A DNA stretch of 64,000 nt from Caryophanales bacterium (GCA_029256085.1 JAQSYP010000002.1:1-64000); one strand, 5' to 3'. Counted from the first letter of the stretch, positions 1-64,000 are shown. A program made the numbers and translations. The notes: generated by a model not told the origin, from the sequence alone.

Positions 1-1947
1 CCCCCAATAAAAGTACCACCATCTTTGCCTACTATCCTGTAAAAGTAATGATGTATGACCATTTTTACTTGCACCACCAGATGCAGTTATCCAATATGCT
101 GCTTTACCATTAGGATCAACGTTATTAACTGGATTATTATTTCCATAATTAAATCCATTTTGCGAAATTGGATTCGTTTTTCTTCCCGCAACAGAGTCAA
201 GTGCTTGGAAGTTACCGTTGACCGGATCGTAGTATCGTGCCTTTAAGTAATAATGCTTTGTCTCACTATCGTAATAGTATCCCGCATAACGGATTGGGTT
301 TGTTTCTGCTAGAGTTCCAGTTTGTGATAAAACATTCCCGAATGCATCATACGAATATTCTGCAACCACATTTTTGTTACTATCCAACATTTTCACAACG
401 TCACCGCGGTGATTTGTGATGTAATAGTATAGATTACTAGTTTTAGAGCCGTCTTCAGCTACTAGAGTTTGGATCATTGACGCGACGTTACCGTTTTTAT
501 CATAGTTAAACTCGTGTAATTCTAGTACTCTATCTAAAGTAGTGTCTTTAATAGATTCTAATGTTAGGATGTTATTGCTGTAGTAGTACTCAGTTTCGAT
601 GTTGCCTAAAGTTTTCTTGGTACGCAATCCGTTCTCATCGTAGTCATAGCTTGCGACAAGTGTGCCGTCATGCTTTTTAACATCAGCTAAACGCCCTGCA
701 GCGTCGTACACATAATCATAATTTTCATCTTTTAATAGATTACCATCATCATCGTATGTGTAGGCAAATCCGTTCTTAGTTAAGATTTGGTTTGCTAGGT
801 TGTATGTGAATGTCGCTTCAGTCGTTGAAACTCCGTTTACTGTTGATACTTTTGTTTTGCGGTTCCCAACTTCATCATAAGTATAGCTTAGTTCAGTACC
901 GTCTGAATAGATTTCTTTTTCAAGTTGGTTTATCGCGTCGTACCTGTACTCCGTTAAGACGCCGTTTCTAGTTTCCTTATCGATATTTCCGTTTAAATCG
1001 TAATCATAGGACCACTTATCAAACTCTACGCCATCTTTAACATATTTTATTTCTTTAGGTTTGTTGGCCTTATCAAGTAAACGGCTGCTTGAGAATAATG
1101 AACTTGTATTATCTGGTGATGATCCGTAGTTAGTAGTTTCTGTACTTGTTCCGTCTGCATTTTTTGAATAAGTATACGTGTCTTTATTTTGCTTAGCATC
1201 ACCATAAGTGAATAATATTGACTCAACTTTATTCTCAGAATTTAAGATAGTCGAATGAGTGGTACTGTACTGATTAGGTGTGAAGTTCAAGAAGTAATTG
1301 CTAGTTTTCGTAGCTTCATCACTGTCATACCCTAACTCTACGTTTCTATCAATAATTTGAGAAAGCTCACCCTCAGTATTATAGTTAAATATTTTTGATT
1401 GGGTTCCCTCACCATTAGAAATGCTTTTTAGTTTTTTATCTAAGTCATAATTATATGTCCATGATTTTGTAGGTAAATAAGGTTTAGTGTAATAAATATT
1501 AGATAATTCATTATCTTCGTTATAGTCATAATTAATTTGGCGGCCTGATTGCTTAGTTATTATATCAACATCACCATCAGCAGTATAATTATAACTTGTT
1601 AGCATGTTTTTGATTTCAGTAACTGGATAAGTTGAGCTTTCTACTTCATTATTTGAATTGTAAGTAAAAGATTTAGTAGCACGACTTGTTGTTACTTCTT
1701 TTAGGTTACCGTTCTGATCATACTCATAACTCACTGGGTTACCTTTGGCATCGGTAATAACTTCGAGCTTATCATTTAATGGATTATACTTATAGCCTGT
1801 AACGTATCCTTTAGCATCGGTCTTACTAGTTACATTTTCATACTGGTCATAAGAAACAGAATATTGTTTTGTAACTCCATCCTCAAATCTACTAGATGTT
1901 ACACTATATCCGCTTGTAGAATAGTTATAGGCAATAGATTCAACAAG
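1..1947 (-). pseudogene. Orphan RHS/WapA 3' cassette with its own C-terminal tip, runs off the window
   Basis: Reading right to left, this repeats the 3' part of the large WapA-like gene: bases 601-1948 align with 3746-5093 without a net gap, and about 195-470 with 3447-3722. By eye identity is near 95%. The frame is open from 1947 to base 1, but a TAA lies at 1950-1948 exactly where homology ends and there is no start codon there, so it is a 5'-truncated copy. It includes the RHS core end (NGNFQALD), then diverges into a new tip containing GHTSLLLQDS and WWYFYWG. Known RHS/WapA loci carry such silent orphan tips that recombine into the expressed gene. The tip might be a papain-like or NlpC-like toxin, a weak guess because only its beginning is in view. 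Confidence 0.85.
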
Positions 1948-1980
1948 TTAGAATTCTAATGTTTTAACTTATACAAAAAA

Positions 1981-2043
1981 GAACAAATTTCCTTTTAATA
2001 ATATCATTGAACTCAAAAAAGCCGACAATATAATATTGTCGAC
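1981..2043 (-). terminator. Terminator inside a 60-bp repeat, copy 1
   Basis: The hairpin at 2021-2043 has a stem of about ten base pairs with one mismatch and a TAA loop. On the minus strand it is followed by TTTTTT, so it would end transcripts coming from the WapA/immunity genes. The hairpin and the 40 bases beyond it recur at 10565-10621, upstream of the main gene, so each RHS copy is preceded by the same terminator block. Confidence 0.7.
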
Positions 2044-2500
2044 CTCCATCTTTTTACTTACCTTTTTTAAGAACTAATTTCCCGACGACCTCACAATGCG
2101 TAGAGTGTATGTGGCAACACATGAGGTGCTAGTGGGTTAAAACATTTTAGCTGAAGTAAATAATAGTGGACCACTTTTAACGTATCAAAACACATTAATA
2201 CTAGTTAAACTACATTAAATATTTAAAATTGAGTCTAACTTTATAGGATTTTTGAATTCTTTTTAACTTAGTTTAATTCAAATACTAAAAATAAGAATGT
2301 TTAACAAATGTGTTAGCAAGTTGTATAACAGGTGGTCGGTTATAGTACTTCTTGATAATACAGAAAGTAAAAATTACTGTTTCCAATAATAACTTGTTAT
2401 GTGTCACCACGGACAGCTGCTAGTGAACTTTAGTCTAATTATATTTTCACTTTTTATTTTAGCCAGAAATGTATATTAAATTACTAAGCAACAAATTCAA

Positions 2501-2548
2501 AATTCTAAGACTTAGCCCATTAGAATACCGAACTAAAGTCTTAGAATT
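2501..2548. repeat. Inverted repeat
   Basis: Left arm 2501-2515 and right arm 2533-2548 match over about 15 bp with a one-base bulge, giving a strong hairpin on either strand. It lies 107 bases after the immunity-candidate stop codon, but no clear T-run follows it on the minus strand, so a terminator role is uncertain. Confidence 0.5.
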
Positions 2549-2655
2549 AACCAAAACTATACGTCTTACTTTTTGGAGCCAAATTAATTTAGGAAGCATT
2601 TTTTATTTCTAAATAACTTTTAGAAAGTAAACTATATACTCTTTTTTGCATATTT

Positions 2656-2901
2656 TTAAGAAACTCTTACGAATAGGAATATATAAAAAAATGCTAATGA
2701 AACACTAAAAATAAGAAATCTTGTAAAATACCATGGCAATAACCCGAGAACAAATATAAATAATGAGGCAATTATTGAATCACTAGTTGCGGCACCGGAG
2801 CTGTCATTTAAAAAACGTTTTTGATGGTAATCCTTCGAATAATGGAACGTAAAATATAGACATAATAGCCCAAGAAACAGACTCACAAATTTTAAAATCA
2901 T
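2656..2901 (-). CDS. Small membrane protein, candidate immunity protein for the WapA tip
   Basis: 81 residues with three hydrophobic stretches (about 2-18, 42-60 and 62-79) separated by a polar segment rich in K, H and D. The ATG follows a good ribosome binding site (GGGGAGATATA) and starts 25 bases after the stop of the C-terminal RHS fragment. In WapA/RHS loci the gene directly after the toxin tip normally encodes the matching immunity protein. Here that role is inferred from position only, since no family is recognised. A membrane immunity protein would fit a membrane-active tip, and the tip upstream is itself hydrophobic and glycine-rich. Confidence 0.6.
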   Translation of the reverse strand: MILKFVSLFLGLLCLYFTFHYSKDYHQKRFLNDSSGAATSDSIIASLFIFVLGLLPWYFTRFLIFSVSLAFFYIFLFVRVS

Positions 2902-2925
2902 TATATCTCCCCACTTTTATATATA

Positions 2926-3648
2926 TTAAAATATTTTATTAATATATCTTCTTAGATCTTTAATCCCACCCCTGCTATAAATTTTACTTAACCGTTCAAA
3001 CATACTAAGCCCAGTAAATACTCCACCTGTTGCAAATGACGTAACTAATCCTCTAATGGTAATTTTTTCACCCCTGGATACACTATTCAATATTGCAGAT
3101 TTAACACCATACATACCAGATGTTAGAACTTTTGATATTACATCGGTCCCTATTTTAGCCATAGATTTCGCTAATCCGGTTCCACCGATGGAGGTTATAG
3201 CCCCGACCCCAAATGCTACAAAAAACCTTTTCCAACCAAAATTATTTTTAAAATAGTAATACCCTTTATTTCCATGCTTTGATATAAAATCTAACAACAT
3301 TGGTAGTGTATTTAAAACCCCTCCTAATAATGCTGTTGATATCCACCATGCCACATCCCCATCCGGATCAACCATCATAACAGGATTATTTGCTGCATAT
3401 GTGTAACCATTTTGTGATAATAAATCATCACTATCTCCAGGGTGTGGGTCAAGAGCTTGGAAGTTACCGTTTACTGGGTCGTAATAACGTGCTTTTAGGT
3501 AATAATGCTTAGTCTCACTATCGTAGTAGTATCCTGCATAACGGACTGGGTTTGTTTCTGCTAGAGTACCTGTTTGCGATAAAATATTCCCAAATGCATC
3601 ATACGAATATTCTGCTACTACAACTTTGTTACTATCTAACATTTTCAC
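2926..3648 (-). pseudogene. Detached C-terminal part of the WapA/RHS protein (core end plus toxin tip)
   Basis: 240 residues. The first ~70 are the end of the RHS shell (YSYDAFGN, RYAGYYYDSETKHYYLKARYYDP and DPDGD motifs), and the last ~145 are a variable tip. The tip has hydrophobic glycine-rich segments (WWISTALLGGVL, FVAFGVGAITSIGGTG) and a basic end (RRYINKIF). It is in a different frame from the large ORF because 107 bp are missing there compared with the orphan copy; in the orphan copy shell and tip share one frame. The ATG used by this ORF is an internal Met with no Shine-Dalgarno sequence, so it is probably not translated alone. The activity of the tip is unknown; a pore-forming or membrane-acting toxin is a guess. 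Confidence 0.8.
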
Positions 3649-3652
3649 AACG

Positions 3653-6600
3653 TCACCGCGGTGATTTGTGATGTAATAGTATAGATTTGTAGTTTTTGAG
3701 CCGTCTTCTGCAACTAGAGTTTGAGTAGTAGTATTCGGTTTCGATATTGCCTATAGTTTTCTTGGTACGCAATCCGTTCTCATCGTAGTCATAACTTGCG
3801 ACAAGTGTACCGTCATGCTTCTTCACTTCAGCTAAACGGCCTGAAGCGTCGTACACATAATCATAATTTTCATCTTTTAATAGATTTCCATCATCATCGT
3901 ATGTGTAAGCGAACCCGTTCTTAGTTAAGATTTGGTTTGCTAGGTTGTAGGTGAATGTTGCCTCAGTTGTTGATACACCGTTAACCGTTGATACTTTAGC
4001 TTTACGGTTCCCAACTTCATCATAAGTATAGCTTAGTTCAGTACCGTCTGAATAGATTTCTTTTTCAAGTTGGTTTATCGCGTCGTATTTGTACTCTGTT
4101 AGGACACCGTTTCTATATTCCTTATCGATATTCCCGTTTAAATCGTAATCATAGGACCACTTATCAAACTCTACCCCATCTTTAACATACTTTATTTCTT
4201 TAGGTTTGTTAGCCTTATCAAGTAAACGACTGCTTGAGAATAATGAACTTGTATTGTCAGGTGATGAACCGTAGTTAGTAGTTTCTGTACTTGTTCCGTC
4301 CGCATTTTTTGAATAAGTATACGTGTCTTTATTTTGCTTAGCATCACCATAAGTGAATAATATTGACTCAACTTTATTCTCAGAATTCAAGATAGTCGAA
4401 TGAGTAGTACTGTACTGGTTAGGTGTGAAGTTCAAGAAATAATTGCTAGTTTTCGTAGCCTCATCACTGTCATATCCTAACTCTACGTTTCTATCAATAA
4501 TTTGAGATAGTTCACCCTCGGTATTATAGTTAAATATTTTTGATTGGGTTCCCTCACCATTAGAGATGCTTTTAAGTTTTTTATCTACGTCATAATTATA
4601 TGTCCATGATTTTGTAGGTAAATCAGGCTTAGTAAAATAAATATTAGATAATTCATTATCTTCGTTATAGTCATAATTAATTTGGCGACCTGATTGCTTT
4701 GTGATAATATCAACATCGCCATCGGCAGTATAATTATAACTTGTTAACATATTTTTGCTTTCAGTAACTGGATAAATTGAGCTTTCTACTTCATTATTTG
4801 AATTGTAAGTAAAAGATTTAGTAGCACGACTTGTCGTTACCTCTTTTAGGTTACCGTTCTGATCATACTCGTAACTAACTGGGTTACCTTTCGCATCGGT
4901 AATAACTTCGAGCTTATCATTTAATGGATTATACTTATATCCTGTAACGTAACCTTTAGCGTCAGTCTTACTAGTTACATTTTCATACTGGTCATAAGAA
5001 ACAGAATATTGTTTTGTAACTCCATCCTCAAATCTACTAGATGTTACACTATATCCGTTTGTAGAATAGTTATAGGCAATAGATTCAACAAGTCCTGTTG
5101 AATATGTTGTCTTTGTAGGTTTACCATTTGTGTTATATTCATAGCTTGTTGTCTCATTATTTGAAGTAGTAAACTTTAATAATGAGTTAGTGGTGTAATA
5201 ATCATATGAAACTAGCTTTAGTGATGTCTGTATTCCACTTACTCCATTAGAGTCCACTTCAGTCTTAATATTTTCTTCTGTTTTTAGATCCTTGTCATTT
5301 TCATAATACGAATAAATGCTTTCATAGATAGGATCATACACTAATACTTCTTCAGTACTCGGATCATTGTCAGTATCAGAATACTTATTACCATATGTTT
5401 TAGATGTTAAAATTTTTCCATAATTGTTGTAGGTATTAATTGCATTGCTTACAGCCTTCTTAACTGTACCAATTAGAGTTTCAACTGTTTGTTCAGTTAC
5501 ATTATAATTTACATCGTACATAATCGCTGTTATGTTATTTTCTTCTGAAGGGTCAGCTGAAACCTTTGAATCAGTAATATTGTATATTACATTGTTATAA
5601 TCCTCTAGATCCTTTTTATAAATCGTTTTGTCATCTGAATGGATTTTAATAGTACTTGCCGTTAAAAACTCATAGGTAGTAATGTCGTTTAACAATGAAT
5701 CATCAGGGCTCGGTTCAGTGATGTTTATGGTTGGATTAGTCGTTGAAAAATCTTCATTGAATGACCTACTAATTCCTCGTGGATCAATATAACCAGTAAT
5801 CTTACTTTCATTAATTTCCCTTGTAAAAGTAGAAGGATTATTACATTCTTCAGTTACTTCATAATAACAAAGTTTATAATCTATTAAATCCCCATTTGTA
5901 CTAACATTGAAATCAAGTTTTAAATCGGCATATGATAAATTATCAATTCTACCATTTAAATCATAATTAAATTTTATTGCAGTAGTAAATGAGCTTCCAT
6001 CGGCAGCTTGTTCACTAATATTATCTAATATAGAACCAACATAATTAAATAATATTTTGTTTCCAACATTATCGCTATAACTCTTCAATACAAACGTATT
6101 TGAACCAAAAGACTCGAATTTTTTCTTAAACCCATCTACATCTTCTAATATATAAGAGTTATTTAAATTATCCCAATATAAATGTAAATATTTACCTTTT
6201 GGCGATACAAAATTGCCCGTAGTTTGATCTTTAAAGAAATAATGCTCAGTTCCATCCTCATCTGTATAAACGATATTATTTATACTTCCATTAACAGAAT
6301 TCTGAGTTAAGGTCTCGTTTCCTGCAAACGTCCAACCACTTCCTAATATAGATGACTTCTTTGAATTTGAATTATAGGTAAAGTCAAAACTATAACCTAA
6401 AATACTATGTGTTAGTAGATTTAGTTCAGAAAAACTTAACATATAATTTCTATTTGAAAGATTAATAGCTAAGGAGCCATTCGCAAGACTATGAGAGCCA
6501 TAGTCCCAATAACTTTCTTGACCAAGATCCATTTTAGATCCTTTAATCCATACACCTACAATATGTGATGATGTGTTTCCAGCTTTATCTGTAACAGTTA

Positions 6601-9600
6601 ATTTAACTTTGTAATAGCCAGAGTCTAAGTCGTTTGTATCGATACTTGCTAAAGTGTTAGGTAGATTGCTAGGAACGGCTTGGTCCCAAGTTGTAGGTGT
6701 CTCGCCTTTACCATACTCAACTTTGTATTCACTTAAATTTGTATCGCTAGCTGTACCTGTAATTTTATAATCTCCAAAAAGTACTTGATTTTCGTTCAGA
6801 TTAAGATTAGCAACTGGTTTAGTAGAATCTAATGTAATTTCTTTCATTTGTGAGCTATATTCAAAACCATTTTTGTCTTTATATTTAACATAAATCTCTT
6901 TAATTCCATCTCCTGAACTTAATGCCCAAGTTTTTGGACTTGTTATTGGACTATAAGCACTATAGGAAACTCCGTCATTCGATATGGACATTGATTCAGT
7001 TCCATTTAGGATATATCCTGCAGTAAATTCTGTATCTAGTTCAATTGTAGAATTAGTAGTAAATAAACTATTATCATTAATATTGAAGGATGCTATCGGT
7101 TTTGTTAAATCGTAAACATTTATTTTTTTTGATGTAGTTGTACCAAATTTTTCATTATTCTGTTTCATAATCCAACTAGAAACAATGTCCTTAATTGTAT
7201 TCTTTGAGTTTAGTGTAACAGTAAATGTTTTTTTGGCTCCAGTCGGAATGCTTTCTCCAGCGGCTAGTGATAAATAACTTAAACCAGTTAAGTCGTCTAT
7301 TCCATCAATATCGGCTGAATGTAATTTAAAACCAGTAGCACTTGTCCAAGGAGTAAGACCATCATTCAAAACTTCTATGTCTACGGATTGAGAAGTATTT
7401 ACTTGCATCGTTGAAGGTAAATTACTTAAATTAATAACTGCTGATTTTAGACTTAATGCTTCTAAATTTATTTCTGGTGAATAATCAGAGAAATTATTAT
7501 AACGATCAACACTTTTCACTCTAATATAATACTTTTGTTTATGATTCAGTGTTTTAGTTGATACATAAGATGTACTAGTAACATAGACATCATTTGCAAT
7601 ATCTGACCCTCCCGGAGTTGAACCAATTGTTACTCTATACCCTACTACCCCTGAATTATTTGTAGTTTTATTATCTACGCCTGCTGTCCAACTAATTGTA
7701 AATTTTTCCCTGTCTTGATTAGTTACATTTATTCCTGTTGGAGGGTTTGGTTTAGTAGAATCAGGTACCGTTGGTGTATAACCATTTGAATATAAATATG
7801 TTTCACCATTACCATTACTTGCTATTACTCTAAACCAATAGTTTATATTATTAGGATATTTATTACCATTAATTTTATATAGACTACTCGGGTCATCAGG
7901 TAATTCTACCCCGTCTCCAATCTGGGTACCATTTGATACTCTAATGTTATATTGTCCGTTACTAATCTGAGTTGATGATGGCCATAATTTTTTGCCTTTA
8001 GTCGTAAAACTTGTACTTGTTCCAACATCAATGAGGTTATAAGTATTTCCGTTAAAAATTGCTACTTGATATTTAGTTGCTCCTATTACTCCAGGCCATG
8101 ATAAGTTTACATAACCGGTACCTGTATTAGCCCCCGATGTAGCTACGCTAGATGTTAAGGTTGGAATAGTTAAGGCTGGTATTGTAGGGGTGACAGAACC
8201 AGATTGCACTGATTCTCCTACACCAGTTATATAGGAACTTACTAGTATCCAATAGTTTTTATTGGATTGGTATGTTGTATTACCGTGGTTAAGATAAAGT
8301 TTATATGGAGAGGTTGTAAAATCTTGGCCAAGTCCATCACCATTATGCAGCTGTACCTTTGTGGTACCAGCTAACTCAGAATCTTTCGGCCATATTTTCT
8401 TATCCTTCGATGTCCATGTTGTACTATTACCTGCATCAAAAGCTTGATACCCACTACCATTAAATATCCATACTTTATATCCTGATGCTCCTGTTACAGG
8501 TTTCCAACTTAAATTAACAAATCCAACATTATTACCTAATGAATAAGCTTTTGCTGTAAATTCCTTCGGTACACTCAAATTAGGTATAACTGGAACTGCA
8601 GCCTCTGACAAGTCTGACTCTCCACCAGGATACTTTACACTAATTCTAATCGCATAGTTCATGTTATTAGCATAATCTAGACCCGGAGCTGCCCTATATA
8701 CTGTTCTTGGATCTACTTTTAATTGAGTACACAGTGTGGAGTTAGAAGTTTGACAAAGATCATTCCCAGACTTCGGCCATATATACTTACCCTTTGTTGT
8801 CCAACTAGTAACATTACCAACATCAAAAGATTCATAAACATCGCCATTATAAATCCATACTTTATAACCCGTTGCTCCTGTAACAGATGGCCAATTAATA
8901 TCTAAATATCCTTCACCTGTTCCATCATAACTAAATGATTTTGCAGTCGGTGTTGCTGGTTTATTGTAGTTATAATGGACAACCATTTGTGGTTTATATG
9001 AGCTATTATAGGATGAATAGAATTTCTTCCAATAAGTCATTCCATTTCCATTAGTATGAAGTTTAACTCCATAATTACCACCATTATCTATCCAACTATT
9101 TACTAGATTTGTGGTATTAAAATGAGCCCATTGTCCTTTATAAGTTGTAGTGGAAGTATAAGCCGTAGATGAAGGTTTATTGTTCCAGTTAATTGTTGTA
9201 TCTGCCCAGTTTGCGCTTACCTTATCCATCCAAACACCTGTTGCAGTAGTTGGGTAATATGAATGTTTAGTAAAAATAGAAAATGTAGACGAGCTTACAT
9301 TTGCATAGTTTAACTTAGAAATATCTTGTTTTAAATATGCATAATTAGTTCCTGTCGAGCCATCGTAATATCCTACCTTTAATACATATATACCTTGATC
9401 TGAATCCCAGAAATTGTTGTAGTTTGTAGTAGGATAAGCACTTGCTACAAATGCATCAGAGAATCCTGAGAAAGTGTACGTAGTAGTTGGATCAATATAT
9501 ACAGGATATTTTCTCTCCGAAGACTTTAACCAATTATCATCTGCGACTACTGTTAAAATATATCCATTCTCTGTTGATTTTAGATCATAGTTAACATTCT

Positions 9601-10456
9601 CTGATTTTGCAGGTTCATTAGATTCTTCATTGATGTTAGAGTCTTGCATAAATGGTTTCGGTAGCATTAAATGATCTTGAGTACCTTCTTTAAATACAAT
9701 TGAACCGTCTTCGTTTTTTGTGAGTTCTAACGAAGTCTTAATTTCAAATGCAAAACTATTAATTCCATTGTATTTATCTAGTATAATATCTTCTTTAACG
9801 TTTCCATCAAAGACTATATTTCTAATAGAAACACTATCTAAAACATTGTTATAGAAAACTTTATTTTCCTCATAGGTTGCATCTACATCATTAGGTGATG
9901 TTATTATTCCATCTTTAAATGAACCTAAAAACTTATATTTAATAATATGGTCATTTACCTTAAACGAAACATAGTCACCATTTTTCATTTTTTTGTTAAA
10001 TTTTACTTTTAACAACGTTTCCTGTGGATTTAAAGTCATGTCTAATGGATTTTCTACTAACTTAGCAGAAATAGTCTTCCATTTTCCATCTACTTTTCTT
10101 TTAATAGGAGATCCGAAAATCTCTTTCTTATATTTACCTCGTTCTTCTAAATAAACATTTGAATTCTCATCACCTAGTGAGGAAATTTCTTTACCAACGT
10201 CGGTAGATTTTTCGACTGTCGGTGCTTCATATTTATTGTTTTCCGAAACAATTTCGTGATTGTCACTTGAAACTTTAAACTCAGGCTGATTTATATTTTC
10301 AGTATCAACAATAGTCGTGTTTGTATCTGTTGAAGTAGTTTCTGTCGTAGAAGAATCACTAGTGTTTAATTCTGCGAGTGCATTTATAGGTAGTGATGTT
10401 AAAACAAGCATAAGTACGAGTGTAATAGATATTATTTTTCTTAGTTTCCTTTTCAT
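3653..10456 (-). CDS. wapA: WapA-like RHS-repeat cell-wall protein, frameshifted near its 3' end
   Basis: 2267 residues as it stands. A signal peptide occupies about 1-29 (basic start, hydrophobic core, NALAE). A DNRLRE-type stalk domain lies near 325-495, followed by three related fibronectin-like modules (near 500, 630 and 765), a fibronectin type III domain near 905, Ig-like segments, and the RHS/YD-repeat shell from about 1305 onward. B. subtilis WapA has a similar length and delivers a C-terminal toxin to neighbouring cells. The ATG has a clear binding site (AAAAGGGGACTTAA). The last ~20 residues (SSCRRRLKNYKS...) are frameshift product: bases equivalent to about 472-578 of the orphan copy are lost around 3723. 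The full reading is 10456 to 2926 broken at that point, so toxin delivery should be abolished unless repaired by recombination with the orphan copy. Confidence 0.9.
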   Translation of the reverse strand: MKRKLRKIISITLVLMLVLTSLPINALAELNTSDSSTTETTSTDTNTTIVDTENINQPEFKVSSDNHEIVSENNKYEAPTVEKSTDVGKEISSLGDENSNVYLEERGKYKKEIFGSPIKRKVDGKWKTISAKLVENPLDMTLNPQETLLKVKFNKKMKNGDYVSFKVNDHIIKYKFLGSFKDGIITSPNDVDATYEENKVFYNNVLDSVSIRNIVFDGNVKEDIILDKYNGINSFAFEIKTSLELTKNEDGSIVFKEGTQDHLMLPKPFMQDSNINEESNEPAKSENVNYDLKSTENGYILTVVADDNWLKSSERKYPVYIDPTTTYTFSGFSDAFVASAYPTTNYNNFWDSDQGIYVLKVGYYDGSTGTNYAYLKQDISKLNYANVSSSTFSIFTKHSYYPTTATGVWMDKVSANWADTTINWNNKPSSTAYTSTTTYKGQWAHFNTTNLVNSWIDNGGNYGVKLHTNGNGMTYWKKFYSSYNSSYKPQMVVHYNYNKPATPTAKSFSYDGTGEGYLDINWPSVTGATGYKVWIYNGDVYESFDVGNVTSWTTKGKYIWPKSGNDLCQTSNSTLCTQLKVDPRTVYRAAPGLDYANNMNYAIRISVKYPGGESDLSEAAVPVIPNLSVPKEFTAKAYSLGNNVGFVNLSWKPVTGASGYKVWIFNGSGYQAFDAGNSTTWTSKDKKIWPKDSELAGTTKVQLHNGDGLGQDFTTSPYKLYLNHGNTTYQSNKNYWILVSSYITGVGESVQSGSVTPTIPALTIPTLTSSVATSGANTGTGYVNLSWPGVIGATKYQVAIFNGNTYNLIDVGTSTSFTTKGKKLWPSSTQISNGQYNIRVSNGTQIGDGVELPDDPSSLYKINGNKYPNNINYWFRVIASNGNGETYLYSNGYTPTVPDSTKPNPPTGINVTNQDREKFTISWTAGVDNKTTNNSGVVGYRVTIGSTPGGSDIANDVYVTSTSYVSTKTLNHKQKYYIRVKSVDRYNNFSDYSPEINLEALSLKSAVINLSNLPSTMQVNTSQSVDIEVLNDGLTPWTSATGFKLHSADIDGIDDLTGLSYLSLAAGESIPTGAKKTFTVTLNSKNTIKDIVSSWIMKQNNEKFGTTTSKKINVYDLTKPIASFNINDNSLFTTNSTIELDTEFTAGYILNGTESMSISNDGVSYSAYSPITSPKTWALSSGDGIKEIYVKYKDKNGFEYSSQMKEITLDSTKPVANLNLNENQVLFGDYKITGTASDTNLSEYKVEYGKGETPTTWDQAVPSNLPNTLASIDTNDLDSGYYKVKLTVTDKAGNTSSHIVGVWIKGSKMDLGQESYWDYGSHSLANGSLAINLSNRNYMLSFSELNLLTHSILGYSFDFTYNSNSKKSSILGSGWTFAGNETLTQNSVNGSINNIVYTDEDGTEHYFFKDQTTGNFVSPKGKYLHLYWDNLNNSYILEDVDGFKKKFESFGSNTFVLKSYSDNVGNKILFNYVGSILDNISEQAADGSSFTTAIKFNYDLNGRIDNLSYADLKLDFNVSTNGDLIDYKLCYYEVTEECNNPSTFTREINESKITGYIDPRGISRSFNEDFSTTNPTINITEPSPDDSLLNDITTYEFLTASTIKIHSDDKTIYKKDLEDYNNVIYNITDSKVSADPSEENNITAIMYDVNYNVTEQTVETLIGTVKKAVSNAINTYNNYGKILTSKTYGNKYSDTDNDPSTEEVLVYDPIYESIYSYYENDKDLKTEENIKTEVDSNGVSGIQTSLKLVSYDYYTTNSLLKFTTSNNETTSYEYNTNGKPTKTTYSTGLVESIAYNYSTNGYSVTSSRFEDGVTKQYSVSYDQYENVTSKTDAKGYVTGYKYNPLNDKLEVITDAKGNPVSYEYDQNGNLKEVTTSRATKSFTYNSNNEVESSIYPVTESKNMLTSYNYTADGDVDIITKQSGRQINYDYNEDNELSNIYFTKPDLPTKSWTYNYDVDKKLKSISNGEGTQSKIFNYNTEGELSQIIDRNVELGYDSDEATKTSNYFLNFTPNQYSTTHSTILNSENKVESILFTYGDAKQNKDTYTYSKNADGTSTETTNYGSSPDNTSSLFSSSRLLDKANKPKEIKYVKDGVEFDKWSYDYDLNGNIDKEYRNGVLTEYKYDAINQLEKEIYSDGTELSYTYDEVGNRKAKVSTVNGVSTTEATFTYNLANQILTKNGFAYTYDDDGNLLKDENYDYVYDASGRLAEVKKHDGTLVASYDYDENGLRTKKTIGNIETEYYYSNSSCRRRLKNYKSILLHHKSPR

Positions 10457-10472
10457 TTAAGTCCCCTTTTCC

Positions 10473-10485
10473 TGTCAATTTGACA
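10473..10485. promoter_or_regulatory. 13-bp perfect palindrome before wapA
   Basis: TGTCAATTTGACA, two 6-bp arms around one base, lies about 17 bases upstream of the wapA start. It could be an operator or part of the promoter; no regulator can be assigned. Confidence 0.35.
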
Positions 10486-10564
10486 AGATTTATTTTTGAC
10501 TAACTTTACTGACCCTCCTCCTATTCTTATCTGAATTCCCCCATTGTCTAATTTCTACAATATT

Positions 10565-10621
10565 GAACAAATTTCCTTTTTAAATATCATTGAATTAAAA
10601 AAAGACGACAAAATTGTCGAC
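10565..10621 (-). terminator. Terminator inside a 60-bp repeat, copy 2
   Basis: Near-copy of 1981-2043. The hairpin at 10604-10621 has a seven-pair stem plus one mismatched pair, and on the minus strand is followed by TTTTTTT. No minus-strand gene lies upstream for it to terminate, so it looks like the end of a former cassette left behind by recombination, or an insulator in front of wapA. Confidence 0.6.
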
Positions 10622-10943
10622 TAGTTTTAGATTAATTTTTGGAGATTACCATTTTGCGGATTGTAATCGGGTAGTAGTGTTAAATAACTTTCCCTTCCCC
10701 TTACAATCTAAAAAACTTCCAACCCTTTATTTGAAAGGTTCTAATCTGTTAATCCATAATGATTTAGTAAAAGTTAAATAAGTAGTTTAGATATCCTAAT
10801 CAACTTGCACGATAAAATCGAGCTATTTGAATTAAATAATAATGTCAGTTCATAATGGTAATTTTAAATCCGATAAAAATATTGAAGGATTTTCTCATGG
10901 AAGGTAGAAATATACCTGTAAGATAATATTCGGGGGAAATATC

Positions 10944-12674
10944 ATGAAAAATAGTCTCAGAAAAATACAGGATATTAAAAGTGAAGTAAGACAATTAATC
11001 GACCAAAATTCCCATATGGAAGTGACTCCTGAGACAAAATATAATATTCCAGGCATTTATATGATTTATATAGATAATTTTAGTTCCGAAAATATTATAC
11101 CTATATATATTGGACAATCAAAAAATATTCAAAATAGATATAAAGCACATTTATGTGAAATTCTTTCTTTAAATCGACTATCTTATGAAGAGTATAAAAA
11201 ATATTTTTTCGAAAAATCATCATCATTTTATGAGGGGAATTTTAAAACATGCAAAATCTTTAAATATATGGTAGAAAATAGTTGCAGTTTACAGAACTTT
11301 CGTATGATTGTCCTGGAAGAAGTAGCTGTTAACCACTTAGTTGATAAAGAGGAAGAGTACTTTCGAAGATTACTACCTTCTTTTTTTGGTTTTAATCAAT
11401 TTAATTCATTTCTAAAACTTGTTAAATTAAGTTCATCTAATATCCTAAACAACAAAGAAATTGATAATTTTTTGGATGAATTAATAGATGATATAAAATG
11501 TATATATTCATATTACGAGTATGGTTTTACTCGTTTTAATTTCGAACATGCTTTTCCACGTGATCTTAATTATATAAGAATAAAACAAGAACAATTAACT
11601 AATGAAACAAAATCTAAATACGAAGAAGCGAAACTTGCTATTAATAAATTACTTAAATTTTATAAGTTAGATATTGAAGTTAGTAATCTAATTAAAGAAA
11701 TTGAGGTTATAGATGCAAGTGTTATTAGATTAGAAAAATTGTTAAAAATTGTAACTGATCAATATAATAAATCATTAGATCTACTAAGAAGTGAGTTAAC
11801 TGAAAAATTTAAAGAAAAGAATATCTATGCAAACAAAATACCCATTAATAATTTTATTAATAGTATTATCTCTAATGAGAAAAATAAATTTAGAGAACTT
11901 TTTTATAAATACCTTAACTCTAAACAATGTGATTTAAATTTCTATCAATTATTTCACAATAGAATTGAAGAAATTGAACATATTTTTAAACAAACAAACA
12001 TAGTAAGAGAACAATTTACTGAAGTATTGAATCTACGGGAGAGAACATCGTATAAACTTAGGGATAATAGATATAAAATGATTTTTCCTTCATTCAAATT
12101 TGATAATTTCCCATTAAAAGACAGAAATAATAATATTCGAATTTCAGATAATAAACGATATAATTTATTAAATACATGCCATATAAATATCTACATTTCG
12201 AATAATGGAAACAGCAGAAGTTTCATCGAAAAAAAACCACACATTATTAGGATTGATTATTGTTACATAAATAATAATGGAATAAAAATAGAAAATGAGT
12301 TTTATATTGAAAATGAAACAACAATAAACTGTAAATCTGGAATAGAATATTTTGAGAAGGATTATTACGATTTTCATAGTATTCATAAAATTAGATTTAA
12401 TATTACTAGTATAATAAATAAAAGTATAGATAACTCATTTATATCAATCAAAGCTGAATTTAAACATGGAATTAATGATTATACAATTAAAGATAAAAAT
12501 TTGTATCAAATATCTGAAGTGCTTCATGAACTTGAACACTTAACTAATAAGGAGACAGCATTTTCCATAGATACTACTGAATCTAAAAATTGTTTAAAAA
12601 GATGTGTCATTAGTGATAAAACACTAAAGCAAAATACATTTGTAGCAAATGTATTCTTCAAAAAATTTGCCTAG
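10944..12674 (+). CDS. GIY-YIG nuclease-domain protein
   Basis: 576 residues. Near the N-terminus are the hallmark elements of the GIY-YIG fold: G37-I38-Y39, Y55-I56-G57, then R65 and H69 in the expected spacing (YIGQSKNIQNRYKAH). The fold cleaves DNA or RNA. The remaining ~450 residues are Lys/Asn/Ile-rich with helical, partly coiled-coil stretches around 230-370 and match nothing I recognise. The start has a strong binding site (GGGGGAAATATC). The gene stands alone, is notably AT-rich, and lies between a toxin locus and a tRNA scrap, which suggests an acquired defence or mobile-element nuclease. That role is inference. Confidence 0.75.
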   Translation: MKNSLRKIQDIKSEVRQLIDQNSHMEVTPETKYNIPGIYMIYIDNFSSENIIPIYIGQSKNIQNRYKAHLCEILSLNRLSYEEYKKYFFEKSSSFYEGNFKTCKIFKYMVENSCSLQNFRMIVLEEVAVNHLVDKEEEYFRRLLPSFFGFNQFNSFLKLVKLSSSNILNNKEIDNFLDELIDDIKCIYSYYEYGFTRFNFEHAFPRDLNYIRIKQEQLTNETKSKYEEAKLAINKLLKFYKLDIEVSNLIKEIEVIDASVIRLEKLLKIVTDQYNKSLDLLRSELTEKFKEKNIYANKIPINNFINSIISNEKNKFRELFYKYLNSKQCDLNFYQLFHNRIEEIEHIFKQTNIVREQFTEVLNLRERTSYKLRDNRYKMIFPSFKFDNFPLKDRNNNIRISDNKRYNLLNTCHINIYISNNGNSRSFIEKKPHIIRIDYCYINNNGIKIENEFYIENETTINCKSGIEYFEKDYYDFHSIHKIRFNITSIINKSIDNSFISIKAEFKHGINDYTIKDKNLYQISEVLHELEHLTNKETAFSIDTTESKNCLKRCVISDKTLKQNTFVANVFFKKFA

Positions 12675-12961
12675 GTTTATAATATTTCATACTAAACGAG
12701 TTGTTTATTAATAAAAGTGGAACTATCATAACCTAGGGCGTGATGCAACAATTTATTACTAAACTAACTTTACATACATTTAATACAAATTTTTTTATAT
12801 AAGTTTATACAACGACCTCTACTTTCTACCTTTGAAATAAATTATATCTATGACACAAGATAATAAATGTTTAGGAATTTTGTTTATCAAATAAACAGTT
12901 AGAAAAAATATTGTTAGCAAACACTATGATTTATTATTTTATTAACATTTTTAATTATTAC

Positions 12962-13002
12962 AAAAGCCACAAACCCTTGATATTTAAAGGTTTGTGGCTT
13001 TT
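12962..13002. terminator. Bidirectional intrinsic terminator
   Basis: A 14-bp perfect stem (12962-12975 with 12989-13002) has A-run and T-run flanks on both sides. It is about 290 bases after the nuclease stop. Confidence 0.8.
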
Positions 13003-13031
13003 AAATTGAAATTATAATTCTTAAAATCTTT

Positions 13032-13058
13032 AACCTTTACCCTGTCAAGGTAGCGCTC
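13032..13058 (-). other. tRNA-Val-like fragment (anticodon-arm remnant)
   Basis: The minus strand reads GAGCGCTACCTTGACAGGGT followed by AAAGGTT. This resembles the 3' side of the D-stem, anticodon arm and start of the variable loop of a Bacillus tRNA-Val, including the TTGACAG loop with anticodon GAC. The acceptor, D and T arms are not present around it. It is probably the scar of a tRNA gene or an integration site. The comparison is from memory of tRNA sequences. Confidence 0.45.
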
Positions 13059-13222
13059 TTTTTTATATAATGGTACTATTTCTAGTTCATCCTTTTCAAT
13101 ATTTCACCTAAAAAACGTGCATTTATTTAGTGACGAAAATTAAACATTATATATCAACAAGCACCTAATTCCCTTTCTAAAATACTATACTTTGTAAACT
13201 TTTTTAGGGGGAGATTTATCGT

Positions 13223-13528
13223 ATGAGTATGCCAAATATACCTAATGTTACACCTAACATCGACATTGATCGCACTGATGTTATTAACTTACTATTAGCA
13301 TCTATTGCATTTGAAGAGTTAGGTTTAGCGCACTTAATCAATGCCGAAGCTGAGAAAATTCAAGCTGTATTAGGAACGCTTGAAGGGGGAAACAGTTTTA
13401 GTGAATGTTCTATTGGCGATTTGTTATTAATTAATAAATCTGTCAGAAAAACGTTAGAAGATATCATAAAAAAAGAGATGTTATTACAATTTAAATTAGA
13501 AAATGTATTGGAAATTCCAGAAGAATAA
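13223..13528 (+). CDS. Stand-alone copy of the spore-surface N-terminal domain, paralog 1
   Basis: 101 residues, starting [17 protein letters not shown], with conserved [25 protein letters not shown] and an end rich in charged residues (KKEMLLQFKLENVLEIPEE). It is homologous over its whole length to the gene at 14491-14793 and to residues 1-100 of the 758-residue protein at 17401-19677. I recall this domain at the N-terminus of collagen-like and other low-complexity proteins of Bacillus spores, where it probably helps assembly or attachment. No signal peptide is present, consistent with assembly inside the mother cell. Neighbouring glycosyltransferase-type genes support a spore-surface role. 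Start chosen from the binding site AGGGGGAG. Confidence 0.7.
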   Translation: MSMPNIPNVTPNIDIDRTDVINLLLASIAFEELGLAHLINAEAEKIQAVLGTLEGGNSFSECSIGDLLLINKSVRKTLEDIIKKEMLLQFKLENVLEIPEE

Positions 13529-13540
13529 AATATTATTAAA

Positions 13541-13571
13541 ATGCACTTAGATAAACAAATTCTAAGTGCAT
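13541..13571. terminator. Bidirectional terminator between convergent genes
   Basis: A 10-bp stem (13541-13550 with 13562-13571) is flanked by A's on the left and TTTTTT on the right. It serves the plus-strand gene and probably also the minus-strand transferase gene that ends at 13576. Confidence 0.8.
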
Positions 13572-13575
13572 TTTT

Positions 13576-14418
13576 TTAAATATATAGTTGTGGATATTTC
13601 GCTTTAGCATCTAATGCCATACGCAAACAAAATTGTCTTACTTCATCATTATCTTCAGGGACTAAATTATCATAAGTACCATATTCATATTGAAACTTTG
13701 AAAACAAATTATCAGTATGCCAACAATGAATATGAGGATGATTATATATTGACTCTTTTGATGTACTATCATAATCTAGTAAGTCTGGTCTTGCCTCAAT
13801 TTTATCAACTATATGATTTGCAGCTATTTCCGAGGCATAGAGTGAAGAAACCCCTTTAAACCACGACGGCCATTCTCCATCATTTTCCGCGAATTCTTCT
13901 TTTATTAAATAATAATTTATATCAACCGTTAATTTACATACATCTCTAATTATTTTCGTTTCGCCATAGTGAGTAGATCCAATATTGTAAATGCCTTGGT
14001 GTCTAGTATTAAATTTCCGTGAGACTCTATTAATACCTGCCTCAACTTCTTTAGTATTAAAATAAGCCCCTTTTCCTACTGTGTATACTTCAGGATAAAA
14101 TTGATTCCAAGCTGGTGTTAAAAATGTATCTACATCTGACCTTAAAATACAATCATAATTTTCAAGAATATTAGATTTCTCATCTATTAGACAAGATATT
14201 GAATTAATAAACCGATATGAACTCCATATCCCTTCTAAAGGATCTAACTCAACTTTTATACAATCATCTGGAACTAGTTTCAGTGATTTGCTTGGCCCAA
14301 AAACTATTAAATCTGTGTCATGAGAACAATTTATATATTTATAAGAAGCATATAAACATGCAAATTGTCGAAGTAATCCTGGAGTGTAATCTAAATATAC
14401 TACTATAGCTCTTTTCAT
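13576..14418 (-). CDS. Putative GT-A-type glycosyltransferase
   Basis: 280 residues. A D95-V96-D97 motif in the context CILRSDVDTFLTP looks like the metal-binding DxD of GT-A transferases, and an aromatic-rich region follows (NTRHQGIYNIGSTHYG, HIHCWHTDN). It resembles bacterial proteins of the DUF7164 type, but the family name is from memory. Likely cytoplasmic: no signal peptide or membrane segment. It follows the 14491-14793 gene in the same direction, separated by a hairpin, inside the spore-surface island, so it may glycosylate the Ser/Thr-rich protein nearby. The acceptor is inference. Confidence 0.6.
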   Translation of the reverse strand: MKRAIVVYLDYTPGLLRQFACLYASYKYINCSHDTDLIVFGPSKSLKLVPDDCIKVELDPLEGIWSSYRFINSISCLIDEKSNILENYDCILRSDVDTFLTPAWNQFYPEVYTVGKGAYFNTKEVEAGINRVSRKFNTRHQGIYNIGSTHYGETKIIRDVCKLTVDINYYLIKEEFAENDGEWPSWFKGVSSLYASEIAANHIVDKIEARPDLLDYDSTSKESIYNHPHIHCWHTDNLFSKFQYEYGTYDNLVPEDNDEVRQFCLRMALDAKAKYPQLYI

Positions 14419-14438
14419 ATTTTCACCTTAAATAATTA

Positions 14439-14465
14439 GGACATTGCTGAAATCTCGCAATGTCC
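14439..14465 (-). terminator. Hairpin between two minus-strand genes
   Basis: A 9-bp perfect stem (14439-14447 with 14457-14465) has no good T-run on the minus strand, so it could be a weak terminator or an mRNA-processing hairpin lowering expression of the transferase after it. Confidence 0.45.
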
Positions 14466-14490
14466 ATTTGTTTAATACCTTACAATTTTA

Positions 14491-14793
14491 TTAAGTTGTA
14501 GGTATTTCTAATACGTCTTCTAACTTAAATTGTAATAACATTTCCTTCTTAACTACTGTTTTTAATGTTGTGTTTACGCTTTGATTGATTGCTAGTAAAT
14601 CTTCGATAGTTGTAGCACGTACTGAAGATGAAGGTAGAGTACCTAATACTGCTTGAATTTTTTCAGCCTCTGAATTTATAATGTGTGCTAAACCTAGTTC
14701 TTCAAATGCGATTGAAGCTAATAATAGATTAATTACATCCTCTCTATCTATATCGATAGTAGGTGTTACGTTTGGAATATTTGGAAAAGACAT
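14491..14793 (-). CDS. Stand-alone copy of the spore-surface N-terminal domain, paralog 2
   Basis: 100 residues, [19 protein letters not shown] then [25 protein letters not shown], ending KLEDVLEIPTT. It matches paralog 1 and the N-terminal 100 residues of the long mucin-like protein at 17401-19677. The long protein continues into its Ser/Thr run just where this one stops, so the short ones are either free-standing partners or tail-less relatives. It sits between two transferase genes on the same strand. AGGAG lies 12 bases before the ATG, a slightly long spacing. Confidence 0.7.
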   Translation of the reverse strand: MSFPNIPNVTPTIDIDREDVINLLLASIAFEELGLAHIINSEAEKIQAVLGTLPSSSVRATTIEDLLAINQSVNTTLKTVVKKEMLLQFKLEDVLEIPTT

Positions 14794-14920
14794 TTAACAA
14801 ATCAACTCCTAATTTTTTATATTAACAAGATATTCCAAAATCAATATATAGCTTAGACTTAAACCTATTAAACTACTAGATTAATTCACTATTTTAGGAC
14901 ATATTCATGGTTATAATTCA

Positions 14921-15925
14921 CTAAATGTTCAGGAACTTCTTACATTCATCTATATATTGTTGTGCCTTGAAGCTGCCCACGCCTTTTAGTATTAAATAAT
15001 TAAGATTATCTTCACCAATTTCCTTACATTTCTCAAAACAATTAATTGCCTCATTATATTTCTTTAGATAGTACAAATTTAAGCCTTTAAGAAAAAATAA
15101 TTCAACATAGTCCGGATATAACATGATCGCTTTGTCAATTCCGTTAGTAACCATCTCATAATTACCCATTGCAATTAAAATTGAGTATTTTAATTTATAA
15201 ACCATTGCTGGTGGTAAAACTTTTTGAGATAAAAAGGTGATTATAGATTGATTAACACGTTCAAGTGCTTTTTTAAATTGCTGCTGCTGATAATGTTCTA
15301 AAGCAATGAAATAATGTGCCCAGTATACGTTATCATTTTCCTTAATTTGTTGTTTAAGTAACTTAATATTTCGCTCTGACTTATTTTTCCGTTTCATATA
15401 CTTATCTAAGTATCCGTAATGGTGGACATTAATTTCTAAGTGACCCATCCGCTCATTTGCTATATTTTTAAAATCAATTCGCTCATGCATTTTATTTATA
15501 AACTTCAATCCATTATTTTTAAACAGTCTCATGTGAGCTATACTAGTCGAGTTGTTAATATCAACTTTTTCACCTTGATAGTTAATTAAATTTAATTTTA
15601 TTACATCATAATTTTCAAAGTGCGTTCCTTGACGTAAAATGTGCTGTGCACTCGAATCTAACTCTTCATCAGCATCAAGCCATAATATCCAATCTCCTTT
15701 TGCTTTTTCAATTGAAAAATTTCTCGCATCACAAAAGCTATTATTCCAATTGAAATGCTCGATTTTAGCATTAAATTTTTTGCAAATTTCTACTGTGTTA
15801 TCTGTTGAACCTGTATCTACGATTATTATTTCATCAACTACGTTCTTTACGCTTTCAAGACATTTTCCAATGCAGTCTTCCTCATCTTTTACAATCATAC
15901 ATAATGATATCTTTATTTTTCCCAA
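14921..15925 (-). CDS. GT2 glycosyltransferase with C-terminal TPR repeats
   Basis: 334 residues. The N-terminal GT2 domain carries CMIVKDEEDCIGKCLESV, VDTGSTDNT (37-44) and the DxD D84-A85-D86 in LWLDADEELD. From about 190 to 325 helical pairs resemble tetratricopeptide repeats (ALEHYQQQQFKKALERV, GLNLYYLKKYNEAINCFEKC). This arrangement is common in Bacillus transferases that modify proteins, such as the S-glycosyltransferase SunS and spore or flagellar glycosylation enzymes. The start is TTG, chosen because AAAGGGTG lies seven bases upstream. It probably acts on the Ser/Thr-rich surface protein; the target is inferred from position. Confidence 0.8.
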   Translation of the reverse strand: MGKIKISLCMIVKDEEDCIGKCLESVKNVVDEIIIVDTGSTDNTVEICKKFNAKIEHFNWNNSFCDARNFSIEKAKGDWILWLDADEELDSSAQHILRQGTHFENYDVIKLNLINYQGEKVDINNSTSIAHMRLFKNNGLKFINKMHERIDFKNIANERMGHLEINVHHYGYLDKYMKRKNKSERNIKLLKQQIKENDNVYWAHYFIALEHYQQQQFKKALERVNQSIITFLSQKVLPPAMVYKLKYSILIAMGNYEMVTNGIDKAIMLYPDYVELFFLKGLNLYYLKKYNEAINCFEKCKEIGEDNLNYLILKGVGSFKAQQYIDECKKFLNI

Positions 15926-16065
15926 TCATTATCACCCTTTAAAGTTTATATTTTAGTATATTAAGAGATCGTGATAATTCTACAAATCTAAACAGTTTGT
16001 CTATACAAAAACTAGTTAGTTCGAATACTATACATAGAATAATAGACGAAATGAGGGATATTTTA

Positions 16066-17352
16066 ATGAAGGTAGCACTCCTAACCATGTTTAATGGTTT
16101 GAGTAGTACGTATTCCCTAGTAAATATCGTTAAAGAACAACTTCGAATGTTGCTTGATAACGATATTGAAGTTAAATTGCTAGTTAGTGAGCTTTGCCCT
16201 GACGATGAAAAACACGGAATATTTTTAGACGAAAGAATTGAGTGGGTCAAGGTTGTTAATAGCGTTGACGGCAAACAAATCCATTGGAAAGACTATTCGC
16301 ACCCTAAAGGAAAAGTACATGAAAGCTTTTTTAAGGAAGCAGATGTCATCTCAGAAGATTTTGTACGACACTTATCGGATGTGGACGTTTGCATTTTACA
16401 TGATATTCATTTTCAAGGGTGGCACTTAGTTCATAATGTTGCTATTAGAAAAGCACAAGAACAACTACCTAAAGTTAGGTTTATCGCTTTTACTCATTCA
16501 GCACCGGCAAATAGACCTAAAAAAGTTGAATGGCCTTTATCTGCACGATACTCTCCTATGCCAAATACTGTGTATGTTTATCCTACTCAGTCTGGTATAC
16601 CAGCGTTAGCTAAGCAGTATGATGTGCCTGAAGGAATATGTAGAGTTGTTAATAATAGTCTAGATATATTAGATTTTTTAAGCGATGATATACAAACATT
16701 ATCTAGTAAATTTGACTTTTTATCTGCAGACATTTTTGTAGTATATCCTGGTCGATTAACTCCTGCGAAAAAATTTGAAAAAGTCGCTGCATTATGCGGA
16801 GCAATTAAAAAAGTAAGTGAACTTAATGTTAAAGTTCTTTTTTGTGACTTCCCATCTAAAGACATTGAAGTTGAAAAGTATAAGACGTTAATTCAGTTTG
16901 AAGGATGTAAAAATGGTTTGAATTATGAAGATATCGCTTTTACTTCTGATCTTGGTTTCAAGCACGGCTTCCCAAGAAAATCGGTTTTAGAACTATTTTC
17001 ACTGTCTAACTTATTTATTTGTCCTTCTTTTTCAGAGTCGTTTGGATTGACTGTTCTTGAGGCAGGTAGTAAAGGTAATTTTATAGTTGTGAATGAGGCT
17101 GTACCTGCATTAGAGGAACTCGGGAAAAAGCTTAATGCATATTTTATGAGATGGGATGCTAGAAATTTCGGTTTTGATACGAAGGAACATTATAAACCAT
17201 CAGAACAGGCGTATTACGAAGATCATGCTGCCAATATTGTTAAGCTAATCAGGGAAAATACTGTACTTCAAGCTAAAACAATTGCTCGTCAAAGATTTAG
17301 TCCCAACTGGGTTTGGGAAAATCAATTTGAGCCGTTATTAAATGGATTTTAA
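16066..17352 (+). CDS. GT4-family glycosyltransferase
   Basis: 428 residues from the ATG at 16066, chosen over an in-frame ATG at 15997 because GAGGGA lies nine bases before it and the protein then begins with the usual MKVALLTMFNGLSS strand-loop. The C-terminal half has the GT4/GT-B signature: a donor-binding R-x5-K (GRLTPAKK) and the E-x7-E region SESFGLTVLEAGSKG near residue 320. It is soluble. It is divergent from the GT2-TPR gene and converges on the mucin-like protein gene with a shared terminator. A role in decorating that protein is likely but unproved. Confidence 0.8.
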   Translation: MKVALLTMFNGLSSTYSLVNIVKEQLRMLLDNDIEVKLLVSELCPDDEKHGIFLDERIEWVKVVNSVDGKQIHWKDYSHPKGKVHESFFKEADVISEDFVRHLSDVDVCILHDIHFQGWHLVHNVAIRKAQEQLPKVRFIAFTHSAPANRPKKVEWPLSARYSPMPNTVYVYPTQSGIPALAKQYDVPEGICRVVNNSLDILDFLSDDIQTLSSKFDFLSADIFVVYPGRLTPAKKFEKVAALCGAIKKVSELNVKVLFCDFPSKDIEVEKYKTLIQFEGCKNGLNYEDIAFTSDLGFKHGFPRKSVLELFSLSNLFICPSFSESFGLTVLEAGSKGNFIVVNEAVPALEELGKKLNAYFMRWDARNFGFDTKEHYKPSEQAYYEDHAANIVKLIRENTVLQAKTIARQRFSPNWVWENQFEPLLNGF

Positions 17353-17364
17353 AAAATATGTAGG

Positions 17365-17397
17365 AAAAAGGATACCTCTTTACGAGATATCCTTTTT
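17365..17397. terminator. Bidirectional terminator between convergent genes
   Basis: A 10-bp stem (17365-17374 with 17388-17397) begins in an A-run and ends in a T-run, so it works in both directions for the GT4 gene and the mucin-like gene. Confidence 0.85.
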
Positions 17398-17400
17398 GTT

Positions 17401-19677
17401 TTAGTTAGCATCAGCAACGAACTGGTAAACTCCACCTGGATTCAATACTGGAATAGTTCCAATTTGTCCAATAACGTCATCTGAAATCACAATGTTATTT
17501 AATGGAGTGTCACCTGTATTAGTAATTGTATATCTAAATTGTGGTTTAGTTCCTGGTGTTAAGAATGGTCCAACTGGTGTATTTGCATCTTGCCATGTTA
17601 CTCCATCATCAACAGAAACTTCTTTTAAAATATCAATTGAAGGAGTTCCTTGAGTATCTGGGTTTGGTGACACGTAAACACCACTAGTACCAGAAGTCAT
17701 ACTAAATTTAGTAGTTAAAGTGTACCAACCACCTACAAAGATTGCATTACTTAGTGGCTGAGTTTCACCAATCAATAATCCTCCTGGTCCAGCTACAGTA
17801 GGATCACCTGTTGTTAACCAGTAACCAGTGAAGAAACCGCCACCACTAAAATCACTACCTCCATTAATCAGTGCACCTTGTCCGTCATCGTATCTTGGAC
17901 CTTGTGGATATGGTGGTAATGGTGTTGTTCCTCCTCCTGAAGCATTTATATCCCCTGCAACGTGGATAAAGTTAGTTGGTGTTAAACCTCCAAGTGGTAC
18001 GATTGCTCCTCCACTTTGGAACTTTACTTCACCTTGATAACCATTTGCAGGATTAGCGTCAGTATCCCAACGAAGTATAAATACGTCACCAGGGTCACCT
18101 GTAATATTTATTTTACTTGATACGTTAAATCCTGAAGTTACATTGATTACATATACCTCATCAATACCATTTTGAGTATTTAATCCATCAAGTGAGGTTG
18201 AGGCTACACTCGTAAATCCAGTTGTTGCAGGTAAAGCATTAATTTGTTGGAACGCACTTACTAAGTCAGATTCTAAATCACTGATAAGTTGGACATTTTC
18301 TGTAGAACCAGATGCTTGGCCAGGATTTTGATCGACAATATCTTGCCAAGCGTCCAGCGTAGTATCATTAGTGTAGATTGTTCCTGCATACGGTACACTT
18401 CCAGAAGTTCTTTCACTAGCTTGGATACCGTCAACAGCTACATCACCTACATAACCTTTAGTTGCTCCTTGCCAGTTAGCATCTGTACTACCATCTGCAA
18501 AGAAGAACAAGTACTCAGGTAACTCCCCTAAGTTTACTCCACCGATTACTACATCTTCTGATCCTTCATTTATAACTGTTTGACTTATATCATAGCTGTT
18601 AATTTCAGGCACAGTATTTGAATTGTAGTAAGCAGTATCAGAATCAGAATATGTTACACCATCAAATTCACCACTTGCATCACCTATATTTTGAAAAATT
18701 AATTGTGGTGTTGTCGTAGTAGATGTTGTGGATGTAGTCGAAGTTGTTGTTTCAGTAGTTGTTGTAGTAGTGGAGCTTGTAGTTGTACTTGAGCTTGTAG
18801 TTGTCGTACTTGAGCTTGTCGTAGTTGTACTTGAGCTTGTTGTAGTTGTACTTGAGCTTGTTGTAGTTGTACTTGAACTTGTAGTTGTCGTACTTGAACT
18901 TGTTGTTGTCGTACTTGAGCTTGTTGTAGTTGTACTTGAGCTTGTTGTAGTTGTACTTGAACTTGTAGTTGTCGTACTTGAGCTTGTTGTAGTTGTACTG
19001 GAGCTTGTTGTAGTTGTACTTGAACTTGTTGTTGTCGTACTTGAACTTGTTGTTGTCGTACTTGAGCTTGTAGTTGTTGTACTTGAGCTTGTTGTTGTTG
19101 TACTTGAGCTTGTAGTAGTTGTACTTGAGCTTGTAGTTGTCGTACTTGAGCTTGTCGTAGTTGTCGTACTTGAGCTTGTTGTAGTCGTACTTGAACTTGT
19201 TGTAGTCGTACTTGAGCTTGTTGTAGTCGTACTTGAGCTTGTTGTAGTCGTACTTGAGCTTGTTGTAGTCGTACTTGAGCTTGTAGTTGTCGTACTTGAG
19301 CTTGTAGTAGTTGTACTTGAGCTTGTAGTAGTTGTACTTGAGCTTGTTGTAGTTGTCGTACTTGAGCTTGTTGTAGTCTCTGTTAAAATTTGTAATATAT
19401 CTTCCAATTTAAACGTTAATAGCATTTCTTTTTTTGCAACGGTTTGCAACATATTATTAACGCTAGCATTTACATCAAGCAAGTCTTGAATGTCTTGTGC
19501 TAATACATTAGAGCCTGGTAGCGTACCGAGAATCGCTTGAATTTTCTCAGCTTCTGCATTAATGATATGAGCTAGTCCAAGTTCTTCGAATGCTATTGAA
19601 GCTAAAAGTAGATTAACTACTTGTTCCCGAGTTAACTCAATGTCAGGAGTGACATTCGGGATATTAGGAAAACTCAT
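17401..19677 (-). CDS. Mucin-like spore-surface protein with a Ser/Thr heptad run
   Basis: 758 residues. Residues 1-100 are the same domain as the two small paralogs in this island. Residues ~101-322 are almost only Ser and Thr in a TTTTSSS heptad. Residues ~325-660 form a beta-rich globular region ([29 protein letters not shown], and [10 protein letters not shown] near the end) that distantly recalls DUF3494 or choice-of-anchor domains. The C-terminus (~670-758) is a DUF11-type repeat ([17 protein letters not shown]). There is no signal peptide, sortase motif or collagen Gly-X-Y repeat. A Ser/Thr run of this kind is an expected site of dense O-glycosylation and works as a stalk, as the collagen region does in BclA of the exosporium. 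Binding site AAGAGG precedes the ATG. Confidence 0.75.
18765..19377 (-). repeat. 21-bp coding tandem repeat (TTTTSSS heptads)
   Basis: About 28 units of 21 bp, each coding one heptad with three Ser codons and four Thr codons. Two places carry one extra Thr codon. Units differ only at scattered third positions, so length variation by slippage or recombination is expected, and all changes seen keep the reading frame. Confidence 0.9.
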
Positions 19678-19836
19678 TTTTCATACCTCTTTTCATAGTT
19701 ATTCATTTTATCTTATGAATTAAGAATAATAATGAAAGGTACATCTCCCTAATACTTGTCCAATAATATAAAAAAGGCTAATTTATATGGATTTTTTAAT
19801 TGTCCCCATATACTAATTGAAGAATTTTCGACAAAA

Positions 19837-19916
19837 CGGTTGATAGAAATGTAAATTCGGTTGATAGAAATGTAAACTTGGTTGATAGAAATGTAAATTC
19901 GGTTGATAGATATAAC
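19837..19916. repeat. Phased intergenic array A, 21-bp period
   Basis: Four tandem units begin GGTTGATAGA at 19838, 19859, 19880 and 19901, exactly 21 bp apart. The first three continue AATGTAAA with one or two base changes. The array lies downstream of the tRNA gene and upstream of the mucin-like gene on the minus strand. An open minus-strand frame through it is chance, because the unit length is a multiple of three. Confidence 0.8.
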
Positions 19917-19969
19917 ACAACTATTATACAAATAAAAAACCACATCACTAAGTGACATGGCTTCAGCAA

Positions 19970-20041
19970 TGATTCGTAAGGGATTTGAACCCCCGACCCC
20001 TTGCCTGTCAAGCAAGTGCTCTCCCACTGAGCTAACGAATC
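19970..20041 (-). tRNA. tRNA-Val (anticodon GAC)
   Basis: A complete cloverleaf can be drawn on the minus strand: acceptor stem GATTCGT pairs with ACGAATC, the D arm is GCTCAGTGGGAGAGC, the anticodon arm CTTGC-TTGACAG-GCAAG gives anticodon GAC, and the T arm is GGGGGTTCAAATCCC. The discriminator is A and no CCA is encoded. It stands alone rather than in an rRNA-linked cluster. Confidence 0.9.
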
Positions 20042-20188
20042 GTTATATGGAAATTATACTTTTCAAAAAAATCCCAGTCAAGTTTACTACTTTTTTCAAA
20101 AAAAGTTAGAAATTCCATAATTTCTGCACAAATGTGTTTTATATTAAGTACATGAAAACCTTTCATACCTTAAAACCCTAACCTTTTT

Positions 20189-20220
20189 CTGTGGCGATCT
20201 CTCACCACAGTATTTTTTTT
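20189..20220 (+). terminator. Plus-strand hairpin with T-run
   Basis: CTGTGG (20189-20194) pairs with CCACAG (20205-20210), followed by TATTTTTTTT. No plus-strand gene precedes it, so it may end a short untranslated RNA from the 20045-20190 region. Confidence 0.5.
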
Positions 20221-20236
20221 GCCTTTTTCAAATATG

Positions 20237-20262
20237 AAACCTGTTGCTTTTGCAACAGGTTT
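20237..20262. terminator. Terminator after the HAAS/DUF1700-type gene
   Basis: An 11-bp perfect stem (20237-20247 with 20252-20262) with loop TTTT. The T-run is better on the plus strand, but its place immediately after the minus-strand stop codon at 20264 suggests it serves that gene too. Confidence 0.6.
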
Positions 20263-20263
20263 T

Positions 20264-21244
20264 TCAACTTTTAAAACTCTTATAAAACACAGATACCGTA
20301 TCTACAATTAAAATTAGTATATATATTGTAACGACACTAACTCTTGAGTTTTCCCAAATAGTTTTTATAGTTTCATAGGCTTCATGTTGAGGGGTTATTT
20401 TAGCTATATCTTGCATAAAATACGGATTCCAAACTGCATCATTACTAAAAATGAATGCAACTAGAGCTAGCGTAACTGCGTTAATTAAAAGATTATATGT
20501 CGCAAGTTTTTTCGTCCATTTCCCGATAACGAGTTTCAAACCTTCCTTCAAAACGCCCAAACCTAAAATAATATAAATAAACGGCAGGTACTTACTCAAT
20601 ACATCTGAGTTAAAAAATGGGATAATCCTATCTAGCTCATTATCTTCAAAAACATAAAATCCAACTAAGTGATTTGAAAAAATAATAAAGACTAAAAATA
20701 AAATAGAGAAAATTATGCCAGTAATTGCTTCTCTACGTTTTATCTCTTTTTGATATTTAGGGACAGCTGCTAAGTCTGACGGTTTCCACATACCAACCTT
20801 TGGTCGAGTCCCTTTATATTCAGCAATTGCAAAACCAATTGTAATCCAAGCGAAAGCTGTTGTACTTGAATTTATAACTAAGGAAATAAATCTAACCAAA
20901 TGATTGTATATTGAGTAAGGTTCCGCAATAATTTCAATTGCGAGTACAACACTCATTGCGATCCCAAGCGCCATTAAAACAATCTTTAAGATAGCAATAT
21001 ATTGATTATAAAGATATGGGCCTATTAAAAACCTTCTAGATCCACCATATTGTTCTGAGAGACTAACTGGATCGCCAAGTTCTAATAAAACACTTTCTAC
21101 TTCGTATATTGTTCTATCATTTTGCCCGACTCTCTCGTCCAACATATCTTCAATTAATCCTCTTAACTCTTTTGCAATTTCTTCTCTTTGTGATTGTGGA
21201 AGTCTATGAGTTACCGCGTATATATACCTCTCAATCATTTCCAT
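20264..21244 (-). CDS. HAAS/DUF1700-type membrane protein, partner of PadR
   Basis: 326 residues. The N-terminal ~70 residues are the HAAS/DUF1700-type helical domain (YIYAVTHRLPQSQREEIAKELRGLIEDML, LLELGDPVSLSEQYGG). About six membrane segments follow. Such proteins are encoded directly after PadR regulators in many Firmicutes and are thought to be controlled by them; their biochemical role is not established. The gene overlaps the padR stop by 14 bases, so the two are translationally coupled. Confidence 0.8.
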   Translation of the reverse strand: MEMIERYIYAVTHRLPQSQREEIAKELRGLIEDMLDERVGQNDRTIYEVESVLLELGDPVSLSEQYGGSRRFLIGPYLYNQYIAILKIVLMALGIAMSVVLAIEIIAEPYSIYNHLVRFISLVINSSTTAFAWITIGFAIAEYKGTRPKVGMWKPSDLAAVPKYQKEIKRREAITGIIFSILFLVFIIFSNHLVGFYVFEDNELDRIIPFFNSDVLSKYLPFIYIILGLGVLKEGLKLVIGKWTKKLATYNLLINAVTLALVAFIFSNDAVWNPYFMQDIAKITPQHEAYETIKTIWENSRVSVVTIYILILIVDTVSVFYKSFKS

Positions 21245-21593
21245 TTTTCACTTCTCCCCCTTCATCCATTAAAACTTGCATACTAGTAACAATTTTGCGC
21301 CATTCGGTTGTTAGCTTATCGTATACTTCTTTTCCTGTAGGACTTAGTAGATAGTATTTACGTGGCCTCGCTTCGTTCGTATCCCACTCACTTTGGAGTA
21401 AACCTTGTTTTTCCAGTCTTCTAAGTAGAGGATATAATGTCCCTGGATCAACTTGAACACCCTTTTCAGCCATTGTTGCAACGAGTGAATAACCGTACTT
21501 TGGCTGTTCGAGCTGGCTTAGAACACCTATCGTGATTGTTCCACGTCGCACTTCTTGAAGTAATTTATCTACAATTTCATTTACGTCGCTCAT
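21231..21593 (-). CDS. PadR-family transcriptional regulator
   Basis: About 120 residues from the ATG at 21593, chosen because AGGAG sits eight bases upstream; the frame is open further upstream but has no binding site there. The winged-helix signature is clear: RRGTITIGVLSQLEQPKYGYSLVATM, then VDPGTLYPLLRRLEKQGLLQSEW and PRKYYLLSPTGKEVYDKL. It probably represses its own two-gene operon; the effector is unknown. Confidence 0.9.
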   Translation of the reverse strand: MSDVNEIVDKLLQEVRRGTITIGVLSQLEQPKYGYSLVATMAEKGVQVDPGTLYPLLRRLEKQGLLQSEWDTNEARPRKYYLLSPTGKEVYDKLTTEWRKIVTSMQVLMDEGGEVKNGND

Positions 21594-21679
21594 GTTATCA
21601 ACTCCTAATAATATCATACTGTATAACACACACTATTGTGAATAGTACATTATTAATTTTTTTATAAAATATTTAGTTT

Positions 21680-21770
21680 GGATTAAAAAACTCATAAATC
21701 GGATTAAAAAAATGATGTTTTGGATTATAAATTTTAATTTCGGATTAAATAATAGATATTTTGGATTAAA
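21680..21770. repeat. Phased intergenic array B, GGATTA every 20-21 bp
   Basis: GGATTA occurs at 21680, 21701, 21722, 21742 and 21763, each followed by A/T-rich filler (mostly GGATTAAAAA or GGATTAAAT). It lies just after the exopolysaccharide operon terminator and before padR. The filler is not conserved; only the motif and its spacing are. The same motif, inverted, forms array C at the other end of the operon. Confidence 0.85.
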
Positions 21771-21787
21771 TGCTCTGCATAAAGAAA

Positions 21788-21816
21788 AAGCACAGCATAA
21801 TAATTTTGCTGTGCTT
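21788..21816 (-). terminator. Terminator of the exopolysaccharide operon
   Basis: A 9-bp stem (21788-21796 with 21808-21816), on the minus strand followed by TTTTTCTTT, starts three bases after the last gene's stop codon. Confidence 0.8.
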
Positions 21817-21818
21817 GT

Positions 21819-22613
21819 TTATTTTGCTAAATTGATTCCATCTACATATTTGCCTGGAGCATTGTATAATAAAAATTCTTGTTTCCGAGCAAGTTTTTTA
21901 GCTTTTTCATAGGAATTGCGTTCTTTTTCAATTGATTCCTCTAATAATAATAAAATTTGAATATCAAAATCTAACTTAAACTTAAGTAATCTATTAGTTA
22001 TAACTTCTACCCATTCATAACTTTCATTCAAATTCAGAGGTGGATTTTCCCAACATATCCCATCAATATACATTGCAGTGTGAAGACAAACTTCTTCAAG
22101 GCCATTGTTCTGGATGAACAAGTGATTTGGATAAAGTATTTTTAAAGCATAAAGGAAATTAACAACACCTTTTAGTTGCTGTTGGCGCAAATTATAAGGT
22201 AATCCATCATTCTCAATATCCCCTATCGTATCTAAAAAAATGCCGTCAGATTCAAATACTACTAACTGTCTTTTTACCTCGATAAGTAAGTAGTTTAGCC
22301 ATTTCTTAGATTTCAAGCTTACTAGATAAGTTCCATATGCTTCATTTTGGACACGTTCTCCGTCAATTAACCAAAAGTCTTCCTCTGATAATTCTTTAAA
22401 TATTGCTTCATTTGGGCTAACTTCAAAAATACTCAAATACGTAATTACTAAAGTATTTTTTACCTTTAATTTATTTATATCTTCAGTAGTATGTCCTTTA
22501 GAATCTATAATTGCGATATCAAAGAGTGCTAATTCATTACCCCGCCCATGCCCGTAGTAAAGCGCGTAACTTTTAGCTAATTTCATTCTATCTTTTCGAA
22601 AACTTTTTGGCAT
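21819..22613 (-). CDS. GH114/PelA-like glycoside hydrolase domain protein
   Basis: 264 residues resembling the endo-alpha-1,4-polygalactosaminidase/TM1410 group (GH114-type TIM barrel, related to the hydrolase domain of PelA). Visible are SYALYYGHGRGNELALFDIAIID at the start, an SDGIFLDTIGD motif with acidic residues D123, D128 and D132, and YIDGICWENPPL later. There is no signal peptide, unlike secreted PelA, which is odd for an enzyme that should cut exported polymer; it may act on lipid-linked material in the cytoplasm. Last gene of the operon, 13 bases after the HD-GYP-like gene. The first ATG has a weak binding site and a Met at residue 10 is an alternative. Confidence 0.7.
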   Translation of the reverse strand: MPKSFRKDRMKLAKSYALYYGHGRGNELALFDIAIIDSKGHTTEDINKLKVKNTLVITYLSIFEVSPNEAIFKELSEEDFWLIDGERVQNEAYGTYLVSLKSKKWLNYLLIEVKRQLVVFESDGIFLDTIGDIENDGLPYNLRQQQLKGVVNFLYALKILYPNHLFIQNNGLEEVCLHTAMYIDGICWENPPLNLNESYEWVEVITNRLLKFKLDFDIQILLLLEESIEKERNSYEKAKKLARKQEFLLYNAPGKYVDGINLAK

Positions 22614-22626
22614 CCTATCAACCGCC

Positions 22627-24459
22627 TTATATTGCAGATCTATTAGTGTTTTTTAAACGAGCTGCTGCCTCGGTATAAACGAAGCAAGTTTTGCAATTTT
22701 TTCCATGGGCTTCACAATTGTTAGTCGGTTGCTCCCAACAATTTGCTGTACTATTTTGAAATGCGGGACATCCAGAACAAATCGAAGGTGAAACACAGCA
22801 TAAATCCCAGCAATTACCGAGTGCCCTGTTCTCGCCTGCCTTAAGATTACGATGCTTATTAAACCATTCAATAAATAAATATAATACTTGTGTATCAAGT
22901 TGTGAGCCTGCCGCATTTCGTAATATGTTTAATGCCTCATCAAATGGCAAGGCATCACGATACTGTCTCCCATTAATTTTAGCAAGAAAAGTTTGAACAA
23001 CAAAAATGATTTTAGCACCGATTGGGATTTCTTCTCCCTTTAACCTCGAAGGATATCCATTACCGTCAATTCGCTCATGGTGATAACGGATATAGTTTGC
23101 AACTTCATTATGTGCAATCGTATTTTCAATAATTGCTGCCCCAACTTCACTATGAAGCTTCATTTGTTCATATTCTTCTTCTGAATATTTTCCTTCTTTC
23201 ATTACTACGCCATCAGATAGCCCAAGTACTCCGATATTACTGAAATACGCTGCAATTCCGATAGATTTAATTTGTGAATCACTTAACTTTAATTCTTTGG
23301 CTATTACCATTGAGTATCGTGACATTTGTTTCGAATATCCAACAGTGTACGGAGTTGTGTTATCTATCATATCAGCAATTGTTTTTAGTAACTCAATATA
23401 AGCACTCGAAAGTGGCTGATTGCTTTGTTTTAGTTTAAATAACTGCTTTATATTATTTAATAATTCTTTTATAGCTCGTTGACGATTTTTTTCTTCATCT
23501 ACCTCGGTCTTCTCGAAAGAAAATAAAATTGTGTATTGTTTATTTAATATACTAAATTGTGCAATTGCACAATAAGTACCCACGTTGATTCTTAACTTTG
23601 CCTTTAACGTTTTATGGAGTGGGCTAGTATTAGATACAATTAAGAAAGGTTTGTCACCAACAATATCAGTCAGTCTAATATTCAGGCTTTGGGCGATTTG
23701 TTTGCTTACACCAGTTGAATATGATAATTTGTCATCAACAAATATCAAACTTGTTAATGGATTTATGTTTCTAGAACATGTTTGAACAAGTAGTTTAATA
23801 TATTCAGTTTCGTTAACAAACAAATTGTTAATATATTTAACTGCTTTTGCTGAAGTTTTCATAACTTCAAAATCACGCTGTTGTTCTTCTTCATCAATTA
23901 AATTGTTAAGAGGTGACTCTAGTAATTCTCCTAAATAGTTTAGTTGTTTGACAGTCTTTTGCTTTACTTTATTTATTGGGCCAATTCTAATTAGTCCCTT
24001 TCCACCCTTGACCGGAATTACGAGAAGTGGCACTTCACCTTCTTTTACAATAGATGCAGTTTTTGGAACGTCATTTAACGATATGGAAAGCGAAGGGCTA
24101 TAGTTCTCCTTATCATACGGAAGTAATCCACTATATGATGGTGCAATTTGACCATCACTAGTTAACTGCCTAACAGCTTTTAAAGTAAAATGATTATTTG
24201 TTGGATTAAAAATATAAAAACTATAGCTGCGTGCTTCAACTAGTTCATGCGTTTTTATTAAAATTAAATCTAGATTTTTTTCAATACCTAACGTAGGAAT
24301 GAAATTATCAATTACTGTCCTCATTAGAGTTACTTTACGATTAAATGTTTTAGTGCGATTAAATGATAAAATCGTTAGAACAAAAATTATTATAAACAGA
24401 ACTAGAAACGATATGGAAATAATTAAAGTTTGTTCGTTAAATATTAAGATCTCGTTCAT
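22627..24459 (-). CDS. Membrane GAF/HD-GYP-like protein with lost HD dyad and Cys-rich tail
   Basis: 610 residues. One membrane helix (about 9-33) is followed by a region that looks like two GAF-type domains (~50-340), then an HD-GYP domain (~355-545) with HHERIDGNGYP near 456. The catalytic HD is absent: canonical LLHDIGK is replaced by AAYFSNIGVLG near 403. A tail from ~550 has at least ten Cys and may bind metal. Active HD-GYP proteins hydrolyse c-di-GMP; without the metal-binding HD this one probably senses rather than cleaves. In Pel systems the membrane GAF protein PelD is the c-di-GMP receptor, so this may be its functional counterpart. Overlaps the DUF2304-like gene by 23 bases. Confidence 0.75.
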   Translation of the reverse strand: MNEILIFNEQTLIISISFLVLFIIIFVLTILSFNRTKTFNRKVTLMRTVIDNFIPTLGIEKNLDLILIKTHELVEARSYSFYIFNPTNNHFTLKAVRQLTSDGQIAPSYSGLLPYDKENYSPSLSISLNDVPKTASIVKEGEVPLLVIPVKGGKGLIRIGPINKVKQKTVKQLNYLGELLESPLNNLIDEEEQQRDFEVMKTSAKAVKYINNLFVNETEYIKLLVQTCSRNINPLTSLIFVDDKLSYSTGVSKQIAQSLNIRLTDIVGDKPFLIVSNTSPLHKTLKAKLRINVGTYCAIAQFSILNKQYTILFSFEKTEVDEEKNRQRAIKELLNNIKQLFKLKQSNQPLSSAYIELLKTIADMIDNTTPYTVGYSKQMSRYSMVIAKELKLSDSQIKSIGIAAYFSNIGVLGLSDGVVMKEGKYSEEEYEQMKLHSEVGAAIIENTIAHNEVANYIRYHHERIDGNGYPSRLKGEEIPIGAKIIFVVQTFLAKINGRQYRDALPFDEALNILRNAAGSQLDTQVLYLFIEWFNKHRNLKAGENRALGNCWDLCCVSPSICSGCPAFQNSTANCWEQPTNNCEAHGKNCKTCFVYTEAAARLKNTNRSAI

Positions 24460-24820
24460 GTTCTGATTTCACCTCTATTTCTTCTACAAATAAATCGTTT
24501 TCTTTTAACGCTAAGTATTGGGAAATATCCTTAATTTTATTTGTAAGTCTAGTTATTTGTATCGTTTGATAAAGACTAAACAATAGTAATACTAAAGTTG
24601 ATAATAGAAATAGCAATGCCGGTGGATAGTCGATTCCTAGAATTTCAGCAAAATAGTCAACGATATCTGGAATACCTGCTAAAAGCAAAATTATTAGAGT
24701 ACCTGCTAACCATATTACCGAACTTCTTTCGGTTATTTTATTTTTCAAAAGAAGTCTTATAACAAATGCTGAAAAAATCACTGCACAGCCAACAAGAAAT
24801 ATTTGTAGTAAATAACTCAT
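24437..24820 (-). CDS. DUF2304-family membrane protein
   Basis: 127 residues with three hydrophobic helices (about 4-23, 34-52 and 66-88), then an acidic cytoplasmic helix (ITRLTNKIKDISQYLALKENDL). The family is usually encoded next to a dolichol-phosphate-mannose-synthase-like GT2 in cell-surface polysaccharide operons, as here, and probably helps anchor it. The start overlaps the GT2 stop by four bases. Confidence 0.75.
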   Translation of the reverse strand: MSYLLQIFLVGCAVIFSAFVIRLLLKNKITERSSVIWLAGTLIILLLAGIPDIVDYFAEILGIDYPPALLFLLSTLVLLLFSLYQTIQITRLTNKIKDISQYLALKENDLFVEEIEVKSEHERDLNI

Positions 24821-25548
24821 TGTAAGTCACCTCTCTGTGACAGTTTGCTTTTCACTGTAACGATAAAAATACTTAATAATGTTTGAGCTAAATATATAAG
24901 TGGTTTAACACCTGGATTGTGTATCTTACTTTTACCGTGTTGCCTATCAAACATATTCACTGGAATCTCAACAATTTTATAGTTTTGTAACAATATATCA
25001 ATGATAAAGTTACTATCTGGTAAATCATAATTAAAATTGTTAGAATCTATAAATCTTCTATATACTTTTTCCTTATATGCTTTAAAACCCGATGTTGGGT
25101 CTGTAATTTTCTTTTTTGTTATTTGGTAAATAATTGATCTAAATAATTTAACAACCATTAATTTTGATTTACTAATTTTCATACAATTACTTTCAAGAAA
25201 TCTAGAGCCTATAACAACATCATTTTCGTCTTTTTCAATTTCTGCCATAATGTCCTTTATATAAATAGGATCATGTTGTCCATCACCATCAAAATAAATT
25301 ACATAAGAATAATTTTTGCTACCTGCAAATTTAAACCCAGTTTGGACTGCCGCTAAGTACCCTAAGTTCGTAGGATGAGTAATTACTGGTACACCACATT
25401 TTTTAGCAATTGCGAGAGTATCGTCAACAGAACCATCGTTTATTACGATAATATCGATTGGCAGCTTTAAATTTTTTAAAGAGTGGATAACGAATTCAAT
25501 ATTTCTTTCTTCATTATAAGCAGGTATAACTACTAAGAAATCATTCAC
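24817..25548 (-). CDS. GT2 glycosyltransferase, polyprenyl-phosphate type
   Basis: 243 residues with the GT2 elements VVIPAYNEERNIEFVI, VINDGSVDDTLAIA and the DxD in VIYFDGDGQHDP. The context resembles dolichol-phosphate mannose synthase-like enzymes, which load a sugar onto a lipid carrier at the cytoplasmic face; NMFDRQHGKSKI near the C-terminus is typical. Such a lipid-linked sugar would supply the GT-C-like membrane proteins in this operon. Overlaps the start of the DUF2304-like gene and the end of the flippase gene. Confidence 0.85.
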   Translation of the reverse strand: MNDFLVVIPAYNEERNIEFVIHSLKNLKLPIDIIVINDGSVDDTLAIAKKCGVPVITHPTNLGYLAAVQTGFKFAGSKNYSYVIYFDGDGQHDPIYIKDIMAEIEKDENDVVIGSRFLESNCMKISKSKLMVVKLFRSIIYQITKKKITDPTSGFKAYKEKVYRRFIDSNNFNYDLPDSNFIIDILLQNYKIVEIPVNMFDRQHGKSKIHNPGVKPLIYLAQTLLSIFIVTVKSKLSQRGDLQ

Positions 25549-26890
25549 TTACCTTCACTCCTCTCTGCCCGATCTTTAAAAGATCTTTTACAAAATATAT
25601 TAGTAATAATGTACCGCTTAATGTTGCTGACACAGCAATTGCATACCCGATGCCTTTAGGTCCTATACTTGGCACAAATATAGTTAGCAATACAATATTG
25701 ATAATAGAACCAATTAAACCAATAATTAAGGGCGTTCTCATTTTTCCTTCTGCAACATAATATCTCAAACAAAATACATACAAGCTTTGACCGACAATTG
25801 ATAATGAATAGCTTTTAAGTATTAAACTTGTTAGTTTTACAGAATCACTAGTAAATGCACCTCTTGCTAAGAGTAATTGCAAAATCTGCTCTGAAAAAAG
25901 GAATAAGATAAGTGAAATGCTACCTGAAACACCTATAACAAAGGTAAAGGCTTTTTTAAGGTCAGTTTTTAATGCATTAATATTTTTTGTTTCTAAGTGA
26001 AGGCTAATTGTTGGGAGAATAAAAGTGTTAATTGCGGCAATAAATACCCAAATTGGAAATTGTGATAAGCGATATGCATATGTTAATGCTGCAACAGTTC
26101 CAGTTTCTAATGAACTAGCATATAGTCTTTCAACAAATAAGGCACTTTGAGTAAATAATAAAATTAATATATAAGATGCGAATATAATTCCAATTTTTTT
26201 TACGTCTTTATAGTTAGAAGAAGGAGTAAGTTTCCAATCAAATTTAAGCTTTTTGTAAATATATATCCAAGTAATAATAAAAGAACAAAAAGTTGCAATT
26301 GTTATTACTTTAGAAAAAGTTATTCCTCCTGTTGCTTGTGGAATTTTCATAAATTGAAATGTCGCTAAGCCAATTAGTAAAATCCCGTTAAATATTATAG
26401 GAGTTGCAGCTGGTAATATAAACCTTCTAGATGCTTGTAATACTGATGAACCTAGGAGCCACAATGGAGCAATAATAATTATCGGTGCAAGTATAAAAAA
26501 ATAATCCTTTACTATTTGTATTTGATTACTATCTATACTGAAAAGGTTTAAAATTTGATCAGACAAAGCAATGAGAATCCCACACAATAAAATTGTGCTA
26601 AAAAAAACGATTAGGAAAATTTTTTTTATTACATCAAAGTAGACAATGTTTGATTCATTTAAAGTCAATTTAGTTAAAACTGGGATAGCAGCTACTGCTA
26701 CTGCTGCACCTATTAAATTATTACCTATTGTATCTGGTAAGAAAAAAGCTAGATTAATAGAATCGGCAATATTACTAGTTCCAAAATATGCAGCCAGTAT
26801 AATATCCTTTACAAAAGCGGTAACAGCAAGGAGTAAGTTGAAAATAATAAGTATATGCACTGTTTTATAAGAATTCATTATATTTCCCAA
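25541..26890 (-). CDS. MurJ/MviN-type lipid-linked oligosaccharide flippase
   Basis: About 449 residues, 12-14 membrane helices, with the family's N-terminal AFVKDIILAAYFGTSNIADSINLAFFLPD and PVLTKL. It is expected to flip a lipid-linked glycan outward. The start may be TTG at 26890 (AGGATGGGG upstream) or ATG at 26878. Its presence together with another multi-pass membrane protein (32917-34494) gives the operon two possible exporters. Confidence 0.85.
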   Translation of the reverse strand: MGNIMNSYKTVHILIIFNLLLAVTAFVKDIILAAYFGTSNIADSINLAFFLPDTIGNNLIGAAVAVAAIPVLTKLTLNESNIVYFDVIKKIFLIVFFSTILLCGILIALSDQILNLFSIDSNQIQIVKDYFFILAPIIIIAPLWLLGSSVLQASRRFILPAATPIIFNGILLIGLATFQFMKIPQATGGITFSKVITIATFCSFIITWIYIYKKLKFDWKLTPSSNYKDVKKIGIIFASYILILLFTQSALFVERLYASSLETGTVAALTYAYRLSQFPIWVFIAAINTFILPTISLHLETKNINALKTDLKKAFTFVIGVSGSISLILFLFSEQILQLLLARGAFTSDSVKLTSLILKSYSLSIVGQSLYVFCLRYYVAEGKMRTPLIIGLIGSIINIVLLTIFVPSIGPKGIGYAIAVSATLSGTLLLIYFVKDLLKIGQRGVKVSE

Positions 26891-26905
26891 CTTACCCCAT
26901 CCTTT

Positions 26906-27754
26906 CTAGATTTCCTTGTATTCTACTTCTTGTGCTTTTATAACTTCCCCTATTGATGTAAATTTGAATTCATCCAGGAGTTTTTTGAGCTTAACTTCAG
27001 TAGATTTTAGATTATAGTATTGAATAAATCTAACTAAAAAGTTTGTTTTATATTTAGTGATTGCAGTATCAAATTCCCACGGATGTAAATACACCATTCC
27101 TGGCCTTGTTTTATTTACTATACGAAAAAGATACTTTATTAACGCTATTGGAAAAAATCTAAGATAAAATCCACCTGCAAATGGAAATGCTATTTTCTTA
27201 TTTATTCGAAATACAGTTGGTGGGAACTCAATTAATTCAATTTTTTTATTATCTAAAATAGGTTTAAAAGGTTCTAGTGGAATCCCATTTATACCTGATA
27301 ATGGAGTTTTCACTGGTTGAAGACTTGAGTCTATTACAACACCATTTTGCTCTAGGTATCTTAAAAAACTCAGTTTATCTTTAGATATTGACCATGACGG
27401 TGCACGATAATATTTAATTTTCTCACCTGTTAATTCCTCTAACAAATCCATACACTCGTGAAAATCCTCTTTGAATTGCTCAAAGGTTTGTTTAGACACT
27501 AATCTATGATTCATACTGTGACATCCGATTTCATGCCCTCGACTCACAATTTCTTTTATAAGAGAAGGGTACTTCCTTGCGACATCCCCTAAGATGAAAA
27601 ATGTTGCTTTTACACTATAAGTGTCAAATAAGTTTAGGAGTTTTATAGTATTTTCGTAAACGGTTGAAGGCAAACTATCCCATTTATCTTTAGGTATATT
27701 TAATCCGCTCGTATGATACCAATCTTCTACGTCTACGGTTAAGGCATTCAACAT
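26906..27754 (-). CDS. Polysaccharide deacetylase of the DUF3473 (exosortase-locus) type
   Basis: 282 residues. NodB motifs are visible: TVDVEDW (D8, E10, D11), metal-binding H79 and H83 in GHEIGCHSMNHR, YRAPSWS, and MVYLHPWEFD near the end, the last typical of the DUF3473 subgroup found in XrtA/PEP-CTERM polysaccharide loci. No signal peptide, so it should act in the cytoplasm on a lipid-linked or nucleotide sugar substrate. No exosortase is present in this window. PelA carries a deacetylase domain, so a partly deacetylated amino-sugar polymer is a fair guess. Confidence 0.85.
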   Translation of the reverse strand: MLNALTVDVEDWYHTSGLNIPKDKWDSLPSTVYENTIKLLNLFDTYSVKATFFILGDVARKYPSLIKEIVSRGHEIGCHSMNHRLVSKQTFEQFKEDFHECMDLLEELTGEKIKYYRAPSWSISKDKLSFLRYLEQNGVVIDSSLQPVKTPLSGINGIPLEPFKPILDNKKIELIEFPPTVFRINKKIAFPFAGGFYLRFFPIALIKYLFRIVNKTRPGMVYLHPWEFDTAITKYKTNFLVRFIQYYNLKSTEVKLKKLLDEFKFTSIGEVIKAQEVEYKEI

Positions 27755-27766
27755 AGTGCATTTCTC

Positions 27767-28924
27767 CTAACGCCAGAAAAACATTTTTAATGAATCTAAA
27801 CTAAACATAAACTTAATACAAGCTAGTAAAAACACAATGCCTGGTAGAGGATCATTTATACTAAACGTATCGTCGTATACACCGTGTTTTTCACCTGCTA
27901 AAAATGATGGTTTCATTTTAAACCTTTGACGATTTAGCAGAAAATGCATTAAATCTCCCGGAATTGACCATCTACACTTAATTCCAACTTTATATTCAGT
28001 CACTGTTTCAACATTTTCTCCGATACTTAACTTATAGTATAAGTAAGGAAAATCAACCCCTGCTCTTACTGCTAAATCTAATGAATTCCAAAATCTTGGG
28101 TTAATTTCCATTAGCTTAGGTTCATTAGTTCTAGGGTCAACCATATATTCAACCTCTACGATTCCAGTCCAATTTAAAGGCTGTAATAACTTTCTGCTTT
28201 TCTCAATAAGCTCGTCGTATTTTACACTTTCTTGAACCGTACTAGGTCCCATTTCAATTGGAAAATGTCTTATTTCTTTTTGTACAAACGATGCTTTAAT
28301 TTCGTGATTATTACCGTAAATTAAGCAAACATCGTACCTGTCTCCCGTTGGTACAAATTCCTGAATAAGTGGAATATTATAATCTTTTTTCACATCATTA
28401 AAAACAGTGACCAATTGTTCTTTATTGTCTACTTTTCTAATTCCTCTTGAACCGCTGCTTTTTCGTGGCTTTATTATTGCTGGATAAGTAATTATATCTG
28501 CAATATGTAGTAAATCTTGGTTGTCTTTAGGACAGTAAGATTTAGGACAGTCAATATCTTGTTGAATTGCCAGTTTAATAGTTTCAAATTTGTCACAAGC
28601 AATGTTATAAGCCTCTTTCGACGGTAAAATACACTTGTAGTTTTTTATAAGATCTTCATTTTCAATTAAAAGTTTTAAAATTGTATCATCCATAGGTATT
28701 AGAACTGTATTATTATCAAGATTTTCATTTGACCATTTCAAAAATTGATCAGGATAACGTTGGGGATCTGGATACTTTAGTCGCTTGTTACAGTACTTTG
28801 AGAAACCACTAGGAGATAAAATTGATTTCTCACCGACAATAGTGTTTATTCCTTTTTCCCCTAAACTTCTAGTCGCTGAAAGTGATTTTCTAAGTAATCC
28901 ATCAGTAACAAACACACTTAGCAT
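27767..28924 (-). CDS. ATP-grasp enzyme (carboxylate-amine ligase type)
   Basis: 385 residues. The N-terminal part is a nucleotide-fold domain (MLSVFVTDGLLRKSLSATRSLGEKG). The centre is an ATP-grasp domain with YPAIIKPRKSSGSRGIRKV (ATP-binding Lys and glycine loop), PLIQEFVPTG and KLMEINPRFWNSLDLA (metal-binding Glu/Asn). Relatives in exopolysaccharide loci join an amino acid or similar group to a sugar or carrier; the substrate here cannot be read from the sequence. Start ATG has AGGAGGGG. Confidence 0.8.
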   Translation of the reverse strand: MLSVFVTDGLLRKSLSATRSLGEKGINTIVGEKSILSPSGFSKYCNKRLKYPDPQRYPDQFLKWSNENLDNNTVLIPMDDTILKLLIENEDLIKNYKCILPSKEAYNIACDKFETIKLAIQQDIDCPKSYCPKDNQDLLHIADIITYPAIIKPRKSSGSRGIRKVDNKEQLVTVFNDVKKDYNIPLIQEFVPTGDRYDVCLIYGNNHEIKASFVQKEIRHFPIEMGPSTVQESVKYDELIEKSRKLLQPLNWTGIVEVEYMVDPRTNEPKLMEINPRFWNSLDLAVRAGVDFPYLYYKLSIGENVETVTEYKVGIKCRWSIPGDLMHFLLNRQRFKMKPSFLAGEKHGVYDDTFSINDPLPGIVFLLACIKFMFSLDSLKMFFWR

Positions 28925-28935
28925 CTTTTCCCCTC

Positions 28936-30900
28936 CTATTCTACTAATGATGTAAAGTTAAATGGATTTAAAGGATTTTGATTAACTCTATAAACTCGCA
29001 ACTTCGGTGTATCAACGTATATTTCAAAAATATTAGGATTTTTTTCTTCTATATTATTGATAAAGCTCCATGTTTTCTGTTGAAGAATAGTTCTATATTC
29101 AGGCTTTCTATAAAAGTCTAATGTGTCTTCTACTCGTGGTAATTCTAGACTTTTTGAAGCTGTATTTTGCACGTTATTAGATGTTCCAAGTGGTATTTTT
29201 TCAACATAAAAGAAGATTCCTTTAGTTGGAAATTTCATTTCTTTTCCGGTTGAAATATTTGATAGCATATCTGTTAAATTATAGTGCCACCCGTAATCGA
29301 TAACTAAAGGATACTCCTCAACAGTAGAAATAATAGTCCATTCTGCTACAGGAAATTCTTTTTTTATTTTTATATATGCCTCTACAGCCTCGTCATATTG
29401 TTGTTGATTTCCTTTAGGAAGTTCAAAACTTGGTAAAGTTACATAACTTATTGTCACAAAAGAAAGTATCGTTAGCGTTTTATATACTTTTGATTGAAAG
29501 ATTGTAGTTATTAAAGCTATAGAAATAGTTGTTATTAAAACTAATACTACTTCAATTCGGTAAGGTAACATTATTGCTGGTATACCTAAAACGTCTGCCT
29601 TATAAAAAGAAAATAGTACAATTGCAATCATTGGATAGGCAAACAGTGTGTTTAATCTTTTGATATAGATTAATAAAAAAATTAAAACTATTAGGAAAGC
29701 GATAATGTGATAATTGCCCCCAAATAATGATGTACCAGAAAATGAAGAATTCTCACCCTTAGTTCCTAAACTTTCTTTCACGAATTTAATAGATTCACCG
29801 TGGAACTTGTTTCCACCTAATAAACCTATAACTAATGGTAATATTCCAATTAGGCTTGCAATCGCAAACATGCTAATCATTTTTAAAATATGGCTTATTT
29901 TAAATTTCTTAGCCGCGAATACAAACAATACTAAGTAGCTAATGAACAAACAAATAGCTGCATATGGATGAATTAAGATTGTTAATAAAAAGCACTCAAT
30001 ACTTATAATTAATGCTTTCTTCCCTTCATCTCTTATATATTCAAGAAAGTAACATATGCCTGGCAATATAAATATTGCCCCGTATTCCATTGATAGAGAT
30101 GAAAATTGTCTCCAAATAAATGAAAATTGATATGAACTTATAAAATAAATAACTAATGCAAAAATTGCTACAGAGTAATCAGTTGGTCGGTGCTTCCTAA
30201 GCACAAAATATATAGAGAATGCTATAAGAACACCTGAAAGTGGTCCGAGAAATCTTAAAGTGATATAAGGGTCTAATTGAAATGTAACGTGAAGTGCGGA
30301 AATTATCGCTTCAAATCCAAATGGGTACACCCCATCAACATAAATTTCATTTTGGCTAAGTAGCTTTGCCCATTTCAGATGAACGTATGGATCAGATGCC
30401 CCGAAATAATAGTGGGTTATAGAATGTTTAAACCTAATTATTGCCGCTAAAATCATCAAGACTACTACAATTATTATTGATAATCCGTTTGCTTTTATTG
30501 TATTTCCCATTTGTAATTTAGTTTGCTTTAGGCTAACCATGAAATCAGCAAACCTTTTATTGTGAAGGTTTCTAAGACCTTTATTTTCATCCGTTGCTTG
30601 AATAAGTGAGAATAATAAATTTTTAATTGGTGATGAAGGTAGTGTACTTCTACCTTTTATAAAAAGAAATGTGCACGTTGAGGCAATTACAAATAGTAAT
30701 GAAAGAGTTTCATATAGTTTCATAGCAACTAGCAAATGTACGACAATAATGATGAATACATGTGAATGTATAAATGAAATAAAGTATTTGTCTTTCCAAT
30801 TTTTAATTTTTTTTCCGTCTAAAACAGAAGTTGGAATGAAGTAAAAGAGTAAAAAATACAGTAATAAAAATTTCGATAACATTACCACGCTAGTTAACAT
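28936..30900 (-). CDS. GT-C-like multi-pass membrane protein, second of a tandem pair
   Basis: 654 residues, about 13 membrane helices and a ~170-residue C-terminal extracytoplasmic domain. An early loop reads FGASDPYVHLKWAKLL then GVYPFGFEAIISAL, matching the upstream neighbour (MADSYVTLAWMKYI, GIYPQGFHIYLATL). An acidic residue in the first long outer loop is typical of GT-C transferases that use polyprenyl-phosphate sugars. I assign a GT-C-like role at low confidence; it could be a polymerase or a sugar-modifying enzyme. Sixteen bases after its paralog. Confidence 0.6.
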   Translation of the reverse strand: MLTSVVMLSKFLLLYFLLFYFIPTSVLDGKKIKNWKDKYFISFIHSHVFIIIVVHLLVAMKLYETLSLLFVIASTCTFLFIKGRSTLPSSPIKNLLFSLIQATDENKGLRNLHNKRFADFMVSLKQTKLQMGNTIKANGLSIIIVVVLMILAAIIRFKHSITHYYFGASDPYVHLKWAKLLSQNEIYVDGVYPFGFEAIISALHVTFQLDPYITLRFLGPLSGVLIAFSIYFVLRKHRPTDYSVAIFALVIYFISSYQFSFIWRQFSSLSMEYGAIFILPGICYFLEYIRDEGKKALIISIECFLLTILIHPYAAICLFISYLVLFVFAAKKFKISHILKMISMFAIASLIGILPLVIGLLGGNKFHGESIKFVKESLGTKGENSSFSGTSLFGGNYHIIAFLIVLIFLLIYIKRLNTLFAYPMIAIVLFSFYKADVLGIPAIMLPYRIEVVLVLITTISIALITTIFQSKVYKTLTILSFVTISYVTLPSFELPKGNQQQYDEAVEAYIKIKKEFPVAEWTIISTVEEYPLVIDYGWHYNLTDMLSNISTGKEMKFPTKGIFFYVEKIPLGTSNNVQNTASKSLELPRVEDTLDFYRKPEYRTILQQKTWSFINNIEEKNPNIFEIYVDTPKLRVYRVNQNPLNPFNFTSLVE

Positions 30901-30915
30901 TTACACTCTCCCCTT

Positions 30916-32901
30916 CTAATCATTCCAGATTTTCTTTGACATTTCTTCCTTGGCTTTTGGCACCTCTAATTTATAAACTGTAATATTTTTATTATCATAA
31001 AAAACTTCAATCTCATTTCCATATTGCTTATGAATGTTTATCCACTCTATTAACTTTTGATTTTCTTCTTCGCGTTGGTTATATTCCGGCTCTAATAATT
31101 GATAAATACTATTTGACTTAGAAACTTTAAAAATATTTTTCTCTGAAAATATAAAAATATACGGTGGTAAATTATTATCTATTTTTTCATTGTCAATTCT
31201 CGTTAAAGTAGGGCTACTTGCATTATAAGTTTTTAAAAAGTCTCCTAAATGCATATGATATCCGGTACCTAGTGAAACTGAATAACCTTCATCTTGTGAA
31301 ACAGCTATCCACGTCTTTGGACGATAATTCTCAGTAATACGTAAATATTGCTCAATATTTTCACTATATTCAAGTTTGTATGGAATAATAGGTTGTGGCT
31401 TGTAAATTACCAATATACTACTGAAACTAACAAGAAGAATTGTGTAAGTGATACTATTAAATTTCGTGCTTTTTACTCTTAAAATTATTGAAATGGAGAT
31501 ACCGACACAAAATGGTATTACTATTGCCCATAGTTCAATTGATCTTGAGGTGATAAGCGTGCTCTTGGTTAAGACACCACCAAAGTAGTAAAGTGCAAAT
31601 AGTAATCCTCCTGTAATAACTGAGAATAAACCAATTGTTTTTAACTCTTTCGTAGTTTTCTTCATTAAAATAGTAAACAGAAGCAAAAATAATAAACTCA
31701 ATGTAGCGTAATCAATATAATTTAATTCGGGAAGCGTAATCTCATATTTGTTTGTTTGAACTAAATACTCGGCTGAAGACTCATGAAATTCCCTATTTAG
31801 TACAAACCCAAACCCTAGAGGAATAGCTGAAAAAATTACACATGCAATTGCACCACTACAAACGTAAGTTACTTGATTCCATCTGTTTTTCAATACAATT
31901 AATGAACTAAAACATAAAATACCAATTAATAAACCAACAAGGACGAATACTAACGAATGGACTAACCCAACAATAGCTGTGCTTATTAATCCAATTAGTA
32001 AGTTGTTTTTTTCTTTATTTAAAAAATATTTGTATAAGAAGTAAATTGCAGGAAAAATGAACACGAACGCAAATTCTTGAGAGTTAGTTGCTGCTTGTCT
32101 TTCGATTGAATAAAATGGGTAAATTGATGGTAAAATCCCTGCAACGAAAACTGCAAATAAAGCACCTATCCCATTATTAGTAAGTTTTCTAACAACCGCA
32201 TAATAGCCTACTATTAGTAAAATTGAATTAAGTGGTCCTGTGTATCTTAAAATGAAAAGTGGATCAATAGCTGCAAATTTGAATAATGTAGCTAAATATA
32301 TGTGAAAGCCTTGCGGATAAATACCATCATGGAAAAGCTCTCGAGCATCTATATATTTCATCCATGCAAGTGTTACATAGCTATCTGCCATTGGTGGTGC
32401 AGCATTTACAAATGCATCATAAGATCTAATGTAAATTGAAGTTATCACGATTATAAATAAAGTGATCAGCTCTAATAGTAAAACCCAATTAAACTTCTTG
32501 TTTATATATAATCTAATTTCCAATTCTTTTTGATAAAAATACGCTTTAATTACATTTGTATTGGTACGAAAAATTCCATCAAAAATATCAAAGATACGTT
32601 TAAGAAATGTTATTTTGATTGATGAGTTATTCTTTTTTTTCTCATCTTGAATGTATCGAAATGAAAAAACACCTAGAAATATTAACAATAAAGCTAGAAC
32701 TTCAAAGAGTTTAGTAATAACCATAATGTAGCCAACGCTAATAAGTACAAATGTCATTTTTACATAACGAGATATTATTGTTTCGAACAAACTTTCTTTT
32801 TTTGTTTTAAATAGCCAACTAGGAAGTATTAAAAACAAAAATGTTAAAGCAAAAGTATAGTGTATTACTGGTAAGAAATGAACGTTTAACGATGCATACA
32901 T
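30916..32901 (-). CDS. GT-C-like multi-pass membrane protein, first of a tandem pair
   Basis: About 661 residues from ATG 32901, chosen over GTG 32913 because AAAGGGTG then sits nine bases upstream. Roughly 13 membrane helices; first outer loop with PPMADSYVTLAW and GIYPQGF, shared with the following gene; C-terminal soluble part ~500-660. The pair arose by duplication and has diverged strongly, so the two probably handle different donors or acceptors. Likely role: sugar transfer from a lipid carrier outside the membrane, or polymerisation. Confidence 0.6.
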   Translation of the reverse strand: MYASLNVHFLPVIHYTFALTFLFLILPSWLFKTKKESLFETIISRYVKMTFVLISVGYIMVITKLFEVLALLLIFLGVFSFRYIQDEKKKNNSSIKITFLKRIFDIFDGIFRTNTNVIKAYFYQKELEIRLYINKKFNWVLLLELITLFIIVITSIYIRSYDAFVNAAPPMADSYVTLAWMKYIDARELFHDGIYPQGFHIYLATLFKFAAIDPLFILRYTGPLNSILLIVGYYAVVRKLTNNGIGALFAVFVAGILPSIYPFYSIERQAATNSQEFAFVFIFPAIYFLYKYFLNKEKNNLLIGLISTAIVGLVHSLVFVLVGLLIGILCFSSLIVLKNRWNQVTYVCSGAIACVIFSAIPLGFGFVLNREFHESSAEYLVQTNKYEITLPELNYIDYATLSLLFLLLFTILMKKTTKELKTIGLFSVITGGLLFALYYFGGVLTKSTLITSRSIELWAIVIPFCVGISISIILRVKSTKFNSITYTILLVSFSSILVIYKPQPIIPYKLEYSENIEQYLRITENYRPKTWIAVSQDEGYSVSLGTGYHMHLGDFLKTYNASSPTLTRIDNEKIDNNLPPYIFIFSEKNIFKVSKSNSIYQLLEPEYNQREEENQKLIEWINIHKQYGNEIEVFYDNKNITVYKLEVPKAKEEMSKKIWND

Positions 32902-32916
32902 TATAAAGATCACCCT

Positions 32917-34494
32917 TTATGAAGCAGCGTATAAATAGTAATCAAGATTATTAAAAACTTTTACAATCGCTTTAGTCGTTAATACAAAAAATACTATGCT
33001 ACCTACAAACAATCCAAATACAGCAAATTCATACTCAAACCATCTACTTAATACAAAACCAATTATCATATTTGTTAATAGTGCAGGTAAAATTGATCTA
33101 ACAACCATTTTAGGCTGAGAGAGCGCAAATAAAATAACAGAGTTCATCAAACAAAACGAAAGGATTGCGTATGAAAGGATTCCCCAAAGTAAGACAAAAA
33201 TTGTAATTTCACTTGAAAGGATGTTTTCACCGTTTATTTTCATTGAAATTTCGTTATACCAAATTAAGAATTTATAGATTGTATATGAACTTATACAAGT
33301 ACTAATAAAAATAAAGAAAAACATGCGCTTATAAGTTCTCATGAACTGCTTGTATAATTTTTCGCTATCTACAGCTAAATAGCTTTTTTGACTAGATTCT
33401 ATATCTAGCATTAATTTTGATACTATAACTTCACTAACACCCATTGGTATAATTAAAGTTAGAAGTGCAAAATCTAGACCAAGCTCATATTGACCTCTAA
33501 ACCAAATAATATAAGGCATAAATTCTTCGTTTTTTGACCAAGCATTAACTCGGTCTATAAACAAAAAGCTAAAATATAAAAATCCGTAAAAGAAGTATGG
33601 CCATACGGAATATAATGTTATTGAAAACCTTGGAAGCTTAAGAGCAATACTCCTTTCACGCTTATTCTCAGCTGATATAAAAAAATAAAGAACTAATAAA
33701 ATACTACAAATCGAGACAACTAATAGTGATATTAATTGCGACAAAATAATATCAACGTTCAACACCTTAAACATGACATAAACTAGAAATATCCCAAATA
33801 TTATAAGTCCCGTAAATGTAATTTCTTTTTTCAAGATATACATTACTGTTACCGAAAGCCAGATTGACGTTAAGAAGAAGAAATATAAAACAATTAGTAG
33901 TATCATATTTAGGGAAAACATATTAAAGATTAAATTAAATAGAATAATAAAGACGGAAATTACTAGACAAGCACCGAATCCTATTAGAATAAATAGAATA
34001 GTAGTTTTTCTTGCTAAATAATAATAGCCTTGTATTATATAAAAAAATCCTCTTCTTGCAATTGCTTGAGTAAAGCCACCGACGACGATAAAACTTAATA
34101 TTGTACCAATAGCAATACTAGTTGCTTGTTCTAATGATAAATATTGATAAGACCATAATGAGAATTTCAGATTTAGCATAGCTGCAACTGAAACTGCCAT
34201 AGGAAACGCAAATATTAATCCCCGTAAAAAGCTTCGAATCATTTCAATTAATAATGATAGTCCTCGTAATTTTTCTACTTTTGCAATTGGATTGTAGCTT
34301 ATTTTTGTTTGAATAGCGTCCCATAATTTTTCTGACAAATCAAAAATATCATCAACACCGAACTCTTTTGCTGCGCGCACATCATTCCATCCCATGGATT
34401 CAAGAAGTGCTGCAATTTCGTATTGGTCTTGTGGCTGAAGCTGACGTTCAAGTATTTCATTTAATAGTAGAGTGAACTTATCTGTATTGGACAT
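32917..34494 (-). CDS. Multi-pass membrane protein next to PelF, possible PelG-type exporter
   Basis: 525 residues. The first ~85 are soluble and helical (LERQLQPQDQYEIAALLESMGWNDVRAAKEFGVDD), then about 12 membrane helices. In Gram-positive Pel operons PelG, a MOP-superfamily exporter, follows PelF; position and topology fit, but I do not see a PelG signature clearly and the N-terminal extension is unusual. It ends 15 bases before the GT-C-like gene and starts one base after the stop of the coiled-coil gene. Confidence 0.55.
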   Translation of the reverse strand: MSNTDKFTLLLNEILERQLQPQDQYEIAALLESMGWNDVRAAKEFGVDDIFDLSEKLWDAIQTKISYNPIAKVEKLRGLSLLIEMIRSFLRGLIFAFPMAVSVAAMLNLKFSLWSYQYLSLEQATSIAIGTILSFIVVGGFTQAIARRGFFYIIQGYYYLARKTTILFILIGFGACLVISVFIILFNLIFNMFSLNMILLIVLYFFFLTSIWLSVTVMYILKKEITFTGLIIFGIFLVYVMFKVLNVDIILSQLISLLVVSICSILLVLYFFISAENKRERSIALKLPRFSITLYSVWPYFFYGFLYFSFLFIDRVNAWSKNEEFMPYIIWFRGQYELGLDFALLTLIIPMGVSEVIVSKLMLDIESSQKSYLAVDSEKLYKQFMRTYKRMFFFIFISTCISSYTIYKFLIWYNEISMKINGENILSSEITIFVLLWGILSYAILSFCLMNSVILFALSQPKMVVRSILPALLTNMIIGFVLSRWFEYEFAVFGLFVGSIVFFVLTTKAIVKVFNNLDYYLYAAS

Positions 34495-34495
34495 A

Positions 34496-35419
34496 TTACC
34501 CTACCCCTGGTCGTGTAAACTTCATATTAACAATTAAATCCGCTAACTTTCCCGCTTGGTTAGCCTTTTCAACTACTTCTTTAGTAATTAAACTAAATTT
34601 TTCTACTATTAAATTACCTTGTTGATCATATAAGTTTTCTCCAGCAAGTTTGCCAACGATATACATCGATTTTATAGAATCAATTTGTTCAACTAATACA
34701 CTATCTATATTTACAGTGTAAACACTATTATTTTGATTTGTTGCTAGTTTAGTATCTTTACTAACATTTACCCCATCATCATTTTGTAAAAACTCCACTT
34801 CAAAATTCGGTATAAGTTCCTCTGTGTTAATTTCAGTAGAAGCAGCAGTATCTAAAGTCCAATCTTCAATGTCTCCCCAAAAATCATCCGCATTTTCGTC
34901 TCCATTGTTAGAAATACCTTCATTGATTATTATTTCACTTGATTCTTCGGAAGTGAGCTGTTCTTGTTCTTCATAAGTATCCGACTGAATATGATCCTCA
35001 TTTGTAAGATCCATCAGCGCCCGATTTACTATATCGCTTACTTTGGATTGCAAATCAGATAATATTTTTTCATTCTTTATTATTTTATCTTCAATTTCAT
35101 TAAGTTTTTGCGTTGTATGTTCCATTCTCTCGTTGAAATCGTTTTGAAGTGAAGTTAATTCCAACTTTTTCTGCATACTTAATGATTCTATTACGTGAGA
35201 GATTCTATCTTTTCCTAGTTCCCTATATTCTTGTTCAGATAATATTTTTTGTTGTTTCTCTACAATTTCTTTTAGTTTATAAATTAGATTATCATTCTCT
35301 TTAGTAATTATCTCGAGTTCTCTTTCGAGTTCATTTTTTTCAAAATCAAATTCTTGTTCCAATTTCTTGAATAATTTGTTGATTGTTTCTTTTTTTAAGC
35401 CGAAAAATTGTTCTCTCAT
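34496..35419 (-). CDS. Coiled-coil protein with a PRC-barrel-like C-terminal segment
   Basis: 307 residues. About 1-135 is an uninterrupted charged coiled coil (FEKNELERELEIITKENDNLIYKLKEIV). About 140-235 is acidic, low complexity and probably disordered. The last ~65 (SIKSMYIVGKLAGENLYDQQGNLIVEKFSLITKEVVEKANQAGKLADLIV) reads like a PRC-barrel fold. No membrane segment. Overlaps the preceding stop in an ATGA. Perhaps a scaffold that positions the synthase; no known Pel component looks like this. Confidence 0.65.
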   Translation of the reverse strand: MREQFFGLKKETINKLFKKLEQEFDFEKNELERELEIITKENDNLIYKLKEIVEKQQKILSEQEYRELGKDRISHVIESLSMQKKLELTSLQNDFNERMEHTTQKLNEIEDKIIKNEKILSDLQSKVSDIVNRALMDLTNEDHIQSDTYEEQEQLTSEESSEIIINEGISNNGDENADDFWGDIEDWTLDTAASTEINTEELIPNFEVEFLQNDDGVNVSKDTKLATNQNNSVYTVNIDSVLVEQIDSIKSMYIVGKLAGENLYDQQGNLIVEKFSLITKEVVEKANQAGKLADLIVNMKFTRPGVG

Positions 35420-35847
35420 TGTTCCAACCCCTTTATCTCATGGAATTGTTGGGTTGATATATTTTTTAAATACTTCAATGCCTCGTTTAAACGTTCGGTT
35501 GATAATTCTAATAGTCTTTCCTTTTCTTCAAGCTGCATTTGTTTTAGTTCTTCTATTTTTTTCAGCTCTTTTTTACGTTCTAGAATTTCAGTTGTGTGAG
35601 ACTTAAAGACATCCATTAACATTTTGTTTAATTCATTTTCAATTGGATTAACAAGTGGAAGTTGATTCTTTTCTTTTATCTCATTTTTCAATCGCTTATT
35701 TATAGATTTCTCATCTTGAAGCCGACTTTTTAGAACTTCCAATTCCTTTTGATGATTTTTATTCCGGTTTTGAATATGTTTGTGTACGTCTTCAGGGTTA
35801 TAACCATAAAGCGCTTTTTTCTTATACATAGCCCTATTTAAATCCAA
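35416..35847 (-). CDS. Small DivIVA-like coiled-coil protein
   Basis: About 143 residues from TTG 35847, chosen because GGAGGTG lies six bases upstream. Residues ~8-27 (YKKKALYGYNPEDVHKHIQ) recall the N-terminal membrane-targeting and spacing motif of DivIVA/GpsB proteins, and the rest is coiled coil. It overlaps the end of pelF by 14 bases. With the following coiled-coil gene it may form a localisation scaffold. Homology to DivIVA is suggestive, not certain. Confidence 0.55.
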   Translation of the reverse strand: MDLNRAMYKKKALYGYNPEDVHKHIQNRNKNHQKELEVLKSRLQDEKSINKRLKNEIKEKNQLPLVNPIENELNKMLMDVFKSHTTEILERKKELKKIEELKQMQLEEKERLLELSTERLNEALKYLKNISTQQFHEIKGLEQ

Positions 35848-37615
35848 CTTCCTCACCTCCAATTTCAAAATGATTTAGTCCCTGTAGTTGTAGTAAAGTT
35901 TGTAATTTTTCTATTTCTAGAAATGCTTTAGGCGAATCACCTAAATAATGATAAGCCTTTATAATTTCTGAAAGATACACGACTACTGCTGGTGCCTTAG
36001 GATCGACATTTATTGCAAGTCTAAACTGTCCAATCGCTTCTTGATATTTTTTAATTGCCATTAAAGAAAATGCTCGTTCACTATATAACAGCTGAATTTC
36101 TTGTTTTTCTTGACTAATAGCGACAATTTCTGTTTGTGGAGAAATCGATTCAGCATGTGTTGCAAGTTTAATATAGCTTTTCAAGTGTTGTTCAACTACT
36201 TTGTTTAACGTAAAGTAATTGAGTGCACGCTCTCTACCATCATTTCCCATCGAACGTCTCAAACTTGAGTCTTCAAGTAATTTTAAAATTGCTGTAGCAA
36301 ATTCTTCAGGATTTCTTGGTGTTACTAAAAAACCTGTATTTCCTAATGCTTCTCTAATACCACCTACATCAGTTGCTACGACTGGTTTTCCTGTCATCAT
36401 TGCTTCAACGACTGAATAAGGGAACGCTTCAGATATACTTGATAGTGCTACAATATCTCCTGAATGGTACGCTGCTACCATATTAGTTGTATGACCCGCA
36501 AATATAAATGTATCTTCTAATTCGAGTTTTTTTTGTAATTTAACGCATTCTTCGTAATAGTCTTGAACTGAAACCGAACCATATACTATGAATTTTACAT
36601 TTGGAATTTGTTTTTTTACTATTGAGGCAGTTTTTATTAAAGAAATAATATCTTTTACCGGGTCTATTCTTGCTACAGATACAACTGTTGGATTAATTCT
36701 TTCAATATGACCAGCTTCAATAAAAACATTTGAGTCTACACCGTTATAAATAACTTCAATATTTTCCTGTTTTACGCCAAATTTTGTTTCCCATCTAGTA
36801 TTGTAGTGACAAACAGGTGAAACTTGGTCAGCAAAGTGAAAGTTTAACGAGTTTATAGCATGAATAAATCTAATCAAAAAAGTATTTAAGAAAACTGATA
36901 GCTTTCTCTTGGAAAGAGATAAGTATTGTTCCCTTAAGTAAACACCATGCTCTGTTAGTAAGAAGGGTGTTTTATGCTCCTTTTTAGCAATTACACAAGG
37001 AATACCACAAAAAGCTGAGGCTGAAGCATGACTTACGTTAGCTTTTGGAACTGTTGTATTAATGATATTTAGAAATCTATAGACCCATCCTAAACTTTGA
37101 ATTAAACAATAAATGTCTGGTTGGGCAAGTTTCATTTCTGGTATTTTAATAGCTTCTAAGACTAACTCTTTGTAAGCTTTCCAGGCGATTTCAGATTTAA
37201 ATGTTTCTTTATATTCATATTCTTGAAAATATTTATACAGTTGGAAAATAATTTCGCCTAAGTGTTCAGAGTCTTTTCGCGGACTAATTATTTCATAAAT
37301 TAACTCTTTAAACAGAGGTAAAAACAATGTTTCGATAACTTTCTTAGTTGTGCGTTTCTTTTGTAGATATACTATGGAGAATGGAGTGGAATGATGTTCA
37401 CTTGGTTCTTCGGTGCCCCAAAGTGGAACTTTGTGTAGTTTTGTAGTTTTTGGAAGATCAAATTTTTGTGTAATAAATGGGTCAGTTATAACACTATATA
37501 AGATATAATCAATTGAATCTAGCTCCCTAACTAAGATGTCACACCAAGTACTAACTCCACCTTGGTGAAACGGATAAGTTCCTTCAGTTGTAAGCAGTAC
37601 TTTTAATTTTGACAT
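35834..37615 (-). CDS. pelF: PelF-like GT4 glycosyltransferase with C-terminal TPRs
   Basis: About 593 residues from ATG 37615, chosen because GGGTGAG precedes it. The N-terminus KVLLTTEGTYPFHQGGVSTWCDILV is the PelF hallmark (EGTYP, GGVS), followed by a PelF-type helical insert, TEHGVYLREQYL, and the GT4 C-terminal site (SVARIDPVKD; SEAFPYSVVEAMMTGKPVVATDVGG near 400). Residues ~500-585 are two or three TPR-like helix pairs not found in Pseudomonas PelF. PelF is the cytosolic UDP-sugar transferase that makes Pel. First gene of a thirteen-gene operon. Confidence 0.85.
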   Translation of the reverse strand: MSKLKVLLTTEGTYPFHQGGVSTWCDILVRELDSIDYILYSVITDPFITQKFDLPKTTKLHKVPLWGTEEPSEHHSTPFSIVYLQKKRTTKKVIETLFLPLFKELIYEIISPRKDSEHLGEIIFQLYKYFQEYEYKETFKSEIAWKAYKELVLEAIKIPEMKLAQPDIYCLIQSLGWVYRFLNIINTTVPKANVSHASASAFCGIPCVIAKKEHKTPFLLTEHGVYLREQYLSLSKRKLSVFLNTFLIRFIHAINSLNFHFADQVSPVCHYNTRWETKFGVKQENIEVIYNGVDSNVFIEAGHIERINPTVVSVARIDPVKDIISLIKTASIVKKQIPNVKFIVYGSVSVQDYYEECVKLQKKLELEDTFIFAGHTTNMVAAYHSGDIVALSSISEAFPYSVVEAMMTGKPVVATDVGGIREALGNTGFLVTPRNPEEFATAILKLLEDSSLRRSMGNDGRERALNYFTLNKVVEQHLKSYIKLATHAESISPQTEIVAISQEKQEIQLLYSERAFSLMAIKKYQEAIGQFRLAINVDPKAPAVVVYLSEIIKAYHYLGDSPKAFLEIEKLQTLLQLQGLNHFEIGGEEVGFK

Positions 37616-37847
37616 TTTACTCACCCATTTTACTTTTTACATTTACATCATAATACTAATTTACTATTTAGAATTATTACATTGTATGTTATAATATAAA
37701 ATTTTAGTAAAAATGTTATTCTTTTCTAGTACTAATTACTCACAAGTATATTAACTAAAGCTATTACATCGGTGTTTTTCGACATGTAAATATTTTTATT
37801 AATTTTTTTCAAAAAGTTATTCTGGAGTGAAGTAAAAAATATCTTTT

Positions 37848-37955
37848 TAATCCAAAATTCAATTTATTTAATCCGAAAATTTATTTTTTAATCCATTAAA
37901 AATTTTTATGATCCGAAATCCGACTTTTTAATCCAAAAATCCAGTTTTTTAATCC
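37848..37955. repeat. Phased intergenic array C, TAATCC every 20-21 bp
   Basis: TAATCC (reverse complement of GGATTA) occurs at 37848, 37869, 37889, 37929 and 37950, with a TGATCC variant at 37909; steps are 21, 20, 20, 20 and 21 bp. Filler is A/T-rich and unconserved. Same motif and period as array B, opposite orientation. Confidence 0.85.
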
Positions 37956-37972
37956 AAACTCCAAATTAAAAA

Positions 37973-37998
37973 CGACTCTTCATTTTTCTGAAGAATCG
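37973..37998 (-). terminator. Terminator after adhB
   Basis: Arms 37973-37982 and 37989-37998 pair with one mismatch; on the minus strand TTTTT follows. Confidence 0.75.
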
Positions 37999-38006
37999 CT
38001 TCATTA

Positions 38007-39149
38007 TTAATTAAAAGGTTTAAGTACAACTTTTATGCAATTATCTGTTTTTGTATCAAAGTATTCGTAGCCTTTTTCAGCCTGATCTAATGGAAGAACA
38101 TGTGTAATGATATCACCTGGATCAAATTTCCCTGAAGAAATTAGTTCATATAAATAAGGCATATAGTGAATAACAGGAGCTTGGCCAGTTTTTAAAGTAA
38201 TATTTCGAGAGAAAATATCTCCGAATGGAAACGCATTATATCGTCCAGCATATACTCCAGTTACTTGGATAGTTCCACCTTTACGAACACATTGGCTAGC
38301 TATTACTAATGATCCCATAGCGCCGCCGTGAAGCTTTAAGCCAGATGCTAGAAACTCTAGCTCAGACATTTTTCCATCCATTCCAACACAATCAATTACT
38401 ACATCGGCTCCGCCACCCGTAATTTCTTTTAAGTATTCACCAGTATTGTTGTGCTGCTCAAAATTAACTACTTCAACTTTGTTATTTATTTTTGCATGTT
38501 GTAATCGATAATCTATATAGTCAACAGCAATTACTCGTTTTGCACCTTTAATCCAACAAAACTTTTGAGCAATTAGTCCAATGGGACCACATCCTAAGAT
38601 GATTGCTGTGTCGCCTTCTTTAACACCAGCATTATCAACTGACCAAAATGCTGTTGGAACAACATCAGAAAGTAGCGCTAACTTTTCATCCTCAATTTCA
38701 CTGTTTTCCGGAATTAAAAAAGGAGTGAAGTTTGCATACGGTACCCGTAAATATTCTGCTTGTCCTCCTGGATATCCACCTGCAATACCAGAATAGCCAA
38801 AATAGCCACCTATCTCTCCATTATCATTTGAGTTGTCGCACTGGCTTTCTAAATGATTTTGACAGAACCAACATTGACCACACGATATATTAAACGGAAT
38901 AATTACTCTGTCCCCTTTTTTTACTTTCGTTACTTCGGATCCAACTTCTTCAACTATTCCCATTGGTTCGTGCCCAATAATATAATCTTCAGGAAAATTT
39001 GGTACCATTCCATGAATAAGATGCAAGTCTGATCCACAAATTCCAGTACTTGTAACTTTGATAACAATATCATCTGCTTTTTGAATTGTTGGAGAAGGTA
39101 CCTCTTTAACTCAGACGTCTTTTATCCCTTGAAAAGTTACTGCCTTCAT
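38007..39149 (-). pseudogene. adhB: adhB-like zinc alcohol dehydrogenase with a stop at codon 13
   Basis: The intact frame runs from ATG 39149 (AGGGAGG upstream) and reads MKAVTFQGIKDV, then TGA at 39113-39111, then VKEVPSPTIQKADD onward to a normal end, 380 codons in all. B. subtilis AdhB has almost the same length. CGA (Arg) to TGA is the simplest cause. The catalytic-zinc segment CGSDLH, the structural-zinc cysteines (CGQCWFCQNHLESQC) and the Rossmann motif GCGPIG are intact, so the mutation looks recent. Restart at the ATG at 39026 would lose the first zinc ligand. In B. subtilis this enzyme lies in the sporulation cluster yraG-yraF-adhB-yraE-yraD; the same neighbours occur here. Confidence 0.85.
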
Positions 39150-39160
39150 AAAAATCCTCC

Positions 39161-39523
39161 CTATTCACCTAAATCGGCAAACAATCCTCGTCGTGATGTA
39201 TCTTGTGGGAATAAGTTCATACCACCAATGACTAACGCTGCTTCCACTGCTTTCATATCAATTTCAAATTGAGCCTTAGGATCATATGGATGTAGCCAAC
39301 CCTTTTTTACCATAAATTCTGCAATTTCTTTTTGTAAAGCAATTGATTGTTCAAGTTGTGTTCGTAACACATGCCTAACTTCGGGAGTTGTAGTTTCTGT
39401 TATCGCTGCGGCTGTATTTCTAATACCATTTTTAATAAACATAAGAAAAATCATTGCAAATGCTGAATCTGCTAGCTCTGGAAACCCTTCTGCATTTTCA
39501 ACTTCTAAAAAGTCTTTAATCAA
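39161..39523 (-). CDS. yraF: CotF-family spore coat protein (YraF-like)
   Basis: 120 residues, helical, with the CotF-type four-helix pattern (FAMIFLMFIKNGIRNTAAAITETTTPEVRHVLRTQLEQSIALQKEIAEFMVKKGWLHPYDP). The WLHPYDP end of the helix bundle is typical. Length and position next to adhB match B. subtilis YraF. The start overlaps the YraG-like stop by four bases. Likely a structural coat protein made late in sporulation. Confidence 0.85.
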   Translation of the reverse strand: MIKDFLEVENAEGFPELADSAFAMIFLMFIKNGIRNTAAAITETTTPEVRHVLRTQLEQSIALQKEIAEFMVKKGWLHPYDPKAQFEIDMKAVEAALVIGGMNLFPQDTSRRGLFADLGE

Positions 39524-39744
39524 TGTGGTTCACCACCGTTTTGTGAATTTATATTTTTATATAGCTCTTTTAACTCATTAACATGTGCAATCGTTAATTG
39601 AACGTCTTTTTCTAATAATGATTTTAATTCTTGATCAAAAACGACACCTTGCATTAATTTGGATTTAAGTAAATTAACAGTTTTCATATTTAACATTTCA
39701 TGTAGTTCCATTGATTCATGATGAGCAAGGTTAAGATTATACAT
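39520..39744 (-). CDS. yraG: Small CotF-like spore coat protein (YraG-like)
   Basis: About 74 residues from ATG 39744, chosen because GGAGGTGGAATTT lies directly before it. Starts MYNLNLAHHESMELHEMLNMKTVNLLKSK, matching the first helix pair of CotF. In this family the two halves of CotF are split into a short and a longer gene, and this is the short one. Homologous to YraE-like on the other strand (LGVHETLELHEILTYKNLCLTK). Confidence 0.8.
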   Translation of the reverse strand: MYNLNLAHHESMELHEMLNMKTVNLLKSKLMQGVVFDQELKSLLEKDVQLTIAHVNELKELYKNINSQNGGEPH

Positions 39745-39875
39745 AAATTCCACCTCCATTATATAAACAACGTTATTCTTCCCTTCCCAAAATTTTATTA
39801 TTCTTTTAGTAAATTGTAGTATCTGAATAATTAATATCTAATTACTAAAAATAAAAGAAAAAGAGGTGTGAAATT

Positions 39876-40067
39876 ATGGAGTTTAAACTTGGAGTTCACG
39901 AAACACTTGAATTACATGAAATTTTAACTTATAAAAATTTGTGTCTTACTAAAGCAACTGCTATGCGTCCTTTAGCCCAAGATGAGGATTTGAAAAGAAT
40001 CCTTGAAACAGAGGCAAAGCATTCAAGTGAGTCGATTGAGGTATTATTACATTTTATTAAGGAATAG
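39876..40067 (+). CDS. yraE: Small CotF-like spore coat protein (YraE-like)
   Basis: 63 residues, MEFKLGVHETLELHEILTYKNLCLTKATAM, the short half of a split CotF pair. Strong binding site AAAGAGGTG. It is divergent from the YraG-like gene; in B. subtilis the five genes run in one direction, so part of the cluster has been inverted here. Confidence 0.8.
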   Translation: MEFKLGVHETLELHEILTYKNLCLTKATAMRPLAQDEDLKRILETEAKHSSESIEVLLHFIKE

Positions 40068-40079
40068 GGGAGAGGCCGA

Positions 40080-40373
40080 ATGAATAGATTTATTCAAAAT
40101 ATGACTGGAATGGGCGGCATAACTGATCAAGTAATTGCTACCGATTTACTATTAGCTGCAAAATCGGGAATTATAATGTATTCAGTAGCTGTCTCTGAAA
40201 CAATTCAACCTGAGCTAAGAGAAGTTTTGACAGAACAATTAAATATGGCAATCAATCTTCATGCACAAGTTTCTGATTTCATGCTTACAAAAGGATATTA
40301 CAACCCTCATGATTTAAATAAACAGTTTAATATTGATTTTGATACAGCTGAAACAGCACTTCACTTGCAATAA
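40080..40373 (+). CDS. yraD: CotF-family spore coat protein (YraD-like)
   Basis: 97 residues. DQVIATDLLLAAKSGIIMYSVAVSETIQPELREVLTEQLNMAINLHAQVSDFMLTKGYYNPHD is the long half of a split CotF protein. Binding site GGGGAGAGG; 12 bases after the YraE-like stop, so the two are one transcript. Confidence 0.85.
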   Translation: MNRFIQNMTGMGGITDQVIATDLLLAAKSGIIMYSVAVSETIQPELREVLTEQLNMAINLHAQVSDFMLTKGYYNPHDLNKQFNIDFDTAETALHLQ

Positions 40374-40514
40374 AGAAAAGGAACAAATTCTTCAATTGAA
40401 ACAAATTTATATTCGTTTTGCGTAGTGCCTCTTGTTTTCAACATTGTAAATCACCATCTTTAAATTTAATTTTATATAGTTTTATTACAAAAAATTAGTG
40501 CTGTTTTTTGTGAA

Positions 40515-40615
40515 AAAAAAGAGATAAAATCGCTCGACTCCAGCGGGAACAGCACGAGCCGAAAATTAGTTGAGGCCGTGCCCGCGGAAAGCGAGCAAGA
40601 TTTTATCTCTTTTTT
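40515..40615. repeat. GC-rich palindromic intergenic repeat, copy 1
   Basis: A ~100-bp hairpin-forming element. The outer arms 40521-40531 and 40599-40609 are perfect and run into A- and T-tracts, so it may also terminate in both directions. The inner part contains CTCGACTCCAGCGGGAA and GCCCGCGGAAAGCGAGC, shared with the element at 61290-61420 and, decayed, 46959-46994. It is far richer in G+C than its surroundings. Similar extragenic repeats are common in Bacillaceae. Confidence 0.75.
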
Positions 40616-40626
40616 AGAAAGTAATA

Positions 40627-40648
40627 GCTGTCGAGTTTTCTCGACAGC
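40627..40648 (-). terminator. Hairpin after the germinant receptor operon
   Basis: A 9-bp perfect stem with a TTTT loop, just after the last receptor gene. The T-tract on the minus strand is weak; the repeat beyond it may finish the job. Confidence 0.5.
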
Positions 40649-40659
40649 CTGTAAGATAC

Positions 40660-41757
40660 TCAATGAGTACCTTTTTTGCACATTTTATAAATATATCCTA
40701 AAAGTAAATATAATAGTGGAATTATAATTGCTGTCCACAAGCTGATAGTTATCCATAAATGCTCAATTACGTCCATAGCTCTTTTGTGGTCTTGAAATAA
40801 CCAAACGCCGTAAATTCCAAAAGAAATTGCAATAGGTATAATAGTTATTTTATAAGAATGCAAATTATAAATTTTGGCGGCTGCATTTGCAGCACAATAT
40901 AATATTATTGCCGATTGAACAATTACAGATATTTGACCAAAGAAGCCTGTAATAAACTCTAATCGATGAAAGTAATCTCCTAATTCAATACTTTTAGATA
41001 ATTGTACACATGTTAGAATAAAATGTGATGCTAATTCACTAGATATTACACCATTTATTAATATCGACCATAGCAAAATTATCCCTGTTGCAAATCCAAC
41101 AGAAACAACACTTGCTTTTCTTATGGATCTTTTATCATTAATTTGTGGATAGATGAAAAAAGTGGCCATAATTGGTACAGTCCAATCTCCATTTAAATAC
41201 CTACTAGCCCATATATTTTTAGATATTCCTGAACTTAAAACTGGTTGTAGTTCCCTAATATCAAAATCTTTAATGGCCCCAATTAAAATTAGAATATTAA
41301 TTATACAGAAGAAAACTACACCTAAAGTTGCAGTTCTCGAAATAACTTCTAATCCATGAAATGCTAAGATTGTTCCGAGTAATGTTCCGAGTAAAACAAA
41401 AATCCAAACTGGCAACTCTGTCAGAAAATAATCTCTCATTTGAAAAATAAAAGAAGACAAAATGTTACCAAACGAAAAAAGAAAGAATAAAAAAAATAAT
41501 ATATTAATTATCTTCTTTAAACTACTAATTCCGTATTTAAACCTTCCTTTATATTCAGGCTCTGGTGGCAATTGTTCAATTATCCAAATTACAATTAACA
41601 TAACAATCATCGCTTGGAAACATGATAAAAGCGTCGTAATCCAAATATCATTACCAACTTCTCTTGCCATTGAGCCTTGTGTTATCCCAATTGACTTTGA
41701 AAACATCATATTTATTATTAAGGCAATGAACATACCATTTGTAATTTTCTCTTTCAT
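40660..41757 (-). CDS. GerAB-type germinant receptor B subunit, second copy
   Basis: 365 residues, ten predicted membrane helices, APC-superfamily fold of the GerAB/spore permease family (TNGMFIALIINMMFSKSIGITQGSMAREVGNDIWITTLLS at the start; RELQPVLSSG in the middle). B subunits hold the germinant-binding pocket. It is paralogous and equal in length to the gene before it (41781-42878), 23 bases upstream, so the operon has two B subunits. Probably made in the forespore and placed in the inner spore membrane. Confidence 0.9.
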   Translation of the reverse strand: MKEKITNGMFIALIINMMFSKSIGITQGSMAREVGNDIWITTLLSCFQAMIVMLIVIWIIEQLPPEPEYKGRFKYGISSLKKIINILFFLFFLFSFGNILSSFIFQMRDYFLTELPVWIFVLLGTLLGTILAFHGLEVISRTATLGVVFFCIINILILIGAIKDFDIRELQPVLSSGISKNIWASRYLNGDWTVPIMATFFIYPQINDKRSIRKASVVSVGFATGIILLWSILINGVISSELASHFILTCVQLSKSIELGDYFHRLEFITGFFGQISVIVQSAIILYCAANAAAKIYNLHSYKITIIPIAISFGIYGVWLFQDHKRAMDVIEHLWITISLWTAIIIPLLYLLLGYIYKMCKKGTH

Positions 41758-41780
41758 AATATATCACTACCTTTAACAAC

Positions 41781-42878
41781 TTAAGCTGTTTTAGAGCTCT
41801 TCCATTTGTATATAAATCCTAGAATAAAAAACAGTAGTGGCACAATGAATAATAACGACAGTCCTACTGTAACCCTCTGGTTTTCTGTTATATGCATCGC
41901 ATGATGATGGTCCTTTAGTAGCCATAATGAATATCCAGACAATATTATTGCTGATGGAATTATCATTTTTCGATAATCGTCTAAATTAAATATTTTTTTT
42001 GCTGAATATGATGCGCAATATAATGTTGTAATAATTTGTGTAAAGATAGAAAAGGAAAAGAAGGCAACCATAATCATTTCATACCGATGTATAAACAACC
42101 CTATTTCAGCATTTCTAGCCATTTGCATACACGAAACAATAAACTGAGCAGTTATTTCAGCAGATAATACACCTACCTCTAGAATTGGCCATATAACCAT
42201 AATCCCTGTTGCAAATAAAACTCCAATAATAGTGGACTTTCTAACAAATTCTATTTTATTGACGTCTGATATTAAAATTATAGTTACCATGATTGGCGCT
42301 GCCCAATCAGTTAGCATATGCCTACTTGCCCAGTATGTCTTTCCAACACCTGAATTAAATATCGGTTGCAATTCTCTTATATCAAATTGTTTAAGCGAAC
42401 CTAATAACAATAAAATATTAAACAAAACTACGAAAATAACCCCTAATAATGCAAGTCTTCCAGAAACTTCAATCCCATGAAAAATTGCATACATTCCAAT
42501 CAGTGTTCCGAGTAAAACGAATACCCACACCGGAGCCTCTGGTAGAAAATAATCACGTAAATGATAAACAAAAATCAACATTATATCGCCAAATGCTACT
42601 ATAAAAAATATAAATAATAAAATATATATTAACCGTTTTAATCCATTGATAAATAACTTCAACTTACCTGTAAAAACCGGTTCTTTCGGTAAATTTTTAA
42701 CTATTGTAACAACAATAGCCATTATAATTAATGCTTGTACACATGAGAAGATCGTCGCAAGCCAAATGTCACTTCCAATTTCTCTTGCCATTACCCCTTG
42801 TGAAACACCAATTGATTTTGGATAAATCATATTTATTATTAATGCAATTAGCATTCCATTTGTAATTTTTTCTTTCAC
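41781..42878 (-). CDS. GerAB-type germinant receptor B subunit, first copy
   Basis: 365 residues, same topology and landmarks as its neighbour (TNGMLIALIINMIYPKSIGVSQGVMAREIGSDIWLATIFS; RELQPIFNSG). Start is GTG with GAGGG upstream, two bases after the C-subunit stop, suggesting coupled translation. Sequence differences from the second copy are spread over the membrane helices, as expected if the two recognise different germinants. Confidence 0.9.
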   Translation of the reverse strand: MKEKITNGMLIALIINMIYPKSIGVSQGVMAREIGSDIWLATIFSCVQALIIMAIVVTIVKNLPKEPVFTGKLKLFINGLKRLIYILLFIFFIVAFGDIMLIFVYHLRDYFLPEAPVWVFVLLGTLIGMYAIFHGIEVSGRLALLGVIFVVLFNILLLLGSLKQFDIRELQPIFNSGVGKTYWASRHMLTDWAAPIMVTIILISDVNKIEFVRKSTIIGVLFATGIMVIWPILEVGVLSAEITAQFIVSCMQMARNAEIGLFIHRYEMIMVAFFSFSIFTQIITTLYCASYSAKKIFNLDDYRKMIIPSAIILSGYSLWLLKDHHHAMHITENQRVTVGLSLLFIVPLLFFILGFIYKWKSSKTA

Positions 42879-42880
42879 TT

Positions 42881-44131
42881 TTATTTCCCTCTACTTCCTG
42901 GCTGCGTTGGTGTATATAACAACACGCCACTTTGAACCTCGGCTTTTACGTTTATGTCAAATTTAGCTGCTGCATATTTTTCATCCCAATTTTCTCTAAA
43001 AGATTTCCATTTCTCAGGATATTTATTTTCAAATGTTTTGCCTAATTCAAAAATATCTGCCTTATATTCTTTTTGACCTTTTTCTAATGCTGATTTTATG
43101 TAGCCTTTGTATTTCTTCTCAAGATTTCTTTCTATTTCATCAATCATTTTTCTATCATCAATATCAAAATCACAATTAGCCTCAACTACATTAGTAGTTA
43201 GACTTAAGTTTATTTTATAAAATGGAGCATTGTCTTTTATAAAAGGCAATACTTCCACCTTATTTTTCTTTACTTCAACTGTAATTTTTTCCTTTTCTTT
43301 ACCAGGGCAGGTTAATGGAATGATAGCTGTACCTACATTTTCAATGAAAGGTAATAGCCCTCTTGTTTCTTTCTTGCTCAAAGTTCCTACCATTTTATCC
43401 TTCTTGAAAACAGTAGTTCCAGACATCTCTATTTGTTTAATAGATGGTTCTCCTTTACCCTTTTCTTCACCACCGGGAGGCTTCTCTCCTCCTCCACCAC
43501 CGCCGTCAGCTTTATTGGGGACTACTCTTTCTTGAAGTTTCACACGAGCCATAATCGGATCAGATGATTCACTTAAGTACGCGGTATGCACATCTCGAAT
43601 TTGGGTTCTTGGAGAAACAGCACTAATTGGGTTATATCTAAATAATTTACTTAATGCTTCTCCTGGAATTACTTCTAAACCCGTTTGAGTTGAAACAACT
43701 TCTCCTGCTTTATCAGGTGTCGCTACTATCCATGTCCTCATTCTTAGCTCTGGATTACGCGTAAAGAAATCAATAATATCCTTAATCCCTTCTTTTTCAG
43801 CTAATTCTTCATTTACAACTATTACGTAATTATGTGCCCAGAAAACTCTTCTTGAAGAGTATGTTGATATATTTCTTATTGCTTCGAATATAGAATCACC
43901 TTCTGCTGAAGCGATCCACATCGGATCTCCTGCATTACCTGCAGGTGAACCAGTTTGCCCTCTAGCATCTGACGCTCTTACTACTTCGACTGTAACTTTA
44001 AACTTCTGCTTTTCACCTTTATCTATGCCTACTGCAAGTACGATTGCAAGGTCATTAATTTCTCTCTTGCCTGCACAACTTGTTAGAAGTGATACCGCGA
44101 TTAGAATGACTATGAATTTTGTTATTTTCAC
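42881..44131 (-). CDS. GerAC-type germinant receptor C subunit (lipoprotein)
   Basis: 416 residues. Lipoprotein signal peptide with lipobox LLTSC (Cys at about 19). Then the Ger(x)C fold: GIDKGEKQKFKVTVEVVRA, a predicted middle domain, and the C-terminal domain from ~270. About 210-235 is an inserted Gly/Lys/Glu/Pro-rich linker (DGGGGGGEKPPGGEEKGKGEPS) between domains 1 and 2. Start GTG with AGGAGG. Needs lipidation for receptor function in known systems. Confidence 0.9.
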   Translation of the reverse strand: MKITKFIVILIAVSLLTSCAGKREINDLAIVLAVGIDKGEKQKFKVTVEVVRASDARGQTGSPAGNAGDPMWIASAEGDSIFEAIRNISTYSSRRVFWAHNYVIVVNEELAEKEGIKDIIDFFTRNPELRMRTWIVATPDKAGEVVSTQTGLEVIPGEALSKLFRYNPISAVSPRTQIRDVHTAYLSESSDPIMARVKLQERVVPNKADGGGGGGEKPPGGEEKGKGEPSIKQIEMSGTTVFKKDKMVGTLSKKETRGLLPFIENVGTAIIPLTCPGKEKEKITVEVKKNKVEVLPFIKDNAPFYKINLSLTTNVVEANCDFDIDDRKMIDEIERNLEKKYKGYIKSALEKGQKEYKADIFELGKTFENKYPEKWKSFRENWDEKYAAAKFDINVKAEVQSGVLLYTPTQPGSRGK

Positions 44132-44152
44132 CAGTATTTCCTCCTATCCAAA

Positions 44153-45709
44153 TTAACTTTCATCTTCTTCACCTTTCTTAGGTGGTGAAGGCATTTGATT
44201 GCTTCCAACTCTGTTTGTATTTTGTGTTACGTGTGAAGGTTGTTTTTTCATACTCCACCACGGGCTTCTTATAAACATATCTTTAAATTCATTTGGCTCA
44301 TATGGAGCAAATGGTTCAAAATATGGCTTTCCAAACGATCTTAGAGAAATAAGATGTATTAATAACAGTCCTATAGTAAATGTAAATCCTAGTAATCCAA
44401 GAGTTCCAGATGCGATAAGAATTGGAAATCTCATTAATCTAATTGCAAAAGATGATGAGTAATTTGGAATTGCGAAAGATGCAATTCCAGTTAGTGCAAC
44501 TACAATTACCATGAATGGAGATATTAAACCTGCTTGTACTGCTGCTTGACCTATAATTAAAGAACCAACGATACTAACTGCAGATCCAATTGGCTTTGGC
44601 ATTCGGAGTCCAGCCTCTCTCATAAGCTCAAAAGAAATCTCCATTAATAATGCCTCTAAAAGTACAGGAAATGGATTAACCTCACGCCCAGATGCTATTG
44701 TTAATGCAAGTGGTGTAGGAATCATTTCTTGATGAAAACTTGCTAACATAACAAAAATAGATGGAAAAGTTAAGCTAACTACAAACGCAATGTAACGTAT
44801 TAGTCTAAAAAAGGAACCTATATAAAAATTATAATAATAGTCATCACTTGCCTGTAAAAATTGCCAAAAACTTACTGGCATCAATAATGTAAATGGGGTG
44901 TTGTCTATTAACAAGACAACTCTACCTTCTAAAATTGATGAAGCCGCCTTGTCAGGTCTTTCCGTACTTTGTATCGTAGGAAATGGTGTCCACGGGCCAT
45001 CTGATATTAATTCTTCAATATAACCACTTTCTAGAATCCCATCAATTTCAATGTTACTAAGTCTTGCTTTTACTTCCTCAACAAGATCATCACTAGCTAA
45101 ACCTTTAATGTAGGCAATTCCTACATCAGTTTTTGTTTTTTTTCCTATTTGAACAGAGTCGATTCTAAAAAGTGGATCTCTTATCCGTCTTCTTAGAGTA
45201 GCAGTGTTTGTCCTTAAATTTTCAACAAAACCGTCTCTTGGACCTCTTACAACTTGCTCATTGGTCGGTTCAGCAATTGATCTCATTGCATACCCACGGG
45301 CAGCGATAATAATTGCCTCACTTAGTCCATCAACGATTACAAGGGCATCTCCAATTAAGACTGCATCTATTCCCTTTTGCAGATCTTTAGTTGTTGATAC
45401 TGAAGAATTATATAGTAGGTTTTCATTTAGGCTATCCGCTGAATTCTCAAAGTCTACATACCCATCTGAAGTTGCTAAATACTTATGAAATTCATACTGA
45501 AGACTCTCCAAAACATGTTCGACTTGAAGCTTATCAACTAGACCATCTGTAAAGTAGCAAACTGCTCTTAAATTTGAAGTACCATGAATTACAAAATCTC
45601 TTTTAACTAAGTCTGAGCTTTTATCAAGGACTTTTTCTATAGTTTCTATATTCGTTGTTAAATTTTGATTGAACTGCTGCTTTAATAGATCTTTAATTTC
45701 CTTGTCCAT
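44153..45709 (-). CDS. GerAA-type germinant receptor A subunit
   Basis: 518 residues. Large N-terminal cytoplasmic domain (~1-270: KRDFVIHGTSNLRAVCYFTDGLVDK, LRRRIRDPLFRIDSVQIGKKTKTDVGIAYIKG), then membrane helices (~275-470) with PFPVLLEALLMEISFELMREAGLRMPKPIGSAVSIVGSLIIGQAAVQAG, the most conserved part of the family, and a short polar tail. A subunits assemble into the ion channel that opens on germinant binding. First gene of the A-C-B-B' operon; clear site AAAGGAG. Confidence 0.95.
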   Translation of the reverse strand: MDKEIKDLLKQQFNQNLTTNIETIEKVLDKSSDLVKRDFVIHGTSNLRAVCYFTDGLVDKLQVEHVLESLQYEFHKYLATSDGYVDFENSADSLNENLLYNSSVSTTKDLQKGIDAVLIGDALVIVDGLSEAIIIAARGYAMRSIAEPTNEQVVRGPRDGFVENLRTNTATLRRRIRDPLFRIDSVQIGKKTKTDVGIAYIKGLASDDLVEEVKARLSNIEIDGILESGYIEELISDGPWTPFPTIQSTERPDKAASSILEGRVVLLIDNTPFTLLMPVSFWQFLQASDDYYYNFYIGSFFRLIRYIAFVVSLTFPSIFVMLASFHQEMIPTPLALTIASGREVNPFPVLLEALLMEISFELMREAGLRMPKPIGSAVSIVGSLIIGQAAVQAGLISPFMVIVVALTGIASFAIPNYSSSFAIRLMRFPILIASGTLGLLGFTFTIGLLLIHLISLRSFGKPYFEPFAPYEPNEFKDMFIRSPWWSMKKQPSHVTQNTNRVGSNQMPSPPKKGEEDES

Positions 45710-45830
45710 ACTACAGCTCCTTTACTATTCCTAAAATACATTTATTTCCATTTATAAATATTTTTATTACTTAAGTTTTTTATTTTGATAATTGGAGATA
45801 CTTGATAATTGAATAAAGGAGGACTTAAAA

Positions 45831-45998
45831 ATGAATGTATATAATCTCTGGATATATAAACACGTATTAAACACAGTTCCTTTTCTATGGGGGTTTGTAT
45901 CAGTAATAATCGCTTTTAATGTATTTTCACTATTTTTAGCAACAATTATATTGCGCGAAAAAAAGAGCCCATCCAAAAATGGACAGGCTCAGAATTAA
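45831..45998 (+). CDS. Small single-pass membrane protein (55 residues)
   Basis: A short ORF with an excellent ribosome binding site (AAAGGAGGACTTAAAA before ATG). The protein begins MNVYNLWIYKHVLNTVPFLW, has one long hydrophobic helix (about 16-42) and a Lys/Ser-rich tail (REKKSPSKNGQAQN). It is divergent from the germinant receptor operon, 121 bases away. Its 3' end runs through the hairpin that also terminates the convergent lipoprotein gene. No homolog recognised. Strong initiation signals and membrane character support a real gene. Confidence 0.65.
   Translation: MNVYNLWIYKHVLNTVPFLWGFVSVIIAFNVFSLFLATIILREKKSPSKNGQAQN
45965..45990. terminator. Terminator between convergent genes, inside the small ORF
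   Basis: GAGCC..ATCC pairs with GGA..GGCTC around an AAAAAT loop; on the minus strand TTTTTTT follows within a few bases, so it ends the lipoprotein transcript. Confidence 0.65.
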
Positions 45999-46000
45999 AA

Positions 46001-46591
46001 TTAATTTGTAATTAAAGTATTAAGAAATTTAGCTACTTCTCTAGTATCTTGCTCATTTGCTAGAATTGGTTGACCGTCTTTAGGTTCAATTCCACGATAG
46101 AAAAACTTTAAATTTCTATAAAGGTTAAAACATATTGCGTTATAGGCAGCCTCTGTTTGATCAGTTGGTGTTTGCATTTTGTACTCTCTTGAATAGGATT
46201 CTGCAGCTAATGCACCCAAATACAAATTTTTCAGTAGTACATCATCATTTAGATAAGTACCTTTTTCAAATTGCTGTAATAAATCCTTTGTAATCTCAAT
46301 TCTTTCTTCTTTTGAAACAACGTCCCAAGCATCCGCACTAGTTTCAATAGTACCAAAAATCTGTTCCTTATTGGTATAACCTGCCAATGCAGCTGAAGCC
46401 TCTTCAAATGTCATTGGCTTTTGTAATTCCTCACCCATACTATCACTGTCAACTTGACTATGACCTGCGTTATAGTTGTTAGTTGTTGTTACTTCTTTTT
46501 CCGCTTGCTCTTCTTTAACTTCTTCTTTATTAGAGCAACCTGTAATTACTGTAAATGCAGTTATAAAGACTAGTAGTTTATAAAATTTCAT
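46001..46591 (-). CDS. Putative lipoprotein of unknown function
   Basis: 196 residues. Signal peptide with lipobox VITGC (Cys at 19), then a Glu/Lys-rich and Asn-rich spacer to ~65, then a helical domain (MTFEEASAALAGYTNKEQIFGTIETSADAWDVVSKEERIEITKDLLQQF). No family recognised. It is separated from the upstream surface-protein gene by a long spacer with array D, so it is probably transcribed alone. Confidence 0.7.
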   Translation of the reverse strand: MKFYKLLVFITAFTVITGCSNKEEVKEEQAEKEVTTTNNYNAGHSQVDSDSMGEELQKPMTFEEASAALAGYTNKEQIFGTIETSADAWDVVSKEERIEITKDLLQQFEKGTYLNDDVLLKNLYLGALAAESYSREYKMQTPTDQTEAAYNAICFNLYRNLKFFYRGIEPKDGQPILANEQDTREVAKFLNTLITN

Positions 46592-46841
46592 AGTTACCCT
46601 CCCTTATTTATAATAATTCTAATTTTAACATAAACTTTTCTTATAAAGTGTGATATTTTTAAAAACATTATAAAATTGACTTTACTTTGCTATAGTTTAC
46701 CATCGAAAAGCTTATGATGGTGAGGAAAAATCACACTCAAAACGTGTTTTTTAAAGGACTTTTTTAGTGAAAATTAGGTAAAATACGGCTAATTTATATA
46801 AAATTTTTGTGGAAAAAATTTTCATCATCCTCTTTTGGCGA

Positions 46842-46930
46842 TTTATCTCCAGTTTTAGTCAGTTTATCATCCACTTTAGAAATTTTATCATCCACTTTGG
46901 GAGTTTATCATCCACTTTGGAAGTTATATC
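46842..46930. repeat. Phased intergenic array D, 20-21-bp period
   Basis: TTTATC motifs start at 46842, 46863, 46884 and 46904, with a degenerate TTATATC at 46924. The unit is roughly TTTATCATCCACTTTGGA, best kept in the middle three. A further degraded unit may lie at 46820. Confidence 0.8.
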
Positions 46931-46958
46931 TGCCTTTTGTCGAATTATGAAGGAGGAT

Positions 46959-46994
46959 TAGTTAACTAGAGCCGTTCCCGATAAAAGTGAGCGT
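46959..46994. repeat. Decayed fragment of the GC-rich palindromic repeat
   Basis: GTTAACTAGAGCCGTTCCCG and the following AAAAGTGAGCG line up with the right half of the 40515-40615 element (GTTGAGGCCGTGCCCGCGG, AAAGCGAGC) with several changes; the left half is gone. Confidence 0.5.
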
Positions 46995-47000
46995 ATAAAA

Positions 47001-47025
47001 AGCTGCCAGCGATTTACTGGCAGCT
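47001..47025 (-). terminator. Terminator of the Ig-like surface protein gene
   Basis: A 9-bp perfect stem (47001-47009 with 47017-47025), on the minus strand followed by TTTTTA, starts eight bases after the stop codon. Confidence 0.85.
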
Positions 47026-47033
47026 ACATTATA

Positions 47034-48878
47034 CTATTTATTTACAACTTTAATAGTAGGTTTACTTGATCTACCGAATCTATCTTTAACTGTAAATTTG
47101 ATTTTTGTTCCAGCCTTAAGTTTTGGAATCTTTGCTGAAAAATAACCATTCTTATTAGCTTTTACTGTTATTCCTTTTCTTCCAATGATTCCAATATTTA
47201 CTGTAGCTTTCTTATCAGTTTTACCAGAAATCATCGTAGTTTTTCTAGTTATCTTGTTTACTTTTGGAGGTAATGGTGGTGTTTTATCAATAACAAACTT
47301 AATAGACTTGTTAATCTTAATTGGCTTAGAGGCAGCTCTCATCGCTGAAGCACCTGCGTTAAGTTGTAACTTATATTCACCATCAGCTTTGATATTCGTA
47401 TCTTTAACAATTCGCAAATTTTTCTTGCCATATGATAGACTAAGGTTTGCTTTGTTTTCTGGCATTCCTATAAACACGTCTGAGTCAAAGAAAACCGTAC
47501 TTTCGCCATTTACTTCTTCTACTTGTATTCCGTCGTCTACAGTAATCCAACGATAATCTTCATAAATATAATTATAATTTTTACTTGGAACCGAGTATTT
47601 TAATAGGTAGATTCCATTTACATTAGTATTTACTTCGCCACCGAGTGAAATTTTACTAGTAATGTTACCTTCGAATGGTGATTCAGCAATAACACCTAAT
47701 AAATAGTCAAATTTGCTTCCCTTTTTAAGAAGTAAATTATCAGTTCCTTTAAATAATGGTAGTACATTAATAGATGGTAATAATTCAGGATGTGTATGCG
47801 GAAAATAAAAACTATTGTTATTAACGACATCTGCTATATGAACTTGTTCTATCTCCCATTCTCCTACTGGAGCATTTAGAGGAATAGTAAATTCAGTAGT
47901 ATACTTTTTCTTATACATATCCCATTCTAATATAGACCAAAAGCTCCTGGAAGTTCCCCTATGGATAAATGAAACTGATACCCTAGAAATTGGGGACATA
48001 TCTTCTATATCAACTTCTGCTGTAAAAGATTCTCCGTTAAATATTGTATTTTTACTTAATATAATACTTTTTAAAACCGGAGGACTAAAATCATTGCTTC
48101 CACCAGTTATTGAAACTCTATAGTTTTTAAAATATGGGTATTCTTGCTGAAAGTACATCTTTTCATTTCCATACAGGTCATTAATGTTTATATTAAATAA
48201 CTCCCATACCCCATTTTTCACATCTTCAGGAATTGTAACAAATGCTTCTATTTTTTTAGTAATTGAATTGTATCTTAAACTACCCATAATATAAGCTTCA
48301 GTTTGACTATGTTTAAATTGTAATATCCCATAAATTCCTACTAATCCGCTTTGATCTTCTGCAGTAATTTCAACTTTAAATCTATCATTTGGTTTATAGG
48401 TTTTATTTAAAACAGATATACTTTTAATAACAGGTGCACTAACATCTTCTAAACCATTAATAACATCAAAATATAAACCTGAAATTCTAGGATCGTATTC
48501 ATTGTACCTACCAACATTCCTAGCTTTATCTCTAATTGCTATATCTGTAACTCTCCATTTACCTTTTAACATATTAGATGATATAAAAATTTTTGTTATA
48601 AATTGATTTTTAGTAGTTGTATTATACAAGTGTGTTACGTATCTTTGACCCGATGTATGCTGAAGTTCTATTATAGAGTCACCACCTATTTGACTCAATC
48701 CTGATTCCCGCTCGTCAACGTTAAAGGTAAGAACAATAGTATCCCCAACTTTAATAGATTTCTTATTAATTGAAGAACTAACTAAATTCGGTGGTGTTGT
48801 ATCACCTGCCGCTAAAACAGGACTGAAGTTTTGAAAAACTATTAAAATAGTAATTAAGCAAATAAGTACTTTACGCAT
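47034..48878 (-). CDS. Secreted multi-domain Ig-like surface protein
   Basis: 614 residues. Signal peptide to about residue 24 (SPVLAA). Three related ~110-residue beta modules begin DTTPPNLVSSSINKKSIKVGD, DVSAPVIKSISVLNKTYKPND and FSPPVLKSIILSKNTIFNGE, each opening with the PP/AP-x-V-K-S strand of Ig-like folds. A Lys-rich Big-type domain ends the protein (DKTPPLPPKVNKI, GYFSAKIPKLKAGTKIKFTVKDRFGR). No LPXTG motif or SLH domain is seen, so attachment to the wall is probably by charge or other proteins. Function unknown; adhesion or wall scaffolding likely. Confidence 0.75.
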   Translation of the reverse strand: MRKVLICLITILIVFQNFSPVLAAGDTTPPNLVSSSINKKSIKVGDTIVLTFNVDERESGLSQIGGDSIIELQHTSGQRYVTHLYNTTTKNQFITKIFISSNMLKGKWRVTDIAIRDKARNVGRYNEYDPRISGLYFDVINGLEDVSAPVIKSISVLNKTYKPNDRFKVEITAEDQSGLVGIYGILQFKHSQTEAYIMGSLRYNSITKKIEAFVTIPEDVKNGVWELFNININDLYGNEKMYFQQEYPYFKNYRVSITGGSNDFSPPVLKSIILSKNTIFNGESFTAEVDIEDMSPISRVSVSFIHRGTSRSFWSILEWDMYKKKYTTEFTIPLNAPVGEWEIEQVHIADVVNNNSFYFPHTHPELLPSINVLPLFKGTDNLLLKKGSKFDYLLGVIAESPFEGNITSKISLGGEVNTNVNGIYLLKYSVPSKNYNYIYEDYRWITVDDGIQVEEVNGESTVFFDSDVFIGMPENKANLSLSYGKKNLRIVKDTNIKADGEYKLQLNAGASAMRAASKPIKINKSIKFVIDKTPPLPPKVNKITRKTTMISGKTDKKATVNIGIIGRKGITVKANKNGYFSAKIPKLKAGTKIKFTVKDRFGRSSKPTIKVVNK

Positions 48879-49104
48879 TGTTTATCCCCCATATTAATAC
48901 CCATGTAATACTATATAATTTATTTTATCATTTATTTATACATTTTCATTATGATAATGTATAAATATACCAATAGAAATTGAATAATATTTTTGTAATA
49001 TTCTTTTTAAACACATTTCTTTTAAAGAAATAATTAGTATGTTATAATACTACTTAATATTAGTACCTAGTAATAATATGTAAAATATAAAGGGGATTCC
49101 ATAT

Positions 49105-50067
49105 ATGTTAAATGAACTTAAAATTGGTAACATTACTGTGCCATTACCTATAATTCAAGGTGGAATGGCTGTTAGAATTTCAACTGCTCCTCTTGCAGCT
49201 GCAGTTGCTAACGAAGGTGGTATCGGTATTATTGCCGGAACTGGAATGTCAATTGAAGAATTAAAAGCTGAAATTAGAAAAGCACGTGAATTAACTTCAG
49301 GTGTGATTGGGGTTAATGTACTGTTTGCTGCTCGTGAATTCTCGGAGTTAGTAAAAGCTGCAATTAGCGAAGGTATCGACTTAGTAATCTCAGGTGCTGG
49401 GTTTTCTAGAGATATGTTTAAATGGGGTAAAGAAACAAACACTCCTATTATTCCTGTAGTATCTTCTGCAAAGTTTGCACAGTTAGCTGAAAAGTTTGGT
49501 GCTGCTGCAGTTGTTGTTGAAGGTAAAGAAGCAGCTGGACATTTAGGAACTGACAGACCAATGTTTGACATCCTTCCTGAAGTAATTGAAGCAGTTAAAA
49601 TTCCTGTAATTGCTGCTGGTGGTATTATAGAAGGTGCTGATATCGTTCGAGCACTTAATGCAGGAGCAGCAGGTGTTCAAATGGGTACACGTTTTGCTGC
49701 AAGTGAAGAGTCAAATGCATCTAAAGAAATGAAAGAACTTTATATCCAATCTACAAAAGAAGATGTTGTTGTAATTGATAGTCCTGTTGGTTATCCAGGT
49801 CGTGGATTACGAAATACTTTCTATAATAACTGGGAAGCTGGAAATCCTCCTAAAATAATTAAGTGCGTAAAATGCTTAAAGAATTGTAGTCACGCTTTCT
49901 GTATTTTAAGATCACTTGAAAATGCAACTACAAATGGTGACTCAGAAAAGGCTTTAATGTTCTGTGGCGAAAACGTTTATAAGATTAAAGAGATTTTACC
50001 AGTAAAGACAATATTCAAAAACCTTATTAATGAGGTAAATGAAGCATCTATTCAACTATCAAAATAG
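49105..50067 (+). CDS. Nitronate monooxygenase-type flavoprotein
   Basis: 320 residues, FMN-binding TIM barrel of the 2-nitropropane dioxygenase family (LPIIQGGMAVRISTAPLAAAVANEGGIGII; EGKEAAGHLGTD; VIAAGGIIEGADIVRALNAGAAGVQMGTRF). FabK enoyl reductases share this fold and cannot be fully excluded. A Cys-rich segment near the C-terminus (KCVKCLKNCSHAFC, ~254-267) is characteristic of one Firmicutes subgroup and could bind metal or a disulfide. Standalone gene with site AAAGGGG and its own terminator. Confidence 0.85.
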   Translation: MLNELKIGNITVPLPIIQGGMAVRISTAPLAAAVANEGGIGIIAGTGMSIEELKAEIRKARELTSGVIGVNVLFAAREFSELVKAAISEGIDLVISGAGFSRDMFKWGKETNTPIIPVVSSAKFAQLAEKFGAAAVVVEGKEAAGHLGTDRPMFDILPEVIEAVKIPVIAAGGIIEGADIVRALNAGAAGVQMGTRFAASEESNASKEMKELYIQSTKEDVVVIDSPVGYPGRGLRNTFYNNWEAGNPPKIIKCVKCLKNCSHAFCILRSLENATTNGDSEKALMFCGENVYKIKEILPVKTIFKNLINEVNEASIQLSK

Positions 50068-50076
50068 GCATTTACT

Positions 50077-50101
50077 AAAGACCATCGAAATGATGGTCTT
50101 T
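50077..50101 (+). terminator. Terminator after the flavoprotein gene
   Basis: A 10-bp perfect stem (50077-50086 with 50092-50101) followed by TTTT. Confidence 0.85.
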
Positions 50102-50198
50102 TTTGCTCAAAAAAATTAAAAATTCGTAAATCGTTTAAATTTCTCTTTGCATGCCTCTGCAAATATTAAGACTCGACAATCGTCGAATATTCTTTATC

Positions 50199-50227
50199 TT
50201 GACACCTACCAATTATTAGCATATAAT
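50199..50227 (+). promoter_or_regulatory. Consensus sigma-A promoter of the csp gene
   Basis: TTGACA at 50199-50204 and TATAAT at 50222-50227 with a 17-base spacer, a perfect vegetative promoter. The expected start near 50234 gives a leader of about 140 bases, typical of cold shock genes. Confidence 0.85.
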
Positions 50228-50258
50228 CAAATTAATCGTATATATGCATTTCAATTTA

Positions 50259-50319
50259 ATTCACATATTATAAGGCTTATCACTTGTATTTGAATTGATA
50301 AACGTTATAATATGTGAAT
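50259..50319 (+). promoter_or_regulatory. Long AT-rich hairpin with T-run in the csp leader
   Basis: Arms 50259-50273 and 50305-50319 are a perfect 15-bp match made almost only of A-T pairs; a short inner TTATCA/TGATAA pairing can extend it. TTTTTTT follows directly, so it has the form of an intrinsic terminator ahead of the csp start. In cold shock genes the leader often acts as a temperature-sensitive element; an attenuator or thermo-switch is inferred. Confidence 0.6.
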
Positions 50320-50374
50320 TTTTTTATTTGTATATTACGGCTAAATTTAATTAATTTTTTTGGAGGAATTTTTA

Positions 50375-50578
50375 ATGCAAACAACAGGTACTGTAAAATG
50401 GTTTAACGCTGAAAAAGGTTTTGGATTCATCGAAGTTGAAGGCGGAAGCGATGTATTCGTACATTTCACTGCTATCACTGGCGAAGGTTTCAAATCTTTA
50501 GAAGAAGGACAAAAAGTTGAATTTAACATCGTTAAAGGAAACCGTGGTCCTCAAGCAGAAAACGTAGTTAAACTATAA
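50375..50578 (+). CDS. csp: Cold shock protein (CspA/CspB family)
   Basis: 67 residues from ATG 50375, preceded by TGGAGGAATTTTTA; an upstream in-frame codon at 50360 lies within the binding site and is rejected. RNP1 (KGFGFIEV) and RNP2 (VFVHF) of the OB fold are intact. Single-stranded nucleic acid chaperone. Its own strong promoter, leader hairpin and terminator make it a single-gene unit. Confidence 0.95.
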
Positions 50579-50601
50579 TTTATATATAGAACTTAGACTA
50601 C

Positions 50602-50631
50602 AAAGCAGATTAGCAAAAGCTAATCTGCTTT
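50602..50631 (+). terminator. Terminator after csp
   Basis: A 13-bp perfect stem (50602-50614 with 50619-50631) with an AAAA loop and a T-run. Confidence 0.9.
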
Positions 50632-50676
50632 TTTCAATCTAAACTTTTTGTTATTATATATCATGGGGTGAATACA

Positions 50677-51285
50677 TTGGAAAAAATAAAAACAGTTCTT
50701 AAAAATTTAAAAATGCGCAGGATTGAAAGTGCTTATTTCGACAGTAAAGAAGAGCTAATCGAAGCACTTAAATCTGAAGTTCAAAGTTCCGATTTAATTG
50801 GATTTGGTGGTTCAATGACTGTAGATCAACTTGGATTATACGACTTGTTTGCTACCCAAGGAAACGAGGTATTATGGCATTGGAAAACAGCGCCTGAGGA
50901 TAGATTAAATGTAATGCGTAGAGCTTTATATTCTGACGTGTATTTTGCAAGCGCTAATGCAATAACTGAAGATGGTAAAATTATTAATATAGATGGTAAT
51001 GGTAATCGTGTTGCTCCAATGTTTTTTGGTCCAAAAAAAACCATTCTAATATGTGGAATTAATAAAATAGCTTCAGATTATGATTCAGCGATGGATAGAA
51101 TAAAAACAATTGCGTGTCCTCAAAATGCAAGACGTTTAGGCAAAACAACTCCGTGTTCTAAAACTGATTTTTGTGCGGATTGTAAAAAAGAAGAGCGTAT
51201 GTGTACTGTAACAACAATTATTGAGCAAAAGCCAACTTTTGTTGGTTTAAAAGTATACTTTGTTAATGAAGAATTAGGTTATTAG
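50677..51285 (+). CDS. LUD-domain protein (LutC/YkgG family)
   Basis: About 202 residues from TTG 50677, chosen because GGGGTG is six bases upstream; the GTG at 50668 overlaps that site. LUD fold: DLIGFGGSMTVDQLGLYDLF, ADVYFAS-like strand (SDVYFASANAITEDGKIINIDGNGNRVAPMFFGPKKTILICG). A C-terminal Cys cluster (CSKTDFCADCKKEERMC) is found in a subgroup apart from LutC and may bind metal. Role beyond a link to lactate or organic acid oxidation is unknown. Confidence 0.8.
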   Translation: MEKIKTVLKNLKMRRIESAYFDSKEELIEALKSEVQSSDLIGFGGSMTVDQLGLYDLFATQGNEVLWHWKTAPEDRLNVMRRALYSDVYFASANAITEDGKIINIDGNGNRVAPMFFGPKKTILICGINKIASDYDSAMDRIKTIACPQNARRLGKTTPCSKTDFCADCKKEERMCTVTTIIEQKPTFVGLKVYFVNEELGY

Positions 51286-51329
51286 ACGCAAAAAAACCTG
51301 ACACTGCCAACGTTAACAGCTAACAAAAA

Positions 51330-51358
51330 ACAGACCGATTTTCTATTAATCGGTCTGT
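51330..51358. terminator. Terminator between convergent genes
   Basis: An 11-bp stem (51330-51340 with 51348-51358) with AAAAAA before and TTTTTTTT after; it serves the LUD gene and the convergent symporter gene. Confidence 0.9.
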
Positions 51359-51398
51359 TTTTTTTTATAAATTAAATATTTAATTATATTGTTTGTGT

Positions 51399-52805
51399 TT
51401 ATTTTTTTGATGGCCAACTTTCAACATTCTTTAATCCAGGAATATCATCTTTATAGAACTTTGGTTCTACACCCTTTTTAACTTGTGCAAAATAGTTATC
51501 AAGTGCACCAAATGCAAATCTGCCAAGTAATAAAATTGCTGTCAAGTTTATTAAAGCCATTAATCCCATTGAGAGATCTGCAAAATTCCATACATTGTCT
51601 AACGAAGCAACTGAACCAACATATACCATTGCTAGAACAGCTAATCTATAAATGAACAATACAATTTTACTATTAGTTAAATAATTAATATTTACCTCAC
51701 CATAGTAATAGTTACCTACAATTGAACTAAAGGCAAACATGAATATTGCAATAGTTAGGAAGTACTGAGCCCAATCACCATAATGTTGTGCTAGCGAAGC
51801 TTGAGTTAGCATCGCACCAGAAATTCCTTCTTCAGCTGTCGTATAAACATCTGAAAGTAAGATAATGAATGCTGTTGCCGAACAAACTATTAATGTATCG
51901 AAAAATACTCCAAGTGTTTGAACAAAACCTTGTTTAACTGGGTGCGATACAGTAGCAGCTGCTGCAGCGTTCGGTGCACTACCCATACCAGCTTCATTAG
52001 AGAATAATCCTCTTTTAGCTCCCATTAAAATTGCTGTACCTACTCCACCACCAAGTGCTTGTTCAAAGCCAAAAGCACTTTTGAAAATTAATGCAATAAC
52101 AGCTGGAACTTCAGTAATATTTGTTAGTATTACATAAGCTGCAAGAATAATGTAGAAAACCGCCATAACAGGAACAATTATTGAAGAAAATCTAGCAATT
52201 AGTTTAACTCCTCCAAAAATAATTACCCCTGATAAAACTGTTAGAATTACACCCATTGTAGCAGTTCCAATATTAAACGTACCCGCAAATGCTCCAGTAA
52301 TTGTATTACTTTGTACAGAGTTAAAGCTTAACCCAAACGCAACTATAATAAAAATTGAAAACAATACACTCATCCATTTATATCCTAATTGCTTTTCAAT
52401 ATAATAGCTTGGACCACCTTTAAATGCACTTCCATCCTTTACCTTATAAATCTGAGCTAAAGTTGCTTCTACAAAGGCACTTGCTCCACCTAGTAAAGCA
52501 ACTAACCACATCCAAAAAACAGCACCTGGACCACCAATCGATATTGCTAGTGCTACTCCAGCAATATTACCAGTTCCAATCCTTGTTGCTGCACCGATAA
52601 AAAATGCTTGAAGTGATGTAACCGTATTATCGTTTTTGTTATCTGTTTTTTCACTTAGTAATTTAATCATGTGTCCCAAATATTTAAATTGAGCACCTTT
52701 TGTTCTGATCGTAAAATATAATCCGGCACCAATTAGTAAATAAATTAGGAGTGTTGACCATAAAAAGTCACTTGCTGCTAATATAAGCTCGTTAATTAGA
52801 TTCAT
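51399..52805 (-). CDS. alsT: AGCS-family sodium:alanine/glycine symporter
   Basis: About 468 residues from ATG 52805, chosen for AAGAGGTG nine bases upstream over an earlier in-frame codon. About 11 membrane helices with family landmarks: AAFFIGAATRIGTGNIAGVALAI-type motif (FFIGAATRIGTGNIAGV), GGPGAVFWMWLVALLGGASAFVEATLAQ, and GLFSNEAGMGSAPNAAAAA. Imports alanine or glycine with Na+; related proteins take glutamine. Confidence 0.9.
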   Translation of the reverse strand: MNLINELILAASDFLWSTLLIYLLIGAGLYFTIRTKGAQFKYLGHMIKLLSEKTDNKNDNTVTSLQAFFIGAATRIGTGNIAGVALAISIGGPGAVFWMWLVALLGGASAFVEATLAQIYKVKDGSAFKGGPSYYIEKQLGYKWMSVLFSIFIIVAFGLSFNSVQSNTITGAFAGTFNIGTATMGVILTVLSGVIIFGGVKLIARFSSIIVPVMAVFYIILAAYVILTNITEVPAVIALIFKSAFGFEQALGGGVGTAILMGAKRGLFSNEAGMGSAPNAAAAATVSHPVKQGFVQTLGVFFDTLIVCSATAFIILLSDVYTTAEEGISGAMLTQASLAQHYGDWAQYFLTIAIFMFAFSSIVGNYYYGEVNINYLTNSKIVLFIYRLAVLAMVYVGSVASLDNVWNFADLSMGLMALINLTAILLLGRFAFGALDNYFAQVKKGVEPKFYKDDIPGLKNVESWPSKK

Positions 52806-53126
52806 GCTGTGCACCTCTTCTTTTAATTTATGTTTTATTGATATGATATGTATAACAGTGTTGTACACAAAAAATTATGATAGCATAAAGTTTCATATTT
52901 TTAAATAATTATTAACATTTTTTCGCATTTTATTATTTACATTGTGACTATTAAATATTTTTTACATTATATACCAATCATACGTAAATACTATATTACA
53001 CAAAGAAAACTAAATTAAATATTTATAAACATTTAAATTTCTTTCAAAAATATTTTGACAATTCAAAATTGATGTTTTATTATGTAAAAGGCTTTATAAC
53101 ATATTTCGACAAAAAAGGAGCAAGAA
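52806..53126. other. Divergent spacer between two amino-acid transporter genes
   Basis: About 320 AT-rich bases without an ORF, holding the promoters of both transporters, one clear on the plus strand at 53055-53083. No T-box or riboswitch-like hairpins are seen. Confidence 0.6.
53055..53083 (+). promoter_or_regulatory. Sigma-A-type promoter of the APC permease gene
   Basis: TTGACA at 53055-53060, 17-base spacer, TATTAT at 53078-53083, about 44 bases before the start codon. Confidence 0.75.
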
Positions 53127-54521
53127 ATGGCAAAATTATTTAGAAAAAAAGAAATTTCTAGGCTACTAGCTGAAAGTAATAAAAGTAAGCTTAGTAAATC
53201 TCTTGGTGCAATGGATTTAACATTACTTGGTATTGGTGGAATTATTGGAACAGGGATTTTCGTACTAACAGGAGTAGTTGCAGCTAAGGATGCTGGTCCA
53301 GCAATTATACTTTCATTTATAATCTCTGCAATTGTTTGTGGATTAACTGCGTTATGCTATGCTGAATTCTCATCCGCAATTCCAATTTCTGGTAGCGTAT
53401 ACACATATACATACGCAACGATCGGTGAATTTTTAGCCTTCCTTATTGGTTGGGATTTAATGCTAGAATATTTACTTGCAACTTCAGCAGTTGCTGTAGG
53501 TTGGTCAGCATATTTTGGTGCTTTATTAGAAGGTTTCGGAATACATATTCCAAAAGAATTAGCATCTGCGCCAGGTGCAGGTGAAGGTGGAATTATTAAC
53601 TTACCTGCAATTATTATTGTATTATTAATCGCTGCACTTCTAAGCAAAGGTATTAAAGAAAGTGCAAAGTTTAATAACATTATTGTTATGGTTAAATTAG
53701 TAGTTATTTTCTTATTTATTGCTGTTGGTGTAAAATATGTTCAACCTGAAAACTGGACACCATTTATGCCATTTGGTTTTGAAGGCGTAATGCTTGGAGC
53801 TGCTACAGTATTCTTTGCATACATCGGTTTCGATGCAGTTTCAACTGCTGCTGAAGAGGTTAAAAATCCTCAACGTGACCTACCAATAGGTTTAATTGCA
53901 TCACTTACAATTTGTACTATCTTATATATTGTAGTTTCATTAATTTTAACTGGTATGGTACCTTATGAATTATTGAATGTTGCTGATCCAGTTGCATTTG
54001 CACTTCAATATGTACAACAAGATGCAGTTGCTGGTATCATTTCTGTTGGAGCAATTTCTGGTATCACAACAGTTCTACTAGTTGTTTTATACGGTCAAAT
54101 CCGTGTTACTTATGCAATGAGCCGTGACGGACTATTACCAAAAGTTTTATCATCTGTTAACATCAAAACACAAACTCCGATGATCAACACTTGGACAATG
54201 GGTACTATTGCTGCTTTAATCGCTGGTTTAGTTGATTTAAGAACATTAGCACACCTAGTTAATATTGGAACATTAACTGCGTTCTTATTAGTTGCTGTTG
54301 CTGTAATAATATTAAGAAGAACTCATCCAGAAATTCCACGTGCATTTAAGGTGCCTTTAGTACCTGTTTTACCTGCTATTTCTGCTTTAGGATGTTTCTA
54401 TCTAATGATTCAACTACCAGCTATGACATGGCAAGCATTTGCAATTTGGATGGCAATTGGTACTGCAGTATACTTCATCTATTCACGTAAAAACAGTAAT
54501 TTAGAAACAGAACAAAAATAA
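53127..54521 (+). CDS. yfnA: APC-family amino acid permease (YfnA/CAT type)
   Basis: 464 residues, 12 membrane helices. The first helix carries LTLLGIGGIIGTGIFVLTG and helix 6 FFAYIGFDAVSTAAEEVKNPQRDLPIG, both diagnostic for the cationic amino acid transporter subgroup. B. subtilis YfnA is close in length. Substrate is probably a neutral or branched amino acid such as threonine or isoleucine, from family knowledge. Good site AAAAAGGAG. Confidence 0.9.
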   Translation: MAKLFRKKEISRLLAESNKSKLSKSLGAMDLTLLGIGGIIGTGIFVLTGVVAAKDAGPAIILSFIISAIVCGLTALCYAEFSSAIPISGSVYTYTYATIGEFLAFLIGWDLMLEYLLATSAVAVGWSAYFGALLEGFGIHIPKELASAPGAGEGGIINLPAIIIVLLIAALLSKGIKESAKFNNIIVMVKLVVIFLFIAVGVKYVQPENWTPFMPFGFEGVMLGAATVFFAYIGFDAVSTAAEEVKNPQRDLPIGLIASLTICTILYIVVSLILTGMVPYELLNVADPVAFALQYVQQDAVAGIISVGAISGITTVLLVVLYGQIRVTYAMSRDGLLPKVLSSVNIKTQTPMINTWTMGTIAALIAGLVDLRTLAHLVNIGTLTAFLLVAVAVIILRRTHPEIPRAFKVPLVPVLPAISALGCFYLMIQLPAMTWQAFAIWMAIGTAVYFIYSRKNSNLETEQK

Positions 54522-54532
54522 TTACTATTACT

Positions 54533-54557
54533 AAAAACTAGCTTAATGCTAGTTTTT
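54533..54557 (+). terminator. Terminator after the permease gene
   Basis: A 10-bp stem (54533-54542 with 54548-54557) followed by TTTT. Confidence 0.85.
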
Positions 54558-54613
54558 TTTTGCATAATTATCCTCATTTATAGCGAACAATACATTTATG
54601 GGGGTATGTATAA

Positions 54614-55135
54614 ATGCGAGATGTTGAACTTTGTAAGTATAGTGAAGAATTTATTAAAAGCACGGCAATTGAATGGTTAAACGAACGTGGCGTAAAAATT
54701 GAAGATATTATCCCTTTAGTTATATATCTTCAAAAAGATTTCTATCCTGATTTGACACACGAGAAATGCAGAGAGCAAATTGAATCTGTACTCAATAAAA
54801 GAGAAGTTCAAAACGCAATTTTAACTGGAATTCAGCTTGATATTCTAGCTGAACAAAAAGTACTAAGAGAACCACTACAATGCATTTTAGAAATTGATGA
54901 AGGCCTATATGGAATTGATGAAATTTTAGCACTTTCGATCTTAAATATTTACGGAAGTATAGGTTTTACTAATTATGGCTATATCGATCGTGTTAAACCA
55001 GGCATCTTAGAAAAACTAAACAATAAAGCATCTGGAAAGGTACATACTTTCCTTGATGATATTGTTGGTGCTATTGCAGCAGCGGCAGCATCAAGATTAG
55101 CACATACACACAAGAGGGAAATTGATAATCAATAA
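54614..55135 (+). CDS. yutG: PgpA-related protein (YutG family)
   Basis: 173 residues with the phosphatidylglycerophosphatase A-type fold: AIEWLNERGVKIEDIIPLVIYLQK, EIDEGLYGIDEILALSILNIYGSIGFTNYGYIDRVKPG and HTFLDDIVGAIAAAAASRLAH. It lacks the membrane helices of classic PgpA. The family's reaction in Bacillus is unconfirmed. Single gene between two terminators. Confidence 0.85.
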   Translation: MRDVELCKYSEEFIKSTAIEWLNERGVKIEDIIPLVIYLQKDFYPDLTHEKCREQIESVLNKREVQNAILTGIQLDILAEQKVLREPLQCILEIDEGLYGIDEILALSILNIYGSIGFTNYGYIDRVKPGILEKLNNKASGKVHTFLDDIVGAIAAAAASRLAHTHKREIDNQ

Positions 55136-55150
55136 TTTCAAGACCATTAA

Positions 55151-55191
55151 AGGGATCTGCCCATTCTAACCAAAAAAATGAGCAGATCCCT
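55151..55191. terminator. Terminator between convergent genes
   Basis: A ten-pair stem (55151-55160 with 55182-55191) lies a few bases past each of the converging stop codons. Confidence 0.7.
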
Positions 55192-55194
55192 ATT

Positions 55195-56160
55195 TTATAT
55201 ATTTACCTTCACCTTTTGTGACGAGGTTAGAGTTGGTTTAACCTTATGATTAATCGGTTCTGTTAAACCTTGAATTATTAACTGAAGCATGAATATCGTT
55301 ATTGCGAAAACAGTCAGGACACTTAATGGGATCCAAGGTGCTAATTGCATTTCCCTAAGATCCGCTGAAATTAACCCTCCCCATTCATTTGATAGAGAGA
55401 CTTGAATTGACAAATCAATATCTAAATTAATCTCCTTATTTCCACCAATAAAAATTCTAAAAATAGCTAAATGTGTAAATAGTATTAAAACTTGTATACA
55501 CTGTTGGAAAAAAGTAATTATTAATGGTTTTCTAAAAACTCTTAAAAAATGTTTTCTATATATCCAAAAACTACGTCCTCCCATAATTTTTGATGCCACA
55601 ACATAATCTTCATTATTAAAATAAACTATTTCATTTGTAAAATACATAACTAGAGCAGGAAGGCCTACAGCAACCAAAATAGATACTTGTACTATAATTA
55701 ATGTTATTTGATCAAGACTATTTGATTCTAAAACAATATACCTATTAGTTAATGGAAACATTAACAGAAAGACAATGAACACTACTGGCACATAGTAAAC
55801 TGCTTCAAAAATTTTAGAAAAAAAACTAATGATTTTTTTTCCTAATGTACTTAATAAATAACCTAAAATACTACTTAAAATCATTCTAAGAGCTACAATT
55901 ATTAGGACAAGGATAATTGTAAACTTAGCACCTTCAATAATTTTGAGCAAATTATTATTACCAAACCTATCAGAACCAAAAGGCAGGACCTCTAAAGGTG
56001 TAAATGGAGCCTTAGCTACAAATTTTCCATTTTCAAAGTGGGTTAAAGCAGGTTCCGGTATAAACTCCTTCCAATAATATGTATAGCTAAAACTTAGCAA
56101 TAATAAAAGCACAAAATATGTAAGGCCTATTATTACCTTCCATGAACGTAAATAAATCAC
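55195..56160 (-). CDS. ABC permease, oligopeptide/nickel (OppC-like) type
   Basis: 321 residues with six membrane helices, an N-terminal helix followed by an outer loop (LEVLPFGSDRFGNNNLLKIIEGAKFTI, the OppC-type LGTDxxGRDxLSRLIYGAR segment in degraded form), and a coupling helix region EDYVVASKIMGGRSFWIYRKHFL. Starts GTG two bases after its partner's stop. No substrate-binding protein or ATPase gene is near, so the transporter must borrow them or be incomplete. Confidence 0.75.
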   Translation of the reverse strand: MIYLRSWKVIIGLTYFVLLLLLSFSYTYYWKEFIPEPALTHFENGKFVAKAPFTPLEVLPFGSDRFGNNNLLKIIEGAKFTIILVLIIVALRMILSSILGYLLSTLGKKIISFFSKIFEAVYYVPVVFIVFLLMFPLTNRYIVLESNSLDQITLIIVQVSILVAVGLPALVMYFTNEIVYFNNEDYVVASKIMGGRSFWIYRKHFLRVFRKPLIITFFQQCIQVLILFTHLAIFRIFIGGNKEINLDIDLSIQVSLSNEWGGLISADLREMQLAPWIPLSVLTVFAITIFMLQLIIQGLTEPINHKVKPTLTSSQKVKVNI

Positions 56161-56163
56161 TTA

Positions 56164-57051
56164 TTAATTCACCGTCCTTTTGGTAATCCAATTGACCCAA
56201 GACTTTAATCCAGACATTAACATATAAAATGGTAAAAGTAGCAGAGAGATTGAAACAATTAATGGTGTAGAATCAAAATGATGAATGTTAATAGAAACAT
56301 TGCTTACGAATCTCATAATTCCGTAAATATTAAATAAATTTTCTAATATAAATAAATTTGATATTAGGAATAAGAAAATAATTTTACTTTGATGTATTAG
56401 ATGAATCGCAATATTTCTAGTCATATGCACAAAGAAAATATATGTTTTACTTAACCCTTTTGCTTTAGCGAACTCAACATAAGTTTTGTCTGCCTCAGAT
56501 TCTATAAACGTCAAAACCATCTGAAATAATTGAACAGTAGGAAGAATAGTTAAGCATAATATTGGTAAAAAGTATGCTTTATTTTCATTGAAAGTTATTA
56601 TTGTAAATGGCATTACCTTAAACTGCTTTGCGATAGCTATAAAAAGTAGTTGTATGCAAATAATCATCATTACATCCGGAACTGAGTTTAATGCAAGGCT
56701 TATCCACCTAATTACTCTTTGAAGCTTCCCTTCTCCTATATAGTAAATATAGGCAGAAAGTATCGAAATAGTAATTGCCAACATAATACTAGAACTTAAG
56801 ATTGTAAGCGAGTATGCTAGCCGTTCCCATATTTCTGGAAACATCAAAGATTCAACTTGTTTATAGTAATTTATAAATCTTAAGTAAGTTATATCAGAAG
56901 GATTTTGAATTTTGATAAAAAAATCACCGATCGAACTTAAAAAGTTTGATACATTAAATGTTGGTAACCCTTTATCTATTAATAAGTTAGGCAGATTGCA
57001 AATAATAACAATCCCAATCAGTAAAAGTAATAAGTCTCGGAAAAATCTCAA
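56164..57051 (-). CDS. ABC permease, oligopeptide/nickel (OppB-like) type
   Basis: 295 residues, six membrane helices; coupling region DKTYVEFAKAKGLSKTYIFFVHMTRNIAIHL resembles the OppB EAA loop. The first helix starts right at the N-terminus (FRDLLLLLIGIVIICNL). Initiation at TTG 57051; AGGAG is 13 bases upstream and GGTGGGG closer. Preceded by a terminator-like hairpin (57084-57101), so expression may be attenuated. Confidence 0.7.
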   Translation of the reverse strand: MRFFRDLLLLLIGIVIICNLPNLLIDKGLPTFNVSNFLSSIGDFFIKIQNPSDITYLRFINYYKQVESLMFPEIWERLAYSLTILSSSIMLAITISILSAYIYYIGEGKLQRVIRWISLALNSVPDVMMIICIQLLFIAIAKQFKVMPFTIITFNENKAYFLPILCLTILPTVQLFQMVLTFIESEADKTYVEFAKAKGLSKTYIFFVHMTRNIAIHLIHQSKIIFLFLISNLFILENLFNIYGIMRFVSNVSINIHHFDSTPLIVSISLLLLPFYMLMSGLKSWVNWITKRTVN

Positions 57052-57083
57052 ATCCCCACCTGCTCTCCTTTATTTTAAAGAAA

Positions 57084-57177
57084 ACTCGGCGATTGCCGAG
57101 TCTTAAGGCGACGGCAGAGCCGTAGTTGCACTTATGCGTTAGTAAAGTATGAACTACGCAGATGTTTATACTTTACT
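57084..57177 (-). promoter_or_regulatory. Structured leader or repeat with three hairpins and a possible pseudoknot
   Basis: Arms pair at 57084-57090/57095-57101, 57111-57115/57119-57123 and 57141-57150/57168-57177. In addition 57121-57127 can pair with 57152-57158, which lies in the loop of the third hairpin, giving a pseudoknot. On the minus strand the 57084-57101 hairpin is followed by TTTTCTTT and then the permease binding site, as in an attenuator. It could also be a dispersed intergenic repeat. Confidence 0.5.
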
Positions 57178-57191
57178 TTTAGCCAAAAAAT

Positions 57192-57230
57192 AAAAACAAC
57201 CTCAAAAAAAGTCTCAAAGAAGTTGTTTTT
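57192..57230 (-). terminator. Terminator after lrgB
   Basis: A nine-pair perfect outer stem (57192-57200 with 57222-57230); on the minus strand the distal arm runs into TTTTTATTTTTT. Confidence 0.7.
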
Positions 57231-57245
57231 TAGTCTAGTAGAGTA

Positions 57246-57929
57246 TTATATCACTTTAAAGATAATCGGTATTATAAAAGAAGTAACTATCGCTGCTATT
57301 CCCATTGCAACCCCTGCAATTGCTCCTTGCAGTTCACCTTCAGTTGCAGCCTGTGCAGTACCTTGGCCATGTGAGATAGTACCGAGTGCCAGCCCTCTAG
57401 CTAATGGACTATTAATCTTACATCGGTCCATAATCCAAGGTCCAAGCATACTCCCCGATACACCAGTCATTACTACAAAAGCTGCTGCTAGGGCAGGATC
57501 TCCTTGAATACCCATAGTTACTTCAACAGCAATTGGTACAGTAATAGATTTTACACTAATAGAAGCTAATAATACTTGCCCTACTCCAAATAATTGAAGA
57601 ATAAAAATAGCTGAAACTATTGTACTAACTGTACCAATAATTAGTCCAAAACTTGCAGAAATTAGGTTTTTAAGTAATATTTTTCTATTTTTATATAGTG
57701 GTACAGCAAGAGCCACAGTAGCTGGTCCGAGTAAAAATGTCATTATTTCCTTTGCAGGCTCATATTGTTTATAGCTAATATCAGCCAACAATAAGATCGT
57801 TATAATTACCGTAGTAGAAAAGAAAACGGGTGTGGTAAAAGGTGATGGATATTTTTTTCCAACTATTCCACTCGTTAAATAGGCGCTTAGAGTAATTAAA
57901 ATGCAAAATAGTAAAATTGCTAGTTTCAT
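57246..57929 (-). CDS. lrgB: LrgB-type antiholin-like membrane protein
   Basis: 227 residues, about seven membrane helices, with LGPATVALAVPLYKN, KSITVPIAVEVTMGIQGDPALAAAFVVMTGVSGSMLGPWIMD and ARGLALGTISHGQGTAQA, all typical of LrgB/CidB/YohK. Partner of LrgA in control of murein hydrolases or pyruvate flux. Its start lies 22 bases after the lrgA stop. Confidence 0.9.
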   Translation of the reverse strand: MKLAILLFCILITLSAYLTSGIVGKKYPSPFTTPVFFSTTVIITILLLADISYKQYEPAKEIMTFLLGPATVALAVPLYKNRKILLKNLISASFGLIIGTVSTIVSAIFILQLFGVGQVLLASISVKSITVPIAVEVTMGIQGDPALAAAFVVMTGVSGSMLGPWIMDRCKINSPLARGLALGTISHGQGTAQAATEGELQGAIAGVAMGIAAIVTSFIIPIIFKVI

Positions 57930-57951
57930 TTCTTGTTGTTTCTCCTTGTTG

Positions 57952-58299
57952 TTAAGATAGTTTTTGCGCAGTATAGCCTGTAGCTATAAATCCAACAATT
58001 AAACTCCCAAGAATCGCAAAGATAAATGCAACAAAGTTATCAAATATCACACTACCTAAAGCCATTAATCCAACAGCGATTGGAATAAAAAAGAAAGCTA
58101 AATGTTTAATTAATAAACTACTACCTGAATCAACATATTTAATTGGAATAACACGCGTAACTAAAAGTATGAATAAAATTATCATTCCAAGTACATTCCC
58201 TGGAATTGGGATTTGTAGAAACCCTACAATCTTGTAACTAATTTCATTAATTACCCAGAAAAAGAAAATTTGTAAAACAATAAAAATTGCATTTTTCAT
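57952..58299 (-). CDS. lrgA: LrgA/CidA-type holin-like protein
   Basis: 115 residues with four membrane helices: FLQIPIPGNVLGMIILFILL and LLIKHLAFFFIPIAVGLM are family landmarks. Small membrane protein acting with LrgB. No LytSR two-component genes are visible here. Confidence 0.9.
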   Translation of the reverse strand: MKNAIFIVLQIFFFWVINEISYKIVGFLQIPIPGNVLGMIILFILLVTRVIPIKYVDSGSSLLIKHLAFFFIPIAVGLMALGSVIFDNFVAFIFAILGSLIVGFIATGYTAQKLS

Positions 58300-58320
58300 A
58301 TGTTGTGTTTCTCTCCTAAA

Positions 58321-59052
58321 CTAGTTTATACCATGAAATGCTTTGAGTAAAAATTCCTTCTCCGGCACTTTATCATAGGATTTAATTAGGTCAATTCGAT
58401 TATATTCAGCTTGCAAGTATTCAACATTAATATCACATTTATTAATTTCAACTATTGCATATCTAGCATATGGAGCTGGATTACATCCTAAAGAGCCAGG
58501 ATTTAAGTATATTTTTTGTTCTGAAATGAAGAAATGTTTTGGGTGATGGTGTCCAAACATAATTAAATCATGATTGCATTTTTGAAACAACTTTTCTAAA
58601 TTTTCTAAGGCTGGTTCAACAATATCACTATATGGATTATAATATGATTTCTTCAATTTTTCCTCTTCTATATTATAATGTGTAGCTAATATATTAATAT
58701 CGGTATATCTTTTTTCTATAAAAAGCGGTAGCTCCCGAAGGCTTTTAATATGACCTTTATCTAAAGTTTTGTACACCCAACCATGATGTCTTTTTGCATG
58801 CTCATGCCCTTTATGATGGTATTCCCCCGCTGCCAATGCAACTATCGCTTGATCATGATTGCCAGAAATTATTGTAATATCATCTAATGAAAAAATTCTT
58901 TCTAAAACTTCATTATGATTTGGACCTATTCCTACAAGATCCCCCAAGCAATATATGTGATCTACACCAATAGACTCGATTTCGGTAAGTGCTGCATCTA
59001 ACGCAAAATTATTTGCATGAATATCAGTAATTACTGCAAATTTGACCGTCAT
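58321..59052 (-). CDS. Metallophosphoesterase (YfcE/calcineurin-like)
   Basis: 243 residues. Metal-binding motifs in order: FAVITDIHAN (D-x-H), YCLGDLVGIGPN (GD), ISGNHDQ (GNHD), HYNIE, MFGHHHPKHF (GHxH) and LNPGSLG. Such enzymes act as phosphodiesterases or phosphatases on nucleotides; substrate not predictable. 21 bases before lrgA on the same strand, so perhaps cotranscribed with lrgAB. Confidence 0.9.
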   Translation of the reverse strand: MTVKFAVITDIHANNFALDAALTEIESIGVDHIYCLGDLVGIGPNHNEVLERIFSLDDITIISGNHDQAIVALAAGEYHHKGHEHAKRHHGWVYKTLDKGHIKSLRELPLFIEKRYTDINILATHYNIEEEKLKKSYYNPYSDIVEPALENLEKLFQKCNHDLIMFGHHHPKHFFISEQKIYLNPGSLGCNPAPYARYAIVEINKCDINVEYLQAEYNRIDLIKSYDKVPEKEFLLKAFHGIN

Positions 59053-59151
59053 CGCAATCAGCCCTTCCGGTTTCTATATAGTCTAGTTTATAATTCGGCA
59101 TAATTTTTTATGATATACTTTATTTATAACAGTTTTTTAAGGAGGTTACCA

Positions 59152-60033
59152 ATGTTAGAGCTTAATAACATAAGCAAAAAGTTTTATGAAAATATTGCTG
59201 TAAACGACGTATCACTGAAAGTTAATAAAGGTGAAGTCTTAGGGTTACTAGGTCGAAATGGCGCTGGTAAAACTACAACAATTAAAATGATACTTAATTT
59301 ATTAAAGACAGATAAAGGCGAAATTCTTTGGAATGGTAAGCTAATTAATACAAACAGACCAAAAATTGGTTATTTACCTGAAGAAAGAGGTCTATATGGT
59401 AAAACAACTGTTGCAAACCAATTAAGGTATTTTGCGGAATTGGAAGGTATATCAACTAAAGAGGCTAACCGTTCAATTGACTTGTGGTTAGAAAGACTAG
59501 ATATTCCTGAGTATAAAAACAAAAAAGCTGAAGAGCTATCAAAAGGGAATCAACAAAAAATACAACTTATTGCTGCCTTAATACATAACCCAGAATTAAT
59601 TATTCTTGATGAACCATTTAGTGGATTAGACCCTGTAAATACTTCAACATTATCGGAAGTTATTGAGGAACAAATAGTTCAAGGGAAAACAGTAATTTTA
59701 TCAAGTCATAGAATGGAAACAATCGAATCATTTTGTAAGAAGATTTGCTTGCTAAATAAAGGTGAAGTCATTTTATACGGTGACTTAGATAATATTAAAG
59801 ATTCGTACGGGTATCGCAATTTAATCCTAAAAGAGAACTACGAGGTCATTTCCATACTTAATAAAAGCAATGTAGTGTATTCTTTATCTCAAGGAGAAAT
59901 TTCAATTAAAGTTAAAAACGATTCAGAGGCCTTTACAGTATTAAACTTACTTAAAGATAATAATGTTAGTTTACAGCAATTTAAGTTCATCCCTCCTACT
60001 TTACATGATATTTTCGTAGAAAGGGTGTCATAA
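59152..60033 (+). CDS. natA: ABC transporter ATPase (NatA-like)
   Basis: 293 residues from ATG 59152, chosen because AAGGAGG lies just upstream; the frame extends upstream without a site. Walker A GRNGAGKTT (34-42), signature ELSKGNQQK, Walker B LIILDEPFSGLD, H-loop SSHRM. The C-terminal extension (~215-293) is typical of the Nat/DrrA group. Pairs with the next gene as an exporter, possibly Na+ or a drug/lipid. Confidence 0.9.
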   Translation: MLELNNISKKFYENIAVNDVSLKVNKGEVLGLLGRNGAGKTTTIKMILNLLKTDKGEILWNGKLINTNRPKIGYLPEERGLYGKTTVANQLRYFAELEGISTKEANRSIDLWLERLDIPEYKNKKAEELSKGNQQKIQLIAALIHNPELIILDEPFSGLDPVNTSTLSEVIEEQIVQGKTVILSSHRMETIESFCKKICLLNKGEVILYGDLDNIKDSYGYRNLILKENYEVISILNKSNVVYSLSQGEISIKVKNDSEAFTVLNLLKDNNVSLQQFKFIPPTLHDIFVERVS

Positions 60034-60034
60034 T

Positions 60035-61270
60035 ATGAATCAATTTCTTACTGTAATAAAATTCCACTTTTTAGAAGGTATTAAATCTAAAGGTTACTTA
60101 GTTATTATGTCAATTATATGCCTGGCTATAATTGCTGGCTACGGAATTGTTAACTACAATTCAAAAAAAGATGCGAAATCTAAAGACAAATATGTTGTTG
60201 TAAATACAACGCAATTTACGATTGATGAAAAAACAATAGAATCTACACTTGATGATGTTTCAATAATTAAGAAATCAAGTATGAGCTATAATGAAATTAA
60301 AAAGAGTTTACTAGATAACAAATCTAAAGGTGTTATTGTAATTAGTGAAGCTAATAATATTCCACAAGTAGAAAATTATTCAATATCTAGACCAAATCAA
60401 TCACTTACTGCACTAATTTCTCAACAACTGCAAAGTAAATATGTATATAACATAATTGAAAAACAGAATATAGATCCTAATGTAGCAAAACAACTATTTG
60501 CACAAGTAACTGTGAAAGATACTCAAGTTAAAAAAGAAGAAACGAAAGATACAGAAAAAACTTTCGGTATAGTCTACATATTTGTATTTCTAATGTACAT
60601 GTTTCTAATAAGTTTTGGGCAAGGCCTAGCACAGTCAATTACTGCTGAAAAATCATCGCGTGTTATGGAATTAATGTTAGCAAAAGTTAAACCATTAACA
60701 ATGATGTATGGAAAGATTATTTCTACGTTTCTTATGGCAATAGTGCAAATATTAGCAATTGGATGTTCATTCTCTATTGTTTATTTATTAGGATGGGTGT
60801 CAAAAGAAAAAATGCCATTGATGGGTATGAATTTAGATGTATCAGAGCTAAGTATTACGATTATAATTATGTTCTTAATATACTTCTTCTTAGGATATTT
60901 ACTATACGCAATGCTTTATGCTGCAGTTGGCGCAATGGCGAGTAGAATAGAAGATTTATCTTCAGTTTCTTTACCGGTTGTAGCATTAATTTTAGGGGCA
61001 TTTTTCATAGGTATGACCTCTCTACACGACCCGTCAGCAACTATAGTTAAAGTTGGATCGTATATTCCTTTCTTCACCCCTATTGTAACTTTTTCTAGGA
61101 TTGTTTCTGGAGCAGCTAATACTTTCGAAATCGCAACAACAATTTCGTTACTAGTTGTCACAATACTTATTCTAAACACTTTCGCTAGTAGAGTTTATCT
61201 AAATGGTGTAATGAACTATACAGAAAAATTCAGCTGGAAAAACTTTAAAATGCTAATAAGAAAAGACTAA
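60035..61270 (+). CDS. natB: ABC-2 permease (NatB-like)
   Basis: 411 residues. One N-terminal helix, a large extracytoplasmic loop (~40-175), then five helices with FGQGLAQSITAEKSSRVMELMLAKVKPLTMMYGKI, the ABC-2 signature of the NatB family. Starts one base after the natA stop. The 3' end (coding the last residues and the stop) lies in a 23-bp direct repeat that brackets a GC-rich element. Confidence 0.9.
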   Translation: MNQFLTVIKFHFLEGIKSKGYLVIMSIICLAIIAGYGIVNYNSKKDAKSKDKYVVVNTTQFTIDEKTIESTLDDVSIIKKSSMSYNEIKKSLLDNKSKGVIVISEANNIPQVENYSISRPNQSLTALISQQLQSKYVYNIIEKQNIDPNVAKQLFAQVTVKDTQVKKEETKDTEKTFGIVYIFVFLMYMFLISFGQGLAQSITAEKSSRVMELMLAKVKPLTMMYGKIISTFLMAIVQILAIGCSFSIVYLLGWVSKEKMPLMGMNLDVSELSITIIIMFLIYFFLGYLLYAMLYAAVGAMASRIEDLSSVSLPVVALILGAFFIGMTSLHDPSATIVKVGSYIPFFTPIVTFSRIVSGAANTFEIATTISLLVVTILILNTFASRVYLNGVMNYTEKFSWKNFKMLIRKD

Positions 61271-61457
61271 AACTAATTGAGTTGCATGTGTAATGAGCGA
61301 AAGGGCGCTTGACTCCTGCGGGAAAGCAGGCTAAGCAAGACCCCACAGGCGCTTGTTTTTTGCGCCGAGGAGGCTTACGAAACGCATGCGTTTCGCTGCC
61401 CGCGGAAAGCAAGCGTCCGAAAGCGAAGATCATTAAGAAAAGACTAAAACCTAATTG
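61257..61457. repeat. GC-rich palindromic repeat, copy 2, between 23-bp direct repeats
   Basis: The element (about 61281-61433) contains CGCTTGACTCCTGCGGGAA and GCCCGCGGAAAGCAAGCG at its ends plus inner hairpins, and shares these boxes with 40515-40615. It is bracketed by 61257-61279 and 61434-61457, 23 bases identical apart from one inserted C. The left copy covers the natB stop codon and the right copy leads into the natB terminator, so the element has separated a gene from its own terminator. Confidence 0.75.
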
Positions 61458-61466
61458 GTTTTAGTC
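61442..61466. terminator. Terminator of natB and of the convergent zinc-ribbon gene
   Basis: A 10-bp perfect stem (61442-61451 with 61457-61466) followed by TTTTTTT. It lies partly inside the direct repeat and inside the last codons of the minus-strand gene. Confidence 0.8.
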
Positions 61467-63329
61467 TTTTTTTGCACCAATATTTTTTATAAAATCTTCA
61501 GTAACTTCTTGAAAGTTTTTATAAATTTCTTTAGTTTCTTTATCACTTAATTTGTTAGCATTTAATGAATTTTCGGATGTTAGTAAAGGTATATTTACAC
61601 CTTTTTTTATTTTGTAATCTCGATTAAATATAAGTGAAATTGCAAATAAATCTACATTATCATCCTTAGCAGTGTCTACCCCTATGTTGAAAACAATATC
61701 CTCATTCGAAAAGTTTTTTTCTAGATTTTGATATAGTGTTCTATCGATAAAACCTTCAAATGTTGGAAGAGAAGTTCCGGTAGCCGTATTTGATTCAAAA
61801 GAGAAGTTGGTATGAGTTTTTACTGTATATTCATTAAGATTATCTCTACGAGTCACTGTTGAGAGAATTATAGTTTCTCTTTCATCACCAATATTAGTAA
61901 ACTTAAATCTGTTTTCAGTAAACTGACCATTATTTTTTTCATATACCTTACTCTCATACCTAAATTCTAGTTTCGAATTACTAATATCATTAATTGTCTC
62001 ACTGTTTTTTTCAATATTAACATAAGTAAATTTGTTATCTTCAATAGGTAAGACTAGCTCGCGTGCAATGATTTTTTTGTTTTTATCTAGATAAACCTTA
62101 TGAACTAAATCATCAGTAAAATTCACGTTTTTAATATTGTTTTTAGACTGATTAATTTGTTTTTTAAGGTTTTTAATTATTGATTCTCTACTAATCTTTT
62201 CATTATTTATTTTAACATTGTTAATACTTTCTAAGACTGCTAGACGTTTTTCTACTGTATCATATAATCTTGAATCATTTTCAAGGCGATCAAGCATCCT
62301 CGTAGCAATCTTTTTGAATTTCTTCTCATCAATTTTTATTTCAATTACATCACCAGTAATTGACTTGTCCTCAAAAACTAACTTTTGATCCTCAATAAGT
62401 TTGATATCCTTATTATCTAGCGCATTAAAGAATTCTTTTCCATAATCTGAAAGTAATACTACCTCTTCCCCACTAATTTGAATCCAAGGTGAGATTGAAT
62501 TATTATTTACAATGCTTACTTTTTCAGGACCAGAATAATTTTCATTAACATTTTTCAATGTATTGCCAAATTCATTTTTGGAAGTGTACAAGTACTTTTC
62601 ACCAAGAAGTTTAGTACTTAGTGCTACTCTATTACTATCCTCAATTAATTTTAGATTAAAAATTGTATTATCGGCGTTTTTTAATTTAATGTTTGAATAT
62701 AGCTTATTTTTCTTTGGGTCAAGGTTAGTGTTAAAATTAATCTCTGAATTTGATATTAATCCTTGGATCATTCTATAAATAATTTGTTCTTCGAAGTTGA
62801 GTTCGCCTTCAACCATAAAGTTTGCCTTGATAGTTCCTTTAAGGTTAGATGGCTCTGAATCAATCACTCGTTGAAGTTCTAGTTCCCTCTCAAACTTTTT
62901 ATTAAGGTCTTCGTGCTTCTCGGAAAAGTATTTTGATTCGGCCTTCAAATAAACATACTTTGGGGTGTTATACAAATATAGTAAGTAGCCAAGTGAAACT
63001 ATGACTATACAAAAGGCTAAACCTAAAATTATTAAAACCCATTTTTTCTTTTTTAAAAGATCAAGTCTCTTTCTCTCTTCCGCCGCTGCAGCTTCACGTT
63101 TTGCTTTATCAATTAACTGAGATTCATATGCTGATTTCTCCTCTAGAGTTGCTAAGTGAACATCCTTATAAAAAGTTTCATTTTTCGCAATCTCTTGGCC
63201 TACAAGATTCTCTTCCATTAGAGGGTCCTGAGCAATTTTCTCTATTATTTCTAAGTCGAAGCTCTCGCCACATACTTCACACTTATGTTGTACTTTTGTT
63301 CTTTCTGCTCCACAATTTGGGCAAAACAT
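61461..63329 (-). CDS. Zinc-ribbon membrane protein of the TcaA/YvbJ or DUF6583 type
   Basis: 622 residues. A zinc ribbon lies at the N-terminus (C3, C6, C17, C20), then a charged helix (~75-95, KREAAAAEERKRLDLLKKKK), one membrane helix (~97-116), and a ~500-residue outer domain rich in Lys, Asn and Glu with beta strands. The arrangement cytoplasmic zinc ribbon, single helix, large outer domain is shared with B. subtilis YvbJ and S. aureus TcaA; the outer domain suggests DUF6583, from memory. Role uncertain, perhaps envelope stress. Confidence 0.65.
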   Translation of the reverse strand: MFCPNCGAERTKVQHKCEVCGESFDLEIIEKIAQDPLMEENLVGQEIAKNETFYKDVHLATLEEKSAYESQLIDKAKREAAAAEERKRLDLLKKKKWVLIILGLAFCIVIVSLGYLLYLYNTPKYVYLKAESKYFSEKHEDLNKKFERELELQRVIDSEPSNLKGTIKANFMVEGELNFEEQIIYRMIQGLISNSEINFNTNLDPKKNKLYSNIKLKNADNTIFNLKLIEDSNRVALSTKLLGEKYLYTSKNEFGNTLKNVNENYSGPEKVSIVNNNSISPWIQISGEEVVLLSDYGKEFFNALDNKDIKLIEDQKLVFEDKSITGDVIEIKIDEKKFKKIATRMLDRLENDSRLYDTVEKRLAVLESINNVKINNEKISRESIIKNLKKQINQSKNNIKNVNFTDDLVHKVYLDKNKKIIARELVLPIEDNKFTYVNIEKNSETINDISNSKLEFRYESKVYEKNNGQFTENRFKFTNIGDERETIILSTVTRRDNLNEYTVKTHTNFSFESNTATGTSLPTFEGFIDRTLYQNLEKNFSNEDIVFNIGVDTAKDDNVDLFAISLIFNRDYKIKKGVNIPLLTSENSLNANKLSDKETKEIYKNFQEVTEDFIKNIGAKKD

Positions 63330-63515
63330 AGAAATGTCGCCTCCGATGCATTAAATTATTTAAACATAAAAATATCATACGGGATATTTCTTAACTATTC
63401 TACCTTTTTATACAAATTCACTTTCAATTAATCTACTAAATTAGTATTTATGATAAAATAGTATAAAAACATAATATTATTTATTTATTTTGTTTAAGGT
63501 GGGTATGTCTTAGAA

Positions 63516-64000
63516 ATGTCAGGTATTAAACTATCAAAATTATCTAAATTAGTCTTACAAATGAATAGCAAAGATCCTGAGCGTAGGTTTAATGCTATGT
63601 CAGAACTTCACGAAAATGATAGTTACTATTTAGAAGAATCTACTGTTATCCTTGCTTTAGGATTAGCTTCGGGGAAGTTTGAGAACTGTTCACTACACGA
63701 CTGGGACGATCCTAGCTACTGCATAATAACCTATATCCATTCTTATATTTTAACAAATCATTTGGATATCATAAAAGATTGCTTTGAAGATTATAGTCCT
63801 AGAGCAAAATCTTTAATTTTACATCAAATGTTGGAACTAAGTGATCTTGAATCAATTTCTTTTTTTGTTGATAATTTCGCAAAAGTACGTGAATTAGATA
63901 AAGAATTCTCACCAGAATTAATCTTAGCTTCCGAAAATGTAGAAGTTGCAAAAATTTTATTTCCTTTCTTATTACAATATTTAGACGATGATAAGTTAAA
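63516..64000 (+). CDS. N-terminal part of an unknown helical protein, cut by the window end
   Basis: The frame is open for 161 codons from ATG 63516 to the window edge. Begins MSGIKLSKLSKLVLQMNSKD and continues with paired helices (YLEESTVILALGLASG, LIILHQMLELSDLESISFFVDNF-like spacing), perhaps HEAT-like. AAGGTGGG lies 12 bases before the ATG, a long spacing. No family recognised. Divergent from the zinc-ribbon gene. Confidence 0.6.
   Translation, partial: MSGIKLSKLSKLVLQMNSKDPERRFNAMSELHENDSYYLEESTVILALGLASGKFENCSLHDWDDPSYCIITYIHSYILTNHLDIIKDCFEDYSPRAKSLILHQMLELSDLESISFFVDNFAKVRELDKEFSPELILASENVEVAKILFPFLLQYLDDDKL

Follow-up and report, generated by a model that had tools for sequence, protein, structure and literature searches.

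Terminator-Proximal, Two-Turn-Phased Direct-Repeat Arrays in a Caryophanales Genome: Candidate Protein-Binding Sites at Transcription-Unit Boundaries

Two repeat clusters, arrays B and C, in a 64,000-nucleotide stretch of DNA from a Caryophanales bacterium (GCA_029256085.1, JAQSYP010000002.1:1-64000; hereafter the window) are members of a genome-wide family of direct-repeat arrays that stand close to intrinsic terminators and keep their units two helical turns apart. They are tentatively proposed, with somewhat less than even confidence, to be protein-binding sites at transcription-unit boundaries. Within each unit, a single conserved core spanning about one helical turn (TTYGGATTAAAAAA in the window) is joined to freely varying filler. 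Because the steps amount to two turns, the cores are all on the same face of the double helix, and they point in the same direction. A core and a phase that are kept beside a free spacer are, at the level of sequence, the signature of a phased multisite DNA-protein complex, and a dedicated binder with a boundary function is what we infer as most likely for the arrays.

Arrays B and C were characterized from the sequence by pattern search and unit scoring. Array B (21677..21770, plus strand) contains five units, with GGATTA starting at 21680, 21701, 21722, 21742, and 21763 and thus at steps of 21, 21, 20, and 21 bp. Array C (37846..37958, minus strand) contains six units, one of which reads GGATCA, at steps of 21, 20, 20, 20, and 21 bp. 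Both repeat patterns had been reported in the initial annotation, and the sequence and unit scan bear them out, as they do the orientation of the two arrays, which face each other from the two ends of an operon. The accompanying statement that motif and phase are kept while the filler drifts also holds; the information content is 0.9–2.6 bits per column in GGATTAAAAA versus ~0.1 bit in the filler. The pair pattern GGATTA-N13-16-GGATTA is matched eight times in the window, compared with 0.04 times in shuffled sequence; one of the eight matches (56184-56211) falls inside a coding frame and is due to chance. In the intergenic DNA of the window, 7-mers that recur at distances of up to 60 bp show peaks only at 20–21 and 40–42 bp.

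Each of the two arrays adjoins an intrinsic terminator located with a terminator scan. The last gene of the operon (21819-22613, minus strand) has its terminator at 21780..21818 on the minus strand (12 pairs, 5 of them G-C); array B is antisense relative to this terminator and is separated by ~11 bp from the end of its T-run. The terminator of a dehydrogenase gene (38007-39026, minus strand) is found at 37964..38002 on the minus strand (13 pairs, 4 of them G-C), and array C begins 14 bp past it, in sense. Two arrays of other families were detected in the window with a tandem-repeat scan. The first (46818..46945, minus strand) has core GTGGATGATAAA, steps of 20–21 bp, ~5 units, and a leader, TTCGACAA, in front, and it follows the terminator of gene 47034-48878 in the sense direction. 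The second (19827..19913, plus strand) has core CGGTTGATAGAAATG, 21-bp steps, four units, and the same leader, and it adjoins a terminator-like hairpin that follows a tRNA gene (19970-20041, minus strand).

G000, the genome to which the window belongs (2.63 Mb in 17 contigs), was searched with the same GGATTA pair pattern, which gave 89 matches versus 2 for the reversed pattern; a search that allowed for one skipped unit gave the same picture. Analysis of 26 stretches around these matches yielded ~27 arrays, all 27 of them intergenic, against a reversed-pattern control of ~1–2. The fallback of the initial annotation, a genome-wide repeat family, was therefore the right one. When units, including degenerate ones, were counted at a score threshold of 6 bits, exactly six units were found in 17 of the 27 arrays. 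The 128 steps between units measure 21 bp (79), 20 bp (47), or 19 bp (2), and none measures 22 or 18 bp. The conserved part of the unit extends from about -4 to +10 around GGATTA, and the fillers differ at nearly every locus. The earlier proposal of helically phased, protein-binding-like units is supported by these steps and by the selection on core and phase measured in another genus, as described below. The pattern GGATTAAA-N11-14-GGATTAAA is matched 73 times in G000 versus at most twice per genome in 60 relatives from other genera (one from the same family), so this exact core is rare outside the lineage. At least four further families were found in G000 with the tandem-repeat scan (GTGGATGATAAA/GTTAGTGATAAA, GCGGTGCAAAAA, CGGTTGATAGAAA, and CGTACRKAAAA), and the leader TTCGACAA, directly after the terminator, precedes most of their arrays. 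A replication-polar signal like KOPS was rejected; all but one of the arrays on contig C4 run in the same direction, yet the signs alternate along C14.

The position of the arrays relative to genes and terminators is strongly nonrandom, which is the opposite of the random, orientation-free scatter that the initial annotation had set against its own proposal. Gene context was counted between genes of at least 80 aa separated by gaps of at least 200 bp, and 25 arrays could be classified: 11 between ++ genes, 10 between +-, 4 between --, and 0 between -+ (divergent) genes. Gaps that lack an array, counted in the same DNA, number 20, 13, 13, and 12, respectively. A terminator-like hairpin is present within 110 bp on the sense side of 18 of the 27 arrays, on the opposite side of 11, and on either side of 24, compared with 12.6% per strand for random intergenic points, and in many arrays the first unit is only 6–14 bp from the terminator. 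Terminators are also close in g60 (19/27), G305 (3/3), G063 (4/5), and G092 (3/3), with a control value of 15%. The neighboring genes are of many kinds, largely housekeeping genes such as ftsZ, speD, nrdR, shikimate kinase, and rsgA, and a link to a single gene function was ruled out on this ground. Several observations speak against a boundary role: terminators are only weakly enriched near the arrays of G059 (2/6) and G310 (2/5), one orientation toward the terminator is favored rather than fixed (18 versus 11), the distribution is patchy (most g60 species and G001 have no arrays), and the arrays occupy a site where any neutral insertion would be tolerated.

The DNA between arrays B and C (21819..37624, minus strand) was analyzed by gene calls and domain matches and was judged to be context, outside the element. 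It holds the 13-gene operon that the initial annotation had described as an exopolysaccharide operon, and its content is indeed polysaccharide-like: a PelF-type glycosyltransferase, a polysaccharide deacetylase, a MurJ/MATE-like flippase, and a further glycosyltransferase are encoded, together with an HD-domain protein and a GH114/GH66-like protein. It had been suggested that the two arrays form an insulator or looping pair specific to this operon. Their positions at opposite ends, facing one another, agree with such a pair, but pairing of arrays is no more common than expected by chance; G000 has five neighboring pairs within 17 kb where random placement would give 4.2 (P = 0.41), and the arrays of three further neighboring pairs likewise face each other. 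The 13-gene operon recurs in G010, at per-gene identities of 40–85%, and in a more divergent form in G002; the flanking genes do not accompany it, and no 20–21-bp phased array was found within 35–36 kb around the operon, both ends included, in either genome. Absence from both operon ends in relatives was an outcome that the initial annotation had itself named as fatal, and the link to the operon is refuted by it. Each array is also accounted for by its own terminator: array C belongs to that of the dehydrogenase gene and array B to that of the last operon gene, and the bracketing is incidental, both ends being bracketed because terminators stand at operon ends. Arrays B and C have no special relation to the polysaccharide operon, and an operon-specific insulator or looping pair is scarcely credible. 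What survives of the insulator proposal is the placement between transcription units, with which a more general insulating role is plausibly compatible.

Evidence for selection was obtained by aligning orthologous g60 arrays unit by unit. Among 65 unit pairs, which are not fully independent, 20 of 650 cells (3.1%) were changed at the ten positions of the invariant core versus 108 of 585 (18.5%) at the nine filler positions (Fisher p = 8e-20), and a purine position changes freely (17/65). All of the array length changes (10/10) are of whole 21-bp units in arrays that were fetched by an exact 21-bp pattern, which favors intact phase; the 110-bp flanks of the same arrays contain 32 indels of 1–22 bp in 2244 aligned bases. 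From the difference in substitution and the whole-unit indels it follows that the core and the two-turn phase are under purifying selection, as measured in the g60 arrays rather than in the window's own family. The same values argue against a VNTR, in which core and filler would evolve alike and length would be free. At the locus of a CAP-domain-like gene (L171:3208-4341), a terminator and an array are present in two g60 species. In the nearest array-free g60 species (86% protein identity), gene and terminator are both in place and the array is missing, as it is at this locus in more distant species with a readable 3' region. The array was thus gained or lost in one piece, next to a terminator that was already there.

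These results bear on the view that the arrays are neutral, functionless minisatellites accumulating in untranscribed DNA past terminators. Identical tandem units in some arrays (L114 and L125) show that slippage occurs, and post-terminator gaps tolerate insertions; other repeats likewise occur in these gaps. Neutral accumulation is nevertheless improbable, since between orthologues the core changes six-fold less than the filler and length changes only by whole units, the number of units peaks at six, and the phase is kept although the filler is randomized.

To find the same architecture elsewhere, 399 Bacilli genomes were searched for GGNNTA repeated four times at a step of exactly 21 bp, and the reversed pattern served as the control. 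Many of the matches are ordinary coding repeats or repeats of identical units, and the result is the list of cores rather than a tally. Arrays of 21-bp architecture with other cores, spread over several further families of Bacilli, were found in five g60 species (AAGTTGGGNRTA), G059 (ACGTGGAATAAA), G092 (GAACGGGAGTAA), G105 and G265 (CAACGGGGATTA), and G310 (TTCGGTCTAA); those of Bacillus sp. FJAT-27251 (ATCAGGATTA) had first been seen separately. The reversed controls in genomes with other-core arrays were mostly 0. Arrays of the TGATAAA type occur in G138, G120, G305, and G296, and arrays of the GGTGCAA type occur in G265. All of the cores are G-rich on one strand, and on sequence comparison the core families are completely different between genera. 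The g60 core AAGTTGGG fits the consensus of LytTR direct repeats (9 bp at a step of ~21 bp); the other cores do not, and LytTR sites were set aside as a general reading.

A coding role for the arrays was rejected, and structured RNA found no support. No open frame runs through the arrays; across 30 g60 arrays the three frames are interrupted by 22, 100, and 14 stops, and these stops together with the mixed 20- and 21-bp steps of the window's family rule out a coding minisatellite. Folding of the arrays as RNA was no better than that of shuffled sequences on either strand (z from -0.8 to +2.4), and no array was matched in Rfam at the gathering score, where only a T-box and a tRNA were found elsewhere in 110 kb. 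An RNA-level alternative was considered in which a C-rich antisense transcript serves as an unstructured loading site for Rho, with six YC clusters for six Rho subunits, and stops antisense or read-through transcription. The opposite strand does carry CC/UCC clusters every 20–21 nt in poorly structured RNA, and the peak at six units is consistent with this scheme. Single-stranded RNA does not explain a strict 20/21-nt phase without 22 or 18, and the orientation that gives C-rich antisense RNA is the mere bias noted above; Rho loading is very unlikely. CRISPR-like arrays, with repeats of 23–50 bp and spacers of similar length, differ from the arrays described here, in which the unit is 20–21 bp in all and the filler is ~7–9 bp.

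The arrays resemble the iterons of theta plasmids and phages (Rep_3/RepA). In plasmid iterons, 4–7 direct repeats of 17–22 bp share a conserved core and keep helical phase. Likewise, the arrays have 4–7 head-to-tail units of ~21 bp, steps of 19–21 bp, and a conserved core at 0.9–2.6 bits per column. They differ from iterons in being ~27 dispersed chromosomal copies beside terminators, and the units of plasmid iterons are usually nearly identical. Iteron-like or transposon-end-like sites of mobile origin, recognized by plasmid or phage replication initiators or by Tn7-type transposases and kept on the chromosome as decoys, immunity sites, or remnants, would share this anatomy, and several core families per genome with presence or absence between related species are in keeping with such an origin. 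Of the TGATAAA or GGTGCAA triples on viral contigs, 100 of 117 are inside coding frames. The viral contig L266 has a Rep3_N initiator gene with TGATAAA units, spaced at 21 bp, next to it. This is the only locus with an adjacent initiator, however, and no initiator or transposase was found among the scanned genes beside the 27 arrays. Array B and a g60 array region were unmatched in 72,556 plasmids (low-complexity filter on), no terminal sequence is common to the ends of the F1 arrays, and the filler is different at nearly every locus. A mobile origin is considered unlikely.

The genomic address of the arrays is that of the REP/BIME elements of enterobacteria and pseudomonads, which are likewise multicopy and lineage-specific and are found at many 3' ends, in convergent or tandem but not divergent gaps; here, 24 of 27 arrays are near a terminator and none is divergent. 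BIMEs consist of alternating palindromic REPs, whereas the array units are direct, asymmetric, nonpalindromic, and unstructured, are held strictly at two turns, and have filler that is degenerate. By analogy, the arrays could be sites at which a topoisomerase (gyrase) or a nucleoid protein absorbs positive supercoils past transcription units. Gyrase wraps a length of DNA near ~120 bp, and a six-unit array is ~120 bp long. Gyrase is conserved, yet the cores are completely different between genera; the arrays have no palindrome or stem-loop; and A-tracts (runs of at least 5) are present in 118 of 155 units in G000 versus 11 of 136 in g60. These last values also eliminate intrinsic curvature as a common function, and a gyrase- or BIME-like role is distinctly unlikely.

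Two other types of degenerate or patchy direct repeats were compared. The RemA regions upstream of the Bacillus subtilis eps promoter contain poorly conserved, AT-rich direct repeats with a period of ~10 bp (7 bp plus 3 bp), form a promoter-upstream activation site, and show at least six periodic protections by a ring protein that is thought to wrap DNA (PMC8481266). Degenerate periodic direct repeats and possible wrapping by a protein are shared with the arrays, but the arrays have a period of 20–21 bp, lie past terminators, and occur also in convergent gaps without a promoter (10 of the 25 classified arrays). The intergenic heptamer direct repeats (TAACTGA) of Beggiatoaceae are genome-wide, are patchy across taxa, have no known function, and mostly end just upstream of start codons (PMC4679880). 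They too are intergenic repeats of one core with a genome-wide, patchy occurrence, but the arrays are phased at two turns, have free filler, and lie just past terminators. Such arrays are undescribed in the open-access literature that was searched, and they apparently constitute an undescribed class of interspersed 3'-end repeat elements outside the BIME/REP, iteron, and RemA families.

For the preferred reading of the arrays as boundary sites, a sequence-specific DNA-binding protein, one for each core family, would bind to each core. Cooperative head-to-tail loading on 4–8 sites would then produce a short filament or a wrapped patch, in which neighboring proteins could touch because two turns place all of the cores on one face. 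The filament may mark the transcription-unit boundary by blocking or absorbing RNA polymerase that reads past the intrinsic terminator or, alternatively, by absorbing the supercoils driven ahead of RNA polymerase. A parallel in mechanism only is provided by the Sal-box/TTF-I arrays downstream of eukaryotic rRNA genes, where oriented protein sites past the gene end act as a roadblock. An oriented post-gene array serving as a roadblock is the working principle proposed here, although the kingdom, the polymerase, and the protein are all different.

More broadly, many Bacilli may possess an undescribed boundary system, a possibility to which we give limited credence. The system would consist of DNA-binding proteins that diverge quickly and recognize one core each, assembling at two-turn-phased post-terminator arrays of fixed size to separate transcription units (or to keep plasmids and transposons in check); a genome would hold several such core families, independent of one another. 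Bacterial insulators or transcription-unit boundary elements beyond terminators are hardly known. Since conservation covers only about half of each unit, ordinary repeat finders readily overlook degenerate, phased arrays. The element is compact and of fixed size, with a clear core and phase and a signature of selection, which makes it a testable object in culturable Bacillus-like species.

Four further families of phased arrays, again with steps of 20-21 bp, are found in the genome that contains the window. Arrays of these families appear within the window at 19827-19913 and 46818-46945 on the (+) and (-) strands, respectively, and outside it in stretches L113, L115, L123, L131, L133, and L134. 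In most of them a TTCGACAA leader lies directly past the terminator; array leaders account for 9 of the 20 occurrences of TTCGACAA in 347 kb.

Other repeats are located beside the arrays. A near-identical 3' region of ~110 bp that includes the terminator (CTGTGGACTA...ACCACAG) is common to three unrelated genes and directly faces the array in L111, L126, and L130. A GC-rich palindromic repeat (CTTTCCGCGGGCACGGCCTCAACTAATTTTTG...) is also found between the terminator and the array (L110, L118, and L119).

Units of 21 bp also occur in coding DNA, as a minisatellite of 28 units at 18777-19378 of the window, within the ORF at 17401-19677. Viral contig IMGVR_UViG_3300021255_000002 (L107, 12300-13000) carries a long GCAGGATTAAAAT array with units of ~21 bp and drifting filler, immediately past a terminator and downstream of a 294-aa ORF.

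The polysaccharide operon at 21819-37624 (-) of the window contains 13 genes and is of the PelF type. Several of these genes match no NCBIfam model, and the operon is retained as a block in two compared genomes, G010 and G002.

Two array subtypes, GGCRTA and GGARTA, are present in genus g60 of the Bacilli as adjacent pairs separated by ~130-195 bp (L167, L168, L175, L181, L182, and L184).

Seven of the ATCAGGWWTA arrays of Bacillus sp. FJAT-27251 (G063) lie within a single 170-kb stretch (C1, 853k-1021k) on one side of dnaA (1104k), 80-250 kb away. G340 (C1, 388k-792k; dnaA at 929k) and G358 (C10, 139k-388k; dnaA at 8k) likewise have arrays near dnaA, on the side that matches Bacillus sp. FJAT-27251. 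All arrays of a further genome, G059 (C1), are held by one replichore and one strand.
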